Source of the DNA: Klebsiella michiganensis
Lineage (GTDB): Bacteria; Pseudomonadota; Gammaproteobacteria; Enterobacterales; Enterobacteriaceae
Direction of reading: 5' to 3'
Assembly (NCBI RefSeq): GCF_002925905.1
Contig: NZ_PRDB01000018.1
Location: 1-42,773, forward strand
DNA: 42,773 nucleotides
Shown here one piece after another: positions 1 through 42,773 of this stretch (position 1 is its first letter; every line of letters begins with the position of its first letter). A program made the translations under genes and the position numbers. Below the pieces are notes generated by a model. It saw only the letters and a program-made list of their open reading frames with translations, ran no database searches and was not told the origin of the DNA.

Positions 1-450
1 CTTGACCAGTGCCCGGCCAATCGCTACTCGCTGTCGTTGCCCACCTGAGAGCATCGCCGGTTTACGTTCCAGCAGCAATGTAAGTTGCAAAATATTTGCC
101 GCCTCATGCACACGCCGGGTAATTTCCTTTTTCGGGCATTTCGCCAGCGTCAGGCCGTATGCCATATTTTCTTCAACCGTCATGTGAGGATAAAGGGCGT
201 ACGACTGAAACACCATGCCGATGCTGCGCTCCTGCGGCAGGGTGTCATTAATTAACTGGCCATCAAGAAACATTTCCCCGGCGCTAATATCTTCCAGCCC
301 GGCAATCATGCGTAATAAGGTGGATTTACCACTGCCGGATGGGCCGACTATCACCACAAATTCCCCGTCTTCAATATCGAGGTTAATATCCTGTACCACA
401 TTCAGGTCGTGATAAGTTTTTCCTGCATTCTGTAAAACTAAACGTCCCAT
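1..450 (-). CDS. ABC transporter ATP-binding subunit, MalK/UgpC type (partial, cut by window start)
   Basis: This is the N-terminal 150 residues of an ATPase that powers a sugar-type importer at the inner face of the membrane. The translation shows a Walker A motif (GPSGSGKST), a Q-loop in the usual [14 protein letters not shown] context, and the signature [15 protein letters not shown]. The window edge falls before Walker B. The start is the ATG at 450, ten bases after the oxidase stop at 462. It is the last visible gene of the operon that also encodes the two permeases and binding protein at 2703-5730, so it almost certainly energises that importer. The MalK-type C-terminal regulatory domain cannot be seen. 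Confidence 0.9.
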
Positions 451-461
451 CTTTATTCCTG

Positions 462-1601
462 TTAATGTGCAAATCGTCGCGGATCAATAAATGCCGTTTC
501 CAGCTCCACGGTACTGCCCTGCGCCTGGCGGGCCAGCACCTCGCCGATGGCAGGTGCGTGTTTGAAAGCATGGCCGTTGTCACCGCCCGCAACCAGAATG
601 TTGCCCCGGTAACGTCCGACAATAAATTGCGCATCCGGCGTTCGGGTGATCATGCACGGATGCGCACTTGCCGGTTCAGGGCTGATATCTTCCAGCCATT
701 GACGAACGGCCGCGCGCAGTTCAGCGGTATCTTCGCGGGCAATATGCCTGTCAGGGTTCTCCAGATTCAGCGCGGTACGTGGAACTCCGACATCGCCAAG
801 CCCAAGTTTCACTAAGCCGCCAGCTTGCGCACCGTGGCCCCACAGCGTCAGCTGCGGGCTGATTTCACGCACAAATACCGGGAAGGCGTCCAGGCTGTAG
901 CCCGCGACGGGATCAAACCAGGTCATTATTGTGCGAACAGGGTCAAGCGGCAGATCCGGTGCGAAACGCGTGAGCCAGGCGCCGCCAGCAATCACCACCT
1001 GACTGGCGCGAATCTCACCTGCGGAAGTGACAATACGCACCGCAGCGCCGTGATCCTGCACCGCATCCACCCGTACCGGCGTCAGCACCTGCGCCGATAA
1101 CTGCTGCGCCCGTTGCAATGCCGCGCGAATAAAGCACTCCGGGTTCGCCACGCCTGCTTCGCTATCCACCACTGCCACTTCATCAGACCGTAACCCAATA
1201 TGCTGCGGCTGACGGGCTGCCAGCTCCGTGGACGACCACACCGGCAATTGCACTCCAAGGCGCTGTGCTGCCTGTAAAGTGCCGCTCACCGCCTGTGAGT
1301 CCGGGCGGCCGATAATGGTGCCGCCGGTGATCGACAACAGCGATCCACCGCTGCTCTGTTCCAGTGACTGAAACAGGCGGCGCGATAAACGGGCGTAGTC
1401 GCCGAGCACCGGATGTTCGAGGCAGAAAGTACGAAACAAGCGGGTTTTACCGTGCGTCGCGCCGAGATCATGGGGCGGGGTAAACTGATCGATGCCGATT
1501 GCCTTGACACCTTGTTCCGCCAGCCGCCACAACGTCGCTGCGCCCAGTGCGCCAAGGCCGATGACCGCCACATCAAACTGTTGCTCTGCCACGTCACTCA
1601 T
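462..1601 (-). CDS. FAD-dependent amine oxidase, MSOX/SolA type
   Basis: A 379-residue flavoprotein of the DAO superfamily that would oxidise a secondary amine or N-methyl amino acid, releasing an aldehyde and H2O2. The N-terminus has the dinucleotide-binding motif GLGALG (residues 15-20) followed by an acidic residue (GID). Cys316 lies in [10 protein letters not shown], matching the position where sarcosine oxidase and SolA bind FAD covalently. I chose the ATG at 1601 because the Rossmann strand then starts at residue 10 and AAGGA precedes it. The gene starts four bases after the aldo/keto reductase stop, so the two are probably translationally coupled. The substrate is unknown; N-methyltryptophan or sarcosine would be family defaults. 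Confidence 0.85.
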
Positions 1602-1605
1602 CCTT

Positions 1606-2679
1606 TTACAGTTCGGAGGAAATTTTCCACGGATTAACACCTCCATCATGCACCGCGAACCGATCAATCCGTGCCAACTCATCGGCGGTGAATGCCAGGT
1701 TGTCCAGCGCTTTCAGGTTCTCCGCCAGCTGTTCCTTACTGGAAACGCCCACCAGCGTTGAGGCTACGCGCGGGTCCCGCAGCGTCCAGGCTATCGCCAG
1801 TTGTGACAGGCTCTGTCCACGTTCAGCAGCAATCGCGGCCAGCCCACGCAGACGGTTCAGGTTGTCTTCGGACTGCGCCTCGGCGGAAATGTAAGGACGA
1901 TGCTGCGCGCGCTGCACCTTATCAAAGCCCTGGAGATAACGATCCGCCAGCAGCCCCTGCGCCAGCGGCGTAAAGGCCACCGCTGCGCCGCCAGATTCGC
2001 CGAGGTCGTCCAGCAGCTCATCTTCAATCCAGCGGTTGATCAGCGAATAAGAGGACTGATTGACCAGCAGTGGTGTACCCAGTTCGCGGGCAATGGCGAA
2101 AGCCTCATGGGATCGCTGCGCAGAATACGAAGAGATGCCGACATATAGCGCCTTGCCGGAACGCACGATAGTATCCAGCGCTTCAATGGTTTCATACAAC
2201 GGTGTGTCCGGGTCAAAACGGTGTGAATAGAAAATATCCACGTAGTCGAGATCGAGACGTTCCAGCGACTCATCAATGCTGCCCAGCAGGTGCTTTTTGC
2301 CGCCCAGACGCCCGTTCGGTCCCAGCCACTGCGGCCAGCCCGCTTTGGTGGCGATCACCAGCTCATTACGGTACGGGTGAAAATCTTTGCGCAGAATGCG
2401 GCCGATATTTTCTTCAGCGGCACCCAGCGGCGGGCCATACTGGTTGGCAATATCAAGATGGTTGATGCCGTTTTCAAAGGCGAAACGGAGAATGTCACGC
2501 TGCTGCTGGAACGGCGTGGTGTCGCCAAAGTTGTACCAGGTTCCAAGACCAATCGGCGAGACAATCAGGCCGCTGTTGCCGACGCGATTGTAGCCATAAC
2601 GTTTAAAGCGGTTCTCCGGCGCGGCCCACGGGTTATTCGGGTCCGGGCGTTCATCGAGAAATTCAACGCGTTGTGTCAT
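1606..2679 (-). CDS. Aldo/keto reductase, YghZ/Kv-beta-like
   Basis: A 357-residue NADPH-dependent reductase of the aldo/keto reductase fold. It resembles the YghZ (L-glyceraldehyde 3-phosphate reductase) and Kv-beta branch. The catalytic tetrad is visible: Asp in HLDIANQYG, Tyr in the same segment, Lys in ATKAGW and His in FYSHRFD. An ATGATG pair occurs at 2682 and 2679; the second has an AGGAG at better distance, so I use 2679. It sits between the second permease and the amine oxidase. A likely role is reducing an aldehyde formed by one of the neighbouring oxidases or monooxygenases, which is inference. Confidence 0.87.
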   Translation of the reverse strand: MTQRVEFLDERPDPNNPWAAPENRFKRYGYNRVGNSGLIVSPIGLGTWYNFGDTTPFQQQRDILRFAFENGINHLDIANQYGPPLGAAEENIGRILRKDFHPYRNELVIATKAGWPQWLGPNGRLGGKKHLLGSIDESLERLDLDYVDIFYSHRFDPDTPLYETIEALDTIVRSGKALYVGISSYSAQRSHEAFAIARELGTPLLVNQSSYSLINRWIEDELLDDLGESGGAAVAFTPLAQGLLADRYLQGFDKVQRAQHRPYISAEAQSEDNLNRLRGLAAIAAERGQSLSQLAIAWTLRDPRVASTLVGVSSKEQLAENLKALDNLAFTADELARIDRFAVHDGGVNPWKISSEL

Positions 2680-2702
2680 CATATTCTCCTGCATAATTCA
2701 TG

Positions 2703-3548
2703 TTATTTGCCGCCGGTATGACTCAGCGAATGGGTAAAAGAGCGTTGACCAAAGAAGATCAGCAGCGCCGGGATCAGCGCCAGAATAAATACTTCGGCAA
2801 AAGCGAGGCCGTAGTCCTGGGTGTAGGCGGAATCCGACAGACCAATCGCCACCGCGCCGGTCTGTTTACTGTTGTCGGTGATAATCAGCGACGGCCACAG
2901 CCAGGCGTTCCACTGTGCCATTGCCAGAATCATCGCCGAGCCGATCACCGCCGGGCGTACCAGGGGCAGGTAAATCTGAAACAAAATGCGCCACCAGGAG
3001 GCGCCATCCAGCAGTGCCGCTTCCAGTTGCTCGCGCGGTATACTTAAAAAGAACTGGCGCAGGTTGAAGATGGCCAGGCCATGTACCAGCCCCGGCACAA
3101 TCAGCGCCGTCAGGGTGTTCGCCAGCCCGAGTTGCGTGAACACCGTGGTCAGCGGTAACGCCACCACTTCAAACGGGATCATGAAGGCGAACACCACCAC
3201 CACAAACAGCCAGTCACGTCCTGGGAAACGCATAACCGCCAGCGGAAACGCGGCGAGAATCGCCAGTAGCGTGCCGATCGCCGCGGATACTCCGGTCACC
3301 CATAACGAGTTGAACAGATTGGTGATGAATCCCCGGTTGAAAGCGGAGGTGAAATTTTCCAGCGTCCAGGTGCGCGGGATAAAGGTCCATATATCCACAC
3401 TGGCCTGAAAGGTTTGCGTTACCGGGCGAAAGGCCGAGGCCACCAGCCAGATAAACGGCACGGCAAACAGCAGTGAAATCAGTAAAGCCACGCTGGTTGC
3501 CAGCACTCGTCGCCACTGACGACGGCGCAAAACAACACGCCGCGTCAT
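2703..3548 (-). CDS. Sugar-type ABC importer permease, MalG family
   Basis: A 281-residue inner-membrane protein with six predicted hydrophobic segments. The EAA loop that docks the ATPase is recognisable as REQLEAALLDGASWWRI. The start at 3548 (MTRRVVL...) overlaps the stop of the partner permease in an ATGA. A longer reading frame upstream is only a shadow over the partner gene. It forms a heterodimer with the MalF-like protein at 3545-4429 and is driven by the ATPase at 1-450. The substrate is not shown by the sequence. Confidence 0.9.
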   Translation of the reverse strand: MTRRVVLRRRQWRRVLATSVALLISLLFAVPFIWLVASAFRPVTQTFQASVDIWTFIPRTWTLENFTSAFNRGFITNLFNSLWVTGVSAAIGTLLAILAAFPLAVMRFPGRDWLFVVVVFAFMIPFEVVALPLTTVFTQLGLANTLTALIVPGLVHGLAIFNLRQFFLSIPREQLEAALLDGASWWRILFQIYLPLVRPAVIGSAMILAMAQWNAWLWPSLIITDNSKQTGAVAIGLSDSAYTQDYGLAFAEVFILALIPALLIFFGQRSFTHSLSHTGGK

Positions 3549-4429
3549 GGCGCGCTGCGCATGCGGTTCAACAGCCGAAACTGCAGCCATACCGTTGCTC
3601 CCATTAAAACGAAAAGCATCGTCATCTCCGCCAGCGCCGCGCCCGGTGAACTGAGGGCGTAATAGCGGGTGATGATGTCGTACATTAAAAAGTTGCTGGA
3701 GCCCTGCGGCCCGCCTTTGGTCAGGGCGCTGATTGGCGCGTAGAGGATGAAGTTCCACACGGTGCTGGCGGTCAGGACAAACAGCAACTGGCGTTGAATT
3801 AACGGCAGCGTGACGTTAATAAACTGCCGCCACTCCCCGGCGCCATCCAGCATCGCTGCGTCGTAATAGTCCTGCGGCACATCACGAATAGCGGCAATCA
3901 GGAAAATCATCCAGTAGCCCACCGCTGTCCAGGTGGAGAGGATCACCAGCGCGGCCAGTGCGCCATTGACATCGGTAAACCAGCCGCTGGCTGGCAGATG
4001 TGCCAGCGTCAGCAGGCTGTTCACCACCCCTTCGGGACGCAGCAACACGCCGAACACCACGGTCGTGCCCATCAGCGGCAGAGCCGTGGGCAAGAAGGCC
4101 AGTGTGCGCCACACGCCAGTGAATGCCACATTGCGCGTCAGCAGCCAGGCAAGAAGCAGGGCGAACACCATCGTTAGCGGATTGACCAGCCCGGCGAACA
4201 GCAGCGTGCGCCACACCGAATCCCAGAAACCGGGATCGTCAAACAGGTCGAGATAGTTCTGCCAGCCAACCCATTTCGGCGGGATCACGCTACCCGGCAC
4301 CGAGGTGTAGAACGATTCCACCACCGCCATGCCTGCCGGAATAATACGCAACAACAACAACAGTGCTAACGCCGGAGCCAGCAACAACAGCGCGGTGCGT
4401 GATTCGTGGCGGGAGGCACGGCTGGTCAC
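3545..4429 (-). CDS. Sugar-type ABC importer permease, MalF family
   Basis: A 294-residue integral membrane subunit with six hydrophobic segments and the EAA-type loop DVPQDYYDAAMLDGAGEWRQF. Two GTG codons can start it, at 4444 and 4429. I favour 4429: it forms a GTGA overlap with the binding-protein stop and has GGAGA nine bases upstream. It lacks the long periplasmic loop of true MalF, as do most CUT1 permeases for other substrates. It pairs with the MalG-like permease next door. Confidence 0.88.
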   Translation of the reverse strand: MTSRASRHESRTALLLLAPALALLLLLRIIPAGMAVVESFYTSVPGSVIPPKWVGWQNYLDLFDDPGFWDSVWRTLLFAGLVNPLTMVFALLLAWLLTRNVAFTGVWRTLAFLPTALPLMGTTVVFGVLLRPEGVVNSLLTLAHLPASGWFTDVNGALAALVILSTWTAVGYWMIFLIAAIRDVPQDYYDAAMLDGAGEWRQFINVTLPLIQRQLLFVLTASTVWNFILYAPISALTKGGPQGSSNFLMYDIITRYYALSSPGAALAEMTMLFVLMGATVWLQFRLLNRMRSAP

Positions 4430-5730
4430 TGATATTTTCTCCACGCAGCGTTCAGTTTCGCATTAGTGGTATCCAGCGTTTTCTTTGCATCGGCGCCGTT
4501 GGTGATGTCGGCAATAGCTGCACTCACCAGTTGCGTAAACTCCGCACCGCCAACGGTTTGCGGGCGGATCCGCGCCGAGTGCTGCGCCTGCCAGGTCAGG
4601 ATATCCTGCAAACCGTTAAGGCGCGGATCAGCGTAAATCGGGTTTTTCCAGAACACCGCGCGGGTGGTGTCGGTGGTCGGTACGTTTTCCGTTTCCGGGT
4701 CAGCAGAGACAAAACCGCCGTTTTCACCAAACAGATACCAGTTGAGGAACAGCGCGGCGGCCTGTTGTTTTTCCGGGCTGGACAGTGCGCTGATACCCAA
4801 CGCCCAGCCGCCGCTGGTGGTTGCATCCTGACCACCGTCAAATTTCGGGGCGGTGGTGATGCCGAAATCGAGGCTGGCATTTTTGGTGATGGTTGGCGAA
4901 TTCCAGATGCCGCCATAGAAGAAAGCGCTGTCTCCGTTGGCGAAGGCCAGCGCGGTTTCACGCACGCCGCGCGGCGCCAGACCATCGGCATACAGTTTGC
5001 CGTACCAGCTCAGGGCTTTGACCCATCCGGCGTTGTTGATGTCCGGGGTCAGCTGATTGTCACCTTTCACCCCCGTGCCAGCGCCGAGGGATTCTGCCAG
5101 TGGTTGCAGGTAGTAATACATATCCGGCGTGGAGAAGGTGATGCCGTAAGGCGCGGCTTTCGCTGCCACCGCTTTACGTGCTGTCGCTTCCACCCACTCC
5201 CATGTCGGCGCTTCCCCGGCTTTGTTTGACGGGAATGCCACACCAATCTGCTTCAGCACTTTTTTGTTGTAATAGAGGAAGGTGGTACCTATCTGGTACG
5301 GCAAATTGAGCAGTTTGCCGTTGATGGTGGACTCTTTCAGCGCCGGTGGATCAATCAGGTTACGTTTCGCGGCGAAGGCGTCCGTCAGATCGGCTTCCCA
5401 GCCGCGTACGGCGTAGCTGGCACTCTGGGGTTGGTCGATATCGAAAATATCCACCTCCCTCTGGGCGAAACGGGCGCCTAGAGTTTCGTTGTAACTGTTG
5501 AATGGCACTGCGTGGTAGCTGATTTTGATCGTCGGGTACTGTTTTTCAAACGCCGCGATAATCTTGTTGGCTCGCTCAGCCGGAATCGCACCACCGAAGT
5601 AATTGAGGGTGATACTTTTCTCCGGTGCTTTCAGGCTTTCCACCGCCGGAATGGTGGCGGCGGATACCGTTGTCGTAATGAAAATCAGGCCTGCCACCAG
5701 GCTGATAGATGTTTTTGCAGATGCTGTCAT
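4426..5730 (-). CDS. Periplasmic substrate-binding protein of a sugar-type ABC importer
   Basis: A 434-residue family-1 solute-binding protein. It begins with a Sec signal peptide ending near VSAA, with no lipobox Cys, so it should be free in the periplasm. The mature part starts with the strand-turn SITLNYFGG and carries typical cluster-1 binding-protein segments such as the hinge-region GGWALGISALS. AGGGGT five bases before the ATG at 5730 is a good ribosome site. It follows the FMN monooxygenase after 26 bases. The neighbouring oxidases suggest the ligand may not be an ordinary sugar; candidates are a sugar sulfonate, glycosylated thio compound or amine. Confidence 0.88.
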   Translation of the reverse strand: MTASAKTSISLVAGLIFITTTVSAATIPAVESLKAPEKSITLNYFGGAIPAERANKIIAAFEKQYPTIKISYHAVPFNSYNETLGARFAQREVDIFDIDQPQSASYAVRGWEADLTDAFAAKRNLIDPPALKESTINGKLLNLPYQIGTTFLYYNKKVLKQIGVAFPSNKAGEAPTWEWVEATARKAVAAKAAPYGITFSTPDMYYYLQPLAESLGAGTGVKGDNQLTPDINNAGWVKALSWYGKLYADGLAPRGVRETALAFANGDSAFFYGGIWNSPTITKNASLDFGITTAPKFDGGQDATTSGGWALGISALSSPEKQQAAALFLNWYLFGENGGFVSADPETENVPTTDTTRAVFWKNPIYADPRLNGLQDILTWQAQHSARIRPQTVGGAEFTQLVSAAIADITNGADAKKTLDTTNAKLNAAWRKYQ

Positions 5731-5756
5731 GTATTACCCCTAAATTATATTTGTTG

Positions 5757-7142
5757 TTATTGTTGCTTTGTAAAACGCCCGCGATAACCGGCTGCCGGAT
5801 GCGGAGCGGCCAGACGGTCGCCCTGGCCAAATAGCCGGTTTCGCAGGGAGGAGGCGGGTTGCGGCGGCTGGAACAGGCCGCGCGCCGTCAGCACTGGCAA
5901 TACCTGTTCGGCGAATTCGCTAAAGTCGCGGGGGCTGACGAATTCGTGCAGGTTGAAGCCATCCACACCGGTGATACGCACGATTTCTTCAATGTCATCG
6001 GCGATGCGCTCCGGCGTACCCACCAGCGTGCTGGCGTAGGGGCTTAAGTTCACCAGCCGCTGTTTGATGGCGGCGATGCTGTCCGGGCGTGCTTTTTCAC
6101 TGGTGAATCGGGCCGATTCAGAACGGGAGAAGTTGTGCGGTTCCGAAGTTAGCGTGTCGTCATCGTGATAGCGGGAGAGGTCAAAGCCGCTGGCACCACC
6201 AAACGCGGCATACTGTGCTTCCGGTGACTGAGCGGCACGAATGGCATTGGCTTTTTCTTCCGCTTGCGCCTGAGTGCGTCCAGTCACCACCGAGAGATCG
6301 GTCACCACTTTAATTGCCTCTGGCGAGCGCCCGGCCTCCACTGCGGCGGCGTGCAGCTTATCGACATTGATGCGCAGGGCATCCAGGTTCATGCCGTTGA
6401 CGAACACCACTTCGGCGTGGCGTGCAGCAAAGGCCAGCCCACGGGCAGACGCTCCCGCCTGGAAAATCACCGGCGTGCGTTGCACACTCGGCTCCGTCAG
6501 CGCTGGCCCCTGTACGGAAAAATGTTCGCCCTGGTGGTTGATACGATGGACTTTGCTGGCATCGGCATAGCGTTTGGTGGTTTTGTCGTACAGTACGGCA
6601 TCCTCTTCCCAGCTTCCTTCCAGCAGCTTGTAGAACACCGTCAGAAACTCTTCCGCCCGTGCATAGCGCACTTCATGAGGCAACTGATCCGGCAGGCCGT
6701 AGTTGCGCGCAGCATTCGGCAGGTAAGATGTCACCACGTTCCAGCCGATTCGCCCTTTCGACAGATGATCCAGGGTGCCGAAACGGCGGGCGAAGGTGAA
6801 GGGATGTTCATAGGTCGTGGACGCTGTAACCGCAAAGCTGAGGTTTTTGCTGGCCGCCAGCATTGCCGGGATCACCATAAACGGATCATTGAGCGGGAAA
6901 TCCACCGCCCCTTCGATGGCCGGATCGGGAGATTGACGATAGACGTCATACACTCCCAGAACATCGGCAAAAAACAGTGCGGTAAACCCGGCTTCGTCGA
7001 GGAATCGTGCGCGCTCCACCCAGTAGTCGAGGTCTTTGTAGCGGTGACGCTGGCTATCCAGGTGCGTCCAGCTCCCCTGGGCGTAGTAGCCCACGCCGTT
7101 CATTTCAAATGCGTTAAAAATCAGCGAGCGCGGTTCGCTCAT
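5757..7142 (-). CDS. FMN-dependent monooxygenase, NtaA/SnaA/DszA family (luciferase-like)
   Basis: A 461-residue member of the bacterial luciferase-like flavin monooxygenases. Family features include the N-terminal FNAFEMNGVGYYAQGSW, the FFADVLGVYD strand, the GRIGWNVVTSY segment and DGFNLHEFVSPRDF near the C-terminus. These match the NtaA/SnaA/SoxA(DszA)/DmoA branch rather than the shorter SsuD branch. Such enzymes use FMNH2 from a separate reductase and O2 to cleave C-N or C-S bonds. No flavin reductase gene is visible in this window. It overlaps the upstream acyl-CoA-dehydrogenase-like gene in an ATGA. The substrate is unknown; an organosulfur compound is likely from context. Confidence 0.88.
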   Translation of the reverse strand: MSEPRSLIFNAFEMNGVGYYAQGSWTHLDSQRHRYKDLDYWVERARFLDEAGFTALFFADVLGVYDVYRQSPDPAIEGAVDFPLNDPFMVIPAMLAASKNLSFAVTASTTYEHPFTFARRFGTLDHLSKGRIGWNVVTSYLPNAARNYGLPDQLPHEVRYARAEEFLTVFYKLLEGSWEEDAVLYDKTTKRYADASKVHRINHQGEHFSVQGPALTEPSVQRTPVIFQAGASARGLAFAARHAEVVFVNGMNLDALRINVDKLHAAAVEAGRSPEAIKVVTDLSVVTGRTQAQAEEKANAIRAAQSPEAQYAAFGGASGFDLSRYHDDDTLTSEPHNFSRSESARFTSEKARPDSIAAIKQRLVNLSPYASTLVGTPERIADDIEEIVRITGVDGFNLHEFVSPRDFSEFAEQVLPVLTARGLFQPPQPASSLRNRLFGQGDRLAAPHPAAGYRGRFTKQQ

Positions 7143-8314
7143 GGCTGAGGCTCCTTAAACTGGGCAATCTGGCTGCGGCCAAGTTCCTGATAGCGCAGTC
7201 GAACCGGGTCATGCAGGGTGTGAGTGCGGGCGTTGCGCCAGTAACGGTCAATACGCAGGGCACGGTCAGCGGCACGGGCACCGCTCCAGGAAAAAACATC
7301 GCTGCTGGCGGCCAGGCTGACTTCCGCAGCCAGTGCTTTGGCAGCGGAGAGCTGTGCCCGGAGCTGTGGATAAAGTTGCGTTTGTTGGCTGGCATCGGCC
7401 TGTTGCACTTCATCGAGCAAATGCGCGGTGTTTTCCAGTAGCGCCGCAACGGACAAAATCCGCGCGCTCAACAGGCCGATTTGGTATTGCAGAACAGGAT
7501 CTTCCGCCAGCGTCTGATAAGGTGATTCAAAGGGAATGCGCTTATCCGTCGCCACACTTTGCACCCCCCACGTCACGATGCCTTCGGCAATACCGAGGTC
7601 GATGGCGGCATGGATCAGCCGTCCGCTTTCATGCCAGGCAATGCCGCGATGCGCTTCGTCCCATACCGGAATGACGTAATCTGCGGGTACCGTGACGTTT
7701 TCGAGGATAAGTGTCCCACTGGAACTGCCGCGCTGACCGAGGCCATTCCAGTCATCAAGAAGCGTGACACCAGGAGAGTCGGTGCGGATATATGCCAGCG
7801 CCTGACCGCCGTGATCGGCTTTGCCTATTACAGTGACCCAGCGGGCGCCGATGGAGCCCGTGGCGTAATATTTGCGCCCGTTAATGCGGTAAACATCACC
7901 TTCGGGCACCAGCGTGGTAGCAAAATCGGCTGAATGTTTACCGCCGCGTTCGCTGGCTGCATTGGCGATACGTTCACCCTTCAGCACATCCTGATACAGC
8001 ACCTTTTGTGCATCCACTGAAGGGAGCAGGGGAATGGTGTCGGTAAAGCCGTAGTGCGGCTGTAGCAATTGCGCGATACCGGCATCGGCCTGCGCCAGGA
8101 TTCGGCTGACAGCAATAACCTGCGCCTGACTGCCACTCCATCCCCCTGCAGCCTGTGGAACACGTAGTGCCAGCAGGCCCGAGCGGCGCAATGCCTCACG
8201 TGCCAGTTGATAATCACTGTGGAGATCCGCTGTAACGGCCAGCCTGTCCAGCTCTGCTTTTAATGCATAAACTGCGACTGCCACGTCTGGCTCAGCCACT
8301 CTTTGTTTACTCAT
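7139..8314 (-). CDS. Acyl-CoA-dehydrogenase-fold flavin monooxygenase (SfnB/DszC-like)
   Basis: A 391-residue protein with the acyl-CoA dehydrogenase fold. It lacks the usual catalytic Glu context but carries the DszC/SfnB-type ending RYWRNARTHTLHDPVRLRY. The middle beta domain has NGRKYYATGS and GLGQRGSSSGTL. Group D flavin monooxygenases of this kind oxidise sulfur or nitrogen atoms with reduced flavin supplied by a partner. The start at 8314 (MSKQRV) is chosen over an upstream in-frame ATG at 8347 because family homology begins shortly after it. This is the first gene of the minus-strand operon and overlaps the luciferase-like monooxygenase. In Pseudomonas, SfnB works in dimethyl sulfone use under sulfur starvation. 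Confidence 0.83.
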   Translation of the reverse strand: MSKQRVAEPDVAVAVYALKAELDRLAVTADLHSDYQLAREALRRSGLLALRVPQAAGGWSGSQAQVIAVSRILAQADAGIAQLLQPHYGFTDTIPLLPSVDAQKVLYQDVLKGERIANAASERGGKHSADFATTLVPEGDVYRINGRKYYATGSIGARWVTVIGKADHGGQALAYIRTDSPGVTLLDDWNGLGQRGSSSGTLILENVTVPADYVIPVWDEAHRGIAWHESGRLIHAAIDLGIAEGIVTWGVQSVATDKRIPFESPYQTLAEDPVLQYQIGLLSARILSVAALLENTAHLLDEVQQADASQQTQLYPQLRAQLSAAKALAAEVSLAASSDVFSWSGARAADRALRIDRYWRNARTHTLHDPVRLRYQELGRSQIAQFKEPQP

Positions 8315-8869
8315 AATTACCCTGATAAAAATACACATAACGACCAAAAGTTACTGACTGCTAAATCATCTGGTTATTAATTGCATGTGTGAAAATGAAG
8401 TGTTAATGACGTTATATTAACTGTTAATAAAATCAATCCTGCCAGTTATGCGTATTTTAGATATTCAATTGCGGAAAGGTTTAAAACATTTTTTGACTGC
8501 TCATTATATTCGTTTTTTAGCTTTACATTCCTGGTTTAACTATTAGGGGTATGGGGGGTAAATAATTCATGTCCTGGGGGCGAGTATGACCAGATGTTTT
8601 TTTCAATTGAAATGAAAAGAAAGTACTATTTTGAGGGTGGCAGGGGGGCGTTTTATTTCTGAAATAATACTGTTATTTTCTGTTTTTTGCACTTCGAGAA
8701 TATTGTCTACATTGGTAGTGTTTTCTGGTTCCATTTTTTTTTGCAAGCAACAAGCTTCAGCCGAGTGCGGTAGAACGCCTCCTGCCCCCTCTATTTAGTG
8801 AGCCGGAAAGGTATTACCTTTATTGAATCTGATAATAAGCGCCTGATGCAGGCGTGTGTGGTGGTTTGA
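8315..8869. other. AT-rich intergenic stretch, probable promoter region of the minus-strand operon
   Basis: About 555 bases without a supported gene. The part from 8335 to 8540 is markedly AT-rich and must hold the promoter of the operon reading leftward from 8314, but I see no convincing paired -35/-10. A G-run-rich segment lies at 8550-8650. At 8840-8854 there is a short perfect stem (CGCCTG/CAGGCG, three-base loop) just beyond the end of the phosphodiesterase remnant. The missing C-terminal part of that remnant is not found here. Confidence 0.5.
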
Positions 8870-9136
8870 TTAATGGCGACGCTGGTCTTTTTTATCTCTG
8901 CACGTTATTAGTTCATTTATTCCTTCTGGTGAACAACTCACATTTCCTGCGCTTATCGCTTTGCTTAGGGCTCCAGCCAGTTGCCCGGAGACCTCCTCAG
9001 CATTATGCAGTAACCGTCCTGCAACCTGTTCCTGGTGCTCCATTTGATATGCGACGATGAGATGGTTTGTTGCTAACAGAAAGAGCAGGGCAGTTATTAC
9101 CGGAAGCAGGATCTGCAGATACATTAATTTTCTCAT
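8870..9136 (-). pseudogene. Truncated N-terminus of a CSS-motif (EAL-type) cyclic-di-GMP phosphodiesterase
   Basis: An 88-codon frame starting at 9136 with a good AAGGG ribosome site. It opens with a membrane helix (residues 4-29), then a helical periplasmic segment, then the start of a CSS-type sensor (SCSPEGINEL). In family members this is followed by a second Cys region, a second membrane helix and a roughly 250-residue EAL domain. Here the frame ends after DKKDQRRH and neither EAL motif is found up to 8315. I read it as the stump left by a deletion or replacement. It could also be a short membrane protein in its own right. Confidence 0.5.
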
Positions 9137-9256
9137 CGTGTTCCCTTACTGAGATATATCGGATTATTGAAGACTCCGGAAGAGTCTTCCCCTCAATCCT
9201 TATCTTTTTCGCAGATATTGCAATACGGTCTGACTCTTAAACAACAAATAGCTACC

Positions 9257-9282
9257 GAAAATGCGGCAAGAAACTGCCGCAT
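9257..9282 (-). terminator. Rho-independent terminator of the DUF3604 operon
   Basis: A perfect 8-bp stem (ATGCGGCA at 9261-9268 with TGCCGCAT at 9275-9282, six-base loop). Read leftward it is followed by TTTT. It lies nine bases after the DUF3604 stop codon. Confidence 0.75.
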
Positions 9283-9290
9283 GCCACTAT

Positions 9291-11654
9291 TTAACGTGTT
9301 AAGAAGATGGCTGAGGTCCAAATCCGGGACTGGTCCTTTTGCCTGGCACTGATGAAGAACGGATGTTCCCGTTTTTCTGACAGGATAAGTTCAGAAAGTG
9401 GAATTTCGCCGCTGATATCACGTGGAAGCGGCTGTTCGGTAACCAGTTCAATATCTACCTGAAGTTCGGTGCCTGGAAGCGTAAAAGTCTCTTTGCCTGC
9501 AATCAGAAGCGTTTGACCATCAATATCCGTTTCAAAAACCGGCGCCCAGGCATGTGGTTGTGGCAAAAGCGGATCGCCCACTTTGATATAGCTACTGATG
9601 TCCAGATGAACGTGTATTTTTGCTCCGGCCAGCCCACCGGTACTGACAGTAACTGTGTCGCTGTCACCATTGGTGTCGGTTCGCAAGCCAATCTGTGTAT
9701 GACTTTTACGCCAGACGGTCTGCTCCGGGTGATCTGCGCCCGAGAGGGAAAACGCATTGATTGGTGTCCCTGTGACCTCAATATGTCCCGTCCAGTAAGC
9801 ACCCCGATAGCGGTCCTTAATGCGTGCACCCCCCAGACGTACCCGGAACTGATATTTAGAGCGCCCAAATTCCGCGTGCAAATCGCGATGCCATACCTCT
9901 CTTTCTCCATCGTAAAGCGTTACCGCTTCCCAGCCCGCATCGCCTAACAGACGATAACGCAGTACATCTGCTGAACTGAATTCCGCTACATCTCCCATCA
10001 GCGCATCGCCCGCACGCAACTCGGCATAGTTTCGTTCACCTGTTGTGGCATAGGTGTGGCGGGCACGAAGCGCTGCAGCCACACCTTTTCTGTCGAATTG
10101 TTCAGCAAGTACGCCAGTCAGGCCTCCACGGGATCCGAAGACGGCTGTCGCAGGCACGCCACCACCACATCGCCCCTGATGTTCATCGCTGTTGGCGGTC
10201 GCGCCCAGACGATAGCCCCGTTCGAGCGCCTCGGCATAGACCCAGTGAAACTGCCCCCAGGCGGAACCGACTTCTATCAAGCGCTCCAGCTCCGGGTGAT
10301 GCCAGTCCAGGTTGCAGCGGCGCCCGCCAACATGCGGGATTAACAGATGTTTGTGCGGTTCGCGTGCGTAGGCCGCATAAAGTTCATCAAGTGGCCATGC
10401 ACCCGGTTTGATGGTTCCGGCAGTGAACTCATTCCACTCGAATGAACGCACCAGCCGCCCCTGATTATCAAACGGGAACTGAGGTTCATCATCTTCAAGG
10501 AACACCACATTATGATCGCCACCGGCGCAGGTATTACCGCACCACTCGGTACCGGAATAGCAGACAAAACTGTCTGGCTGGTTCAGCGCATTAATCAGCT
10601 TTACCGCCTGCTTCCAGCGCGCTTCAGTCACATTAAAATCGTTGGCGGTATAGCCTAGAATATCGAGACCGGCGACATCACGCCCGTAGCTGAGGTTATA
10701 CAGCGTGTCGTTGGTACCAACCGTGTCATCAGAATGCACATGAAGATCGGCATAGAGCGGGCGCAGACCTGTGGCGGTTTCCTCCACCGTTATCCATCCT
10801 TTGCCTTCCAGCAAGGGCAGCGTGCCCAGTGCGGCGCTGAACGACCATTCTCCTGCGCAGAGATGCAAATCGCTGATACGCGCAATCGCCCAGCCCTCTT
10901 CGGCCAGCCGGAAATCATGATGCTGTGTTTCACCTCCCGATGAGGTCAGCGTCAGGCATCCTGCCAGCGGCAGGCTCCGGCAGGTATTCCCCCAGCGGTC
11001 ATCCAGCCGGACGATAACGGAGAAAGGCGTTTCAGGTGCCAGTAACCTTGGCGCGATCGCGGCAAGAGAAGCGGGCTCACCGGGCACGATATCCAGCAGC
11101 GTATCGCCGGGTACCTCAGCAAATTTTGAGCTCCCCAGCGGATCAACAAACAGGCGGAAGCGGAAAGCTTTCTCAACGAAACTCTGTACACGCGTACCGC
11201 CCCCGCCATGGCGCCGATCGCCCAGGCGGATAATGATTTTGTCTCCCGGATTGATGTAGCCATCAATAATGTCGATCAGAATGGCTTTCTGGAACGGACG
11301 CTCGTGCCCCTTCTGATCAAAACGCACCTTCAAATGCTGGACCGTGGCAGGGCTCTGTCCTGGCACTAGCGGGCCTGCCTGATACTCGGCGCTGACATAG
11401 TTGGCTGCCGAGGGATCGCTGGTCTGAAACAGCGCCCAGTCCGAGTAAAATTTAAAGGCGAGCTTCAGCCATGCGCCGTCAGCAAGCCCGCTGGCGCCCA
11501 CGGTATATACCAGTTGGATCTCTTCCCACGCACCGGCAGTCAACTGAGTATGCGAGCAGGCCACACTGCCCAGAAACGGCCGGGCTTTATTCTGCTCATA
11601 CAAGCCCTTCGGAGCGATGTAATCGCCTGCATCACGGATATCGAACTGACTCAC
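9291..11654 (-). CDS. DUF3604 protein with PHP-like metal-binding motifs
   Basis: A 787-residue protein of the DUF3604 family, function not established. The first 300 residues look like beta-sandwich material. Then comes DLHVHSDD (303-310), typical of the first PHP metal motif, a conserved block with GYTANDFN and SGTEWCGNTC, GGDHNVVF, LIPHVGGRR, and the late motif TANSDEH (486-492). These His/Asp clusters suggest a metal-dependent hydrolase or phosphoesterase-like core. The start is a GTG at 11654 with GAGG upstream, 13 bases after the permease stop; the frame reaches farther up but only over the permease gene. No signal peptide is seen, so it is probably cytosolic. It is co-transcribed with a Ssu/Tau-type importer, so its substrate is probably what that importer brings in. 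Confidence 0.85.
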   Translation of the reverse strand: MSQFDIRDAGDYIAPKGLYEQNKARPFLGSVACSHTQLTAGAWEEIQLVYTVGASGLADGAWLKLAFKFYSDWALFQTSDPSAANYVSAEYQAGPLVPGQSPATVQHLKVRFDQKGHERPFQKAILIDIIDGYINPGDKIIIRLGDRRHGGGGTRVQSFVEKAFRFRLFVDPLGSSKFAEVPGDTLLDIVPGEPASLAAIAPRLLAPETPFSVIVRLDDRWGNTCRSLPLAGCLTLTSSGGETQHHDFRLAEEGWAIARISDLHLCAGEWSFSAALGTLPLLEGKGWITVEETATGLRPLYADLHVHSDDTVGTNDTLYNLSYGRDVAGLDILGYTANDFNVTEARWKQAVKLINALNQPDSFVCYSGTEWCGNTCAGGDHNVVFLEDDEPQFPFDNQGRLVRSFEWNEFTAGTIKPGAWPLDELYAAYAREPHKHLLIPHVGGRRCNLDWHHPELERLIEVGSAWGQFHWVYAEALERGYRLGATANSDEHQGRCGGGVPATAVFGSRGGLTGVLAEQFDRKGVAAALRARHTYATTGERNYAELRAGDALMGDVAEFSSADVLRYRLLGDAGWEAVTLYDGEREVWHRDLHAEFGRSKYQFRVRLGGARIKDRYRGAYWTGHIEVTGTPINAFSLSGADHPEQTVWRKSHTQIGLRTDTNGDSDTVTVSTGGLAGAKIHVHLDISSYIKVGDPLLPQPHAWAPVFETDIDGQTLLIAGKETFTLPGTELQVDIELVTEQPLPRDISGEIPLSELILSEKREHPFFISARQKDQSRIWTSAIFLTR

Positions 11655-11667
11655 ATTAACCTCACAA

Positions 11668-12414
11668 TTATTGGGCGCGCCAGCGCTGATAGCGCTGTTC
11701 AATGCGGCGAAAAACAAGATTTTCCATTAACCAGGCGATAAGCCCGATCAGGCAAATTCCCAGTAGTACCTGACTGCTGTTACCCGTCTGTCCGCCCATG
11801 GCAACCATCCAGCCTATGCCCTGAGAGGCGCCGAGCATTTCCGCTGCCACCAGCGCACGCCACGCCTGGCTGAATCCGATGCGCAGTGCGGCGGTGATAA
11901 ATGGCAGGGAACTGGGCAGATAGACATGAAGAAGCAGTTGAAACGGTCGAGCTCCCAGCGTGCGTGCTGCACGCACTTCACCGCCACGGATGCCGCGGAT
12001 CCCCTCCTGAATGGCCAGACACATCGGGAACAGCGCAGCGATGACAATCACCACCACGATGGAAACGAATCCCAGGCCGAAGATCAGCAGCATCAGAGGT
12101 GCCCATGCGATGGGCGGGATAGCCATAAACAGGCTGTTCAGTGGCGTAAGGAACTCCCTGACGCGATCGGAAAGTCCGGCGCTGACACCAAGAATCAGTG
12201 CCAGCAGCACGGCAGTCAAAAAGCCGGTGAATTCTTCCAGCAGGCTGGCCTGTAGCTGACCCCAGATGGAACCATCACTGAACCAGCGTATGGCTTCCCG
12301 CCATACGTCCCAGGGTTGCGGCAACACATAAGAGGGATAGTGACTCGCAACGATAACCCAGACCATGAGTAACGCGGGCAGGGAAGCCCAGCCCCAGTTT
12401 GGTTTGAACTTCAC
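11668..12414 (-). CDS. ABC importer permease, SsuC/TauC family
   Basis: A 248-residue inner-membrane permease with about six hydrophobic segments and the EAA loop RAARTLGARPFQLLLHVYLPSSLP. Possible GTG starts are at 12441 and 12414; the second gives a GTGA overlap with the binding-protein stop and has AGGGA seven bases upstream, so it is preferred. It would work as a homodimer with the ATPase at 13427-14233. The family carries sulfonates, nitrate, taurine, pyrimidine precursors and others, so the cargo cannot be read off. Confidence 0.9.
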   Translation of the reverse strand: MKFKPNWGWASLPALLMVWVIVASHYPSYVLPQPWDVWREAIRWFSDGSIWGQLQASLLEEFTGFLTAVLLALILGVSAGLSDRVREFLTPLNSLFMAIPPIAWAPLMLLIFGLGFVSIVVVIVIAALFPMCLAIQEGIRGIRGGEVRAARTLGARPFQLLLHVYLPSSLPFITAALRIGFSQAWRALVAAEMLGASQGIGWMVAMGGQTGNSSQVLLGICLIGLIAWLMENLVFRRIEQRYQRWRAQ

Positions 12415-13406
12415 TGCGTTATCCCTGCTTTTGTCAGCCACTGCGTATCAACAAATTCATTCAGCTCTGGCGCCTTTTGCATGTAGCCCAGCGTCTGTGA
12501 GTCCTTCATCAGCTGCTCAAAGAAGGCGCCATCTTTCTTCGTCAGTGACACAGACCACTCAATACGTTTACGGGCTTCCTGAACCAGCGCCTCCGGCGGC
12601 AGCGTTTTACCGTCAGCGGTTTTAATGGCCCGCAGCTTAAACGCATCGGCCATGATCCGATCGGCTTCTGCAGGATGCTGATTGATAAAATCCACTGCTT
12701 TCTGATGCGCACGGATAAGCTTCACCACATCGTCCGGGCGGTCCTTCAGGGTCTCCGGTAACGCCATCAGTACATACCACGGATAACCCGGTTGGACTTT
12801 GTTTACATCGAGCAGCAGTCTGGCGTCGCCGCGCAGCAGTGCTTCGCTGACAAAGGGCTCCCAGGTGAAGGCTGCATCCACAACGCCCTGCTGCAGCGCA
12901 GCGGGCATGTTACCGGCGGGCATACTCAGGATCTGAGCATCTTTGTCAGCAACCAGACCTGCCTGCTGTTGCAGCACCACACCGCGCAGCAGAACATCCA
13001 TTCCGCTCCCTTTTTTGACGCCAGCGATGCGTTTGCCTTTTAGGTCAGCCAACCGGGAAATAGCACTCTGTGCGGGAACGATCAGCGCGGCCTGTCCGCT
13101 GTTCACCTTAGCGATAATTTGCCCCTTGAGCCCGCGCGAAAACCACTGGAATACCGGTGTCGCACCCATATAGGCTGCATCAAGTTCATGCGCGGCCAGC
13201 GCCTGACTGATGACGGGACCATCACCAAAGGATTTAAGCTCGACGGTCAGCCCTTCCTGCTGATAAAAACCCTCTTTCTCGGCGATAAGTGCAGGCGCGT
13301 TGGCCAGCGCATAGACCCAGCCAATACGCAGCGGCTGGGAATCCGCAGCGTCAGCAGCATTGAATAAAACCCCTGATATCAGCACAGCAAGAAATGATTT
13401 ACCCAT
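12411..13406 (-). CDS. Periplasmic binding protein, SsuA/TauA (NitT/TauT) type
   Basis: A 331-residue solute-binding protein. A Sec signal peptide covers roughly residues 1-20 (cleavage after ADA). The mature chain has the family pattern: LRIGWVYALANAPALIAEKEGFY, ELDAAYMGATP, LKGKRIAGVKKGSG and DAAFTWEPFVSEAL. It lies 20 bases after the ATPase gene and overlaps the permease by four bases. Closest in style to aliphatic sulfonate binding proteins, but the ligand could be any small anion or zwitterion handled by the DUF3604 enzyme. Confidence 0.88.
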   Translation of the reverse strand: MGKSFLAVLISGVLFNAADAADSQPLRIGWVYALANAPALIAEKEGFYQQEGLTVELKSFGDGPVISQALAAHELDAAYMGATPVFQWFSRGLKGQIIAKVNSGQAALIVPAQSAISRLADLKGKRIAGVKKGSGMDVLLRGVVLQQQAGLVADKDAQILSMPAGNMPAALQQGVVDAAFTWEPFVSEALLRGDARLLLDVNKVQPGYPWYVLMALPETLKDRPDDVVKLIRAHQKAVDFINQHPAEADRIMADAFKLRAIKTADGKTLPPEALVQEARKRIEWSVSLTKKDGAFFEQLMKDSQTLGYMQKAPELNEFVDTQWLTKAGITQ

Positions 13407-13426
13407 TTGATTGATGTTCCGTTTTG

Positions 13427-14233
13427 TTAGAGTGAGTGGTTGTCGGACTGCTGCATCACATCGGTAATGCGCTTCAGTAATTCATTACGATACATGGCAA
13501 AAGCCGGAAGCTGTCGCGTCTCCAGATTGCTTCGCGGGCGCGGTAAGGCGATGGACAATTCGCTGTGTACGCCACCGGGTGCACGATTCAGAACGATGAC
13601 GCGGTCAGCAAGAAACACAGCCTCTTCAATATCGTGGGTGATGAAGACCGTTGTCTGCCCAATGGCGGACCAGAGACGTAGTGTCTCCTCGTTCATGTCC
13701 CCACGGGTGATGGCATCGAGCGCAGCAAATGGTTCGTCCATTAACAGAACATCCGGCTCCAGCGCCAGCGCGCGAGCCAGTGACACGCGCTGCTGCATGC
13801 CCCCGGACATCTGGTGCGGCAACTGATGTGCGGCATGTACCAGGCCCACACGTTGCAGATATGTCATAGCGCGTCGGCGCTGAGAGGCCACGTCCTCGCG
13901 CCTTTGCATCCGCAATCCGAACCGGACATTCTCCAGCGCGGTCAGCCAGCCAAAGAGCTGTGGCTGCTGAAAAACATAGCCAAGCCGATGGTTTTCCGGC
14001 GTGGTACGCTCACCGCCAATCCGCACGGCTCCCCGCTCTGGCTCTGTGAAACCGGCCAGCAGATTGAGTAACGTGCTCTTACCGCACCCCGAGGGGCCCA
14101 GCAACACCACAAACTCTCCCTGGCGGGCATGAAAACTGAAATGGCTGAATACCGGCGCGCCGCCGGGATAGCGAAAAGTGATATTGTCTACCGCCAGTGC
14201 GTATGGTTGAGAATTGGTCATGCTGAGCGTCAT
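13427..14233 (-). CDS. ABC importer ATPase, SsuB/TauB family
   Basis: A 268-residue ATPase with Walker A GPSGCGKST, signature MSGGMQQRVSLARAL, Walker B VLLMDEP and the H-loop FITHDIEEAVFLADRV. It is the first gene of the leftward unit ATPase - binding protein - permease - DUF3604. The start is uncertain between ATG 14233 and ATG 14221 since neither has a strong ribosome site. The divergent regulator at 14340 very probably controls it. Confidence 0.9.
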   Translation of the reverse strand: MTLSMTNSQPYALAVDNITFRYPGGAPVFSHFSFHARQGEFVVLLGPSGCGKSTLLNLLAGFTEPERGAVRIGGERTTPENHRLGYVFQQPQLFGWLTALENVRFGLRMQRREDVASQRRRAMTYLQRVGLVHAAHQLPHQMSGGMQQRVSLARALALEPDVLLMDEPFAALDAITRGDMNEETLRLWSAIGQTTVFITHDIEEAVFLADRVIVLNRAPGGVHSELSIALPRPRSNLETRQLPAFAMYRNELLKRITDVMQQSDNHSL

Positions 14234-14259
14234 GTATAAGAAATAATGAGATGTGGTTA

Positions 14260-14275
14260 TAATACGTATTAATAC
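14260..14275. promoter_or_regulatory. Candidate operator for the divergent GntR/HutC regulator
   Basis: Two overlapping perfect palindromes sit between the divergent genes: TAATACGTATTA (14260-14271) and GTATTAATAC (14266-14275). The GT...AC ends resemble GntR-family half-sites. A third inverted repeat, GATCT-A-AGATC, is at 14281-14291. A TATAAT (14258-14263, plus) and TATTAT (14264-14259, minus) overlap them, so a bound repressor could block transcription either way. No good -35 elements were found. Confidence 0.45.
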
Positions 14276-14339
14276 AAGTTGATCTAAGATCGCTTCTGAC
14301 TAAACTAGATCCGAACGGAATACGAGAGACGGAACCTGA

Positions 14340-15056
14340 ATGACACTGGTGCGTGAAAACATCACATCGCTCTACCGGCAGATTGCCGATACCCTGCGGC
14401 AGGAAATTGCCGCCGGACATTTTCAACCTGGCGGAAAACTGCCCTCTGAAGCTGCGCTTGAACAGCGCTTTGCGGTCAGCAGGGTGACGGTACGGCTCGC
14501 GCTGAAGCATCTGACAGAGCAGGGGATTGTCGAGCGCAAGCAGGGAAAGGGAACCTACATATCGGGCAAGAAGGTTGCACATGGCATCAACGTCATGCGT
14601 AGCTTTCATGAGTCGCTAAAGCAGCAGGGGCTGAATGCCACAATGCGTTTGCTGGTCAAAGAGAAGGTGCCAACGCCAGAGTCGCTGCAATCGCTGTTTC
14701 AAATGTCCCGGACGCTGACGTTTATTTCACGGCTGCATCTGGTGGATAATGATCCCATTGCGGTGGGTTACAGTCATTTCCCGGCATTTCCTCATGAGCT
14801 GAGCTGGGAAGAGACCGAGAAGGAACCGACCTGGGTCCTGTTAGAAAAAGCCACGCAACATCACATCAGTCGCTCCGATATCGCCATCCGGCTGGCCTTC
14901 GCGGATAAGGGACTCGTTGACGTGCTGGGAACCGATAAAAACGCGCCGCTTTTTCTACTGGAGCGAACATCCTGGTTTGAAAACGGGCAGTGCGCTGAGA
15001 ACTCTCGCTTTTTCATTCGTCCGGAACGCTACGAGTTTATTTTGAGCAACAGCTGA
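14340..15056 (+). CDS. GntR-family transcriptional regulator, HutC/UTRA subfamily
   Basis: A 238-residue regulator. Residues 8-75 form the winged helix (YRQIADTLRQEI, LPSEAALEQRF, SRVTVRLALKHL, GIVERKQGKGTYI). The rest is a UTRA ligand-binding domain of the HutC type, ending RFFIRPERYEFIL. It is divergent from the Ssu/Tau-type importer with 106 bases between, and likely represses that operon until its substrate or a derivative binds. The same subfamily includes NagR, PhnF and TreR, so the effector could be a sugar phosphate, phosphonate or amino acid. Confidence 0.9.
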   Translation: MTLVRENITSLYRQIADTLRQEIAAGHFQPGGKLPSEAALEQRFAVSRVTVRLALKHLTEQGIVERKQGKGTYISGKKVAHGINVMRSFHESLKQQGLNATMRLLVKEKVPTPESLQSLFQMSRTLTFISRLHLVDNDPIAVGYSHFPAFPHELSWEETEKEPTWVLLEKATQHHISRSDIAIRLAFADKGLVDVLGTDKNAPLFLLERTSWFENGQCAENSRFFIRPERYEFILSNS

Positions 15057-15672
15057 AGTAGGGGTTCTGATTCTCACCGGTGATTTAATTTGACTGGGTA
15101 TTCAGAGTATTGGCCATCCGGTCATGAACCTCGCGATCTGGATGATGTTCATCATTCTGTTATCAGTATATGCGGTGAATGTCATTAGCCCTTAATCTTC
15201 TTCGTAAATCATCGTAGCTACGATTGAATGAGCGCTGACAGGGGGATACATGGATTCAGCATACGCGTTTAAGAATTTGGTTTCAGGAACGTCCCCCCGG
15301 AAAGTGAAGGCATGTTTCTTGTCAGGCCCACATGCGAGTCAACAGGGCACTGTTAACATATTGTCCGTCAGGCTGTTCCAGAGTATCTCACTTCGGCAAT
15401 CCGCGCGGCCGATACTGCGCCCACCGGCGCAATACTCAGTGGAAAGTCTGCGTAACGGGCTGAACAGTGTTAGCGTGTGATGCTGCCAGGTCGAAGGGGA
15501 GGAGTGCTGCGCTATAGCTGAATCAGGCTGGGCTCTCTTCCCCCTGATACTGCAAGCATAGGGGTGATCTTATTGAATTGGTTGCACAATCAGTAGATCA
15601 CAAAACGCTATGCTTGTCTTTTTCACCTGCCCATGAATGGGGATTCCTCAGTGCTTCAGCGGGGCTTTTTAC
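15057..15672. other. Intergenic stretch with decayed sequence and one tiny hydrophobic frame
   Basis: About 616 bases with no supported gene. A frame at 15124-15195 encodes a 23-residue hydrophobic peptide (MNLAIWMMFIILLS...); the same frame is open back to 15094, so it may be the end of a lost membrane protein or a very small membrane peptide without a clear ribosome site. A 76-codon frame at 15250-15480 looks random in composition. A structured element at 15553-15623 is listed separately. Confidence 0.4.
15553..15623 (+). other. Nested inverted repeat followed by a T-run (terminator-like or structured RNA)
   Basis: Two nested exact repeats share one axis: CAAGCATAG (15553-15561) with CTATGCTTG (15608-15616), and inside it GTGATCT (15564-15570) with AGATCAC (15595-15601). 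A further ATTG/CAAT pair lies in the loop. The outer arm is followed by TCTTTTT on the plus strand. It can fold to a long interrupted hairpin ending in a U-run. It is 500 bases after the regulator gene, which is far for a simple terminator, and could be the 3' end of a small RNA or a remnant of a mobile repeat. Confidence 0.4.
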
Positions 15673-16218
15673 TTAATCTTTCAACGAAATCCCTTTCATT
15701 GTTTCCCAGATTCTATGCTTATCCTGCTCGTGTAAATTTTTCTGCTGCACGGCGTGCATAAATGCCTCCTGGCCCTGTTCCGTCAGAGGTTGCCCGGACT
15801 TTAATCGTGCCGCCACACTTTGCAGAATACGATGGCTAAGTTGGCCGATTTGCGTCCGGACATCCTGAAGCGGGCGAGGCTGCCAGTCAGTTTCCGGCGC
15901 CGCCAACCAGTCGGCGCGATAGCGGTACTGAATCGCCTTGGCGGCGTCCATCTGCGCCTGAATAAATGGCCTTACGCTCTCGCCTTTTAATCCCAGCGAA
16001 TCAGCATCAGCAGTGGCGCTCTCCAGAACCTTCTTCTCTTGCTGTAGATCTTCAATCGCCTGGTGATGTAGCGCTTTATATCCGGCAACATCTTTCATCA
16101 AGGACAAACGTTCATTGATCAAATTGCCAATCGAAGGGGTTGAAGCAGAAATTGCCGTTGCAGAGAAACTTGCGGCAGCGAGAAGCAACACGGCTGTATA
16201 GAGCTTGTACGGCATCAT
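15673..16218 (-). CDS. aroQ: Secreted monofunctional chorismate mutase (AroQ gamma class)
   Basis: A 181-residue periplasmic chorismate mutase, converting chorismate to prephenate outside the cytosol. A signal peptide with hydrophobic core AVLLLAAASFSATA ends near residue 25. The mature all-helical AroQ pattern follows: IGNLINERLSLMKDVAGYKA (N-terminal helix with the catalytic Arg and Lys), then a QAQMDAAKAIQYRYRADW helix. The length agrees with the exported gamma class rather than the cytosolic P-protein domain. Two adjacent ATGs (16218, 16215) precede the signal peptide. The gene appears monocistronic and unrelated in function to the sulfur genes on both sides. Confidence 0.88.
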   Translation of the reverse strand: MMPYKLYTAVLLLAAASFSATAISASTPSIGNLINERLSLMKDVAGYKALHHQAIEDLQQEKKVLESATADADSLGLKGESVRPFIQAQMDAAKAIQYRYRADWLAAPETDWQPRPLQDVRTQIGQLSHRILQSVAARLKSGQPLTEQGQEAFMHAVQQKNLHEQDKHRIWETMKGISLKD

Positions 16219-16324
16219 AAATCTCCGACGTCGATAAACAGGAAGTCTGTAAAGGCGTTCCCGGTCAGTTGAAGAAACATTTCGCAGAAAGCGTAGCTAG
16301 CGCATTTTACAGTCTTGTGATGAT

Positions 16325-16358
16325 AAAAAAACCGTAAACCCGATCCGGGCTTACGGTT
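16325..16358 (-). terminator. Rho-independent terminator of the cystine-type importer operon
   Basis: Stem AACCGTAA (16330-16337) with TTACGGTT (16351-16358), extended inside by CCCG/CGGG. Read leftward it is followed by a run of seven or more T. It lies about 24 bases beyond the binding-protein stop. Confidence 0.85.
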
Positions 16359-16381
16359 CTCTTTTACCGCGGGGTTAAAAA

Positions 16382-17152
16382 TTACTTCGACACGTCCGCA
16401 CCGAAGTATTTCTGGGAAATACGTTCGTAGGTGCCGTCGGCCTTGATCTCTTCCAGCGCTTTATCAATCGCCGCTTTCAGCTGCGGGTTGTTTTTGCGCA
16501 GCAACACGCCGGATTTCTCCGCGTCAGACTGGGTTGCGACAATTTTCACTGGCGCATCCGGTTTATGTTTTTTGAAGTCGAGGAACGACAGGTTGTCGTT
16601 GATGGTCGCGTCGGCACGACCCTGCACCACTAAATCCACAGATTGGTTAAAGCCATCGGTCGGCACGATATCCGCCCCGTATTTACGCGCGATCTGCGCA
16701 TAGTTACTGGTCAGCGTGTGGGCCGATTTTTTGCCTTTCAGATCTTCAAAACTTTTAATGCTGCTTTTGTCATTGACGATCAGCACCGCTTTAGACGCGA
16801 TATACGGCTCGGAGAAGTCGAATTTCTTCTGGCGTTCTGGCGTAATGCCGACCTGGTTAATCACCACGTCGTAACGGCTCGCATCGACACCGGCGATCAG
16901 GCCGTCCCATTTCCCTTCTACGAACTGCGGGCTCACTTTCAGGCGTTTGGCGATTTCACGGCCAATCTCTACGTCAAAACCCTCCAGCGTGCCGGAAGCA
17001 TTGTGGAAAGTGAACGGCGGATAGGTACCTTCAGTACCGATTTTCAGTACGCCAGCGGACTGAATCTTTGCCAAATCATCCTGCGCCAGCGCTGCGTGGG
17101 CAAAACCAAGCTGCATAATCCCGGCGACGACTAATGTTGCGAGTGCTTTCAT
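16382..17152 (-). CDS. Periplasmic amino-acid (cystine-type) binding protein
   Basis: A 256-residue family-3 solute-binding protein of the TcyA/FliY group. It has a signal peptide ending HAALAQ, then LKIGTEGTYPPFTFHNASGTLEGFDVEIGREIAKRL, the classic amino-acid binding-protein opening, and later QVGITPERQKKFDFSEPYI. ATG 17152 is preferred over 17158 because an AGGG lies eight bases upstream of it. The gene follows the ATPase after 39 bases. Resemblance to cystine importers and the sulfur setting suggest L-cystine or a related diamino acid; another polar amino acid is possible. Confidence 0.85.
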   Translation of the reverse strand: MKALATLVVAGIMQLGFAHAALAQDDLAKIQSAGVLKIGTEGTYPPFTFHNASGTLEGFDVEIGREIAKRLKVSPQFVEGKWDGLIAGVDASRYDVVINQVGITPERQKKFDFSEPYIASKAVLIVNDKSSIKSFEDLKGKKSAHTLTSNYAQIARKYGADIVPTDGFNQSVDLVVQGRADATINDNLSFLDFKKHKPDAPVKIVATQSDAEKSGVLLRKNNPQLKAAIDKALEEIKADGTYERISQKYFGADVSK

Positions 17153-17191
17153 CTGCATTACCCTATGTTGTTTTTATTAACTCGCCCCGGA

Positions 17192-17944
17192 TTACGGGAG
17201 CGCGGTGCTTAAAGAGGCGATAAACTCCGCAGTTCGGGGTCTCTTCGCGTGTAAAAACAAATCGTTAGCGGAGCCGGACTCAACAATTTCCCCGGCTTCC
17301 AGAAACACCACCTGGCTGGCGATATTCGCCGCCAGACGCAAATCATGGGTCGCCATGATCATGGTTGTTCCTTCCAGCGCCAGCTGGCGCAGCACGGCCA
17401 CCACTTCGCCGGAGAGCTCAGGATCGAGTGCGGAAGTCGGTTCATCGCACAGCAGCACCGCCGGTGACGGCGCCAGCGCGCGGGCAATCGCCACGCGCTG
17501 CTGCTGGCCGCCAGAGAGCGTATTCGGCAGGGCGTTGCATTTGTGCAGCATGCCGACTTTATCCAGCAGCTCTTCACCACGGCGGCGGGCGCGTTCGCGA
17601 TCCCATTTATGCACCGTAATCAGCCCTTCGGTGATGTTGTCGAGGGCGGTCATATGCGGAAACAGCGCGAAGTTCTGAAACACCATGCCGGTCTGGCGGC
17701 TGATACGACGAATATCCTGGCCTTTTATCCGCGTGTCCGGCGCGAATGTGATGCGCTCTTTGCCGATGGTCAGCTCCCCGGACTGAGGAATTTCCAGCAA
17801 ATTAATGCAGCGCAATAAGGTGCTTTTCCCGCTGCCTGAAGGGCCAATCAGCGTGGTTACCGTGCCTTCTTCAATCGTTAAATTGATGTTCTTCAGCACC
17901 CGGCTGCCGTCGAAACTTTTTTCAATGCTGGAGAGCGTTATCAT
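17192..17944 (-). CDS. Amino-acid ABC importer ATPase (cystine-type, TcyC/GlnQ family)
   Basis: A 250-residue polar-amino-acid ATPase. Walker A is GPSGSGKST, the signature LSGGQQQRVAIARAL, Walker B AVLLCDEPTSALDPE, and the H-loop MATHDLRLAANIA. The chain overlaps the upstream permease frame by 23 bases, so translation is coupled. It drives the permease at 17922-18617. Confidence 0.9.
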   Translation of the reverse strand: MITLSSIEKSFDGSRVLKNINLTIEEGTVTTLIGPSGSGKSTLLRCINLLEIPQSGELTIGKERITFAPDTRIKGQDIRRISRQTGMVFQNFALFPHMTALDNITEGLITVHKWDRERARRRGEELLDKVGMLHKCNALPNTLSGGQQQRVAIARALAPSPAVLLCDEPTSALDPELSGEVVAVLRQLALEGTTMIMATHDLRLAANIASQVVFLEAGEIVESGSANDLFLHAKRPRTAEFIASLSTALP

Positions 17945-18617
17945 TGACCTGACCTTTTACTGTCGTACCCGCTAATTTCCGCTCCAGCTTCTCTTGCAAA
18001 TGCGATAACACCGAACTGAAGAACAGATAAATAATCGCCGCTTCGCTGTACAGAATCAGCGGTTCATAGGTCACTGCCGCAATTTGCTGCGCGGCAAGAA
18101 ACATCTCCGGTACGGTGATCACCGACGCCAGCGAAGTATCTTTTACCAGTGAAATAAAGGTGTTAGAGAGCGGCGGCACGGCGATGCGCGCGGCCTGCGG
18201 CAGAATAATACGACGCAGCGACTGCGCCCATGTCATGCTGATGGAATGGGCAGCTTCCCATTGCCCTTTCGGCACGGCCAGCAGCGTTGCCCTGATCACT
18301 TCTGAGGTATACGCACCAATATTGACGGTAAAGCCAATCACCGCCGCAGGGAAGGCATCAATGGTTAGCCCAGCGCTCGGCAACGCGTAGAAAATCAAAA
18401 ATAGCTGCACCAGCAGCGGTGTACCGCGAATCAGCCAGACGTAAAACCGTATCACCGGCTTTAAAAAGGCCGGGCCGTACAGACGCAAAAGTGCCACCGC
18501 AAACCCGAGCGACAGCCCAAGAATAAAAGAGATCAGCGTTAAGGGAATGGTGAATTTCAGCCCCGCGGAAAGCATTGGCCAGAAAGAATCAATCGCTAAG
18601 GGTAACCATGTTGGCAC
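17922..18617 (-). CDS. Amino-acid ABC importer permease (cystine-type, HisM/TcyB family)
   Basis: A 231-residue inner-membrane permease with the HisMQ-type FTIPLTLISFILG opening, WLIRGTPLLVQLFLIFYALP, and the EAA loop GQWEAAHSISMTWAQSLRRIILPQA. I chose GTG 18617 because GGAAGG lies six bases upstream; an ATG at 18635 in the same frame is the alternative and adds six residues. It is the first gene of the operon permease - ATPase - binding protein. Only one permease gene is present, so it should act as a homodimer, as in YecS/TcyL cystine systems. Confidence 0.88.
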   Translation of the reverse strand: MPTWLPLAIDSFWPMLSAGLKFTIPLTLISFILGLSLGFAVALLRLYGPAFLKPVIRFYVWLIRGTPLLVQLFLIFYALPSAGLTIDAFPAAVIGFTVNIGAYTSEVIRATLLAVPKGQWEAAHSISMTWAQSLRRIILPQAARIAVPPLSNTFISLVKDTSLASVITVPEMFLAAQQIAAVTYEPLILYSEAAIIYLFFSSVLSHLQEKLERKLAGTTVKGQVNDNALQH

Positions 18618-18709
18618 TGCACACCTTCCGGACATAGCATCTTGCCAGAAATTGCTGGCGGAATATTTTATTAGCCCGGCTTAATTATTTGGGGGCCGGA
18701 TTAGTGAGA

Positions 18710-18740
18710 ATTATATTCTTTGCGCCGTGTGCGAAAACAA
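18710..18740 (-). promoter_or_regulatory. Candidate sigma-70 promoter of the cystine-type importer operon
   Basis: On the minus strand a perfect TATAAT (18715-18710) has TTGTTT (18740-18735) at a long 19-base spacing. The start codon is about 90 bases downstream. The -10 is strong, the -35 and spacing are poor, so an activator such as CysB would be expected; no activator site was identified. Confidence 0.35.
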
Positions 18741-19168
18741 ATATATACGAATAACGTTATATAGAAAAAAGCTAAGCCACTCTTTTTTGATGCAAACCCG
18801 CCGTCGTTACCTGCCGTTTTATTGCATCATTTACGTGAAATTTTGCCATTAATGCACCATTTTTGATCGATTTGGCATGAAATGGAAACGTCCAGACGCT
18901 GTTTCTATGAACAAAAGTGTTTCGTTGGAAACGTCGCGAGATCAGCAAACGGAAAACTTTTTTGCATACGGTAAAAATGACGGTATTGGTTTTTATCAGT
19001 AAGAAAAAACTAATATAAGACATGGTGTTATGGGATGTGTACATAACGAAGCACTGATGGGAACCGGCTGCCTGCGAACGTCAGGCAACCGCTGCAACAT
19101 TTTCTGAAAGCCAGAGAGAAAAACCAGGGCGCCGGGGAATCGTTAAGCTGGTGGATAAGCTGCTGCTT
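18741..19168. other. AT-rich intergenic stretch without supported gene
   Basis: A 90-codon minus-strand frame crosses 18772-19044 but lacks a ribosome site and resembles nothing I recognise. A near-perfect inverted repeat (GGCTGCCTG at 19066-19074, CAGGCAACC at 19082-19090, one G-U) lies downstream of the HAD gene and may help end its transcript, though no clear T-run follows. Confidence 0.4.
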
Positions 19169-19954
19169 TCAGAGGGATTTTTGGCCGAATACCGCCTGCG
19201 CCATCTCCACGAACCCCGCGCCGCCGGGGCCGAGCGTTACCCAGCGGGGGGCAACGGGGAGTTGATCCAGATACTGCCGGACGGTGCTGACGCCTACCGT
19301 GTGTTTGAAAAAAGCGAACATCGGCGCGTCGTTGGTTGAATCGCCGCTGTAGAGAATAGCTTCCCGCTCCCGATTGATATCGACGCCGTAGTGCTGAGCC
19401 AGAGTACGGCGCGTCATGGTCAGCTTGTCGTAGCCACCCAGCCAGCCCAGCACCCACAGATTGTTGACGGTAGCGTCGGCACCCGCCTGCCGCAGCGTGT
19501 TGACGATGCGGCGCTCCAGTACCGGGTCGGCAGGCCGCGCGAAGGCCAGGCTGGTCAGGCGGAAGGGCTGATCGTCCGCCAGACGGGCTTCCGGTAGCGC
19601 TGCCAGGACCCGGTCGGCGATGGTCCGCAGCCGGGCGGCGACGGATGCCGTGGCGTCTTCCGCGTGCCAGTAATGATGCTCGATGCCATGCCCGTCCGCG
19701 GTGCGGCGGAAAAAAAGCCCGCCGTTTTCGCCAATGACGCCGTCAACAGGCCACATCCGCGCCATCTGATCGCACCAGCCCGCCGGCGCGGCGGTGACCG
19801 GGATCACCCGTATCCCGGCGGACTGCAATTGTTCAAGCGAGGTATAGGCGGCGGCCGACAAACGGCCCTGCCAGGTGAGCGTTTCATCCATATCGGTGAG
19901 GACAAAACGTACTGGCTCGAATTCATTAGCGGGAGCATCGGATAAAGCGCGCAT
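19169..19954 (-). CDS. HAD-superfamily phosphatase, Cof/mannosyl-3-phosphoglycerate phosphatase-like
   Basis: A 261-residue HAD hydrolase of the IIB cap class. Motif I is LTDMDETLT (two catalytic Asp), motif II VIPVTAAP, and motif IV GDSTNDAPMF. These give a Mg-dependent phosphatase on a small phosphorylated metabolite. The C2-type cap lies between residues about 85 and 190. The start at 19954 encodes a short N-terminal tail before the domain. It is divergent from the encapsulin operon; the substrate is unknown and a link with it is not shown. Confidence 0.83.
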   Translation of the reverse strand: MRALSDAPANEFEPVRFVLTDMDETLTWQGRLSAAAYTSLEQLQSAGIRVIPVTAAPAGWCDQMARMWPVDGVIGENGGLFFRRTADGHGIEHHYWHAEDATASVAARLRTIADRVLAALPEARLADDQPFRLTSLAFARPADPVLERRIVNTLRQAGADATVNNLWVLGWLGGYDKLTMTRRTLAQHYGVDINREREAILYSGDSTNDAPMFAFFKHTVGVSTVRQYLDQLPVAPRWVTLGPGGAGFVEMAQAVFGQKSL

Positions 19955-20332
19955 AGGGAACCTTAAACATCATGATTTAATAACGGAAATGTTACGTTAA
20001 TTCCTCATAATCAATAGCTAAAAATCAGTTATGCTTTGCAATAAATTCGCTATAAATTTTCCCTCATTGTCCAACTGAACGGTGGCGTTAATGACTCCCT
20101 TTTTCACCCCGCCTCATTTTCGTACCATCGCGAACGAGCCGCTCTGGCGAGGGGGGGACGCATCGATCGTATTCGCCGGGTGCGGTTGATTGTCGAATGT
20201 GTTGATTTAAAAGTATTTACTCTTTTTAGCTATTCAAAGTCTATATGGTTATTTGTTTTTAATGTGGGTAATGCATAAAAGTGAGGTGACGCAAAAAAGA
20301 TTTATCGATGCGATTTTAAGAAGGATATTATT
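19955..20332. promoter_or_regulatory. Divergent intergenic region upstream of the encapsulin operon, with a possible leader frame
   Basis: 378 bases, AT-rich at both ends. A 32-codon frame at 20091-20189 (MTPFFTPPHF... ending FAGCG) has a weak GGTGG upstream; it may be a leader peptide, a gene scrap or chance. Nearest the operon, TTGTTT and TAAAAG with 17 bases between (about 20250-20280) form a weak promoter candidate. The operon start has a good AAGGA ribosome site at 20320-20325. No CysB or other operator was recognised. Confidence 0.35.
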
Positions 20333-21289
20333 ATGCCGGAAGCGGGTGAATTGTATCTCATGCCGAAAAGAGAAAATAACTGGCATTTAAATAATGTCGT
20401 CGATGAACTCCGTCGCGTTCGTCAGGCGTGGCGCGATGAACATGCGAAAAATAATTATCGTAATAAACGTAGTTTACCTTCCCGGGAAAGCGTTAATTCA
20501 GTCACCGATACCTTGATAAAAGTGCTTTATCCGATGCGATTAGGTGATATTGAATTACGCAAAGAGGGCGAAGATTATTACGTCGGTCATTTACTAGGCA
20601 CCTCGCTTGACCGATTGACTGAAGAAGCGGTCCTGGAACTTTATTATCAGTCAGATGAGCAGGATGCGAGTCACACGCTGTCGCAGGAGGCGGTCAGGCG
20701 GGTTCAGCAGTTTGCCAACCGTTTGCCGGTCATCCGCCAGCGTCTCGATCGCGATATCCTCGCGGCGTATCAGGGAGATCCTTCCGCGCGCAGCATGGAT
20801 GAGGTGCTGCTCTGCTATCCGGGAATTCACGCCGTTATGCACTATCGTCTTGCCCACGAGCTGCATCAGCTCGGTCTGCCTCTGCTGGCGCGAATGATAT
20901 CTGAAAAAGCGCACAGCCAGACCGGAATAGATATTCATCCCGGCGCGCAGATTGATGACGGATTCTTTATCGATCACGGAACCGGCGTGGTGATTGGTGA
21001 AACGGCCATCGTCGGTAAACGCGTGCGTATTTACCAGGCGGTTACCCTTGGGGCCAAACGATTTATTGCCGGCGATGACGGGCAGTTGCAAAAAAACTAT
21101 CCTCGCCATCCAATCATTGAAGATGATGTCGTTATTTACGCCGGCGCAACAATATTAGGGCGAATTACTATCGGCGCGCGTTCCAGCATTGGCGGAAATA
21201 TATGGCTGACCCGTGATGTTCCGCCGGATAGTCATGTGCAGCAGGCCCGGGTACAGCAAAAACATTTCAGCGACGGTGACGGAATTTAA
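20333..21289 (+). CDS. Serine O-acetyltransferase (CysE/EpsC-like) of the encapsulin operon
   Basis: A 318-residue acetyltransferase making O-acetylserine from serine and acetyl-CoA. The first 175 residues are helical (YPGIHAVMHYRLAHELHQ is the family pre-barrel segment). A left-handed beta-helix follows with GIDIHPGAQIDDGFFIDHGT, GVVIGETAIVG and ATILGRITIGARSSIGGN; the catalytic His/Asp region DIHPGA is intact. It is longer than E. coli CysE (273 residues), as in plant-like and EpsC-type forms. The chain ends in GDGI, the same last residues that let E. coli CysE dock in the CysK active site, so a complex with the next gene product is plausible. First gene of the operon, 67 bases before the cysteine synthase. 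AAGGA seven bases before ATG fixes the start. Confidence 0.9.
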   Translation: MPEAGELYLMPKRENNWHLNNVVDELRRVRQAWRDEHAKNNYRNKRSLPSRESVNSVTDTLIKVLYPMRLGDIELRKEGEDYYVGHLLGTSLDRLTEEAVLELYYQSDEQDASHTLSQEAVRRVQQFANRLPVIRQRLDRDILAAYQGDPSARSMDEVLLCYPGIHAVMHYRLAHELHQLGLPLLARMISEKAHSQTGIDIHPGAQIDDGFFIDHGTGVVIGETAIVGKRVRIYQAVTLGAKRFIAGDDGQLQKNYPRHPIIEDDVVIYAGATILGRITIGARSSIGGNIWLTRDVPPDSHVQQARVQQKHFSDGDGI

Positions 21290-21356
21290 TTCCGCCGATA
21301 ATAAAATGAAATGACCAGCGCATCGGAATAAATAAAATAACAGCGTGATAATCATT

Positions 21357-22262
21357 ATGAATTTACTTGAAACGATCGGCGCTACGCCGTTAATCACGTT
21401 ACCCTCTTTTGCCGCCGAGCTACCTGGCGTAACGCTGCTGGCAAAAGCAGAGTTTATGAACCCCAGTGGCTCGGTGAAAGACCGCGCGGCGAAAGCGATG
21501 GTGCTGGACGGGATTGCTCGAGGGTTATTAACGCCGGGTAAAACGATTATTGATGCGACCAGCGGTAATACCGGCATTGCCTACGCGATGATTGGCGCGG
21601 CGCTGGGATATCACGTCCGGCTATATCTGCCGCAGAATACCAGCCCGGAGCGCAAACGTATTATTCGTCATTATGGCGCCACGATTGTGGAGACCGATCC
21701 GCTGGAAGGTTCTGACGGCGCCTATATTGAAGTTCAGGCACAAGTTGCTGCGCATCCGGAACGTTATTTTTATCCGGACCAATATAACAACCCCGTCAAT
21801 CCGAATACGCATTTCGCAACGACCGGAAAAGAGATTTGGGAGCAGAGCGGGCAACAGATCACCCATTTTGTTGCCGGTATGGGCACCTCCGGCAGCTTCG
21901 TCGGCACCGCGCGGCGGCTTAAATATGAAAATCCGCGCGTGAAAACGCTCGCCGTACAGCCCGCTTCGCCATTCCACGGCATTGAAGGGACCAAGCATAT
22001 GGGGAGCAGCATTAAACCTGGCATTCTCGACGAAACCCTGTTCGACGACGTTATTCCCGTCACCACCGAGGAGGCTTATGCGAGCACGCGGCGCCTCGCC
22101 CGGCGGGACGGCATTTTTGTCGGCATTTCCTCTGGCGCTAATGTCGCCGCCGCCGCGCGGCTGGCCCGCACGCTGCCGGCGGGATCGGTGGTGGTCACGC
22201 TGCTGTGTGATGTCGGCTCGCGTTATCTGACTGACGCTTTCTGGAATGAAACCCATGATTGA
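21357..22262 (+). CDS. Cysteine synthase, CysM/CysK family
   Basis: A 301-residue PLP enzyme that replaces the acetyl (or phosphate) group of activated serine with sulfide or a carrier-bound thiocarboxylate. The PLP lysine is Lys41 in NPSGSVKDRAA. The substrate loop is TSGNTGIAYA and the phosphate-binding loop GMGTSGSFVGT. A GTG 12 bases upstream is in frame, but ATG 21357 fits the family N-terminus (MNLLETIGATPLI). It overlaps the protease gene by eight bases. Next to a MoaD/ThiS-like carrier and a JAMM protease it most likely uses carrier-COSH as the sulfur donor, like mycobacterial CysM. The operon's own acetyltransferase argues for O-acetylserine rather than O-phosphoserine. Confidence 0.9.
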   Translation: MNLLETIGATPLITLPSFAAELPGVTLLAKAEFMNPSGSVKDRAAKAMVLDGIARGLLTPGKTIIDATSGNTGIAYAMIGAALGYHVRLYLPQNTSPERKRIIRHYGATIVETDPLEGSDGAYIEVQAQVAAHPERYFYPDQYNNPVNPNTHFATTGKEIWEQSGQQITHFVAGMGTSGSFVGTARRLKYENPRVKTLAVQPASPFHGIEGTKHMGSSIKPGILDETLFDDVIPVTTEEAYASTRRLARRDGIFVGISSGANVAAAARLARTLPAGSVVVTLLCDVGSRYLTDAFWNETHD

Positions 22263-22683
22263 ATTGACTCAAGAAATCACCAGGCTGATTGGCGCTGAAG
22301 GGGAAAAGGCCTATCCCAACGAATGCTGCGGTGCGCTCTTTGGCCACTTTTCCGCGCAGGGCGATGCCCGCGTGACGGCGATTTTCCCCATTGTTAATGC
22401 TCGCGAGTCGGAGGAGCAGTACCACCGTTTTGTCATCACCGCCGATGACTCCCTGCGGGCGGAACGCGCTGCGCTGGCTCAGGATGTGGACGTGATCGGC
22501 TATTACCATTCGCACCCCGATCACCCGGCCATTCCATCTGAATTTGATCGCGAACATGCGCTGCCGTTTTACGCCTATATCATCGTGGCGGTCGCGCAGC
22601 GCCAGGCGGGGGCACTGACCAGCTGGCGGCTGACCCAGGACCGCCAGCGCTTTTTGCAGGAGGACGTGCAGATCGTTTTATAA
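22255..22683 (+). CDS. JAMM/MPN (M67) metalloprotease, Mec-like
   Basis: A 142-residue zinc protease of the Mov34/MPN/PAD-1 clan. The full JAMM motif is present: Glu23, then H85-S-H87-P, Ser95 and Asp98 in the spacing HxHPx6SxxD. Mycobacterial Mec cuts cysteine from the carrier CysO-Cys adduct; QbsD and HcyD trim C-terminal residues from sulfur carriers to expose Gly-Gly. Both jobs are possible here because the next gene's carrier has a five-residue tail. I use ATG 22255, which has GGAA at fair distance; ATG 22246 would add three residues. It overlaps the cysteine synthase gene end. Confidence 0.9.
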   Translation: MIELTQEITRLIGAEGEKAYPNECCGALFGHFSAQGDARVTAIFPIVNARESEEQYHRFVITADDSLRAERAALAQDVDVIGYYHSHPDHPAIPSEFDREHALPFYAYIIVAVAQRQAGALTSWRLTQDRQRFLQEDVQIVL

Positions 22684-22742
22684 CGTGAATAACGGGCACA
22701 ACGTTGCCGGAAACCAGAACAAAACACGGAGAGATTACCACT

Positions 22743-23033
22743 ATGGCATCGACATTACTGATTCCCACTGCGCTACGCGCCTTCACCGACGGTCAGGGGA
22801 AAGTGATCCTCGAAGGCCACACCGTTGGGCAGCTGGTGGCAGCGCTGGCGGAGCGATTTCCTGACATTCAGCCGCATCTGTATGACGATACGGGCGCGCT
22901 GCGCAGTTTCATCAATCTGTACGTGGGAGAGAACAACATTAAAACCACCGGCGGGCTGGAGACTCCGGTTAGCGATGGGGCGGAAGTGCTGCTGGTTCCC
23001 GCCATTGCCGGCGGCGTCGGGAAGGCGATATGA
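22743..23033 (+). CDS. MoaD/ThiS-type sulfur carrier protein with masked Gly-Gly
   Basis: A 96-residue beta-grasp protein resembling mycobacterial CysO. Family features are the LRAFTDGQ opening, the GHTVGQLVAALAERFP helix, FINLYVGENNI, and DGAEVLLVPAIAGG near the end. Unlike CysO, MoaD or ThiS, which end in Gly-Gly, the diglycine here is residues 90-91 and is followed by VGKAI. It would have to be trimmed before adenylation by the adjacent E1 enzyme. A GGAGAG lies ahead of ATG 22743. Its stop overlaps the next gene's ATG in ATGA, so carrier and activating enzyme are translationally coupled. Confidence 0.9.
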   Translation: MASTLLIPTALRAFTDGQGKVILEGHTVGQLVAALAERFPDIQPHLYDDTGALRSFINLYVGENNIKTTGGLETPVSDGAEVLLVPAIAGGVGKAI

Positions 23034-24205
23034 GCAGACCGAGCATTATCCCGGATGACCGTCTGACGGAGCTGACGCATGCGGAAATTGCCCGCTATAG
23101 CCGCCATCTGCTGCTGCCGGAAGTCGGGCTTGAGGGGCAAAAGCGGCTGAAGGCCGCCCGCGTATTGCTTATCGGCACCGGCGGGTTGGGGGCGCCGGTG
23201 GCGCTTTATCTGGCTGCGGCGGGGGTCGGTAAGCTGGGGATTGTCGATTTTGATTTTGTCGACGTCTCCAACTTGCAAAGGCAGATCATTCACAGCACCA
23301 AAGATATCAACCGACCCAAAGTGGCTTCGGCGAAAGACAAGATTAAAGCCATCAACCCCGAGATACAGGTGGTGACCTATAACACCACCCTGAGCAGCAA
23401 AAACGCGCTCGAAATTATTGGTGAATATGACCTCGTCGTCGACGGTACGGATAATTATCCCACCCGTTATCTGATCAACGACGCCTGCGTTTTGCTGGGT
23501 AAACCGCTGGTCTATGGCTCCATTTTTCAGTTCGAAGGGCAGGCCAGCGTCTTTTATGCCGGGGAAGGACCGTGCTACCGGTGTCTTTATCCCGAGCCCC
23601 CGCCGCCGGGGCTGGTACCTTCCTGTGCCGAAGGCGGCGTTGTCGGCGTGCTGCCGGGGATTATCGGCACCATTCAGGCGGCGGAAGCGATCAAACTTAT
23701 CGTCGGCGGCAGCGAGAGCCTGATTGGCCGCCTGTTGCTCTTCGATGTGTGGCAGATGAAGCAACGCGAGCTGCGGCTGGAGAGGGCTCCCGACTGCCCG
23801 GTATGCGGTGAGCATCCCTCGATTCATGCGCTCATCGACTACGAGGAGTTTTGCGGGCTGAAACCTGATGAAGCAGAAGTTCCGGTTGAAAGCGTCACGG
23901 CGCTTGAGCTTCACGCCTGGATAGAGGAGGGAAGACCCCTGCAGCTGATCGACATTCGTGAACCCCACGAAAGGGCGATTGCAAAATTTCCGCAGGCAAA
24001 AGTGATGCCGCTGGGCCAGATAGTCAGACGTATCGGTGAATTCGACCCGACGGTCGATGCGGTATTTCTGTGCAAGATAGGGCAGCGCAGTATTTTCGCC
24101 ATTCGGGCACTCCAGCGCGCAGGTTATCAGGGGCGCGTGATGAATTTAAAAGATGGCCTAAACGCCTGGGCACGGGATGTCGATACCCGTTTGCCGCAGT
24201 ACTAA
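23030..24205 (+). CDS. MoeZ-like E1 enzyme: ThiF/MoeB adenylyltransferase fused to rhodanese
   Basis: A 391-residue two-domain protein. Residues 1-260 are the ThiF/MoeB domain: ATP loop GTGGLG (49-54), NLQRQ (81-85), DGTDN (138-142), catalytic-type Cys199 in SCAEGG, and the zinc pairs C182-x2-C185 and C256-x2-C259. Residues 290-391 are a rhodanese domain with active Cys348 in the six-residue loop CKIGQR. It should adenylate the carrier's C-terminal glycine and then pass a persulfide sulfur to make the thiocarboxylate, as MoeZ does for CysO. The loop departs from the usual CRxGxR at its second residue. A persulfide donor is at hand in the encapsulated desulfurase two genes on. Confidence 0.92.
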   Translation: MSRPSIIPDDRLTELTHAEIARYSRHLLLPEVGLEGQKRLKAARVLLIGTGGLGAPVALYLAAAGVGKLGIVDFDFVDVSNLQRQIIHSTKDINRPKVASAKDKIKAINPEIQVVTYNTTLSSKNALEIIGEYDLVVDGTDNYPTRYLINDACVLLGKPLVYGSIFQFEGQASVFYAGEGPCYRCLYPEPPPPGLVPSCAEGGVVGVLPGIIGTIQAAEAIKLIVGGSESLIGRLLLFDVWQMKQRELRLERAPDCPVCGEHPSIHALIDYEEFCGLKPDEAEVPVESVTALELHAWIEEGRPLQLIDIREPHERAIAKFPQAKVMPLGQIVRRIGEFDPTVDAVFLCKIGQRSIFAIRALQRAGYQGRVMNLKDGLNAWARDVDTRLPQY

Positions 24206-24242
24206 CCTTCAGCTCCACTCTTTCAAACACTAAGGAATCATT

Positions 24243-25187
24243 ATGGCAGAACAAAAAGGCATTAATGCACTGGGGCGTGAAGCCGCGTATCAGTTAGCGA
24301 ACGTGACCAAAACGGCACCGCAATTTGCGGCAATCACCCCGCGCTGGGTCAGCCGTTTTCTCGATTATAAGGGCCTGGAATCGGGGATTTACCGGGTGAA
24401 CAAGGTCGTGGAGGGGGAGACGCCGCTGGATGTATTATGCAGCCAGGATCCGTCGCGCGTTGAAATACCCCAGGGCTATATCGAGTATCAGACCACGCCG
24501 CGTGAATACCAGCTGGATTCGATTACGACCATTATAAACGTCGATACCAAAATCGCCGATCTCTACAGCTCGCCCTACGACCAGGCCTCAGAGCAAATCG
24601 CGCTGGCGATTGAAAGCCTGCGCGAGCGCCAGGAAAGTCAGCTGATCAATAACGATGAATATGGATTGCTGAAAAATATCGACGACTCGCAGCGTATTCA
24701 GACCCGCAATGGCCGTCCAACGCCGGATGACCTGGATGAGCTGTTGTCCAAAGTCTGGAAGGAGCCCTCCTTCTTTCTGGCCCATCCGCGCGCGATTGCC
24801 GCATTTCAGCGTGAGGCCACGCGACGCGGCGTGCCGCCGGTCACCGTGAATTTGCATGGGGGCACGTTTATCCTGTGGCGCGGTATTCCGCTGATCCCTT
24901 CCGACAAGCTGTTTGTCGATGGTCTGAAAAACCCGAAAGGCCAGGGCGGAAAAACCAATATCCTGTTGATTCGTTCCGGTGAAAGCAAACGCGGCGTGCT
25001 GGGACTTTATCAGGAAGGGCTGCCAAACGAACAGTCTCGCGGTTTGTCGGTGCGCTTCCGGGGGATCGACGATAACGGCGTGGCTTCCTATTTACTCTCA
25101 CTTTATTGCTCCGCTGCGATCCTGGCCGATGACGCCATTGCCGTGCTGGAGGATGTTGAAGTGGGTGAATATTATGACTACGAGTAA
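24243..25187 (+). CDS. Family 2A encapsulin shell protein (SrpI-like)
   Basis: A 314-residue HK97-fold shell protein. The sequence matches the Family 2A group: opening INALGREAAYQLANVTKTAP, then TPRWVSRFLDYKGLESGIYRVNKV, the YIEYQTTPREYQLDSITTIINVDT block, and the late ERQESQLINNDEYGLL. There is no inserted cyclic-nucleotide domain, which excludes Family 2B, and no phage genes lie nearby. In Synechococcus SrpI and the Acinetobacter homologue, 60 subunits form a shell of about 25 nm around a cysteine desulfurase, and the latter stores elemental sulfur. AAGGA six bases before ATG gives strong translation, fitting a shell protein. The stop overlaps the cargo start by 14 bases. Confidence 0.93.
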   Translation: MAEQKGINALGREAAYQLANVTKTAPQFAAITPRWVSRFLDYKGLESGIYRVNKVVEGETPLDVLCSQDPSRVEIPQGYIEYQTTPREYQLDSITTIINVDTKIADLYSSPYDQASEQIALAIESLRERQESQLINNDEYGLLKNIDDSQRIQTRNGRPTPDDLDELLSKVWKEPSFFLAHPRAIAAFQREATRRGVPPVTVNLHGGTFILWRGIPLIPSDKLFVDGLKNPKGQGGKTNILLIRSGESKRGVLGLYQEGLPNEQSRGLSVRFRGIDDNGVASYLLSLYCSAAILADDAIAVLEDVEVGEYYDYE

Positions 25188-26652
25188 TTTATTCACGCTT
25201 CCCTATGCGCCCGGCGGATGGGCGGGCGACGCGCCCTCCGCGCGTGATTATGGTCTGCCCGACGCGCGCGATCTGCAGGGGCTGCCTGACGATGCGCCCG
25301 CACGCCCGCGTGCGACCGAAGCCGCTTACGCGCCGCGGGTGCTGCCATTGGGCCAGGAGAGCAGGGCGGATATAGCGCCTCGCGGATTCGCGCCTTTACC
25401 CTCTTCCAGCGTAAAAACGGCGCCGCCGGCGCGGGTTGGACAGATCCCGGTGGAACGCATCCGCGCTGATTTTCCGATCCTTAGCGAACAGGTGGACGGA
25501 CATCCGCTGGTGTGGCTGGATAATGCCGCGACGACCCAGCGCCCGAAGCAGGTTATCGATCGTATCAGCCACTATTATTTACATGAGAATTCGAACGTTC
25601 ATCGGGCGGCGCATACGCTTGCCGCTCGTTCCACCGATGCTTATGAAGCCGCGCGTGAGAAAGTGTCGCGTTTTATCGGCGCCCGCGGCCCGGAAAATAT
25701 CATCTTCGTGCGCGGTACCACGGAAGGGCTCAATCTGATAGCGCACAGCTACGTGAAGCCGCTATTACGACCGGGGGATGAAATTATCCTGACGTTGCTT
25801 GAGCATCACGCCAATATTGTACCGTGGCAGCTTATTGCCCAGGAAACGGGCGCGACGATCCGCGTTGCGCCGGTTGATGAGCACGGTCAGCTGATCGTTG
25901 AGGAATATATCCGGTTGTTCAACGATAAGACCCGCTTTGTCTCCGCGACCCACGTTTCTAACGCGCTGGGTACCGTCACGCCGGTTCAGGAGCTGGTGCA
26001 GATCGCCCATCGTTTTGGGGTGCGCATTGCCATCGACGGCGCGCAGTCTATTTCGCATATCCCGACCAACGTGACGGCGCTGGATGCCGATTTCTTCGTC
26101 TTCTCCGGCCATAAAATTTTTGGGCCGACCGGGATCGGCGTGGTCTATGGCAAGCAGGAGGTGCTGGAAGAGGCGCGCCCTTACCAGGGCGGCGGGAACA
26201 TGATTGCCGACGTGACCTTTGAACTGACGCGCTATCAGCCCTCGCCGAATAAGTTTGAGGCAGGGACGGGCAATATTGCCGATGCCGTCGGGCTGGGGGC
26301 GGCTATCGATTATGTCACCTCGCTGGGGATAGAAAACATTGCGCAGTATGAGCACGCCTTACTGGAGTATGGCATCGCGAAGCTGTCGGCTATTCCGGGC
26401 CTGACGCTGGTCGGTACCGCGGCGAACAAAACCAGCGTCTTATCTTTCGTGCTGGCGGGTCATGAAAATGCAGCCGTGGGGCGCTATCTCAGTCAGGTCG
26501 GCATTGCCGTGCGATCCGGACATCACTGCGCGCAACCGATCCTGCGCCATTTTGGTTATGAGAGTACCGTCCGGCCTTCGCTGGCTTTTTATAATACGCC
26601 GCAGGAAATTGATTTTCTCGCAGAGCATGTCGCAAGGTTTGCTTCGCGATAG
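25174..26652 (+). CDS. SufS-type cysteine desulfurase with N-terminal encapsulin-cargo extension
   Basis: A 492-residue protein. Residues 1-92 are rich in Pro, Ala, Gly and charged residues and look disordered; a GLPD motif occurs twice (27-30, 36-39). Residues from IRADFPIL (about 96) onward are a group II cysteine desulfurase: PLP Lys314 in FSGHKIFGPTG and catalytic Cys452 in RSGHHCAQP. It splits cysteine into alanine and protein-bound persulfide sulfur. In Family 2A systems this extension directs the enzyme into the shell; here it is shorter than the roughly 200-residue cyanobacterial form. ATG 25174 lies inside the encapsulin gene; an earlier in-frame start would read through encapsulin coding DNA and is rejected. 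Last gene of the operon. Confidence 0.93.
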   Translation: MTTSNLFTLPYAPGGWAGDAPSARDYGLPDARDLQGLPDDAPARPRATEAAYAPRVLPLGQESRADIAPRGFAPLPSSSVKTAPPARVGQIPVERIRADFPILSEQVDGHPLVWLDNAATTQRPKQVIDRISHYYLHENSNVHRAAHTLAARSTDAYEAAREKVSRFIGARGPENIIFVRGTTEGLNLIAHSYVKPLLRPGDEIILTLLEHHANIVPWQLIAQETGATIRVAPVDEHGQLIVEEYIRLFNDKTRFVSATHVSNALGTVTPVQELVQIAHRFGVRIAIDGAQSISHIPTNVTALDADFFVFSGHKIFGPTGIGVVYGKQEVLEEARPYQGGGNMIADVTFELTRYQPSPNKFEAGTGNIADAVGLGAAIDYVTSLGIENIAQYEHALLEYGIAKLSAIPGLTLVGTAANKTSVLSFVLAGHENAAVGRYLSQVGIAVRSGHHCAQPILRHFGYESTVRPSLAFYNTPQEIDFLAEHVARFASR

Positions 26653-26695
26653 CGGTGTCAAGCGCGCCAGGGATGGACCATGACGACAATCCCAC

Positions 26696-26725
26696 AAGCC
26701 CGCTGATTTCCCCGCGGGCTTTTAT
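26696..26725 (+). terminator. Rho-independent terminator of the encapsulin operon
   Basis: Perfect 8-bp stem AAGCCCGC (26696-26703) with GCGGGCTT (26714-26721), ten-base loop, followed by TTATC. It lies 44 bases after the desulfurase stop. Confidence 0.8.
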
Positions 26726-26736
26726 CATATCGTGGT
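26722..26736 (+). repeat. Left copy of a 15-base direct repeat flanking the importer/sulfo-lyase cluster
   Basis: TTATCATATCGTGGT occurs here and again, same orientation, at 35415-35429. The copies lie just outside the two ends of the 8.7-kb block 26843-35378. The match stops exactly at 15 bases on both sides. Confidence 0.5.
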
Positions 26737-26746
26737 AAGGATAAGG

Positions 26747-26772
26747 CGTGTTGCCGCGACTTCGGCAACACG
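26747..26772. terminator. Perfect hairpin between convergent operons
   Basis: CGTGTTGCCG (26747-26756) pairs exactly with CGGCAACACG (26763-26772), six-base loop. It lies between two converging transcripts. There is no strong T-run on either side (leftward reading gives CCTTATCC), so it may be a weak terminator for the leftward importer operon, an RNA-stabilising hairpin, or an operator-like site. Confidence 0.45.
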
Positions 26773-26842
26773 GCGAGCCAGCCTGAAAGGCGCCAGCGGA
26801 CGTTTTAATGGGGGGGCAGTAGCTGCCTGAATGAATGTGGGG

Positions 26843-27709
26843 TTAACGCTGCATCCCCCAGCGCTTAATTGTGATCTTTTCCAGACTGGCGAATACGATG
26901 CCTTCCACCAGCAGACCAATCGCGATGACCGTTAACAGCCCTGCAAATACCCGGTCGGTGAACAGCTCATTGCGATTCTGGAATATATACCAGCCCAGAC
27001 CCCCTTCGCCGCTGGAGGCGCCGAATACCAGTTCGGCGGCAATCAGCGTTCGCCAGGCGAAAGCCCAGCCTATTTTCAAACCGGAAAGGATGGCGGGCAA
27101 CGATGCCGGAATAAGAATCGTGATCACATAGCGTGGCCCACGGAGGCCATAGTTGCGCCCGGCCATGCGCAGCGTTTCCGGCACGCTGCTAAATCCGGAC
27201 CAGGTATTCAGAGCGATGGGCCACATGACGGAATGTATCAGTACAAATATCAGGCTGGCATTTCCCAGGCCAAACCACAGCAGAGCCAGCGGCAGCAGCG
27301 CAATTGCCGGCAGTGGATTGAGCATCGCGGTTAATGTGCTGAGCAGATCGCGACCAAACTGCGTGGTCACTGCCAGGGCGCTGGCAATCAGCGCCAGCGC
27401 GCTGCCCGCCAGATATCCTTTCAGTAGGGTACTGAGTGAATTGACGATTTTTTCCGGCAGTTCGCCATTGCGCAGGTCTTCACTGAACGCCTGCAGCGTC
27501 TGAAATACCCCGGGCAGCATCAGATCGTTTTGCTGTATTCGCGCGGCGATCTCCCATAGCGCCAGCACCAGGGCGACAATCACAGACTTACGCAGCCATG
27601 CCTGATTCCACAGGCGCTGGCTTAAGGGTAGCGGCGTTTCTACCGGCAGATTACGTAGCGGCGGTAATTCGCGTTCGAATTCAGGACGAATGTACGGTGG
27701 CTGGGACAT
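26843..27709 (-). CDS. ABC importer permease, SsuC/TauC family
   Basis: A 288-residue permease with a 40-residue cytosolic N-terminus, then about six membrane segments and the EAA loop AGRNYGLRGPRYVITILIPASLP. The start at 27709 (MSQPPYIRPEF) overlaps the end of the ATPase gene by 29 bases; the longer frame above lies on the ATPase gene. It is the last gene of the leftward unit binding protein - ATPase - permease, convergent with the encapsulin operon. Likely substrates are sulfonates or sulfate esters, from family and setting only. Confidence 0.88.
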   Translation of the reverse strand: MSQPPYIRPEFERELPPLRNLPVETPLPLSQRLWNQAWLRKSVIVALVLALWEIAARIQQNDLMLPGVFQTLQAFSEDLRNGELPEKIVNSLSTLLKGYLAGSALALIASALAVTTQFGRDLLSTLTAMLNPLPAIALLPLALLWFGLGNASLIFVLIHSVMWPIALNTWSGFSSVPETLRMAGRNYGLRGPRYVITILIPASLPAILSGLKIGWAFAWRTLIAAELVFGASSGEGGLGWYIFQNRNELFTDRVFAGLLTVIAIGLLVEGIVFASLEKITIKRWGMQR

Positions 27710-28523
27710 ACGCTGGCTCCTCGCCGGATGAGTGAGACGGACCGTTGCCGGTCGTCGGGAATAACAGATGGTGAATATGACGAGCCGCGTGTTGAAACGC
27801 CTCGCTGCCGAAATCATTAAGCGTGAACTGATGACAATTAAGCTCTGCCCGGACGCGTCCTGGATGCGGCGAAAGCACCACAATACGGCTGCCTACGACC
27901 AGCGCCTCTTCAATCGAGTGGGTGACGAAAAGCAGCGTAAAGCGCTCTTCTTCCCAGAGCGTCAGCAACTCTTCCTGCATCGTGCGCCGCGTCAGCGCAT
28001 CCAGGGCGGCGAAGGGTTCGTCCATCAGCAGGATGCGCGGTTTCATCGCCAGCGCACGGGCGATGGCGACGCGCTGCTTCATGCCGCCGGAGAGCGTATG
28101 GGGCATCGCGTCAGCAAATTCCGCCAGACCGACTTTGTGAAGAAAATGCAGCGCCGTCTCTTTTGCCTGTGAACGGCTGGCTTTGCGGCTGGCGAGCAGA
28201 GGAAACATGACGTTTTCCAGCACCGTTTTCCACGGCGGCAACTGGTCGAACTCCTGGAATACCATCATGCGGTCCGGAGCGGGGGCGCTAACTGGCGTCC
28301 CTGCAAGCGAAATTTGACCGCTGCGCGGGGCAATAAAACCGCCTGCGGCTTTCAACAGGCTCGATTTTCCGCAGCCTGAGGGGCCAAGCAGAATAAAGCG
28401 GTCCCCAGGCCAGACATCAAAACTGACATCGTGCGTCGCGCGTACCCGGCGTTCACGCGTGCGGTATTCAATATCGACATGGCTGACCTGCAGCAGCGGG
28501 CCATCAATTTGCTGATTGACCAT
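27681..28523 (-). CDS. ABC importer ATPase, SsuB/TauB family
   Basis: A 280-residue ATPase with Walker A GPSGCGKSS, signature LSGGMKQRVAIARAL, Walker B ILLMDEPFAALD and H-loop FVTHSIEEALVVG. Two ATGs are adjacent; the second (28523) has GGAGG five bases upstream and is chosen. A C-terminal tail of about 40 residues (GNGPSHSSGEEP...) goes beyond the usual domain and is encoded by DNA that also starts the permease gene. Confidence 0.9.
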   Translation of the reverse strand: MVNQQIDGPLLQVSHVDIEYRTRERRVRATHDVSFDVWPGDRFILLGPSGCGKSSLLKAAGGFIAPRSGQISLAGTPVSAPAPDRMMVFQEFDQLPPWKTVLENVMFPLLASRKASRSQAKETALHFLHKVGLAEFADAMPHTLSGGMKQRVAIARALAMKPRILLMDEPFAALDALTRRTMQEELLTLWEEERFTLLFVTHSIEEALVVGSRIVVLSPHPGRVRAELNCHQFTLNDFGSEAFQHAARHIHHLLFPTTGNGPSHSSGEEPAYVPATVHSS

Positions 28524-28544
28524 CATAGCCTCCAGTATCGCGGT

Positions 28545-29552
28545 TTAGCTGCCGGGGTTTTCCCATGCTTCGTTAAAAAAATAATCTTTCCACGAGTCGG
28601 CCTTATTTTTCAGTATCCCAAGCTCATGGAGTTTTTCGGCATATACGCCAGTACGTTCAGGGGAAACCGTAAAGCTTATTTCGGGATCGTTAACAATTTT
28701 TTGTACCAGCGGTAAAGGCAGCCGCGATTTCTCAACGCGAATGTAAGTTTCGGCAGCGGCATTTTTGTCACGGTTAATAATACTTGCGGCTTCGCTGAGC
28801 GCGCGATAAAACGCTTTATAGGTTCTGGGGTTTTCATCATGGAATTTCTGGGTGGTATAGAGAACATTAAAGGTTGCCTGTCCCCCCAGTACGTCATAGG
28901 AGCTGAGCACTTTATGCACGTTTTTATGTTCCAGCGCCTGATACTGGAAGGGCGGGCTTGAGAAGTGGGTGGTAATCTCCGAGCCGCCGGCAATTAATGC
29001 CGCGCTGGCGTCCGGATGCGGTAAACTGACGCTAATTTTATCGAAGCGTTTGAAGTCCCCGTCACCATATAATTTCGCGGTCTCGATTTGTAATGTACGA
29101 GACTGAAAACCGACGCCTGCTGCCGGTACGGCGATCCGATCTTTTGCGGACAGATCTTTAATGCTTTTTACCGCCGGATTATTACTCAACAAATAATTGG
29201 GCATCGACCCCAGCGAGGCAATCGCTTTCACATTTTGCTTACCTTTGGTGCGATCCCATAGGGTGAGTACGGGAGGAACACCCGCTGACGCAACGTCCAG
29301 AGCGCCAGAGAGCAGAGCCTCATTCATCCCGGTCACTCCGGAAATGGTGCGCCACTCTACTTTTATATCCAGCCCCTCTTTCTGACCCTCTTTTTCGATA
29401 AGCTGTTGGTCACGTACCACATCAAGAATTAAATAGCCGATGCCAAATTGCTGCGCGATACTAATGTTTCCTTCCGCTAATGCCGGCTGGCTTATCCCGC
29501 CCAGGGCGGAAAGCGCCAGCGTACAGGCGAGTATTCTGCTTGTTTTATTCAT
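28545..29552 (-). CDS. Periplasmic binding protein, NitT/TauT type
   Basis: A 335-residue solute-binding protein. The signal peptide ends at ALA/EGN (about residue 27). Features include ISIAQQFGIGYLILDVVRDQQLIEKEG, the GMNEALLSGALDVASAGVPP pocket segment and KDRIAVPAAGVGFQS. Proteins with this QQFGIGYL opening often serve in uptake of sulfonates or sulfate esters in enteric accessory clusters; the ligand here is not proven. First gene of the leftward operon and divergent from the Ldh-family gene. Confidence 0.87.
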   Translation of the reverse strand: MNKTSRILACTLALSALGGISQPALAEGNISIAQQFGIGYLILDVVRDQQLIEKEGQKEGLDIKVEWRTISGVTGMNEALLSGALDVASAGVPPVLTLWDRTKGKQNVKAIASLGSMPNYLLSNNPAVKSIKDLSAKDRIAVPAAGVGFQSRTLQIETAKLYGDGDFKRFDKISVSLPHPDASAALIAGGSEITTHFSSPPFQYQALEHKNVHKVLSSYDVLGGQATFNVLYTTQKFHDENPRTYKAFYRALSEAASIINRDKNAAAETYIRVEKSRLPLPLVQKIVNDPEISFTVSPERTGVYAEKLHELGILKNKADSWKDYFFNEAWENPGS

Positions 29553-29794
29553 TTCAGTTTCCCAGAAAGGTGTTTCTCAGCCAAAAATCATGGGCAGAGG
29601 CGAGCGGGAAAGGAAGTGATTTAAATGAAAATGAATATCAGAGAAATGAATAACGATATTTGTGGCTTGTTATTTACCAGGTGGAAAAGCTTAGTCATTA
29701 TTCATGTTTAGGTCATAAATATATTCTCAGTATAGTCGGGTTCATCTTTTAAATAGCCCTTGTCAATGTAGGGGCAGTCATTGCGAGCCTCATC
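29553..29794. promoter_or_regulatory. Divergent intergenic region with plus-strand promoter candidate
   Basis: 242 bases, AT-rich. A TATAGT at 29731-29736 is a good -10 for the rightward Ldh-family gene, which starts 59 bases beyond it; no good -35 lies at 16-18 bases. No regulator gene or obvious operator adjoins, so control by a global sulfur regulator would be expected. Confidence 0.35.
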
Positions 29795-30817
29795 ATGCCT
29801 TTATTTTCGGATCATCACTTACGTTCGCTTTTGCAGCGCCATCTGGTAAGGGTTGGCACCGGACCTGATATCGCTCAAAAGGTCGCGGATAACCTTGTCG
29901 AGGCCTCACTAAAAGGCCACGACTCTCATGGCGTGACCCTGTTACCGCGCTATATTCGGGCCATTCTGGCAGGGGATTTGAACCCTGGCGCCACGCTCAC
30001 CATGTTGTCTGATGCCGGACCGATCGTCTCTTTTGATGGCGGACACGGCTTCGGCCAGGCGTTGGGCGAACAGGCTATGGCCGTGGGTATTGAGCGTGCG
30101 CGCGAGTTTGGGGTGGCAATAATCGGATTGTCTAATACCCACCATCTTGGACGAATCGGCGCATGGGCGGAACAGGCGGCGGACGCCGGACTGGTCTCGC
30201 TCCATTTTGCCAACGTGGCAGCGCCGTCGGTCGTACTGCCTTTCGATGGACTCGGTGCCCGACTCGGCACAAATCCTTTTTGTGTCGGGGTACCGCTCGC
30301 GAACCGGCCCCCGGTTATCCTTGATTTCGCCACCAGCGCCATAGCAGGCAATAAAGCGCGCATCGCATGGAATGAAGGGCGAGCCATCCCTGAAGGATGT
30401 GCGGTAGATGCGAACGGACAACCCACCACCGACCCTGCGGTATTAATGACGGAACCGTTCGGTGCCTTGCTGCCTTTTGGCGGGCATAAAGGCGCAGGAT
30501 TGTCGCTGATTTGTAGTCTACTCGGCGCTGCGCTGACCGGCGGCGAAACCGAAAGCCAGCAAATTCCGCCACGTGCCGGAATCATCAACAATATGCTGTC
30601 GATTTTATTTGATCCTGCGCGGCTGGGGGCGCAGGAGAGTTACCAGCAGGCGCTATTAGCGCAGGTGGACTGGGTGCGTAGCGGGCAGGAAGGGCGCAAT
30701 GTGCAGATCCCCGGAGAGCCGGAATTGCGCGCGTATACCCGCCGCCAGCAAGAGGGTATCTGGATCGATGAGGTGAGCTGGCAGGCGTTTGTCGCCCTGG
30801 AAGCATTAAATACCTGA
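29795..30817 (+). CDS. Malate/L-lactate (Ldh-family) dehydrogenase, sulfolactate dehydrogenase-like
   Basis: A 340-residue NAD(P)-dependent oxidoreductase of the Ldh_2 family (AllD, YlbC, ComC relatives). Family motifs include GHDSHGVTLLPRY near residue 42, GHGFGQALG, NTHHLGRIGAWAEQAA (with the catalytic His), GTNPFCVGVP, DFATSAIAGNK and FGGHKGAGLSL. The family includes (R)-sulfolactate dehydrogenase ComC as well as ureidoglycolate and lactate enzymes. The neighbouring sulfo-lyase-like gene and Tau-type importer make a 2-hydroxy sulfonate the best guess. It has its own terminator candidate, so it may be a separate transcript. Confidence 0.85.
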   Translation: MPLFSDHHLRSLLQRHLVRVGTGPDIAQKVADNLVEASLKGHDSHGVTLLPRYIRAILAGDLNPGATLTMLSDAGPIVSFDGGHGFGQALGEQAMAVGIERAREFGVAIIGLSNTHHLGRIGAWAEQAADAGLVSLHFANVAAPSVVLPFDGLGARLGTNPFCVGVPLANRPPVILDFATSAIAGNKARIAWNEGRAIPEGCAVDANGQPTTDPAVLMTEPFGALLPFGGHKGAGLSLICSLLGAALTGGETESQQIPPRAGIINNMLSILFDPARLGAQESYQQALLAQVDWVRSGQEGRNVQIPGEPELRAYTRRQQEGIWIDEVSWQAFVALEALNT

Positions 30818-30886
30818 GGTTGTCTGCCTGGTTAAATACGTCTTTGGGTTATCTGTTCAAAGCGTTGGTATTATGTCCGGTTAATT

Positions 30887-30924
30887 AGTGCTGATGAACA
30901 AAATAAATAAAAGCACTATTTTTT
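30887..30924 (+). terminator. Candidate terminator after the Ldh-family gene
   Basis: TAGTGCT (30886-30892) pairs with AGCACTA (30912-30918), 19-base loop, followed directly by a run of six T. It lies about 70 bases after the stop. The long AT-rich loop makes the call moderate. Confidence 0.5.
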
Positions 30925-31069
30925 ATCTTTTTTCCTCATAACCATAGCTGAAAAACTTGGTAAGTCATCAGTGAGAAAATAAATATAGTCATACTTAATA
31001 TTGTATGAACCTTTTATCCTCGCGGCCAAATTTTAATTTGCTGCGTAGTCATTTTTTACAGGAGTTATT

Positions 31070-32083
31070 ATGCATCTGGCGCGTTTCCCCCGGCTTCATT
31101 TTGGCCACTTCCCGACCCCTCTGGAGCCTCTCACGCAGCTTTCACGATTGCTGGAGGGGCCAAATATCTGGATAAAACGAGACGATTGCACAGGCCTCGC
31201 CACTGGCGGCAATAAAACCCGCAAACTTGAGTTTTTGCTGGGCGATGCCCAGGCAAAACAGGCGGATATTATCATTACCCAGGGCGCCACGCAGTCTAAC
31301 CATGTGCGTCAGACCGTCGCGGCGGCAGCCAGACTGGGTCTGGAAACGCATATTTTTCTCGAACAACGCGTCACGACGCTGGGTGATGAGTATCAGCAAT
31401 CCGGCAATGTGCTGCTGGACGGTTTGCTCGGGGGCAAAATTATCGCTCATCTTCCCGGCGGTACGGATATGCAGCAGGCAATGGAACAACACGCGGAAAG
31501 CCTGCGAGCCAGGGGCCACACCCCTTATGTCATCCCCGGTGGAGGCTCGAACGCTATCGGCGCGCTGGGCTACGTCTCCTGCGCGGAAGAACTGCTTTGG
31601 CAGTCCAGCCAGCTACGGCTGCGCATCGATCATATCGTTCATGCCACCGGTAGCGCAGGTACACAGGCTGGCCTGATTGCGGGCTTAACTGCCACGCACA
31701 GCGGTATTCCTCTCCTCGGGATTAGCGTCCGCGCTCCGCGCGAAAAACAGGAGCACAACGTCTGGCGTCTGGCGCAGCAGACGCGGGAACTGCTCGGTGT
31801 ACCGGGTGAATTGCCGCGTGAGGCGGTGGTGGCGAACGGTGATTATGTCGGCGAAGGCTATGGCTTGCCCACCGAAGGGATGCTTGAGGCGCTGCAGTTG
31901 CTGGCGCAGCACGAGGGGATTCTGCTCGACCCCGTCTATTCCGGAAAAGGCATGGCCGGATTGATTGATCTGATCCGTAAAGGTCATTTCCGCAGGGATG
32001 AGAATGTGGTGTTTATCCATACGGGGGGAAGCGCAGGTCTGTTTGGCTACCGTCAGGTCATCGCCGATTCTTTGCCATCATGA
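31070..32083 (+). CDS. PLP-dependent D-cysteine desulfhydrase / L-cysteate sulfo-lyase (DcyD/CuyA family)
   Basis: A 337-residue PLP enzyme of the ACC deaminase/D-cysteine desulfhydrase family. The PLP lysine is Lys49 in [29 protein letters not shown] and [23 protein letters not shown] are family hallmarks. DcyD splits D-cysteine to pyruvate, ammonia and sulfide; CuyA splits cysteate to pyruvate, ammonia and sulfite. The two cannot be told apart by eye. A racemase overlapping its stop (ATGA) and a Tau-type importer favour an amino sulfonate or D-amino-acid substrate brought in from outside. Confidence 0.86.
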
Positions 32084-32799
32084 GTACACCATTTCTGCTG
32101 GGAATTCTTGGCGGCATGGGGCCGCTGGCGACGCTGGATCTGATGCATAAATTGCTGCGGGCAACGCCCGCCAGCAGCGACCAACAGCAAATTCCCCATG
32201 TGGTATGGAATGTGCCGCAAATTGCGGATCGCCAGCGGGCGCTGGCGGGAACGGGGCCATCCCCGCTGCCGCAGTTGTTGTACGGTGTGGAACAGCTGAA
32301 CCGCGTGGGCGTCAGTCATATTGCCATTGCTTGTAATACGGCGCACCACTGGTATGAGGCGCTGGCGCAGCATAGCGACGCACCGTTGCTGCATATTGTG
32401 GACGCCACGCTGGCGCTATTCGACGGGAAAGAGAAACCCCGGCGGGTCGGGATTATTGCTACCCAGGGCACGCTGGATGCCGGTTGGTTTCAGCACGGAT
32501 TTACCGCGATGGGGATCGAAAGCGTACAGCCGACGCAAGAAGAACTGCGGCAGTGGTTTGTGCCGGGATGCTATGCGGTAAAACGCGGCGAACTGCGTAC
32601 CGGCGGAGAACTGCTGAGTCTACAGGCCCAGGCATTGCGCGATCGTGGCGCAGAGCGGCTGGTGCTGGCCTGTACAGAAGTGCCGGTTGCGCTGGCTGAG
32701 GTGACCTCACCGCATCTGGCCGTGTCAATTGATCCCGCAGAAGCGCTCGCCCGGCAGTGTGCCCGGCTATGGCTGGCGCAACGCGAGACATGGCATTAA
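32080..32799 (+). CDS. Asp/Glu racemase-family amino acid racemase
   Basis: A 239-residue cofactor-independent racemase. It opens with [18 protein letters not shown] and has the two catalytic cysteines of the family: Cys85 in ACNTAHH and Cys198 in ACTEVP. It overlaps the sulfo-lyase/desulfhydrase gene by four bases, so the two probably act on the same molecule. Cysteate is close in shape to aspartate, so a cysteate (or cysteine) racemase feeding the lyase is the natural reading. Aspartate racemase is the alternative. Confidence 0.85.
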
Positions 32800-32827
32800 A
32801 AACGTTGTTATTTAAAGGATAAATTAA

Positions 32828-33835
32828 ATGAATAAAAGTCTCTGTGTCTTACTTGCAGCGGGTGGCCTGTGGGTTAATAGCAGCTTTGCCGAAACGCCAG
32901 CGGAAGTTCGGGTGGCATATAGCGGCGGTTCTCAGGTGCTGATGCTGGCTAAGGCCGATGGTTCTTTGGATAAGGCACTCAACAGCAAGGTGAAATGGGT
33001 GCAATTTGCGTCCGGTGCTGATGCGTTAAATTACTTTGCCAGCAATGCGATTGATATTGCTAATTTTGGATCCAGCCCGGCAACGGCAGGCATTGTCAGA
33101 AAACTGCCGGTGGAAATTATCGGCGTCTCTGGCGTGATTGCCAGCTACGAGCGTTTAATTGGTAAAGACGGTATTGCCAGCATTAAAGATATTGAGGGTA
33201 AACGCGTAGCCTATCCGCCAAACTCGACGGCGCAATATGCGCTTGAGGCCGCTATCAGCGTTAACCATCTCGACCGCAGTAAAATAACGTTATTGCCGCT
33301 GCGTCCGGCGGAAATGGTCGCAGCCTGGAAACGCGGTGATATCGACGCGGGCTATGTCTGGGCGCCGTTTGCTCAGGAACTGGAGACTTCTGGCGGGCAT
33401 CAGGTGTTCGCAACCAAAGATCTGCAAAAAGATGGCTACCTGATTTATAACAACTACGTTGTGCGTAAAGCTTTTGCTGAGCAGTATCCGCAAACCGTCA
33501 GCGCGTTTCTGCGTGTTCATCAGCAAAAAGTCGATGAGTTTAAGAAAGACCCGGAGCGCGCGGCGGCCATTGTTGCGAAAGAGGTGGGCGCGCCGGTGAC
33601 GACCGCCGTCAATACGTTGGGTGGGCTGGAATATCCCACGCTGAGCCAGCAGGGTACGGCGCAATGGTTGGGGAACGGTACGCAAACCACCGACAGCGGG
33701 ATTGGGAAAGCGCTGACCAAAACCTCTCACTTCCTTGCTGATATCGGCGAGATTCGCCAACGTGATATCCCGGCCAGCTGGGACAGCGCCATTAACTCCC
33801 GTTATATCCGTGACGCAGCGGTAGCCGCGCAATGA
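32828..33835 (+). CDS. Periplasmic binding protein, TauA type
   Basis: A 335-residue solute-binding protein with a signal peptide ending SSFA/ETP. The opening VRVAYSGGSQVLMLAKADG, then VKWVQFASGADALNYFASNAIDIANFGSSPA and GDIDAGYVWAPFAQEL follow the taurine-binding TauA layout closely. It follows the racemase after 28 bases and overlaps the permease by four. Taurine, cysteate, isethionate or another short sulfonate is the expected cargo. Confidence 0.88.
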   Translation: MNKSLCVLLAAGGLWVNSSFAETPAEVRVAYSGGSQVLMLAKADGSLDKALNSKVKWVQFASGADALNYFASNAIDIANFGSSPATAGIVRKLPVEIIGVSGVIASYERLIGKDGIASIKDIEGKRVAYPPNSTAQYALEAAISVNHLDRSKITLLPLRPAEMVAAWKRGDIDAGYVWAPFAQELETSGGHQVFATKDLQKDGYLIYNNYVVRKAFAEQYPQTVSAFLRVHQQKVDEFKKDPERAAAIVAKEVGAPVTTAVNTLGGLEYPTLSQQGTAQWLGNGTQTTDSGIGKALTKTSHFLADIGEIRQRDIPASWDSAINSRYIRDAAVAAQ

Positions 33836-34602
33836 GATTGAGTTATCACATTGCCATCAGCGTCGTTTCGGTCACTGTTTTCTTTATCGTCTGGCAGGTG
33901 GCGGCCTCGCGGCAATGGGTTGATCCGCTGCTGCTGCCATCGCTAACGGATATAGGCCTGACGACCGAAGAGTTGCTGGCGGATGGTTATCGTCAGGTGC
34001 CGCTGTGGGAGCATGTTGCCGTCAGCCTGGCACGTGCGTTAAGCGCTTTTTCTGTGGCAATCATCATCGGTATTCCTCTGGGATTATTGATGGGGCTGTC
34101 GGAAGGTCTGGCGGCGGTGCTGAATCCGTTTGTGCAGTTTTTGCGCCCGCTGCCCAAAATTGCCCTTATTCCGCTGGCGGTCGTCTGGCTGGGGATTGGT
34201 GAGGCCTCGAAGTTCTTTCTCATCTTTATTGCCACTTTCCTTAGCGTGGTGGTGGGGGCATCTGCTGCGGTAGAGCGTATTGGTCGTTCGCGCATTCGTG
34301 TGGCGCAAACGCTTGGTGCTTCACGCAAACAGATCTTTTTGCGCGTGGTGTTACCGGATACGTTACCGGAACTGTTCACCACCGTCAGGCTGTCGATTGG
34401 TATTGGCTGGACGTCGCTTATCGCGGCGGAGATGGTCGCTGCCAGTTCGGGGCTGGGTTGGATGGTCATTAACGCCAGCTCCTATTTACGCACCGATATC
34501 GTCATGCTTGGCATTTTGCTACTGGGTGGCATTGGCTACGCGCTGGATTTACTGCTGCTGGGGCTGCAGCGCCTGTTTGTACCCTGGGCGGGGAAAGAAT
34601 AA
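33832..34602 (+). CDS. ABC importer permease, TauC type
   Basis: A 256-residue permease with about six membrane segments. The EAA loop is RVAQTLGASRKQIFLRVVLPDTLPELF, and LSIGIGWTSLIAAEMVAASSGLGWM is the usual TauC/SsuC C-terminal part. ATGA overlap with the binding-protein gene and a one-base overlap (TAATG) with the ATPase gene show a single translational unit. Confidence 0.9.
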   Translation: MRLSYHIAISVVSVTVFFIVWQVAASRQWVDPLLLPSLTDIGLTTEELLADGYRQVPLWEHVAVSLARALSAFSVAIIIGIPLGLLMGLSEGLAAVLNPFVQFLRPLPKIALIPLAVVWLGIGEASKFFLIFIATFLSVVVGASAAVERIGRSRIRVAQTLGASRKQIFLRVVLPDTLPELFTTVRLSIGIGWTSLIAAEMVAASSGLGWMVINASSYLRTDIVMLGILLLGGIGYALDLLLLGLQRLFVPWAGKE

Positions 34603-35378
34603 TGAGTGCTATCACGCTGGAAAACGTATCGCTCGCCTTTACGGCGAAGCCACAGCCGTTCACGGTGCTGGAAGATATCAGCCTGTCGCTCCACAAAGGG
34701 GAATTTGTGGTGTTACTGGGGCCTTCCGGCTGCGGTAAGTCCACTATTCTTAACCTGGTCGCCGGGTTTAACAAACCGGATCGGGGGCGCGTGGTGGCGG
34801 GGGGGAAACCGGTCCGCCAGCCGGGGCCGGATCGCGGAATGATCTTCCAGCAGCCTAACCTCTTTCCGTGGCTATCGGTACTGGATAACGTCACCTTTGG
34901 TCCTCGGCTGGGTAAGCATCGCAAAGATGAAATTAACGCCCGTGCGATGGAATGGCTTGGACTCGTTGGCCTGCAAGGCTTTGAGCACCATTCGCCCTGG
35001 CAGCTTTCAGGCGGTATGAAACAGCGGGTAGCGCTGGCGCGTGCCTGGCTACCCGGCCCGGATGTGCTGTTACTGGATGAACCCTTCGGCGCGCTCGATG
35101 CGCAAACCCGTCTGATGATGCAGGAACTGCTGCGTGAGGCCTGGCTCAATACCGGCACCACTCTGCTTTTTGTCACTCACGACGTGGAAGAGGCGCTATT
35201 CCTCGCCGATCGCATTCTGATTATGTCAGCAAACCCAGGAAAAATTGTTGAGGAGATCGCCCTGCCTTTTGGCCGGGAACGTGATATCGAGAATCTGTCT
35301 GAACACCCGGATTACAGCGGGATCAAACATCATGTACTGCACCGGGTGCGTAAGGAGGCTAAACGCCATTTAGGTTGA
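34602..35378 (+). CDS. ABC importer ATPase, TauB type
   Basis: A 258-residue ATPase: Walker A GPSGCGKST, Q-loop FQQPNLFPWLSV, signature LSGGMKQRVALARAW, Walker B VLLLDEPFGALD, H-loop FVTHDVEEALFLADR. It ends the rightward unit lyase - racemase - binding protein - permease - ATPase. No clear terminator for this operon was found in the 278 bases that follow. Confidence 0.9.
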   Translation: MSAITLENVSLAFTAKPQPFTVLEDISLSLHKGEFVVLLGPSGCGKSTILNLVAGFNKPDRGRVVAGGKPVRQPGPDRGMIFQQPNLFPWLSVLDNVTFGPRLGKHRKDEINARAMEWLGLVGLQGFEHHSPWQLSGGMKQRVALARAWLPGPDVLLLDEPFGALDAQTRLMMQELLREAWLNTGTTLLFVTHDVEEALFLADRILIMSANPGKIVEEIALPFGRERDIENLSEHPDYSGIKHHVLHRVRKEAKRHLG

Positions 35379-35414
35379 AAACGGCTGCAGCAAGCAAAGG
35401 GGTTATTTCCGAAC

Positions 35415-35429
35415 TTATCATATCGTGGT
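35415..35429 (+). repeat. Right copy of the 15-base direct repeat
   Basis: Second copy of TTATCATATCGTGGT (first at 26722-26736). It lies 36 bases after the TauB-type gene stop. Confidence 0.5.
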
Positions 35430-35439
35430 TCCCGGTTGT

Positions 35440-35462
35440 TCTGGTCATATCGAATGACCAGA
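35440..35462. repeat. Perfect 9-bp inverted repeat after the TauB-type gene
   Basis: TCTGGTCAT (35440-35448) and ATGACCAGA (35454-35462) with a five-base centre. No T-run follows, so it is not a standard terminator. It could be a protein-binding site or a weak transcript end. Confidence 0.5.
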
Positions 35463-35563
35463 CAGGCAGCGATCGCGTCTGGCCCTGCTTCGGCGAAAGT
35501 CTGCACCGTCTCCCCCAAAAGCTGAGCTTACAGCATTGCCGATAATCTTTTTTAACTGCCATT

Positions 35564-35600
35564 AAAACCGATGCTGGCGCGATTTTTAGCGCCAGCATCG
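35564..35600 (-). terminator. Rho-independent terminator of the DJ-1/PfpI gene
   Basis: A 12-bp perfect stem (CGATGCTGGCGC 35569-35580 with its complement 35589-35600, eight-base loop). Read leftward it is followed by GTTTTAAT. It lies 57 bases beyond the stop of the DJ-1/PfpI gene. Confidence 0.8.
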
Positions 35601-35656
35601 CCTTCAGACGGTAATCCCCGATGATCCGTTCCGGCCTTTTATATTTGTCAGGTTTG

Positions 35657-36220
35657 CTACTGCAACAATTCGGCAAATTTCGCCAGCCATTGCGGATGAG
35701 CGGGCCAGGCGGGGGCGGTCACCAGATTGCCATCCACATGCGCCTGATCGATACCGATGTCGGCAAAATGTCCGCCGCTGAGCCGCACTTCCGGCGCGCA
35801 GGCCGGATAGGCGCTGCAGGTGCGGCCTTTTAATACCCCCGCAGCTGCCAACAGCTGAGGGCCGTGGCAAACGGCAGCAATAGGTTTACGCGCTGCGTCA
35901 AATGCCTGCACCAGTTTAAGCACTTGCGCATTCAGGCGCAGATATTCTGGCGCCCGGCCGCCGGGGATTAACAGTGCGTCGTAATCCTGTTCTTTCACCG
36001 TTGTAAAATCGGCGTTGAGAACAAAGCGGTGCCCGGGTTTCTCGCTGTAGGTCTGGGCGCCATCAAAATCATGGATCGCGGTCATAATGAGGTCGCCTTT
36101 TGTTTTATCTGGACAGACCGCATCAACCTGATGACCGATCATTTGTAATGCCTGAAACGGCACCATAGTTTCGTAATCTTCGGCGTAATCGCCCACCAGC
36201 ATCAGAATCTTTTTGCCCAT
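35657..36220 (-). CDS. DJ-1/PfpI family protein
   Basis: A 187-residue flavodoxin-like cytosolic protein. The nucleophile elbow [14 protein letters not shown] holds Cys118, with the strand [13 protein letters not shown] before it and an acidic DYAEDYE near the N-terminus. Family members act as glyoxalase III/deglycases, chaperones or peptidases; the exact role here is unknown. The start is ATG 36220 ([11 protein letters not shown]); the frame reaches further up only through non-homologous codons. Single-gene unit with its own terminator; no clear link to the sulfur genes. Confidence 0.87.
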
Positions 36221-36253
36221 CTTATTCACTCCTGTATGAAGAAAGGTGTCTAA

Positions 36254-36442
36254 GATATAGCCTGGCGGGAGAGGGAATGCGAACCTGGGGATGACGGACG
36301 GCTGGCGGGGCATGCCGATCTGGCGGCGATGCGGCAAATGAATCCGCCGCTGCAATCCATTGAGTCCTGGCTGGCGGGAACAGGGCGCGTCGCTTTCGAA
36401 CGGGCGCTGGCAATCTCTGCCGGCCGGGCCTTTACGCGGTAA
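36254..36442 (+). pseudogene. 3' fragment of an unrecognised gene
   Basis: An open frame without start codon, from a stop at 36251 to TAA at 36442. From about 36302 it reads like a real protein C-terminus ([36 protein letters not shown]) with enteric codon use. No matching upstream part is present, because the DJ-1/PfpI gene begins right there on the other strand. I take it as the stump left when this end of the island was rearranged. Chance open frame is the alternative. Confidence 0.4.
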
Positions 36443-37052
36443 ACCCGTTTTTCCCGGCGCCAGGCAGGAATTAATGAGCGAGAGGTATTATTGTAAGCTC
36501 TGTTTTAATATATCTGCTGAATGAAATACCGCTATTTCTTTTACGCTCAGCGCGAATCTATATGTTGTCCGGTTTAACCATCGATACCGGATATCTGAAA
36601 AATATTATTTGTGAGTTTTATATTAATCTTGTCAGCCATTAATTATAACCATATCCATGCCCGGCACTGGGCTTTTCATGGCCAGTAAACGATAAAAAAT
36701 AATTTATTTCTTACGCCCCCTGTTCGTGTTCTTTTCAGTATCCGGAATGATAAGTGTTTACCTGCATATTGATTTGCATCAATCAACCCTGTGTATTCAG
36801 ATGTGAATTTAATTCATATTGCTGCATGAGGTATACTTTCTGCCTTTATTGTAAGCAAATGGTTGTTATTACATACCGGCTTTGTTTGTCTGATGCGTTT
36901 CATTTTTACATTTGCCTTAGGATGCCTGAGGAAAGTCTTATAATGGACTTTGCAACCGGCAGGTTGATATTTTTTGGCGCTTTGCTCTACTATATCCGGG
37001 TCATCACACACCGTTATCTTTAACACATTATTCCTCACGGGAAGGGACTGCT
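36443..37052. promoter_or_regulatory. AT-rich upstream region of the T6SS operon
   Basis: About 600 bases, strikingly AT-rich compared with the genes on either side. It must hold the T6SS promoter. A perfect TATAAT at 36939-36944 is 109 bases before tssB but lacks a good -35. The composition suggests H-NS binding and silencing. An 89-codon frame at 36754-37023 has unlikely composition (many Cys, Phe, Tyr) and is not called. Confidence 0.45.
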
Positions 37053-37544
37053 ATGGCTGATACGTTCCAGAATGAGGTGCCCAAGGCACGCATTAATTTA
37101 AAGCTGGCTCTGCACACAGGAGGCGCGCAGAAGAAAGTCGAGCTGCCGCTGAAACTCCTCACCATCGGTGATTTCAGTAATGGCAAAGAAGACCGGCCAT
37201 TATCGGAAAGAGCAAAAATCAACGTCAATAAAAATAACTTCAACAGCGTACTTTCGGAATTCAGCCCGGAAATCAGCCTCACGGTACAGAACACGCTGGC
37301 CGGCGATAGCGCCGAAGAAAATATTCAGCTCCGCTTCGCCGATATGAAAGATTTCGAACCGGAGCAGGTGGCCCGCCAGATCCCCCAGCTCCGCGCCATG
37401 CTGGCGATGCGGAATTTATTACGCGACCTCAAATCCAACCTGCTTGATAACGCCACTTTCAGAAAAGAGCTTGAGAAAATCCTGAAAGACCCGGCGCTGA
37501 CGCAGGAATTACGCGACGAAATGAGCGCGCTGGCCCCGAAATAA
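37053..37544 (+). CDS. tssB: T6SS contractile sheath small subunit TssB
   Basis: A 163-residue TssB/VipA protein that forms the contractile sheath with TssC. Recognised by VPKARINLKLALHTGGAQKKVELPLKLLTIGDFSNG, ERAKINVNKNNFNSVL and FEPEQVARQIPQLRAM. A GGAAGGGA ribosome site lies before ATG 37053. First gene of the T6SS operon; tssC follows after 40 bases. Confidence 0.95.
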   Translation: MADTFQNEVPKARINLKLALHTGGAQKKVELPLKLLTIGDFSNGKEDRPLSERAKINVNKNNFNSVLSEFSPEISLTVQNTLAGDSAEENIQLRFADMKDFEPEQVARQIPQLRAMLAMRNLLRDLKSNLLDNATFRKELEKILKDPALTQELRDEMSALAPK

Positions 37545-37584
37545 ACGGCGTGCGTTATTTAATGGATTAACCGGGAATATGCTG

Positions 37585-39120
37585 ATGTCTGTAAATACTG
37601 AAACCGCCCCCGCGCAGGGGCAGACCGCTGTACTGGAAAAAGAGAGCGTTTACGCCTCCCTGTTTGACAAAATCAACCTGACCCCGGCGTCCCGCCTGGG
37701 CGATATTAACGACTTTCTGGATGATGCCGCGCTGTCCGACGCCCCGGCGGGCGAACGACTGACGGCGGCGATGCAGGTATTTATGGACTGCATCCGTCAG
37801 TCCGGAAAGACCGTGGAGAAGCTCGACAAGACCCTGATTGACCACCACATCGCGGAGCTGGACTATCAAATCAGCCGCCAGCTGGACGCGGTGATGCACC
37901 ATCCTGAGTTCCAGAAGGTGGAATCCCTGTGGCGCGGCCTGAAGCAGCTGGTGGACAGCACTGACTACCGCCAGAACGTCAAAACCGAAATTCTGGACGT
38001 CTCCAAAGACGATCTGCGCCAGGACTTCGAAGACGCGCCGGAGCTGATTCAGAGCGGCCTCTACTGGCACACCTACACCGCCGAGTACGACACCCCGGGC
38101 GGCGAGCCGATTGGCTCGGTGATCTCCGCGTATGAGTTCGACGCCAGCCCGCAGGACGTGGCGCTGCTGCGCAGCATCTCCGGCGTCTCCGCCGCGGCCC
38201 ATATGCCGTTTATCGGCGCCGTGGGTCCGGCCTTCTTTCTGAAAGAGTCCATGGAAGAGGTTGCCGCCATCAAGGATATCGGCAACTACTTCGACCGCGC
38301 CGAGTACATCAAATGGAAATCCTTCCGCGACACCGACGACGCGCGCTATATCGGCCTGGTGATGCCGCGCGTGCTGGGCCGCCTGCCGTATGGACCGGAC
38401 ACCGTGCCGGTGCGCAGCTTCAACTACGTCGAGCAGGTGAAAGGCCCGGACCACGAGAAATACCTGTGGACCAGCGCCTCGTTCTCCTTCGCGTCCAACA
38501 TGGTGAAAAGCTTTATTAATAACGGCTGGTGCGTGCAGATCCGTGGCCCGCAGGCGGGCGGAGCGGTGAAAGATCTGCCGATCCACCTCTACGATCTGGG
38601 CACCGGCAACCAGGTGAAGATCCCGTCGGAGGTGATGATCCCGGAAACCCGCGAGTTTGAGTTCGCCAGCCTCGGCTTTATCCCGCTGTCGTACTACAAA
38701 AACCGCGACTACGCCTGCTTCTTCTCGGCCAACTCGGCCCAGAAGCCGGCGCTGTACGACACCGCCGACGCCACCGCCAACAGCCGCATCAACGCGCGCC
38801 TGCCGTATATCTTCCTGCTGTCGCGTATTGCGCACTACCTGAAGCTCGTTCAGCGTGAAAACATCGGTACCACCAAGGATCGCCGCCTGCTGGAGCTGGA
38901 GCTCAACACCTGGGTGCGCGGTCTGGTGACGGAAATGACCGACCCGGGCGACGAGCTGCAGGCCTCACACCCGCTGCGCGACGCGAAGGTGGTGGTGGAA
39001 GATATCGAGGACAATCCGGGCTTCTTCCGCGTGAAGCTGTACGCGGTGCCGCATTTCCAGGTGGAAGGGATGGACGTGAACCTGTCGCTGGTCAGCCAGA
39101 TGCCGAAAGCGAAAGCGTAA
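37585..39120 (+). CDS. tssC: T6SS contractile sheath large subunit TssC
   Basis: A 511-residue TssC/VipB protein. Typical parts are AMQVFMDCIRQSGKTVEKLDKTLID, EFQKVESLWRGLKQLVD, FDASPQDVALLRSISGVSAAAHMPF and the C-terminal DNPGFFRVKLYAVPHFQVEGMDV. ATG 37585 has GGGA eight bases upstream; an in-frame ATG at 37579 is too close to it. Codon use is strongly GC-biased compared with the upstream gap, in line with a highly expressed structural protein. Confidence 0.96.
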   Translation: MSVNTETAPAQGQTAVLEKESVYASLFDKINLTPASRLGDINDFLDDAALSDAPAGERLTAAMQVFMDCIRQSGKTVEKLDKTLIDHHIAELDYQISRQLDAVMHHPEFQKVESLWRGLKQLVDSTDYRQNVKTEILDVSKDDLRQDFEDAPELIQSGLYWHTYTAEYDTPGGEPIGSVISAYEFDASPQDVALLRSISGVSAAAHMPFIGAVGPAFFLKESMEEVAAIKDIGNYFDRAEYIKWKSFRDTDDARYIGLVMPRVLGRLPYGPDTVPVRSFNYVEQVKGPDHEKYLWTSASFSFASNMVKSFINNGWCVQIRGPQAGGAVKDLPIHLYDLGTGNQVKIPSEVMIPETREFEFASLGFIPLSYYKNRDYACFFSANSAQKPALYDTADATANSRINARLPYIFLLSRIAHYLKLVQRENIGTTKDRRLLELELNTWVRGLVTEMTDPGDELQASHPLRDAKVVVEDIEDNPGFFRVKLYAVPHFQVEGMDVNLSLVSQMPKAKA

Positions 39121-39133
39121 GGCGGGGGCAGGG

Positions 39134-40477
39134 ATGAAAACAGTACGACCGCTGTGGGGGCGGGGCCAGATGGTTTCCCCTCAACATTTTCAGCAGGAGG
39201 CCGCGCAAGCGGCCTGGCACACCGAGTGTGTCGCCCGACTGGGAGCAATACATCCCTGGGGGGTTGCGCGGACGGCTTTTGACGCCGCGCTGCTGAAGCA
39301 GGGGAAACTGAAGGCCGACCACCTGTGTGTGCGTTTCGCCGACGGAACGCTCACTGATAGCGATAACGCCGATGCGTTGCCGCCCGTGATGACCTTACCG
39401 GAAACAGAAAGCCACGAACTGACGGTGGTTTTGGCGTTGCCCCATGAGTATGAAAACGGCGGCAACTGCCTGCAACCGGAGCAGAAAGCGGAGCGTCCTG
39501 TGCGCTGGCGTCTGGCCTGGCGGGAGGTGCGTAACCGCTATGGGGATGACAGCCGCCAGATTGCGGTAATGCAGCCGGAACTGACGCTGCGTACAGAGGA
39601 TAACGACAACGGCAATTACCAGACCGTCGCCGTGGCCCGTCTTAAGCGCGACAGCCAGGGAGACTGGTCGCAGGACGCGTCGTTTATCCCGCCGCTGCTG
39701 AACGTGCAGGCCAGCCGCTGGCTAACGGAGCAGACCGAATATCTGACGGGTCAGCTACGCGCGCGCCTGCAGCGCCTGATGTCTATGCGTCGGGAGAGCA
39801 ACGAACGAATGGCCGACTTCGCGGTGGCGGACGTGTCGCTGTTCTGGCTGCTGAATGCGCTCAACAGCGCGGAGCCGGTGCTCAGCTATTTTGTGCGCTA
39901 TCCGCAGGTGCACCCGGAGCGGCTTTATCAGGCGCTGGCCGGTCTTGCAGGCAGCCTGCTGACGTTTTCTCTTGATCACACCACCGCCGATATTCCGGCC
40001 TATCGTCATGAGCAGCTAACGGCGGTCTTCCCGCCGTTGTTTGACCTGCTGGGTGTGCTGCTGGAAGCCAGCCTGCCATCCCGGGTTGTGGCGATTGACA
40101 TGGTCCGCGATGAACGGCGCAAGCGCTGGCACGCCCGTCTCCACGATCCGAGACTGCGTGAAGAGGCGGATTTTTATCTCTCGGTACGCTCGCCGCTGCC
40201 GGTAGCGCAACTGCTGGAGCAGTTTCCGCTTCAGTGCAAAGCGGGTAGCCCGGATGAAGTCGACAGGGTGGTCAACGGTTCGCAGCCCGGCATTCCTTTG
40301 CGCGCGATGAGCCACGTCCCTGCGGCTATCCCGCTGCGCCTGGAAAACCAGTATTTCACCCTTGATATGGCCCATCCGGCGGCGCGGGCGATGCTGCTGG
40401 AAGGCAGTTGTGTCTTTTACGTCCCCGGTCTGCTGGGCGATCCGGAACTTGAACTGTTTGCGGTGCTGCGCTCATGA
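39134..40477 (+). CDS. tssK: T6SS baseplate subunit TssK
   Basis: A 447-residue TssK, which links the baseplate wedge to the membrane complex. Hallmarks are PLWGRGQMVSPQHFQQ at the N-terminus, LNVQASRWL with the following helices, and DPELELFAVLRS at the end. It starts 13 bases after tssC and overlaps tssL by four bases (ATGA). Confidence 0.95.
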   Translation: MKTVRPLWGRGQMVSPQHFQQEAAQAAWHTECVARLGAIHPWGVARTAFDAALLKQGKLKADHLCVRFADGTLTDSDNADALPPVMTLPETESHELTVVLALPHEYENGGNCLQPEQKAERPVRWRLAWREVRNRYGDDSRQIAVMQPELTLRTEDNDNGNYQTVAVARLKRDSQGDWSQDASFIPPLLNVQASRWLTEQTEYLTGQLRARLQRLMSMRRESNERMADFAVADVSLFWLLNALNSAEPVLSYFVRYPQVHPERLYQALAGLAGSLLTFSLDHTTADIPAYRHEQLTAVFPPLFDLLGVLLEASLPSRVVAIDMVRDERRKRWHARLHDPRLREEADFYLSVRSPLPVAQLLEQFPLQCKAGSPDEVDRVVNGSQPGIPLRAMSHVPAAIPLRLENQYFTLDMAHPAARAMLLEGSCVFYVPGLLGDPELELFAVLRS

Positions 40478-41139
40478 AACAGGACATAAATATCGACGCC
40501 CTGATGGCGGACGCGTGGCTGACGGTGACGGAACTGCGGTTCGGCGCAAGACTGGCCGACGGGGAGGGCGACCGCCTGTGGCGACATTGTGTAGATCATA
40601 TTGAACAGGTGATGGCGAAGCTTGAGGCTGCGGACGTCAGCGAGGCGAGCCGTCGGCATATTCTTTACGCCTGGTGTGCGCTGCTGGATGAGACCGCCAA
40701 AGGACGCGAAGGCGAGGATGATGCCTGCATCGTCTGGTATGACCGTCCGCTGCAGGCGAAATACTTTGGTGCTCTGGACGCCGGAGACGCGTTGTATGAA
40801 CGGATGCGTCAGGTTCTGCGCGAGCCCGCGCCGGATATGGCGGTGCTGACCTGTTTCCACCGGGTGCTGATGCTCGGCTTTAAAGGGTGTTATGCCCTGA
40901 ATGAACCGGCTCGTGACCAGCTTGTTCGGGTACTGACCGAGCGCGTGCCGCCGTTTGAAACGGACCAGAGCCGTCCCGTACTGGCGGGTATCTCCGGGCG
41001 CAGCGGCCTGGCGGACGGGTTACGTCGCTGGCCGGTTTGCATCGGGCTGTCGCTGGTAGCGATCGCCGCGCTGTGGTGGGGTCTGAACCACTGGCTTGAT
41101 TCCCTGATTGCAACCCTGCTGCCGGGGGCCGGGAAATGA
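40474..41139 (+). CDS. tssL: T6SS membrane-complex protein TssL (DotU/IcmH), short form
   Basis: A 221-residue inner-membrane protein. The cytosolic domain has the DotU pattern HILYAWCALLDETA, RMRQVLREPA and VLMLGFKGCYALN; a single membrane helix (CIGLSLVAIAALWWGL) sits near the C-terminus. It has no peptidoglycan-binding OmpA domain of its own; that function is probably supplied by the overlapping next gene. Confidence 0.95.
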   Translation: MKQDINIDALMADAWLTVTELRFGARLADGEGDRLWRHCVDHIEQVMAKLEAADVSEASRRHILYAWCALLDETAKGREGEDDACIVWYDRPLQAKYFGALDAGDALYERMRQVLREPAPDMAVLTCFHRVLMLGFKGCYALNEPARDQLVRVLTERVPPFETDQSRPVLAGISGRSGLADGLRRWPVCIGLSLVAIAALWWGLNHWLDSLIATLLPGAGK

Positions 41140-42773
41140 ACGTGCGCTATTTGCGCCTGTTATGGCTCTGGGGCGGGATCCTGGCGCTGCTGCTCTGCCT
41201 GCTGTTTCTGCCGCTGGCCTCCGGCGGGCGGATTCTGGCCGCTGCGCTGATACTGGCCGCCGTTATCGCCGGGCTGATTTTCGCCGGGCGCAGGCGGGAA
41301 GATCCGCTGGTAGATAACGCCTGGCTGGATGAGATACCGGACGCGCCGTATCGCCTGCCGGTGGTGCTGGTCTGCGGCGATATTGCTGGGTGGCCGGAGA
41401 GCGGGCCAGTTTACCGCACGGCACGGGGCTGCTGGTTAAACGTCCCGACGGCTGAACTGCAGCAGACGGTACGTATTCTTCTGTGGAAACGCCCGGACCT
41501 CGTATCGCAGCTGGCGGTGATGGTCAGCGTCTGTCCGCAGCTGCATCGTGATGAGGCGGCGCTGGCGGCCGGGCTTTATGAGCTGCGCTGGCAGCTGAGC
41601 CAGGTGCGGAGCGATTGCCGCCGGGCGGTGCCTTTACTGTTGAACAGTAAGGTGGCGGGGGCGTCTGTTCCACAACCGCTGTGGCAGACAGCGCAGGCCG
41701 GGGAGGCCATGCAGGTATGGCTGGCGGACGATGTGCCGTGCAGCACCGGGACATGGCTGGCGCAAAAGGACGGGACGGACCGCCTGGCTGCGCAGGTGAG
41801 GATGAATACGCTGGTTCGCCTGACTGAACAAACAATGATGGCCGCGCTGACGGCGGCGTCGGACGATATGCCTCCGGCGGACCCGGCGATGGTGGTATAT
41901 CACATGACGCCTTCGGGGGCGCCGGTTCTGGCTGATAGCCTGTGGCAGCGCTGGTTGTCTCAACATACCGCCCTGAATTCGCTGCCCGGCTGGCAGCCCA
42001 ATCCCTCATCAGCGGATGTCACGCTGCCGAATTTTATTCTGCCGCTGTTGCCACTGGGCGCCGGCGTGGCGCCGCTCAGCAGAACTTTACGGCGGGCATT
42101 CTGCCTGTTCACCCTTGCCGCCATCATCGCACTGTGCGCCAGCGCGTGGAACAACCGCCAGCTGCTGCAGCGGGTGGGGTTCGATATTCAGCATTACGCG
42201 CAGATTGCGATGGATGACTACGCCCCGAAAGCCCGCGCCGTGCAGATCCTGCGCGGGGATGCGCTGCAGCTGGATCGGTGGGCGCGCCACGGTGAACCGC
42301 TGGAAATGGGGCTCGGCCTGTATCACGGGGAGCATTTGCGCATGCCGGTGCTGGACGCCATTCGTTCCTATGTCCCGGCGCCTCCGCCACTGAAGCCTGC
42401 CGAGAAAACCGCGCCGAAAATCATCCGCCTCGACAGCATGTCGCTGTTCGACACCGGCAGGTGGGCGCTGAAGCCCGGCTCGACAAAGCTGCTGGTGAAC
42501 TCGCTGGTCGGCATTAAAGCGAAGCCCGGCTGGCTGATTGTGGTGGCGGGCCATACCGACAGCACCGGCGACGATAAATCCAACCAGATACTTTCGCTTA
42601 AGCGTGCCGAATCGGTGCGCGACTGGATGCGCGACACCGGCGACGTGCCGGAGAGCTGTTTTGCGGTGCAGGGCTACGGCGAGAGCCGACCCGTTGCCCC
42701 CAACGACACGGCCGAAGGCCGGGCGCTGAACCGCCGTGTCGAAATCAGTCTGGTGCCGCAGGCGAATGCCTGC
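41136..42773 (+). CDS. T6SS-associated OmpA-family membrane protein (runs off window end)
   Basis: At least 546 residues, no stop before the window edge, though the OmpA domain is complete and the true end is probably near. Two membrane helices lie in residues 9-50 and one near 320-338. Residues about 431-541 are an OmpA-like peptidoglycan-binding domain: SLFDTG, GHTDSTG (472-478), LSLKRAESVRDWM, GYGES and NRRVEI (532-537). It begins in an ATGA overlap with tssL. It probably anchors the T6SS membrane complex to peptidoglycan in place of a TssL C-terminal domain. The same arrangement occurs in Klebsiella and Enterobacter T6SS loci. Confidence 0.9.
   Translation, partial: MNVRYLRLLWLWGGILALLLCLLFLPLASGGRILAAALILAAVIAGLIFAGRRREDPLVDNAWLDEIPDAPYRLPVVLVCGDIAGWPESGPVYRTARGCWLNVPTAELQQTVRILLWKRPDLVSQLAVMVSVCPQLHRDEAALAAGLYELRWQLSQVRSDCRRAVPLLLNSKVAGASVPQPLWQTAQAGEAMQVWLADDVPCSTGTWLAQKDGTDRLAAQVRMNTLVRLTEQTMMAALTAASDDMPPADPAMVVYHMTPSGAPVLADSLWQRWLSQHTALNSLPGWQPNPSSADVTLPNFILPLLPLGAGVAPLSRTLRRAFCLFTLAAIIALCASAWNNRQLLQRVGFDIQHYAQIAMDDYAPKARAVQILRGDALQLDRWARHGEPLEMGLGLYHGEHLRMPVLDAIRSYVPAPPPLKPAEKTAPKIIRLDSMSLFDTGRWALKPGSTKLLVNSLVGIKAKPGWLIVVAGHTDSTGDDKSNQILSLKRAESVRDWMRDTGDVPESCFAVQGYGESRPVAPNDTAEGRALNRRVEISLVPQANAC

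Follow-up and report, generated by a model that had tools for sequence, protein, structure and literature searches.

The seven-gene unit described here combines a Family 2A encapsulin and the cysteine desulfurase that is probably its cargo with a sulfur-carrier pathway of the CysO type, and may work as a sulfur store with a predicted return to cysteine, a reading to which we give about even chances of being right. The unit lies in the window, i.e. the whole stretch of 42,773 nucleotides from Klebsiella michiganensis that was analysed. The sequences establish the identity of the genes, their motifs and conserved order, the structure of the clade, the carrier tail and the carrier fusion; that sulfur is stored in the shell and regained as cysteine in one closed cycle is what we infer from them.

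Gene unit and protein families

All seven genes are co-oriented on the plus strand inside 20333-26652 (Table 1), where the first-pass annotation had placed them, and a family match was obtained for each protein it had named: serine O-acetyltransferase (SAT), CysM, JAMM protease, CysO-like carrier, E1-rhodanese, 2A shell and SufS-type desulfurase. Its description of overlapping or closely spaced genes was also accurate, with three overlaps (CysM/JAMM, 17 bases; carrier/E1, 4; shell/desulfurase, 14) and remaining gaps of 37-67 bases (55-67, 59 and 37). Start codons were refined from sequence for the carrier (ATG, 22743), the desulfurase (ATG, 25174) and CysM (GTG, 21345, or ATG, 21357). The DNA match to congeners starts at 20200-20202 and continues into the operon, and a promoter scan of the leader (20202..20332) found no sigma-70-like promoter. 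The hairpin downstream was absent from a simple terminator scan because its loop is larger than the limit of that scan. At Rfam gathering scores (7, 9 and 5 sources) no T-box, SAM or other riboswitch was detected, the only matches being two tRNAs. The neighbours of the operon in the window include cystine-, sulfonate- and taurine-type importers, and the host encodes further CysE-like, CysM-like and SufS-like proteins, named by likeness.

Table 1. Positions of the genes and sequence elements of the unit, with the match or analysis behind each.
Feature	Position	Strand	Evidence
AT-rich conserved leader, likely promoter region	20202..20332	+	Alignment of 4 sequences
Serine O-acetyltransferase (SAT, EpsC-like), 318 aa	20333..21289	+	NF041874, 170.4 bits (cut-off 150)
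CysM-type cysteine synthase	21345 (GTG) or 21357 (ATG)..22262	+	PF00291
JAMM/Mov34-type metalloprotease (Mec-like), 145 aa	22246..22683	+	PF14464; 2kcq_A, 1.2e-30
CysO/MoaD-like sulfur carrier precursor, 96 aa, end ...LVPAIAGG-VGKAI	22743..23033	+	PF02597
Codons for VGKAI, five residues past the di-glycine, reaching the E1 start codon	23016..23030	+	Sequence
MoeZ-like E1 adenylyltransferase with C-terminal rhodanese domain, 391 aa	23030..24205	+	PF00899, PF00581
Family 2A encapsulin shell protein, 314 aa	24243..25187	+	NF041162, 490.9 bits (cut-off 380)
Longer clade-specific shell loop, residues 223-235	24909..24947	+	Loop-length comparison
SufS-type cysteine desulfurase, predicted cargo, 492 aa	25174..26652	+	TIGR01979, 529.8 bits (cut-off 475.1)
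Terminator-like hairpin, downstream of the operon	26696..26721	+	RNA fold, -14.5 kcal/mol, z -3.34

The shell protein matched the solved chains 8t6r_A (1.7e-115) and SrpI, 6x8m_A (2.1e-111), and is, as in Family 2A, an SrpI-like HK97-type shell without a cNMP-binding insert. PF19307 also matches it, and the 2B shell model scored 380.6 bits, below its cut-off of 400. A loop of 13 residues was found in all 80 carrier-clade shells measured, compared with 5 or 6 residues in all 10 ordinary shells measured, 6 of the 96 rows being not measurable; the two solved 2A shells that were aligned each have a gap of 8 residues at the additional positions. Loop length was used in place of a first loop motif, which was too narrow (53 of 84 shells). 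Residues F272 and Y283 of the window shell align with F262 and Y273 of SrpI, which lie near the cargo density (PMC8049743), and by a coarse scan 85 of the 96 shells contain an F-x10-Y pattern.

The desulfurase carries an N-terminal extension of approximately 90 residues, such that matches to solved desulfurases begin at about residue 90 (8kg1_A, 6e-176). Its score with the cargo model NF041166 was 787.9 bits, just below the cut-off of 800. Of 94 copies, including some that are cut off, 90 have the RxGHxCxQP motif. No common loading motif was found in the N-terminal extensions, in which a GLP-x-[ED]-like pattern occurs in 45 of 88.

The cysteine synthase scored 347 bits with TIGR01138, below the cut-off of 394. 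Its nearest solved chains, among the best 60 of 136 matching, were the O-acetylserine sulfhydrylase B structures 2jc3 and 2bhs, which we take to be CysM of the enterobacterial type; 3dwg, presumably the mycobacterial partner of CysO, was absent from those best 60 of 136. The presence of a SAT in the operon suggests O-acetylserine rather than O-phosphoserine as the predicted CysM substrate.

The first-pass annotation correctly recognized a MoaD-like carrier (PF02597, with the CysO match below) and overlooked the five residues past its di-glycine. The best solved match of the carrier was M. tuberculosis CysO (3dwg_C, 1.1e-15), in an alignment reaching the di-glycine, and its predicted model superposes on the same chain with a TM score of 0.81, so that CysO is nearest both by sequence and by fold. 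A five-residue tail of varying sequence occurs in 7/7 enterobacterial loci (L003-L009). Among the best 80 of 519 loci, the GG is kept in 72/72 carriers and only two of these end at it. Tails are also found in 68 of the 120 actinobacterial CysO relatives among the matches listed, mostly of two residues (one of the 68 rows, P0131, is a motif-scan artefact), so that a tail by itself does not indicate linkage to a shell.

In a clade with 22 members, the carrier continues into its E1 as a single fusion protein (19 of the 22 were aligned, with L057, L058 and L067 omitted as near-copies or cut off), and in a single case JAMM protease, carrier, E1 and rhodanese form one chain. With a tail or an E1 fusion behind the di-glycine the carrier would need cleavage, and the JAMM protease is the likely predicted cleaver of the precursor or fusion. 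The JAMM metal motif HxHP-x6/7-SxxD is intact in 69/69 copies from the loci and the window. The rhodanese CxxGxRS motif was found in 77 of 78 copies and the E1 crossover cysteine in 74 of 78.

Distribution and inheritance of the unit

To establish how widely the unit occurs, 519 encapsulin relatives were found and the best 80 by likeness to the window shell were examined; because of this choice, the shares given cannot be extended to Family 2A as a whole. The genome search for co-occurrence of the seven families, which the first-pass annotation had proposed, yielded all seven genes at 30 of these best 80 of 519, among them L004 from Raoultella terrigena NBRC 14941, and largely the same gene set across records of 11 phyla. 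The link between the two modules that it had claimed is borne out among the same best 80, where a carrier is present at 72 loci and the order JAMM-carrier-E1-shell-desulfurase is kept in 57 of the 63 loci with all four shell partners. CysM immediately precedes the JAMM gene in 46 of the 47 loci (best 80 of 519) having both. Among the 42 of these 80 loci with at least 4 kb of flank on each side, CysM was present in 26 and SAT in 32; CysM was not found at the other 16, and the CysM step is therefore not universal. One locus (L060) has shell and desulfurase with the other five genes absent within 8 kb.

Within the genus, occurrence is patchy, with the operon in 4 of 20 genomes. In two of three operon-bearing congeners the DNA match spans the operon block alone and the flanks differ, and a megablast search of E. 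coli genomes and plasmids with the operon gave no match. Across 398 sampled Pseudomonadota genomes, 75 contained a CysO-like carrier, the majority of these carriers belonging to a single family (f55), and 17 contained a protein that scored above the 2A cut-off; the two occurred together in the genome of the window only. All 12 of the ordinary Pseudomonadota Family 2A systems sampled were without a carrier, L100-L103 having been omitted from this set as 2B-like frames of 471-520 aa over the 2A cut-off.

Trees were built with minimum lengths of 220 (SAT), 290 (shell) and 380 residues (desulfurase), omitting L117 and L118, whose coordinates coincide with those of L003 and L004. In the shell tree the 12 ordinary carrier-less 2A shells separate at 100/100 support; by this phylogeny, carrier-linked shells are a distinct encapsulin clade. 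A single change accounts for the carrier-E1 fusion on each of two trees, that of the shell (22 rows, 99/99) and that of the desulfurase (22 rows, 100/99), both of which also omit 8 loci in which no carrier was found. As judged from these trees, carrier architecture is inherited jointly with shell and desulfurase. The window SAT clusters with the SATs of ordinary Pseudomonadota 2A operons (support 100/100), and the enterobacterial operon looks chimeric, its SAT going back to the ordinary lineage and its shell and desulfurase to the carrier-linked one.

Relation to known systems

The window resembles the SrpI system of Synechococcus elongatus (6X8M; PMC8049743) in its adjoining desulfurase gene, N-terminal extension and conserved cargo-facing F and Y. 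Synechococcus knockouts of the shell and desulfurase genes are described as having no growth phenotype (PMC8049743). Among the additional genes of ordinary 2A operons, those for SAT and rhodaneses show the strongest enrichment (PMC8346489); in contrast, the window adds a whole carrier pathway and has a shell of its own clade with a loop 8 residues longer.

Carrier, JAMM protease, E1-rhodanese and cysteine synthase are shared with the mycobacterial CysO/CysM/Mec/MoeZR pathway (PMC3227635), in which CysO receives its sulfur from MoeZR, and MoeZR in turn probably from a desulfurase. The window differs in its tailed carrier (E1-fused in relatives), in its other type of CysM and in the added shell and desulfurase. 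The solved CysO chain 3DWG ends at the di-glycine, unlike the window carrier, and approximately half of the actinobacterial relatives listed are short-tailed. The class 4c operons of Iyer et al. 2006 (PMC1779556) likewise comprise carrier, E1-rhodanese, JAB and cysteine synthase as a predicted operon. The same paper proposed that JAB frees fused carriers, and it reports a ubiquitin-like domain at the front of some ThiF proteins, which it calls distinct from ThiS. The word 'desulfurase' is absent from its main text, and, unlike in the relatives of the window, the part of the text available describes neither a shell nor a carrier fused to an E1 with rhodanese (PMC1779556). Fusions of ubiquitin-like carriers are also known from MoaX, which must be cut at Gly-Gly (PMC4326299), and from a Deinococcus MoaD-MoaE fusion, which a JAMM protease cleaves to leave a C-terminal Gly (PMC8832034). 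In those proteins the carrier is fused to MoaE; in the relatives of the window its partner is the E1 that activates it, and cleavage is predicted.

The first-pass annotation had known of no description of the combination as one system in an enterobacterium. No description of an encapsulin with a CysO-type carrier was found among the papers listed by the literature searches, although the neighbourhood tables in the supplements of PMC8049743 and PMC8346489 may list the families; the combination is, however, not peculiar to an enterobacterium, as the encapsulin clade extends across records of 11 phyla.

Proposed function and alternative explanations

In the proposed mechanism, by inference from the family, the desulfurase would enter the shell via its N-terminal extension and remove sulfur from cysteine, and sulfur would build up inside. 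The JAMM protease is predicted to remove the five-residue tail or, in relatives, to free the carrier from the E1, giving a di-glycine end that the E1 domain would adenylate. The rhodanese, given sulfane sulfur by the desulfurase or the shell, would then convert the carrier end to a thiocarboxylate. SAT would supply O-acetylserine, which CysM is predicted to couple with the carrier sulfur, and the JAMM protease would free cysteine and the carrier. If storage and recovery took place at separate times, no futile cycle would arise. In favour of this reading are the conserved order and gene content, the separate shell clade, the joint inheritance of carrier architecture with shell and desulfurase, the intact catalytic motifs, the likeness of the carrier to CysO, the aligned F and Y of the shell, the transfer of the block between differing flanks and the precedents from MoaX, Deinococcus and MoeZR. 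Against it weigh the loci without CysM, L060, the rarity of both modules together in the Pseudomonadota sample, the tails of actinobacterial CysO relatives, the enterobacterial type of the window CysM, the further CysE-, CysM- and SufS-like proteins of the host, the Synechococcus knockouts and the failure to find a shared loading motif. Since CysM is not universal, the modules also occur separately and the host has CysE-, CysM- and SufS-like proteins, the operon is probably accessory and not the sole route to cysteine. A more specific version, in which the encapsulin banks cysteine sulfur and the precursor or E1-fused carrier, released by the JAMM protease and charged at the shell via the clade-specific loop, rewrites cysteine in a self-contained sulfur economy, is put forward tentatively, as rather less likely than not.

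Alternatively, a single promoter could serve two sulfur functions that run side by side: the shell would take excess cysteine sulfur, which thiols would free as sulfide for ordinary cysteine synthases without the carrier, and the carrier route would independently make cysteine from thiosulfate or other sulfane sulfur that enters through the rhodanese domain. The modules do occur apart, as seen in the 12 of 12 carrier-less ordinary Pseudomonadota 2A loci and in 74 of the 75 sampled carrier genomes without a 2A match, and both the cystine-, sulfonate- and taurine-type importers around the operon and the 16 well-flanked loci (of the best 80 of 519) lacking a CysM match are consistent with such a division. 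However, fused and separate carrier architectures track the shell and desulfurase trees (22/22 rows in one clade each), and the order beside the shell is kept over records of 11 phyla, beyond the needs of co-regulation; parallel jobs are thus possible but rather doubtful. An accidental neighbourhood, with which the patchy occurrence in the genus would agree, is refuted by the conserved order among the best 80 of 519; chance adjacency is excluded because of that order and because congeners share the block without its flanks, and we assign it a negligible probability.

Two further explanations assign the carrier a different end. As a ubiquitin-like modifier, it would be attached by the E1 to the shell or desulfurase and removed by the JAMM protease, controlling shell opening or cargo activity. 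The best NCBIfam models are indeed SAMP1 for the carrier and desampylase for the protease, and SAMP1 is among the carrier's fold matches, but both scores fall below their cut-offs (52.6 bits against 60 and 63.8 against 130). CysO's place as best sequence and fold match, the CysM gene right before the JAMM gene (among the best 80 of 519) and the conserved rhodanese cysteine also argue against a modifier, which we regard as unlikely. Similarly improbable is that the sulfur of the thiocarboxylate ends up elsewhere, for instance in homocysteine or in a cofactor that contains sulfur, with cysteine serving as the sulfur source only. Several Lachnospiraceae loci have no CysM match, and next to its shell L080 has one more ThiS-like carrier, E1 and JAMM gene, together with genes resembling those for TusA, thioredoxin and thioredoxin reductase (names read from sequence, except E1 and JAMM, which are scan matches); the window itself and the CysM and SAT frequencies at the well-flanked loci (among the best 80 of 519) nevertheless point to cysteine.

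A route by which sulfur leaves Family 2A encapsulins is not known to have been established; a 2024 paper reportedly describes sulfur storage in an Acinetobacter encapsulin. If the shell is wired to the carrier pathway, the return of its sulfur can be studied on specified proteins. The self-contained economy, if true, would be the first case of an encapsulin coupled to a ubiquitin-like pathway, across records of eleven phyla. The E1-fused carriers would also provide a clean assay for JAMM specificity, relevant to the origin of ubiquitin processing. Several of these carrier-E1 fusions are called MoeB in public records, for which a corrected annotation is offered here.

Composition of the operon

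All seven gene families named for this locus by the first-pass annotation were recovered on the plus strand of the window (host genome 6.19 Mb, enterobacterial as judged from the closest relatives) and matched solved homologues. Among solved chains, the carrier is closest to CysO 3dwg, the JAMM protease to 2kcq, the shell to 8t6r and SrpI 6x8m, the desulfurase to 8kg1, the E1 to ThiF, Uba4 and MoeB, and the operon synthase to O-acetylserine sulfhydrylase B (CysM). Three neighbouring gene pairs overlap, and the remaining intergenic gaps are at most 67 bases.

Features of the operon and its surroundings in the window
Feature	Position	Strand	Detail
Serine acetyltransferase (SAT), CysM, JAMM protease, CysO-like carrier, E1-rhodanese, Family 2A shell, SufS-type desulfurase	20333 to 26652	+	seven genes
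Terminator-like hairpin	3' of operon		
Longer clade-specific shell loop	24909-24947		shell residues 223-235
CuyA-type D-cysteate sulfo-lyase	31070-32083		NF052482, 560 bits (cut-off 450)

The seven genes are one unit. DNA matches to two congeners covered 20202-26648 (89%; genome G014, locus L116) and 20202-26659 (91%; G009, locus L118), with flanks that had no match, while in a third (G008, locus L117) the operon matched over 20200-26729 and a separate downstream block over 26838-32892. The shell gene was present in four of 20 genomes of the genus.

The encapsulin module and the carrier module are each already known. A four-gene carrier operon and a ubiquitin-like domain ahead of some ThiF proteins were described, and JAB processing was proposed, by Iyer et al. 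2006 (PMC1779556). SAT and rhodaneses beside 2A shells were reported by Andreas and Giessen 2021 (PMC8346489), whose main text contains none of the terms JAB, ubiquitin, ThiF, molybdopterin or sulfur carrier. The combination had been put forward as undescribed in an enterobacterium, and no publication among those listed in the literature searches joins a 2A encapsulin with the carrier pathway; the locus is therefore filed as a new form of Family 2A systems.

Distribution and relation to ordinary Family 2A systems

Searching species genomes with the window's shell as query yielded 519 relatives, and locus counts rest on the best 80 of these. Among these 80, many of which end at contig edges, a carrier was found in 72 and all seven genes in 30. 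In the well-flanked subset (42 of the best 80, with at least 4 kb on either side), the desulfurase was present in all 42 loci, the carrier and E1 in 41 each, the JAMM protease in 40, SAT in 32 and CysM in 26, with no CysM match at the other 16; 19 held the complete set. Across the best 80 of 519, the order JAMM-carrier-E1-shell-desulfurase was kept in 57 of 63 loci having all these genes, and CysM lay directly 5' of JAMM in 46 of 47. The combination does occur in enterobacteria, as first noted, but is not confined to them, as the records carry labels of 11 phyla (Pseudomonadota, Bacillota, Spirochaetota, Synergistota, Thermodesulfobacteriota, Fibrobacterota, Deferribacterota, Lentisphaerota, Planctomycetota, Elusimicrobiota and Myxococcota), single labels of which may be wrong because the records are mostly metagenome bins. 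One locus, L060, carries a carrier-clade shell and desulfurase with no match to other operon genes within 8 kb, possibly a reduced system.

For comparison with ordinary Family 2A systems, 2A shells and carriers were each surveyed in 398 Pseudomonadota genomes (at most 12 candidates scored per genome), shared handles suggesting the same sample. Matches above the 2A cut-off (NF041162, 380 bits) occurred in 17 genomes, comprising the window's genome, four 2B-like shells and 12 ordinary 2A systems. All 12 of the latter had a desulfurase, 11 had SAT near the shell and one (L114) a CysM-like gene, whereas carrier, E1 and JAMM were found in none of the 8 to 20 kb stretches around their shells. In the shell tree these 12 shells formed one side of a branch with support of 100/100. 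Furthermore, with six of 96 rows not measurable, one shell loop was 13 residues long in all 80 measured carrier-clade shells and 5-6 residues in all 10 measured ordinary 2A shells. A CysO-like carrier (E 1e-10 or better) was detected in 75 genomes, mainly of one family, and this set overlapped with the 17 in the window's genome only. By these sequence comparisons, carrier-linked shells are a clade and not a general Family 2A feature. In family f55, Pseudomonadota with small genomes, CysO-like carriers were present in nearly every genome sampled, and no 2A shell accompanied them.

The history of SAT appears to be different. In its tree, eight enterobacterial rows grouped with 11 rows from ordinary Pseudomonadota systems, and a branch with support of 100/100 separated them from the 42 other rows of carrier loci, while in the shell and desulfurase trees nine enterobacterial rows fell on the carrier side. 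In enterobacteria, as in 10 of 11 ordinary loci having SAT, this gene lies upstream of the shell, whereas it is downstream in 40 of 50 carrier loci having it (best 80 of 519). The enterobacterial operon thus looks chimeric, the simplest reading being a carrier-shell-desulfurase block joined to an ordinary Pseudomonadota-type SAT.

Carrier tails and fusion with the E1

The di-glycine was kept in all 72 carriers (best 80 of 519 loci); two stop there, 48 have 1-69 extra residues and 22 continue in frame into the E1. In the 19 of 22 fused proteins that were aligned, Ala-Gly-Gly was invariant, and all 19 matched ThiF and rhodanese, 13 also matching ThiS (E 0.001). Residues 90-124 of one modeled fused protein, from the di-glycine onward, had confidence below 50, which a flexible linker would be expected to show, and the tail of the modeled window carrier was likewise of low confidence. 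Among the 120 listed relatives (of 7985) in the protein collection, ThiS, ThiF and rhodanese occurred together in 116 (counted from the list) and the motif around the di-glycine in 118 (pattern scan). Mapped on the shell tree, the fused state requires a single change, as it does on the desulfurase tree. In one of the 120 listed relatives, P0278 (631 aa), a JAMM domain with its metal motif precedes carrier, E1 and rhodanese on the same polypeptide.

Of 120 listed relatives (of 204) of the window carrier, 115 were tailed, three had no tail and two lacked the motif; among 120 listed actinobacterial CysO relatives (of 7998) used as a control, 68 were tailed (60 by two residues) and 52 were not. 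Tails are therefore commoner and longer among window-carrier relatives, not unique to them. The two-residue ends (AR, MR, SR) in about half of the listed actinobacterial relatives (P0121-P0240) suggest that processing may be common there too. The operon carrier is predicted to be a precursor with residues beyond the di-glycine. At locus L080 (13689-16656), genes named by eye as TusA-, thioredoxin-, ThiS-, MoeB-, JAMM- and thioredoxin reductase-like adjoin the shell, and the glycines of a second carrier also have trailing residues (GGGSNGIF).

Proposed working and genomic setting

SrpI is reported to load its desulfurase via an N-terminal targeting sequence, to enhance desulfurase activity on encapsulation and to be raised under sulfate starvation in Synechococcus (PMC8049743), and a part in sulfur storage is ascribed to desulfurase encapsulins (PMC12407261). 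CysO is charged by MoeZR, CysO-cysteine is made by CysM and cysteine is freed by Mec (PMC3227635). We infer that shell storage and carrier pathway are coupled: shell sulfur would pass to the rhodanese domain of the E1, then to the carrier, and be returned as cysteine, with the JAMM protease serving in both carrier maturation and product release. The main weakness of the coupled model is that desulfuration followed by resynthesis brings no gain unless the two happen at different times, which is why a store is proposed. The chief counter-evidence is the missing CysM match at 16 of 42 well-flanked loci, together with the absence of a knockout phenotype in Synechococcus according to passages of PMC8049743.

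The operon sits between cystine-type and sulfonate-type importers (best matches, below curated cut-offs). The outer flanks encode an NtaA/DmoA-type monooxygenase (469 bits, cut-off 280), an SsuA-family protein (168 bits, cut-off 163.5) and, below cut-offs, taurine-importer-like and SfnB-like (oxidoreductase) genes. Among the congeners, L117 has a Cbl gene (655 bits, cut-off 491) upstream of the operon, and L118 has there a Nac gene (574 bits, cut-off 309) together with a Cbl-like gene; in L116 the corresponding stretch is downstream. This sulfur-related setting fits, but does not prove, a role in sulfur limitation.

The flanks over 5757-35378 resemble organosulfur-scavenging regions, several matches being below cut-offs. 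After the D-cysteate sulfo-lyase gene come a gene that by eye resembles a racemase and a taurine-type importer, which together with it likely form a D-cysteate utilisation cluster. Genes at 37579-41139 resemble, by eye, type VI secretion parts.
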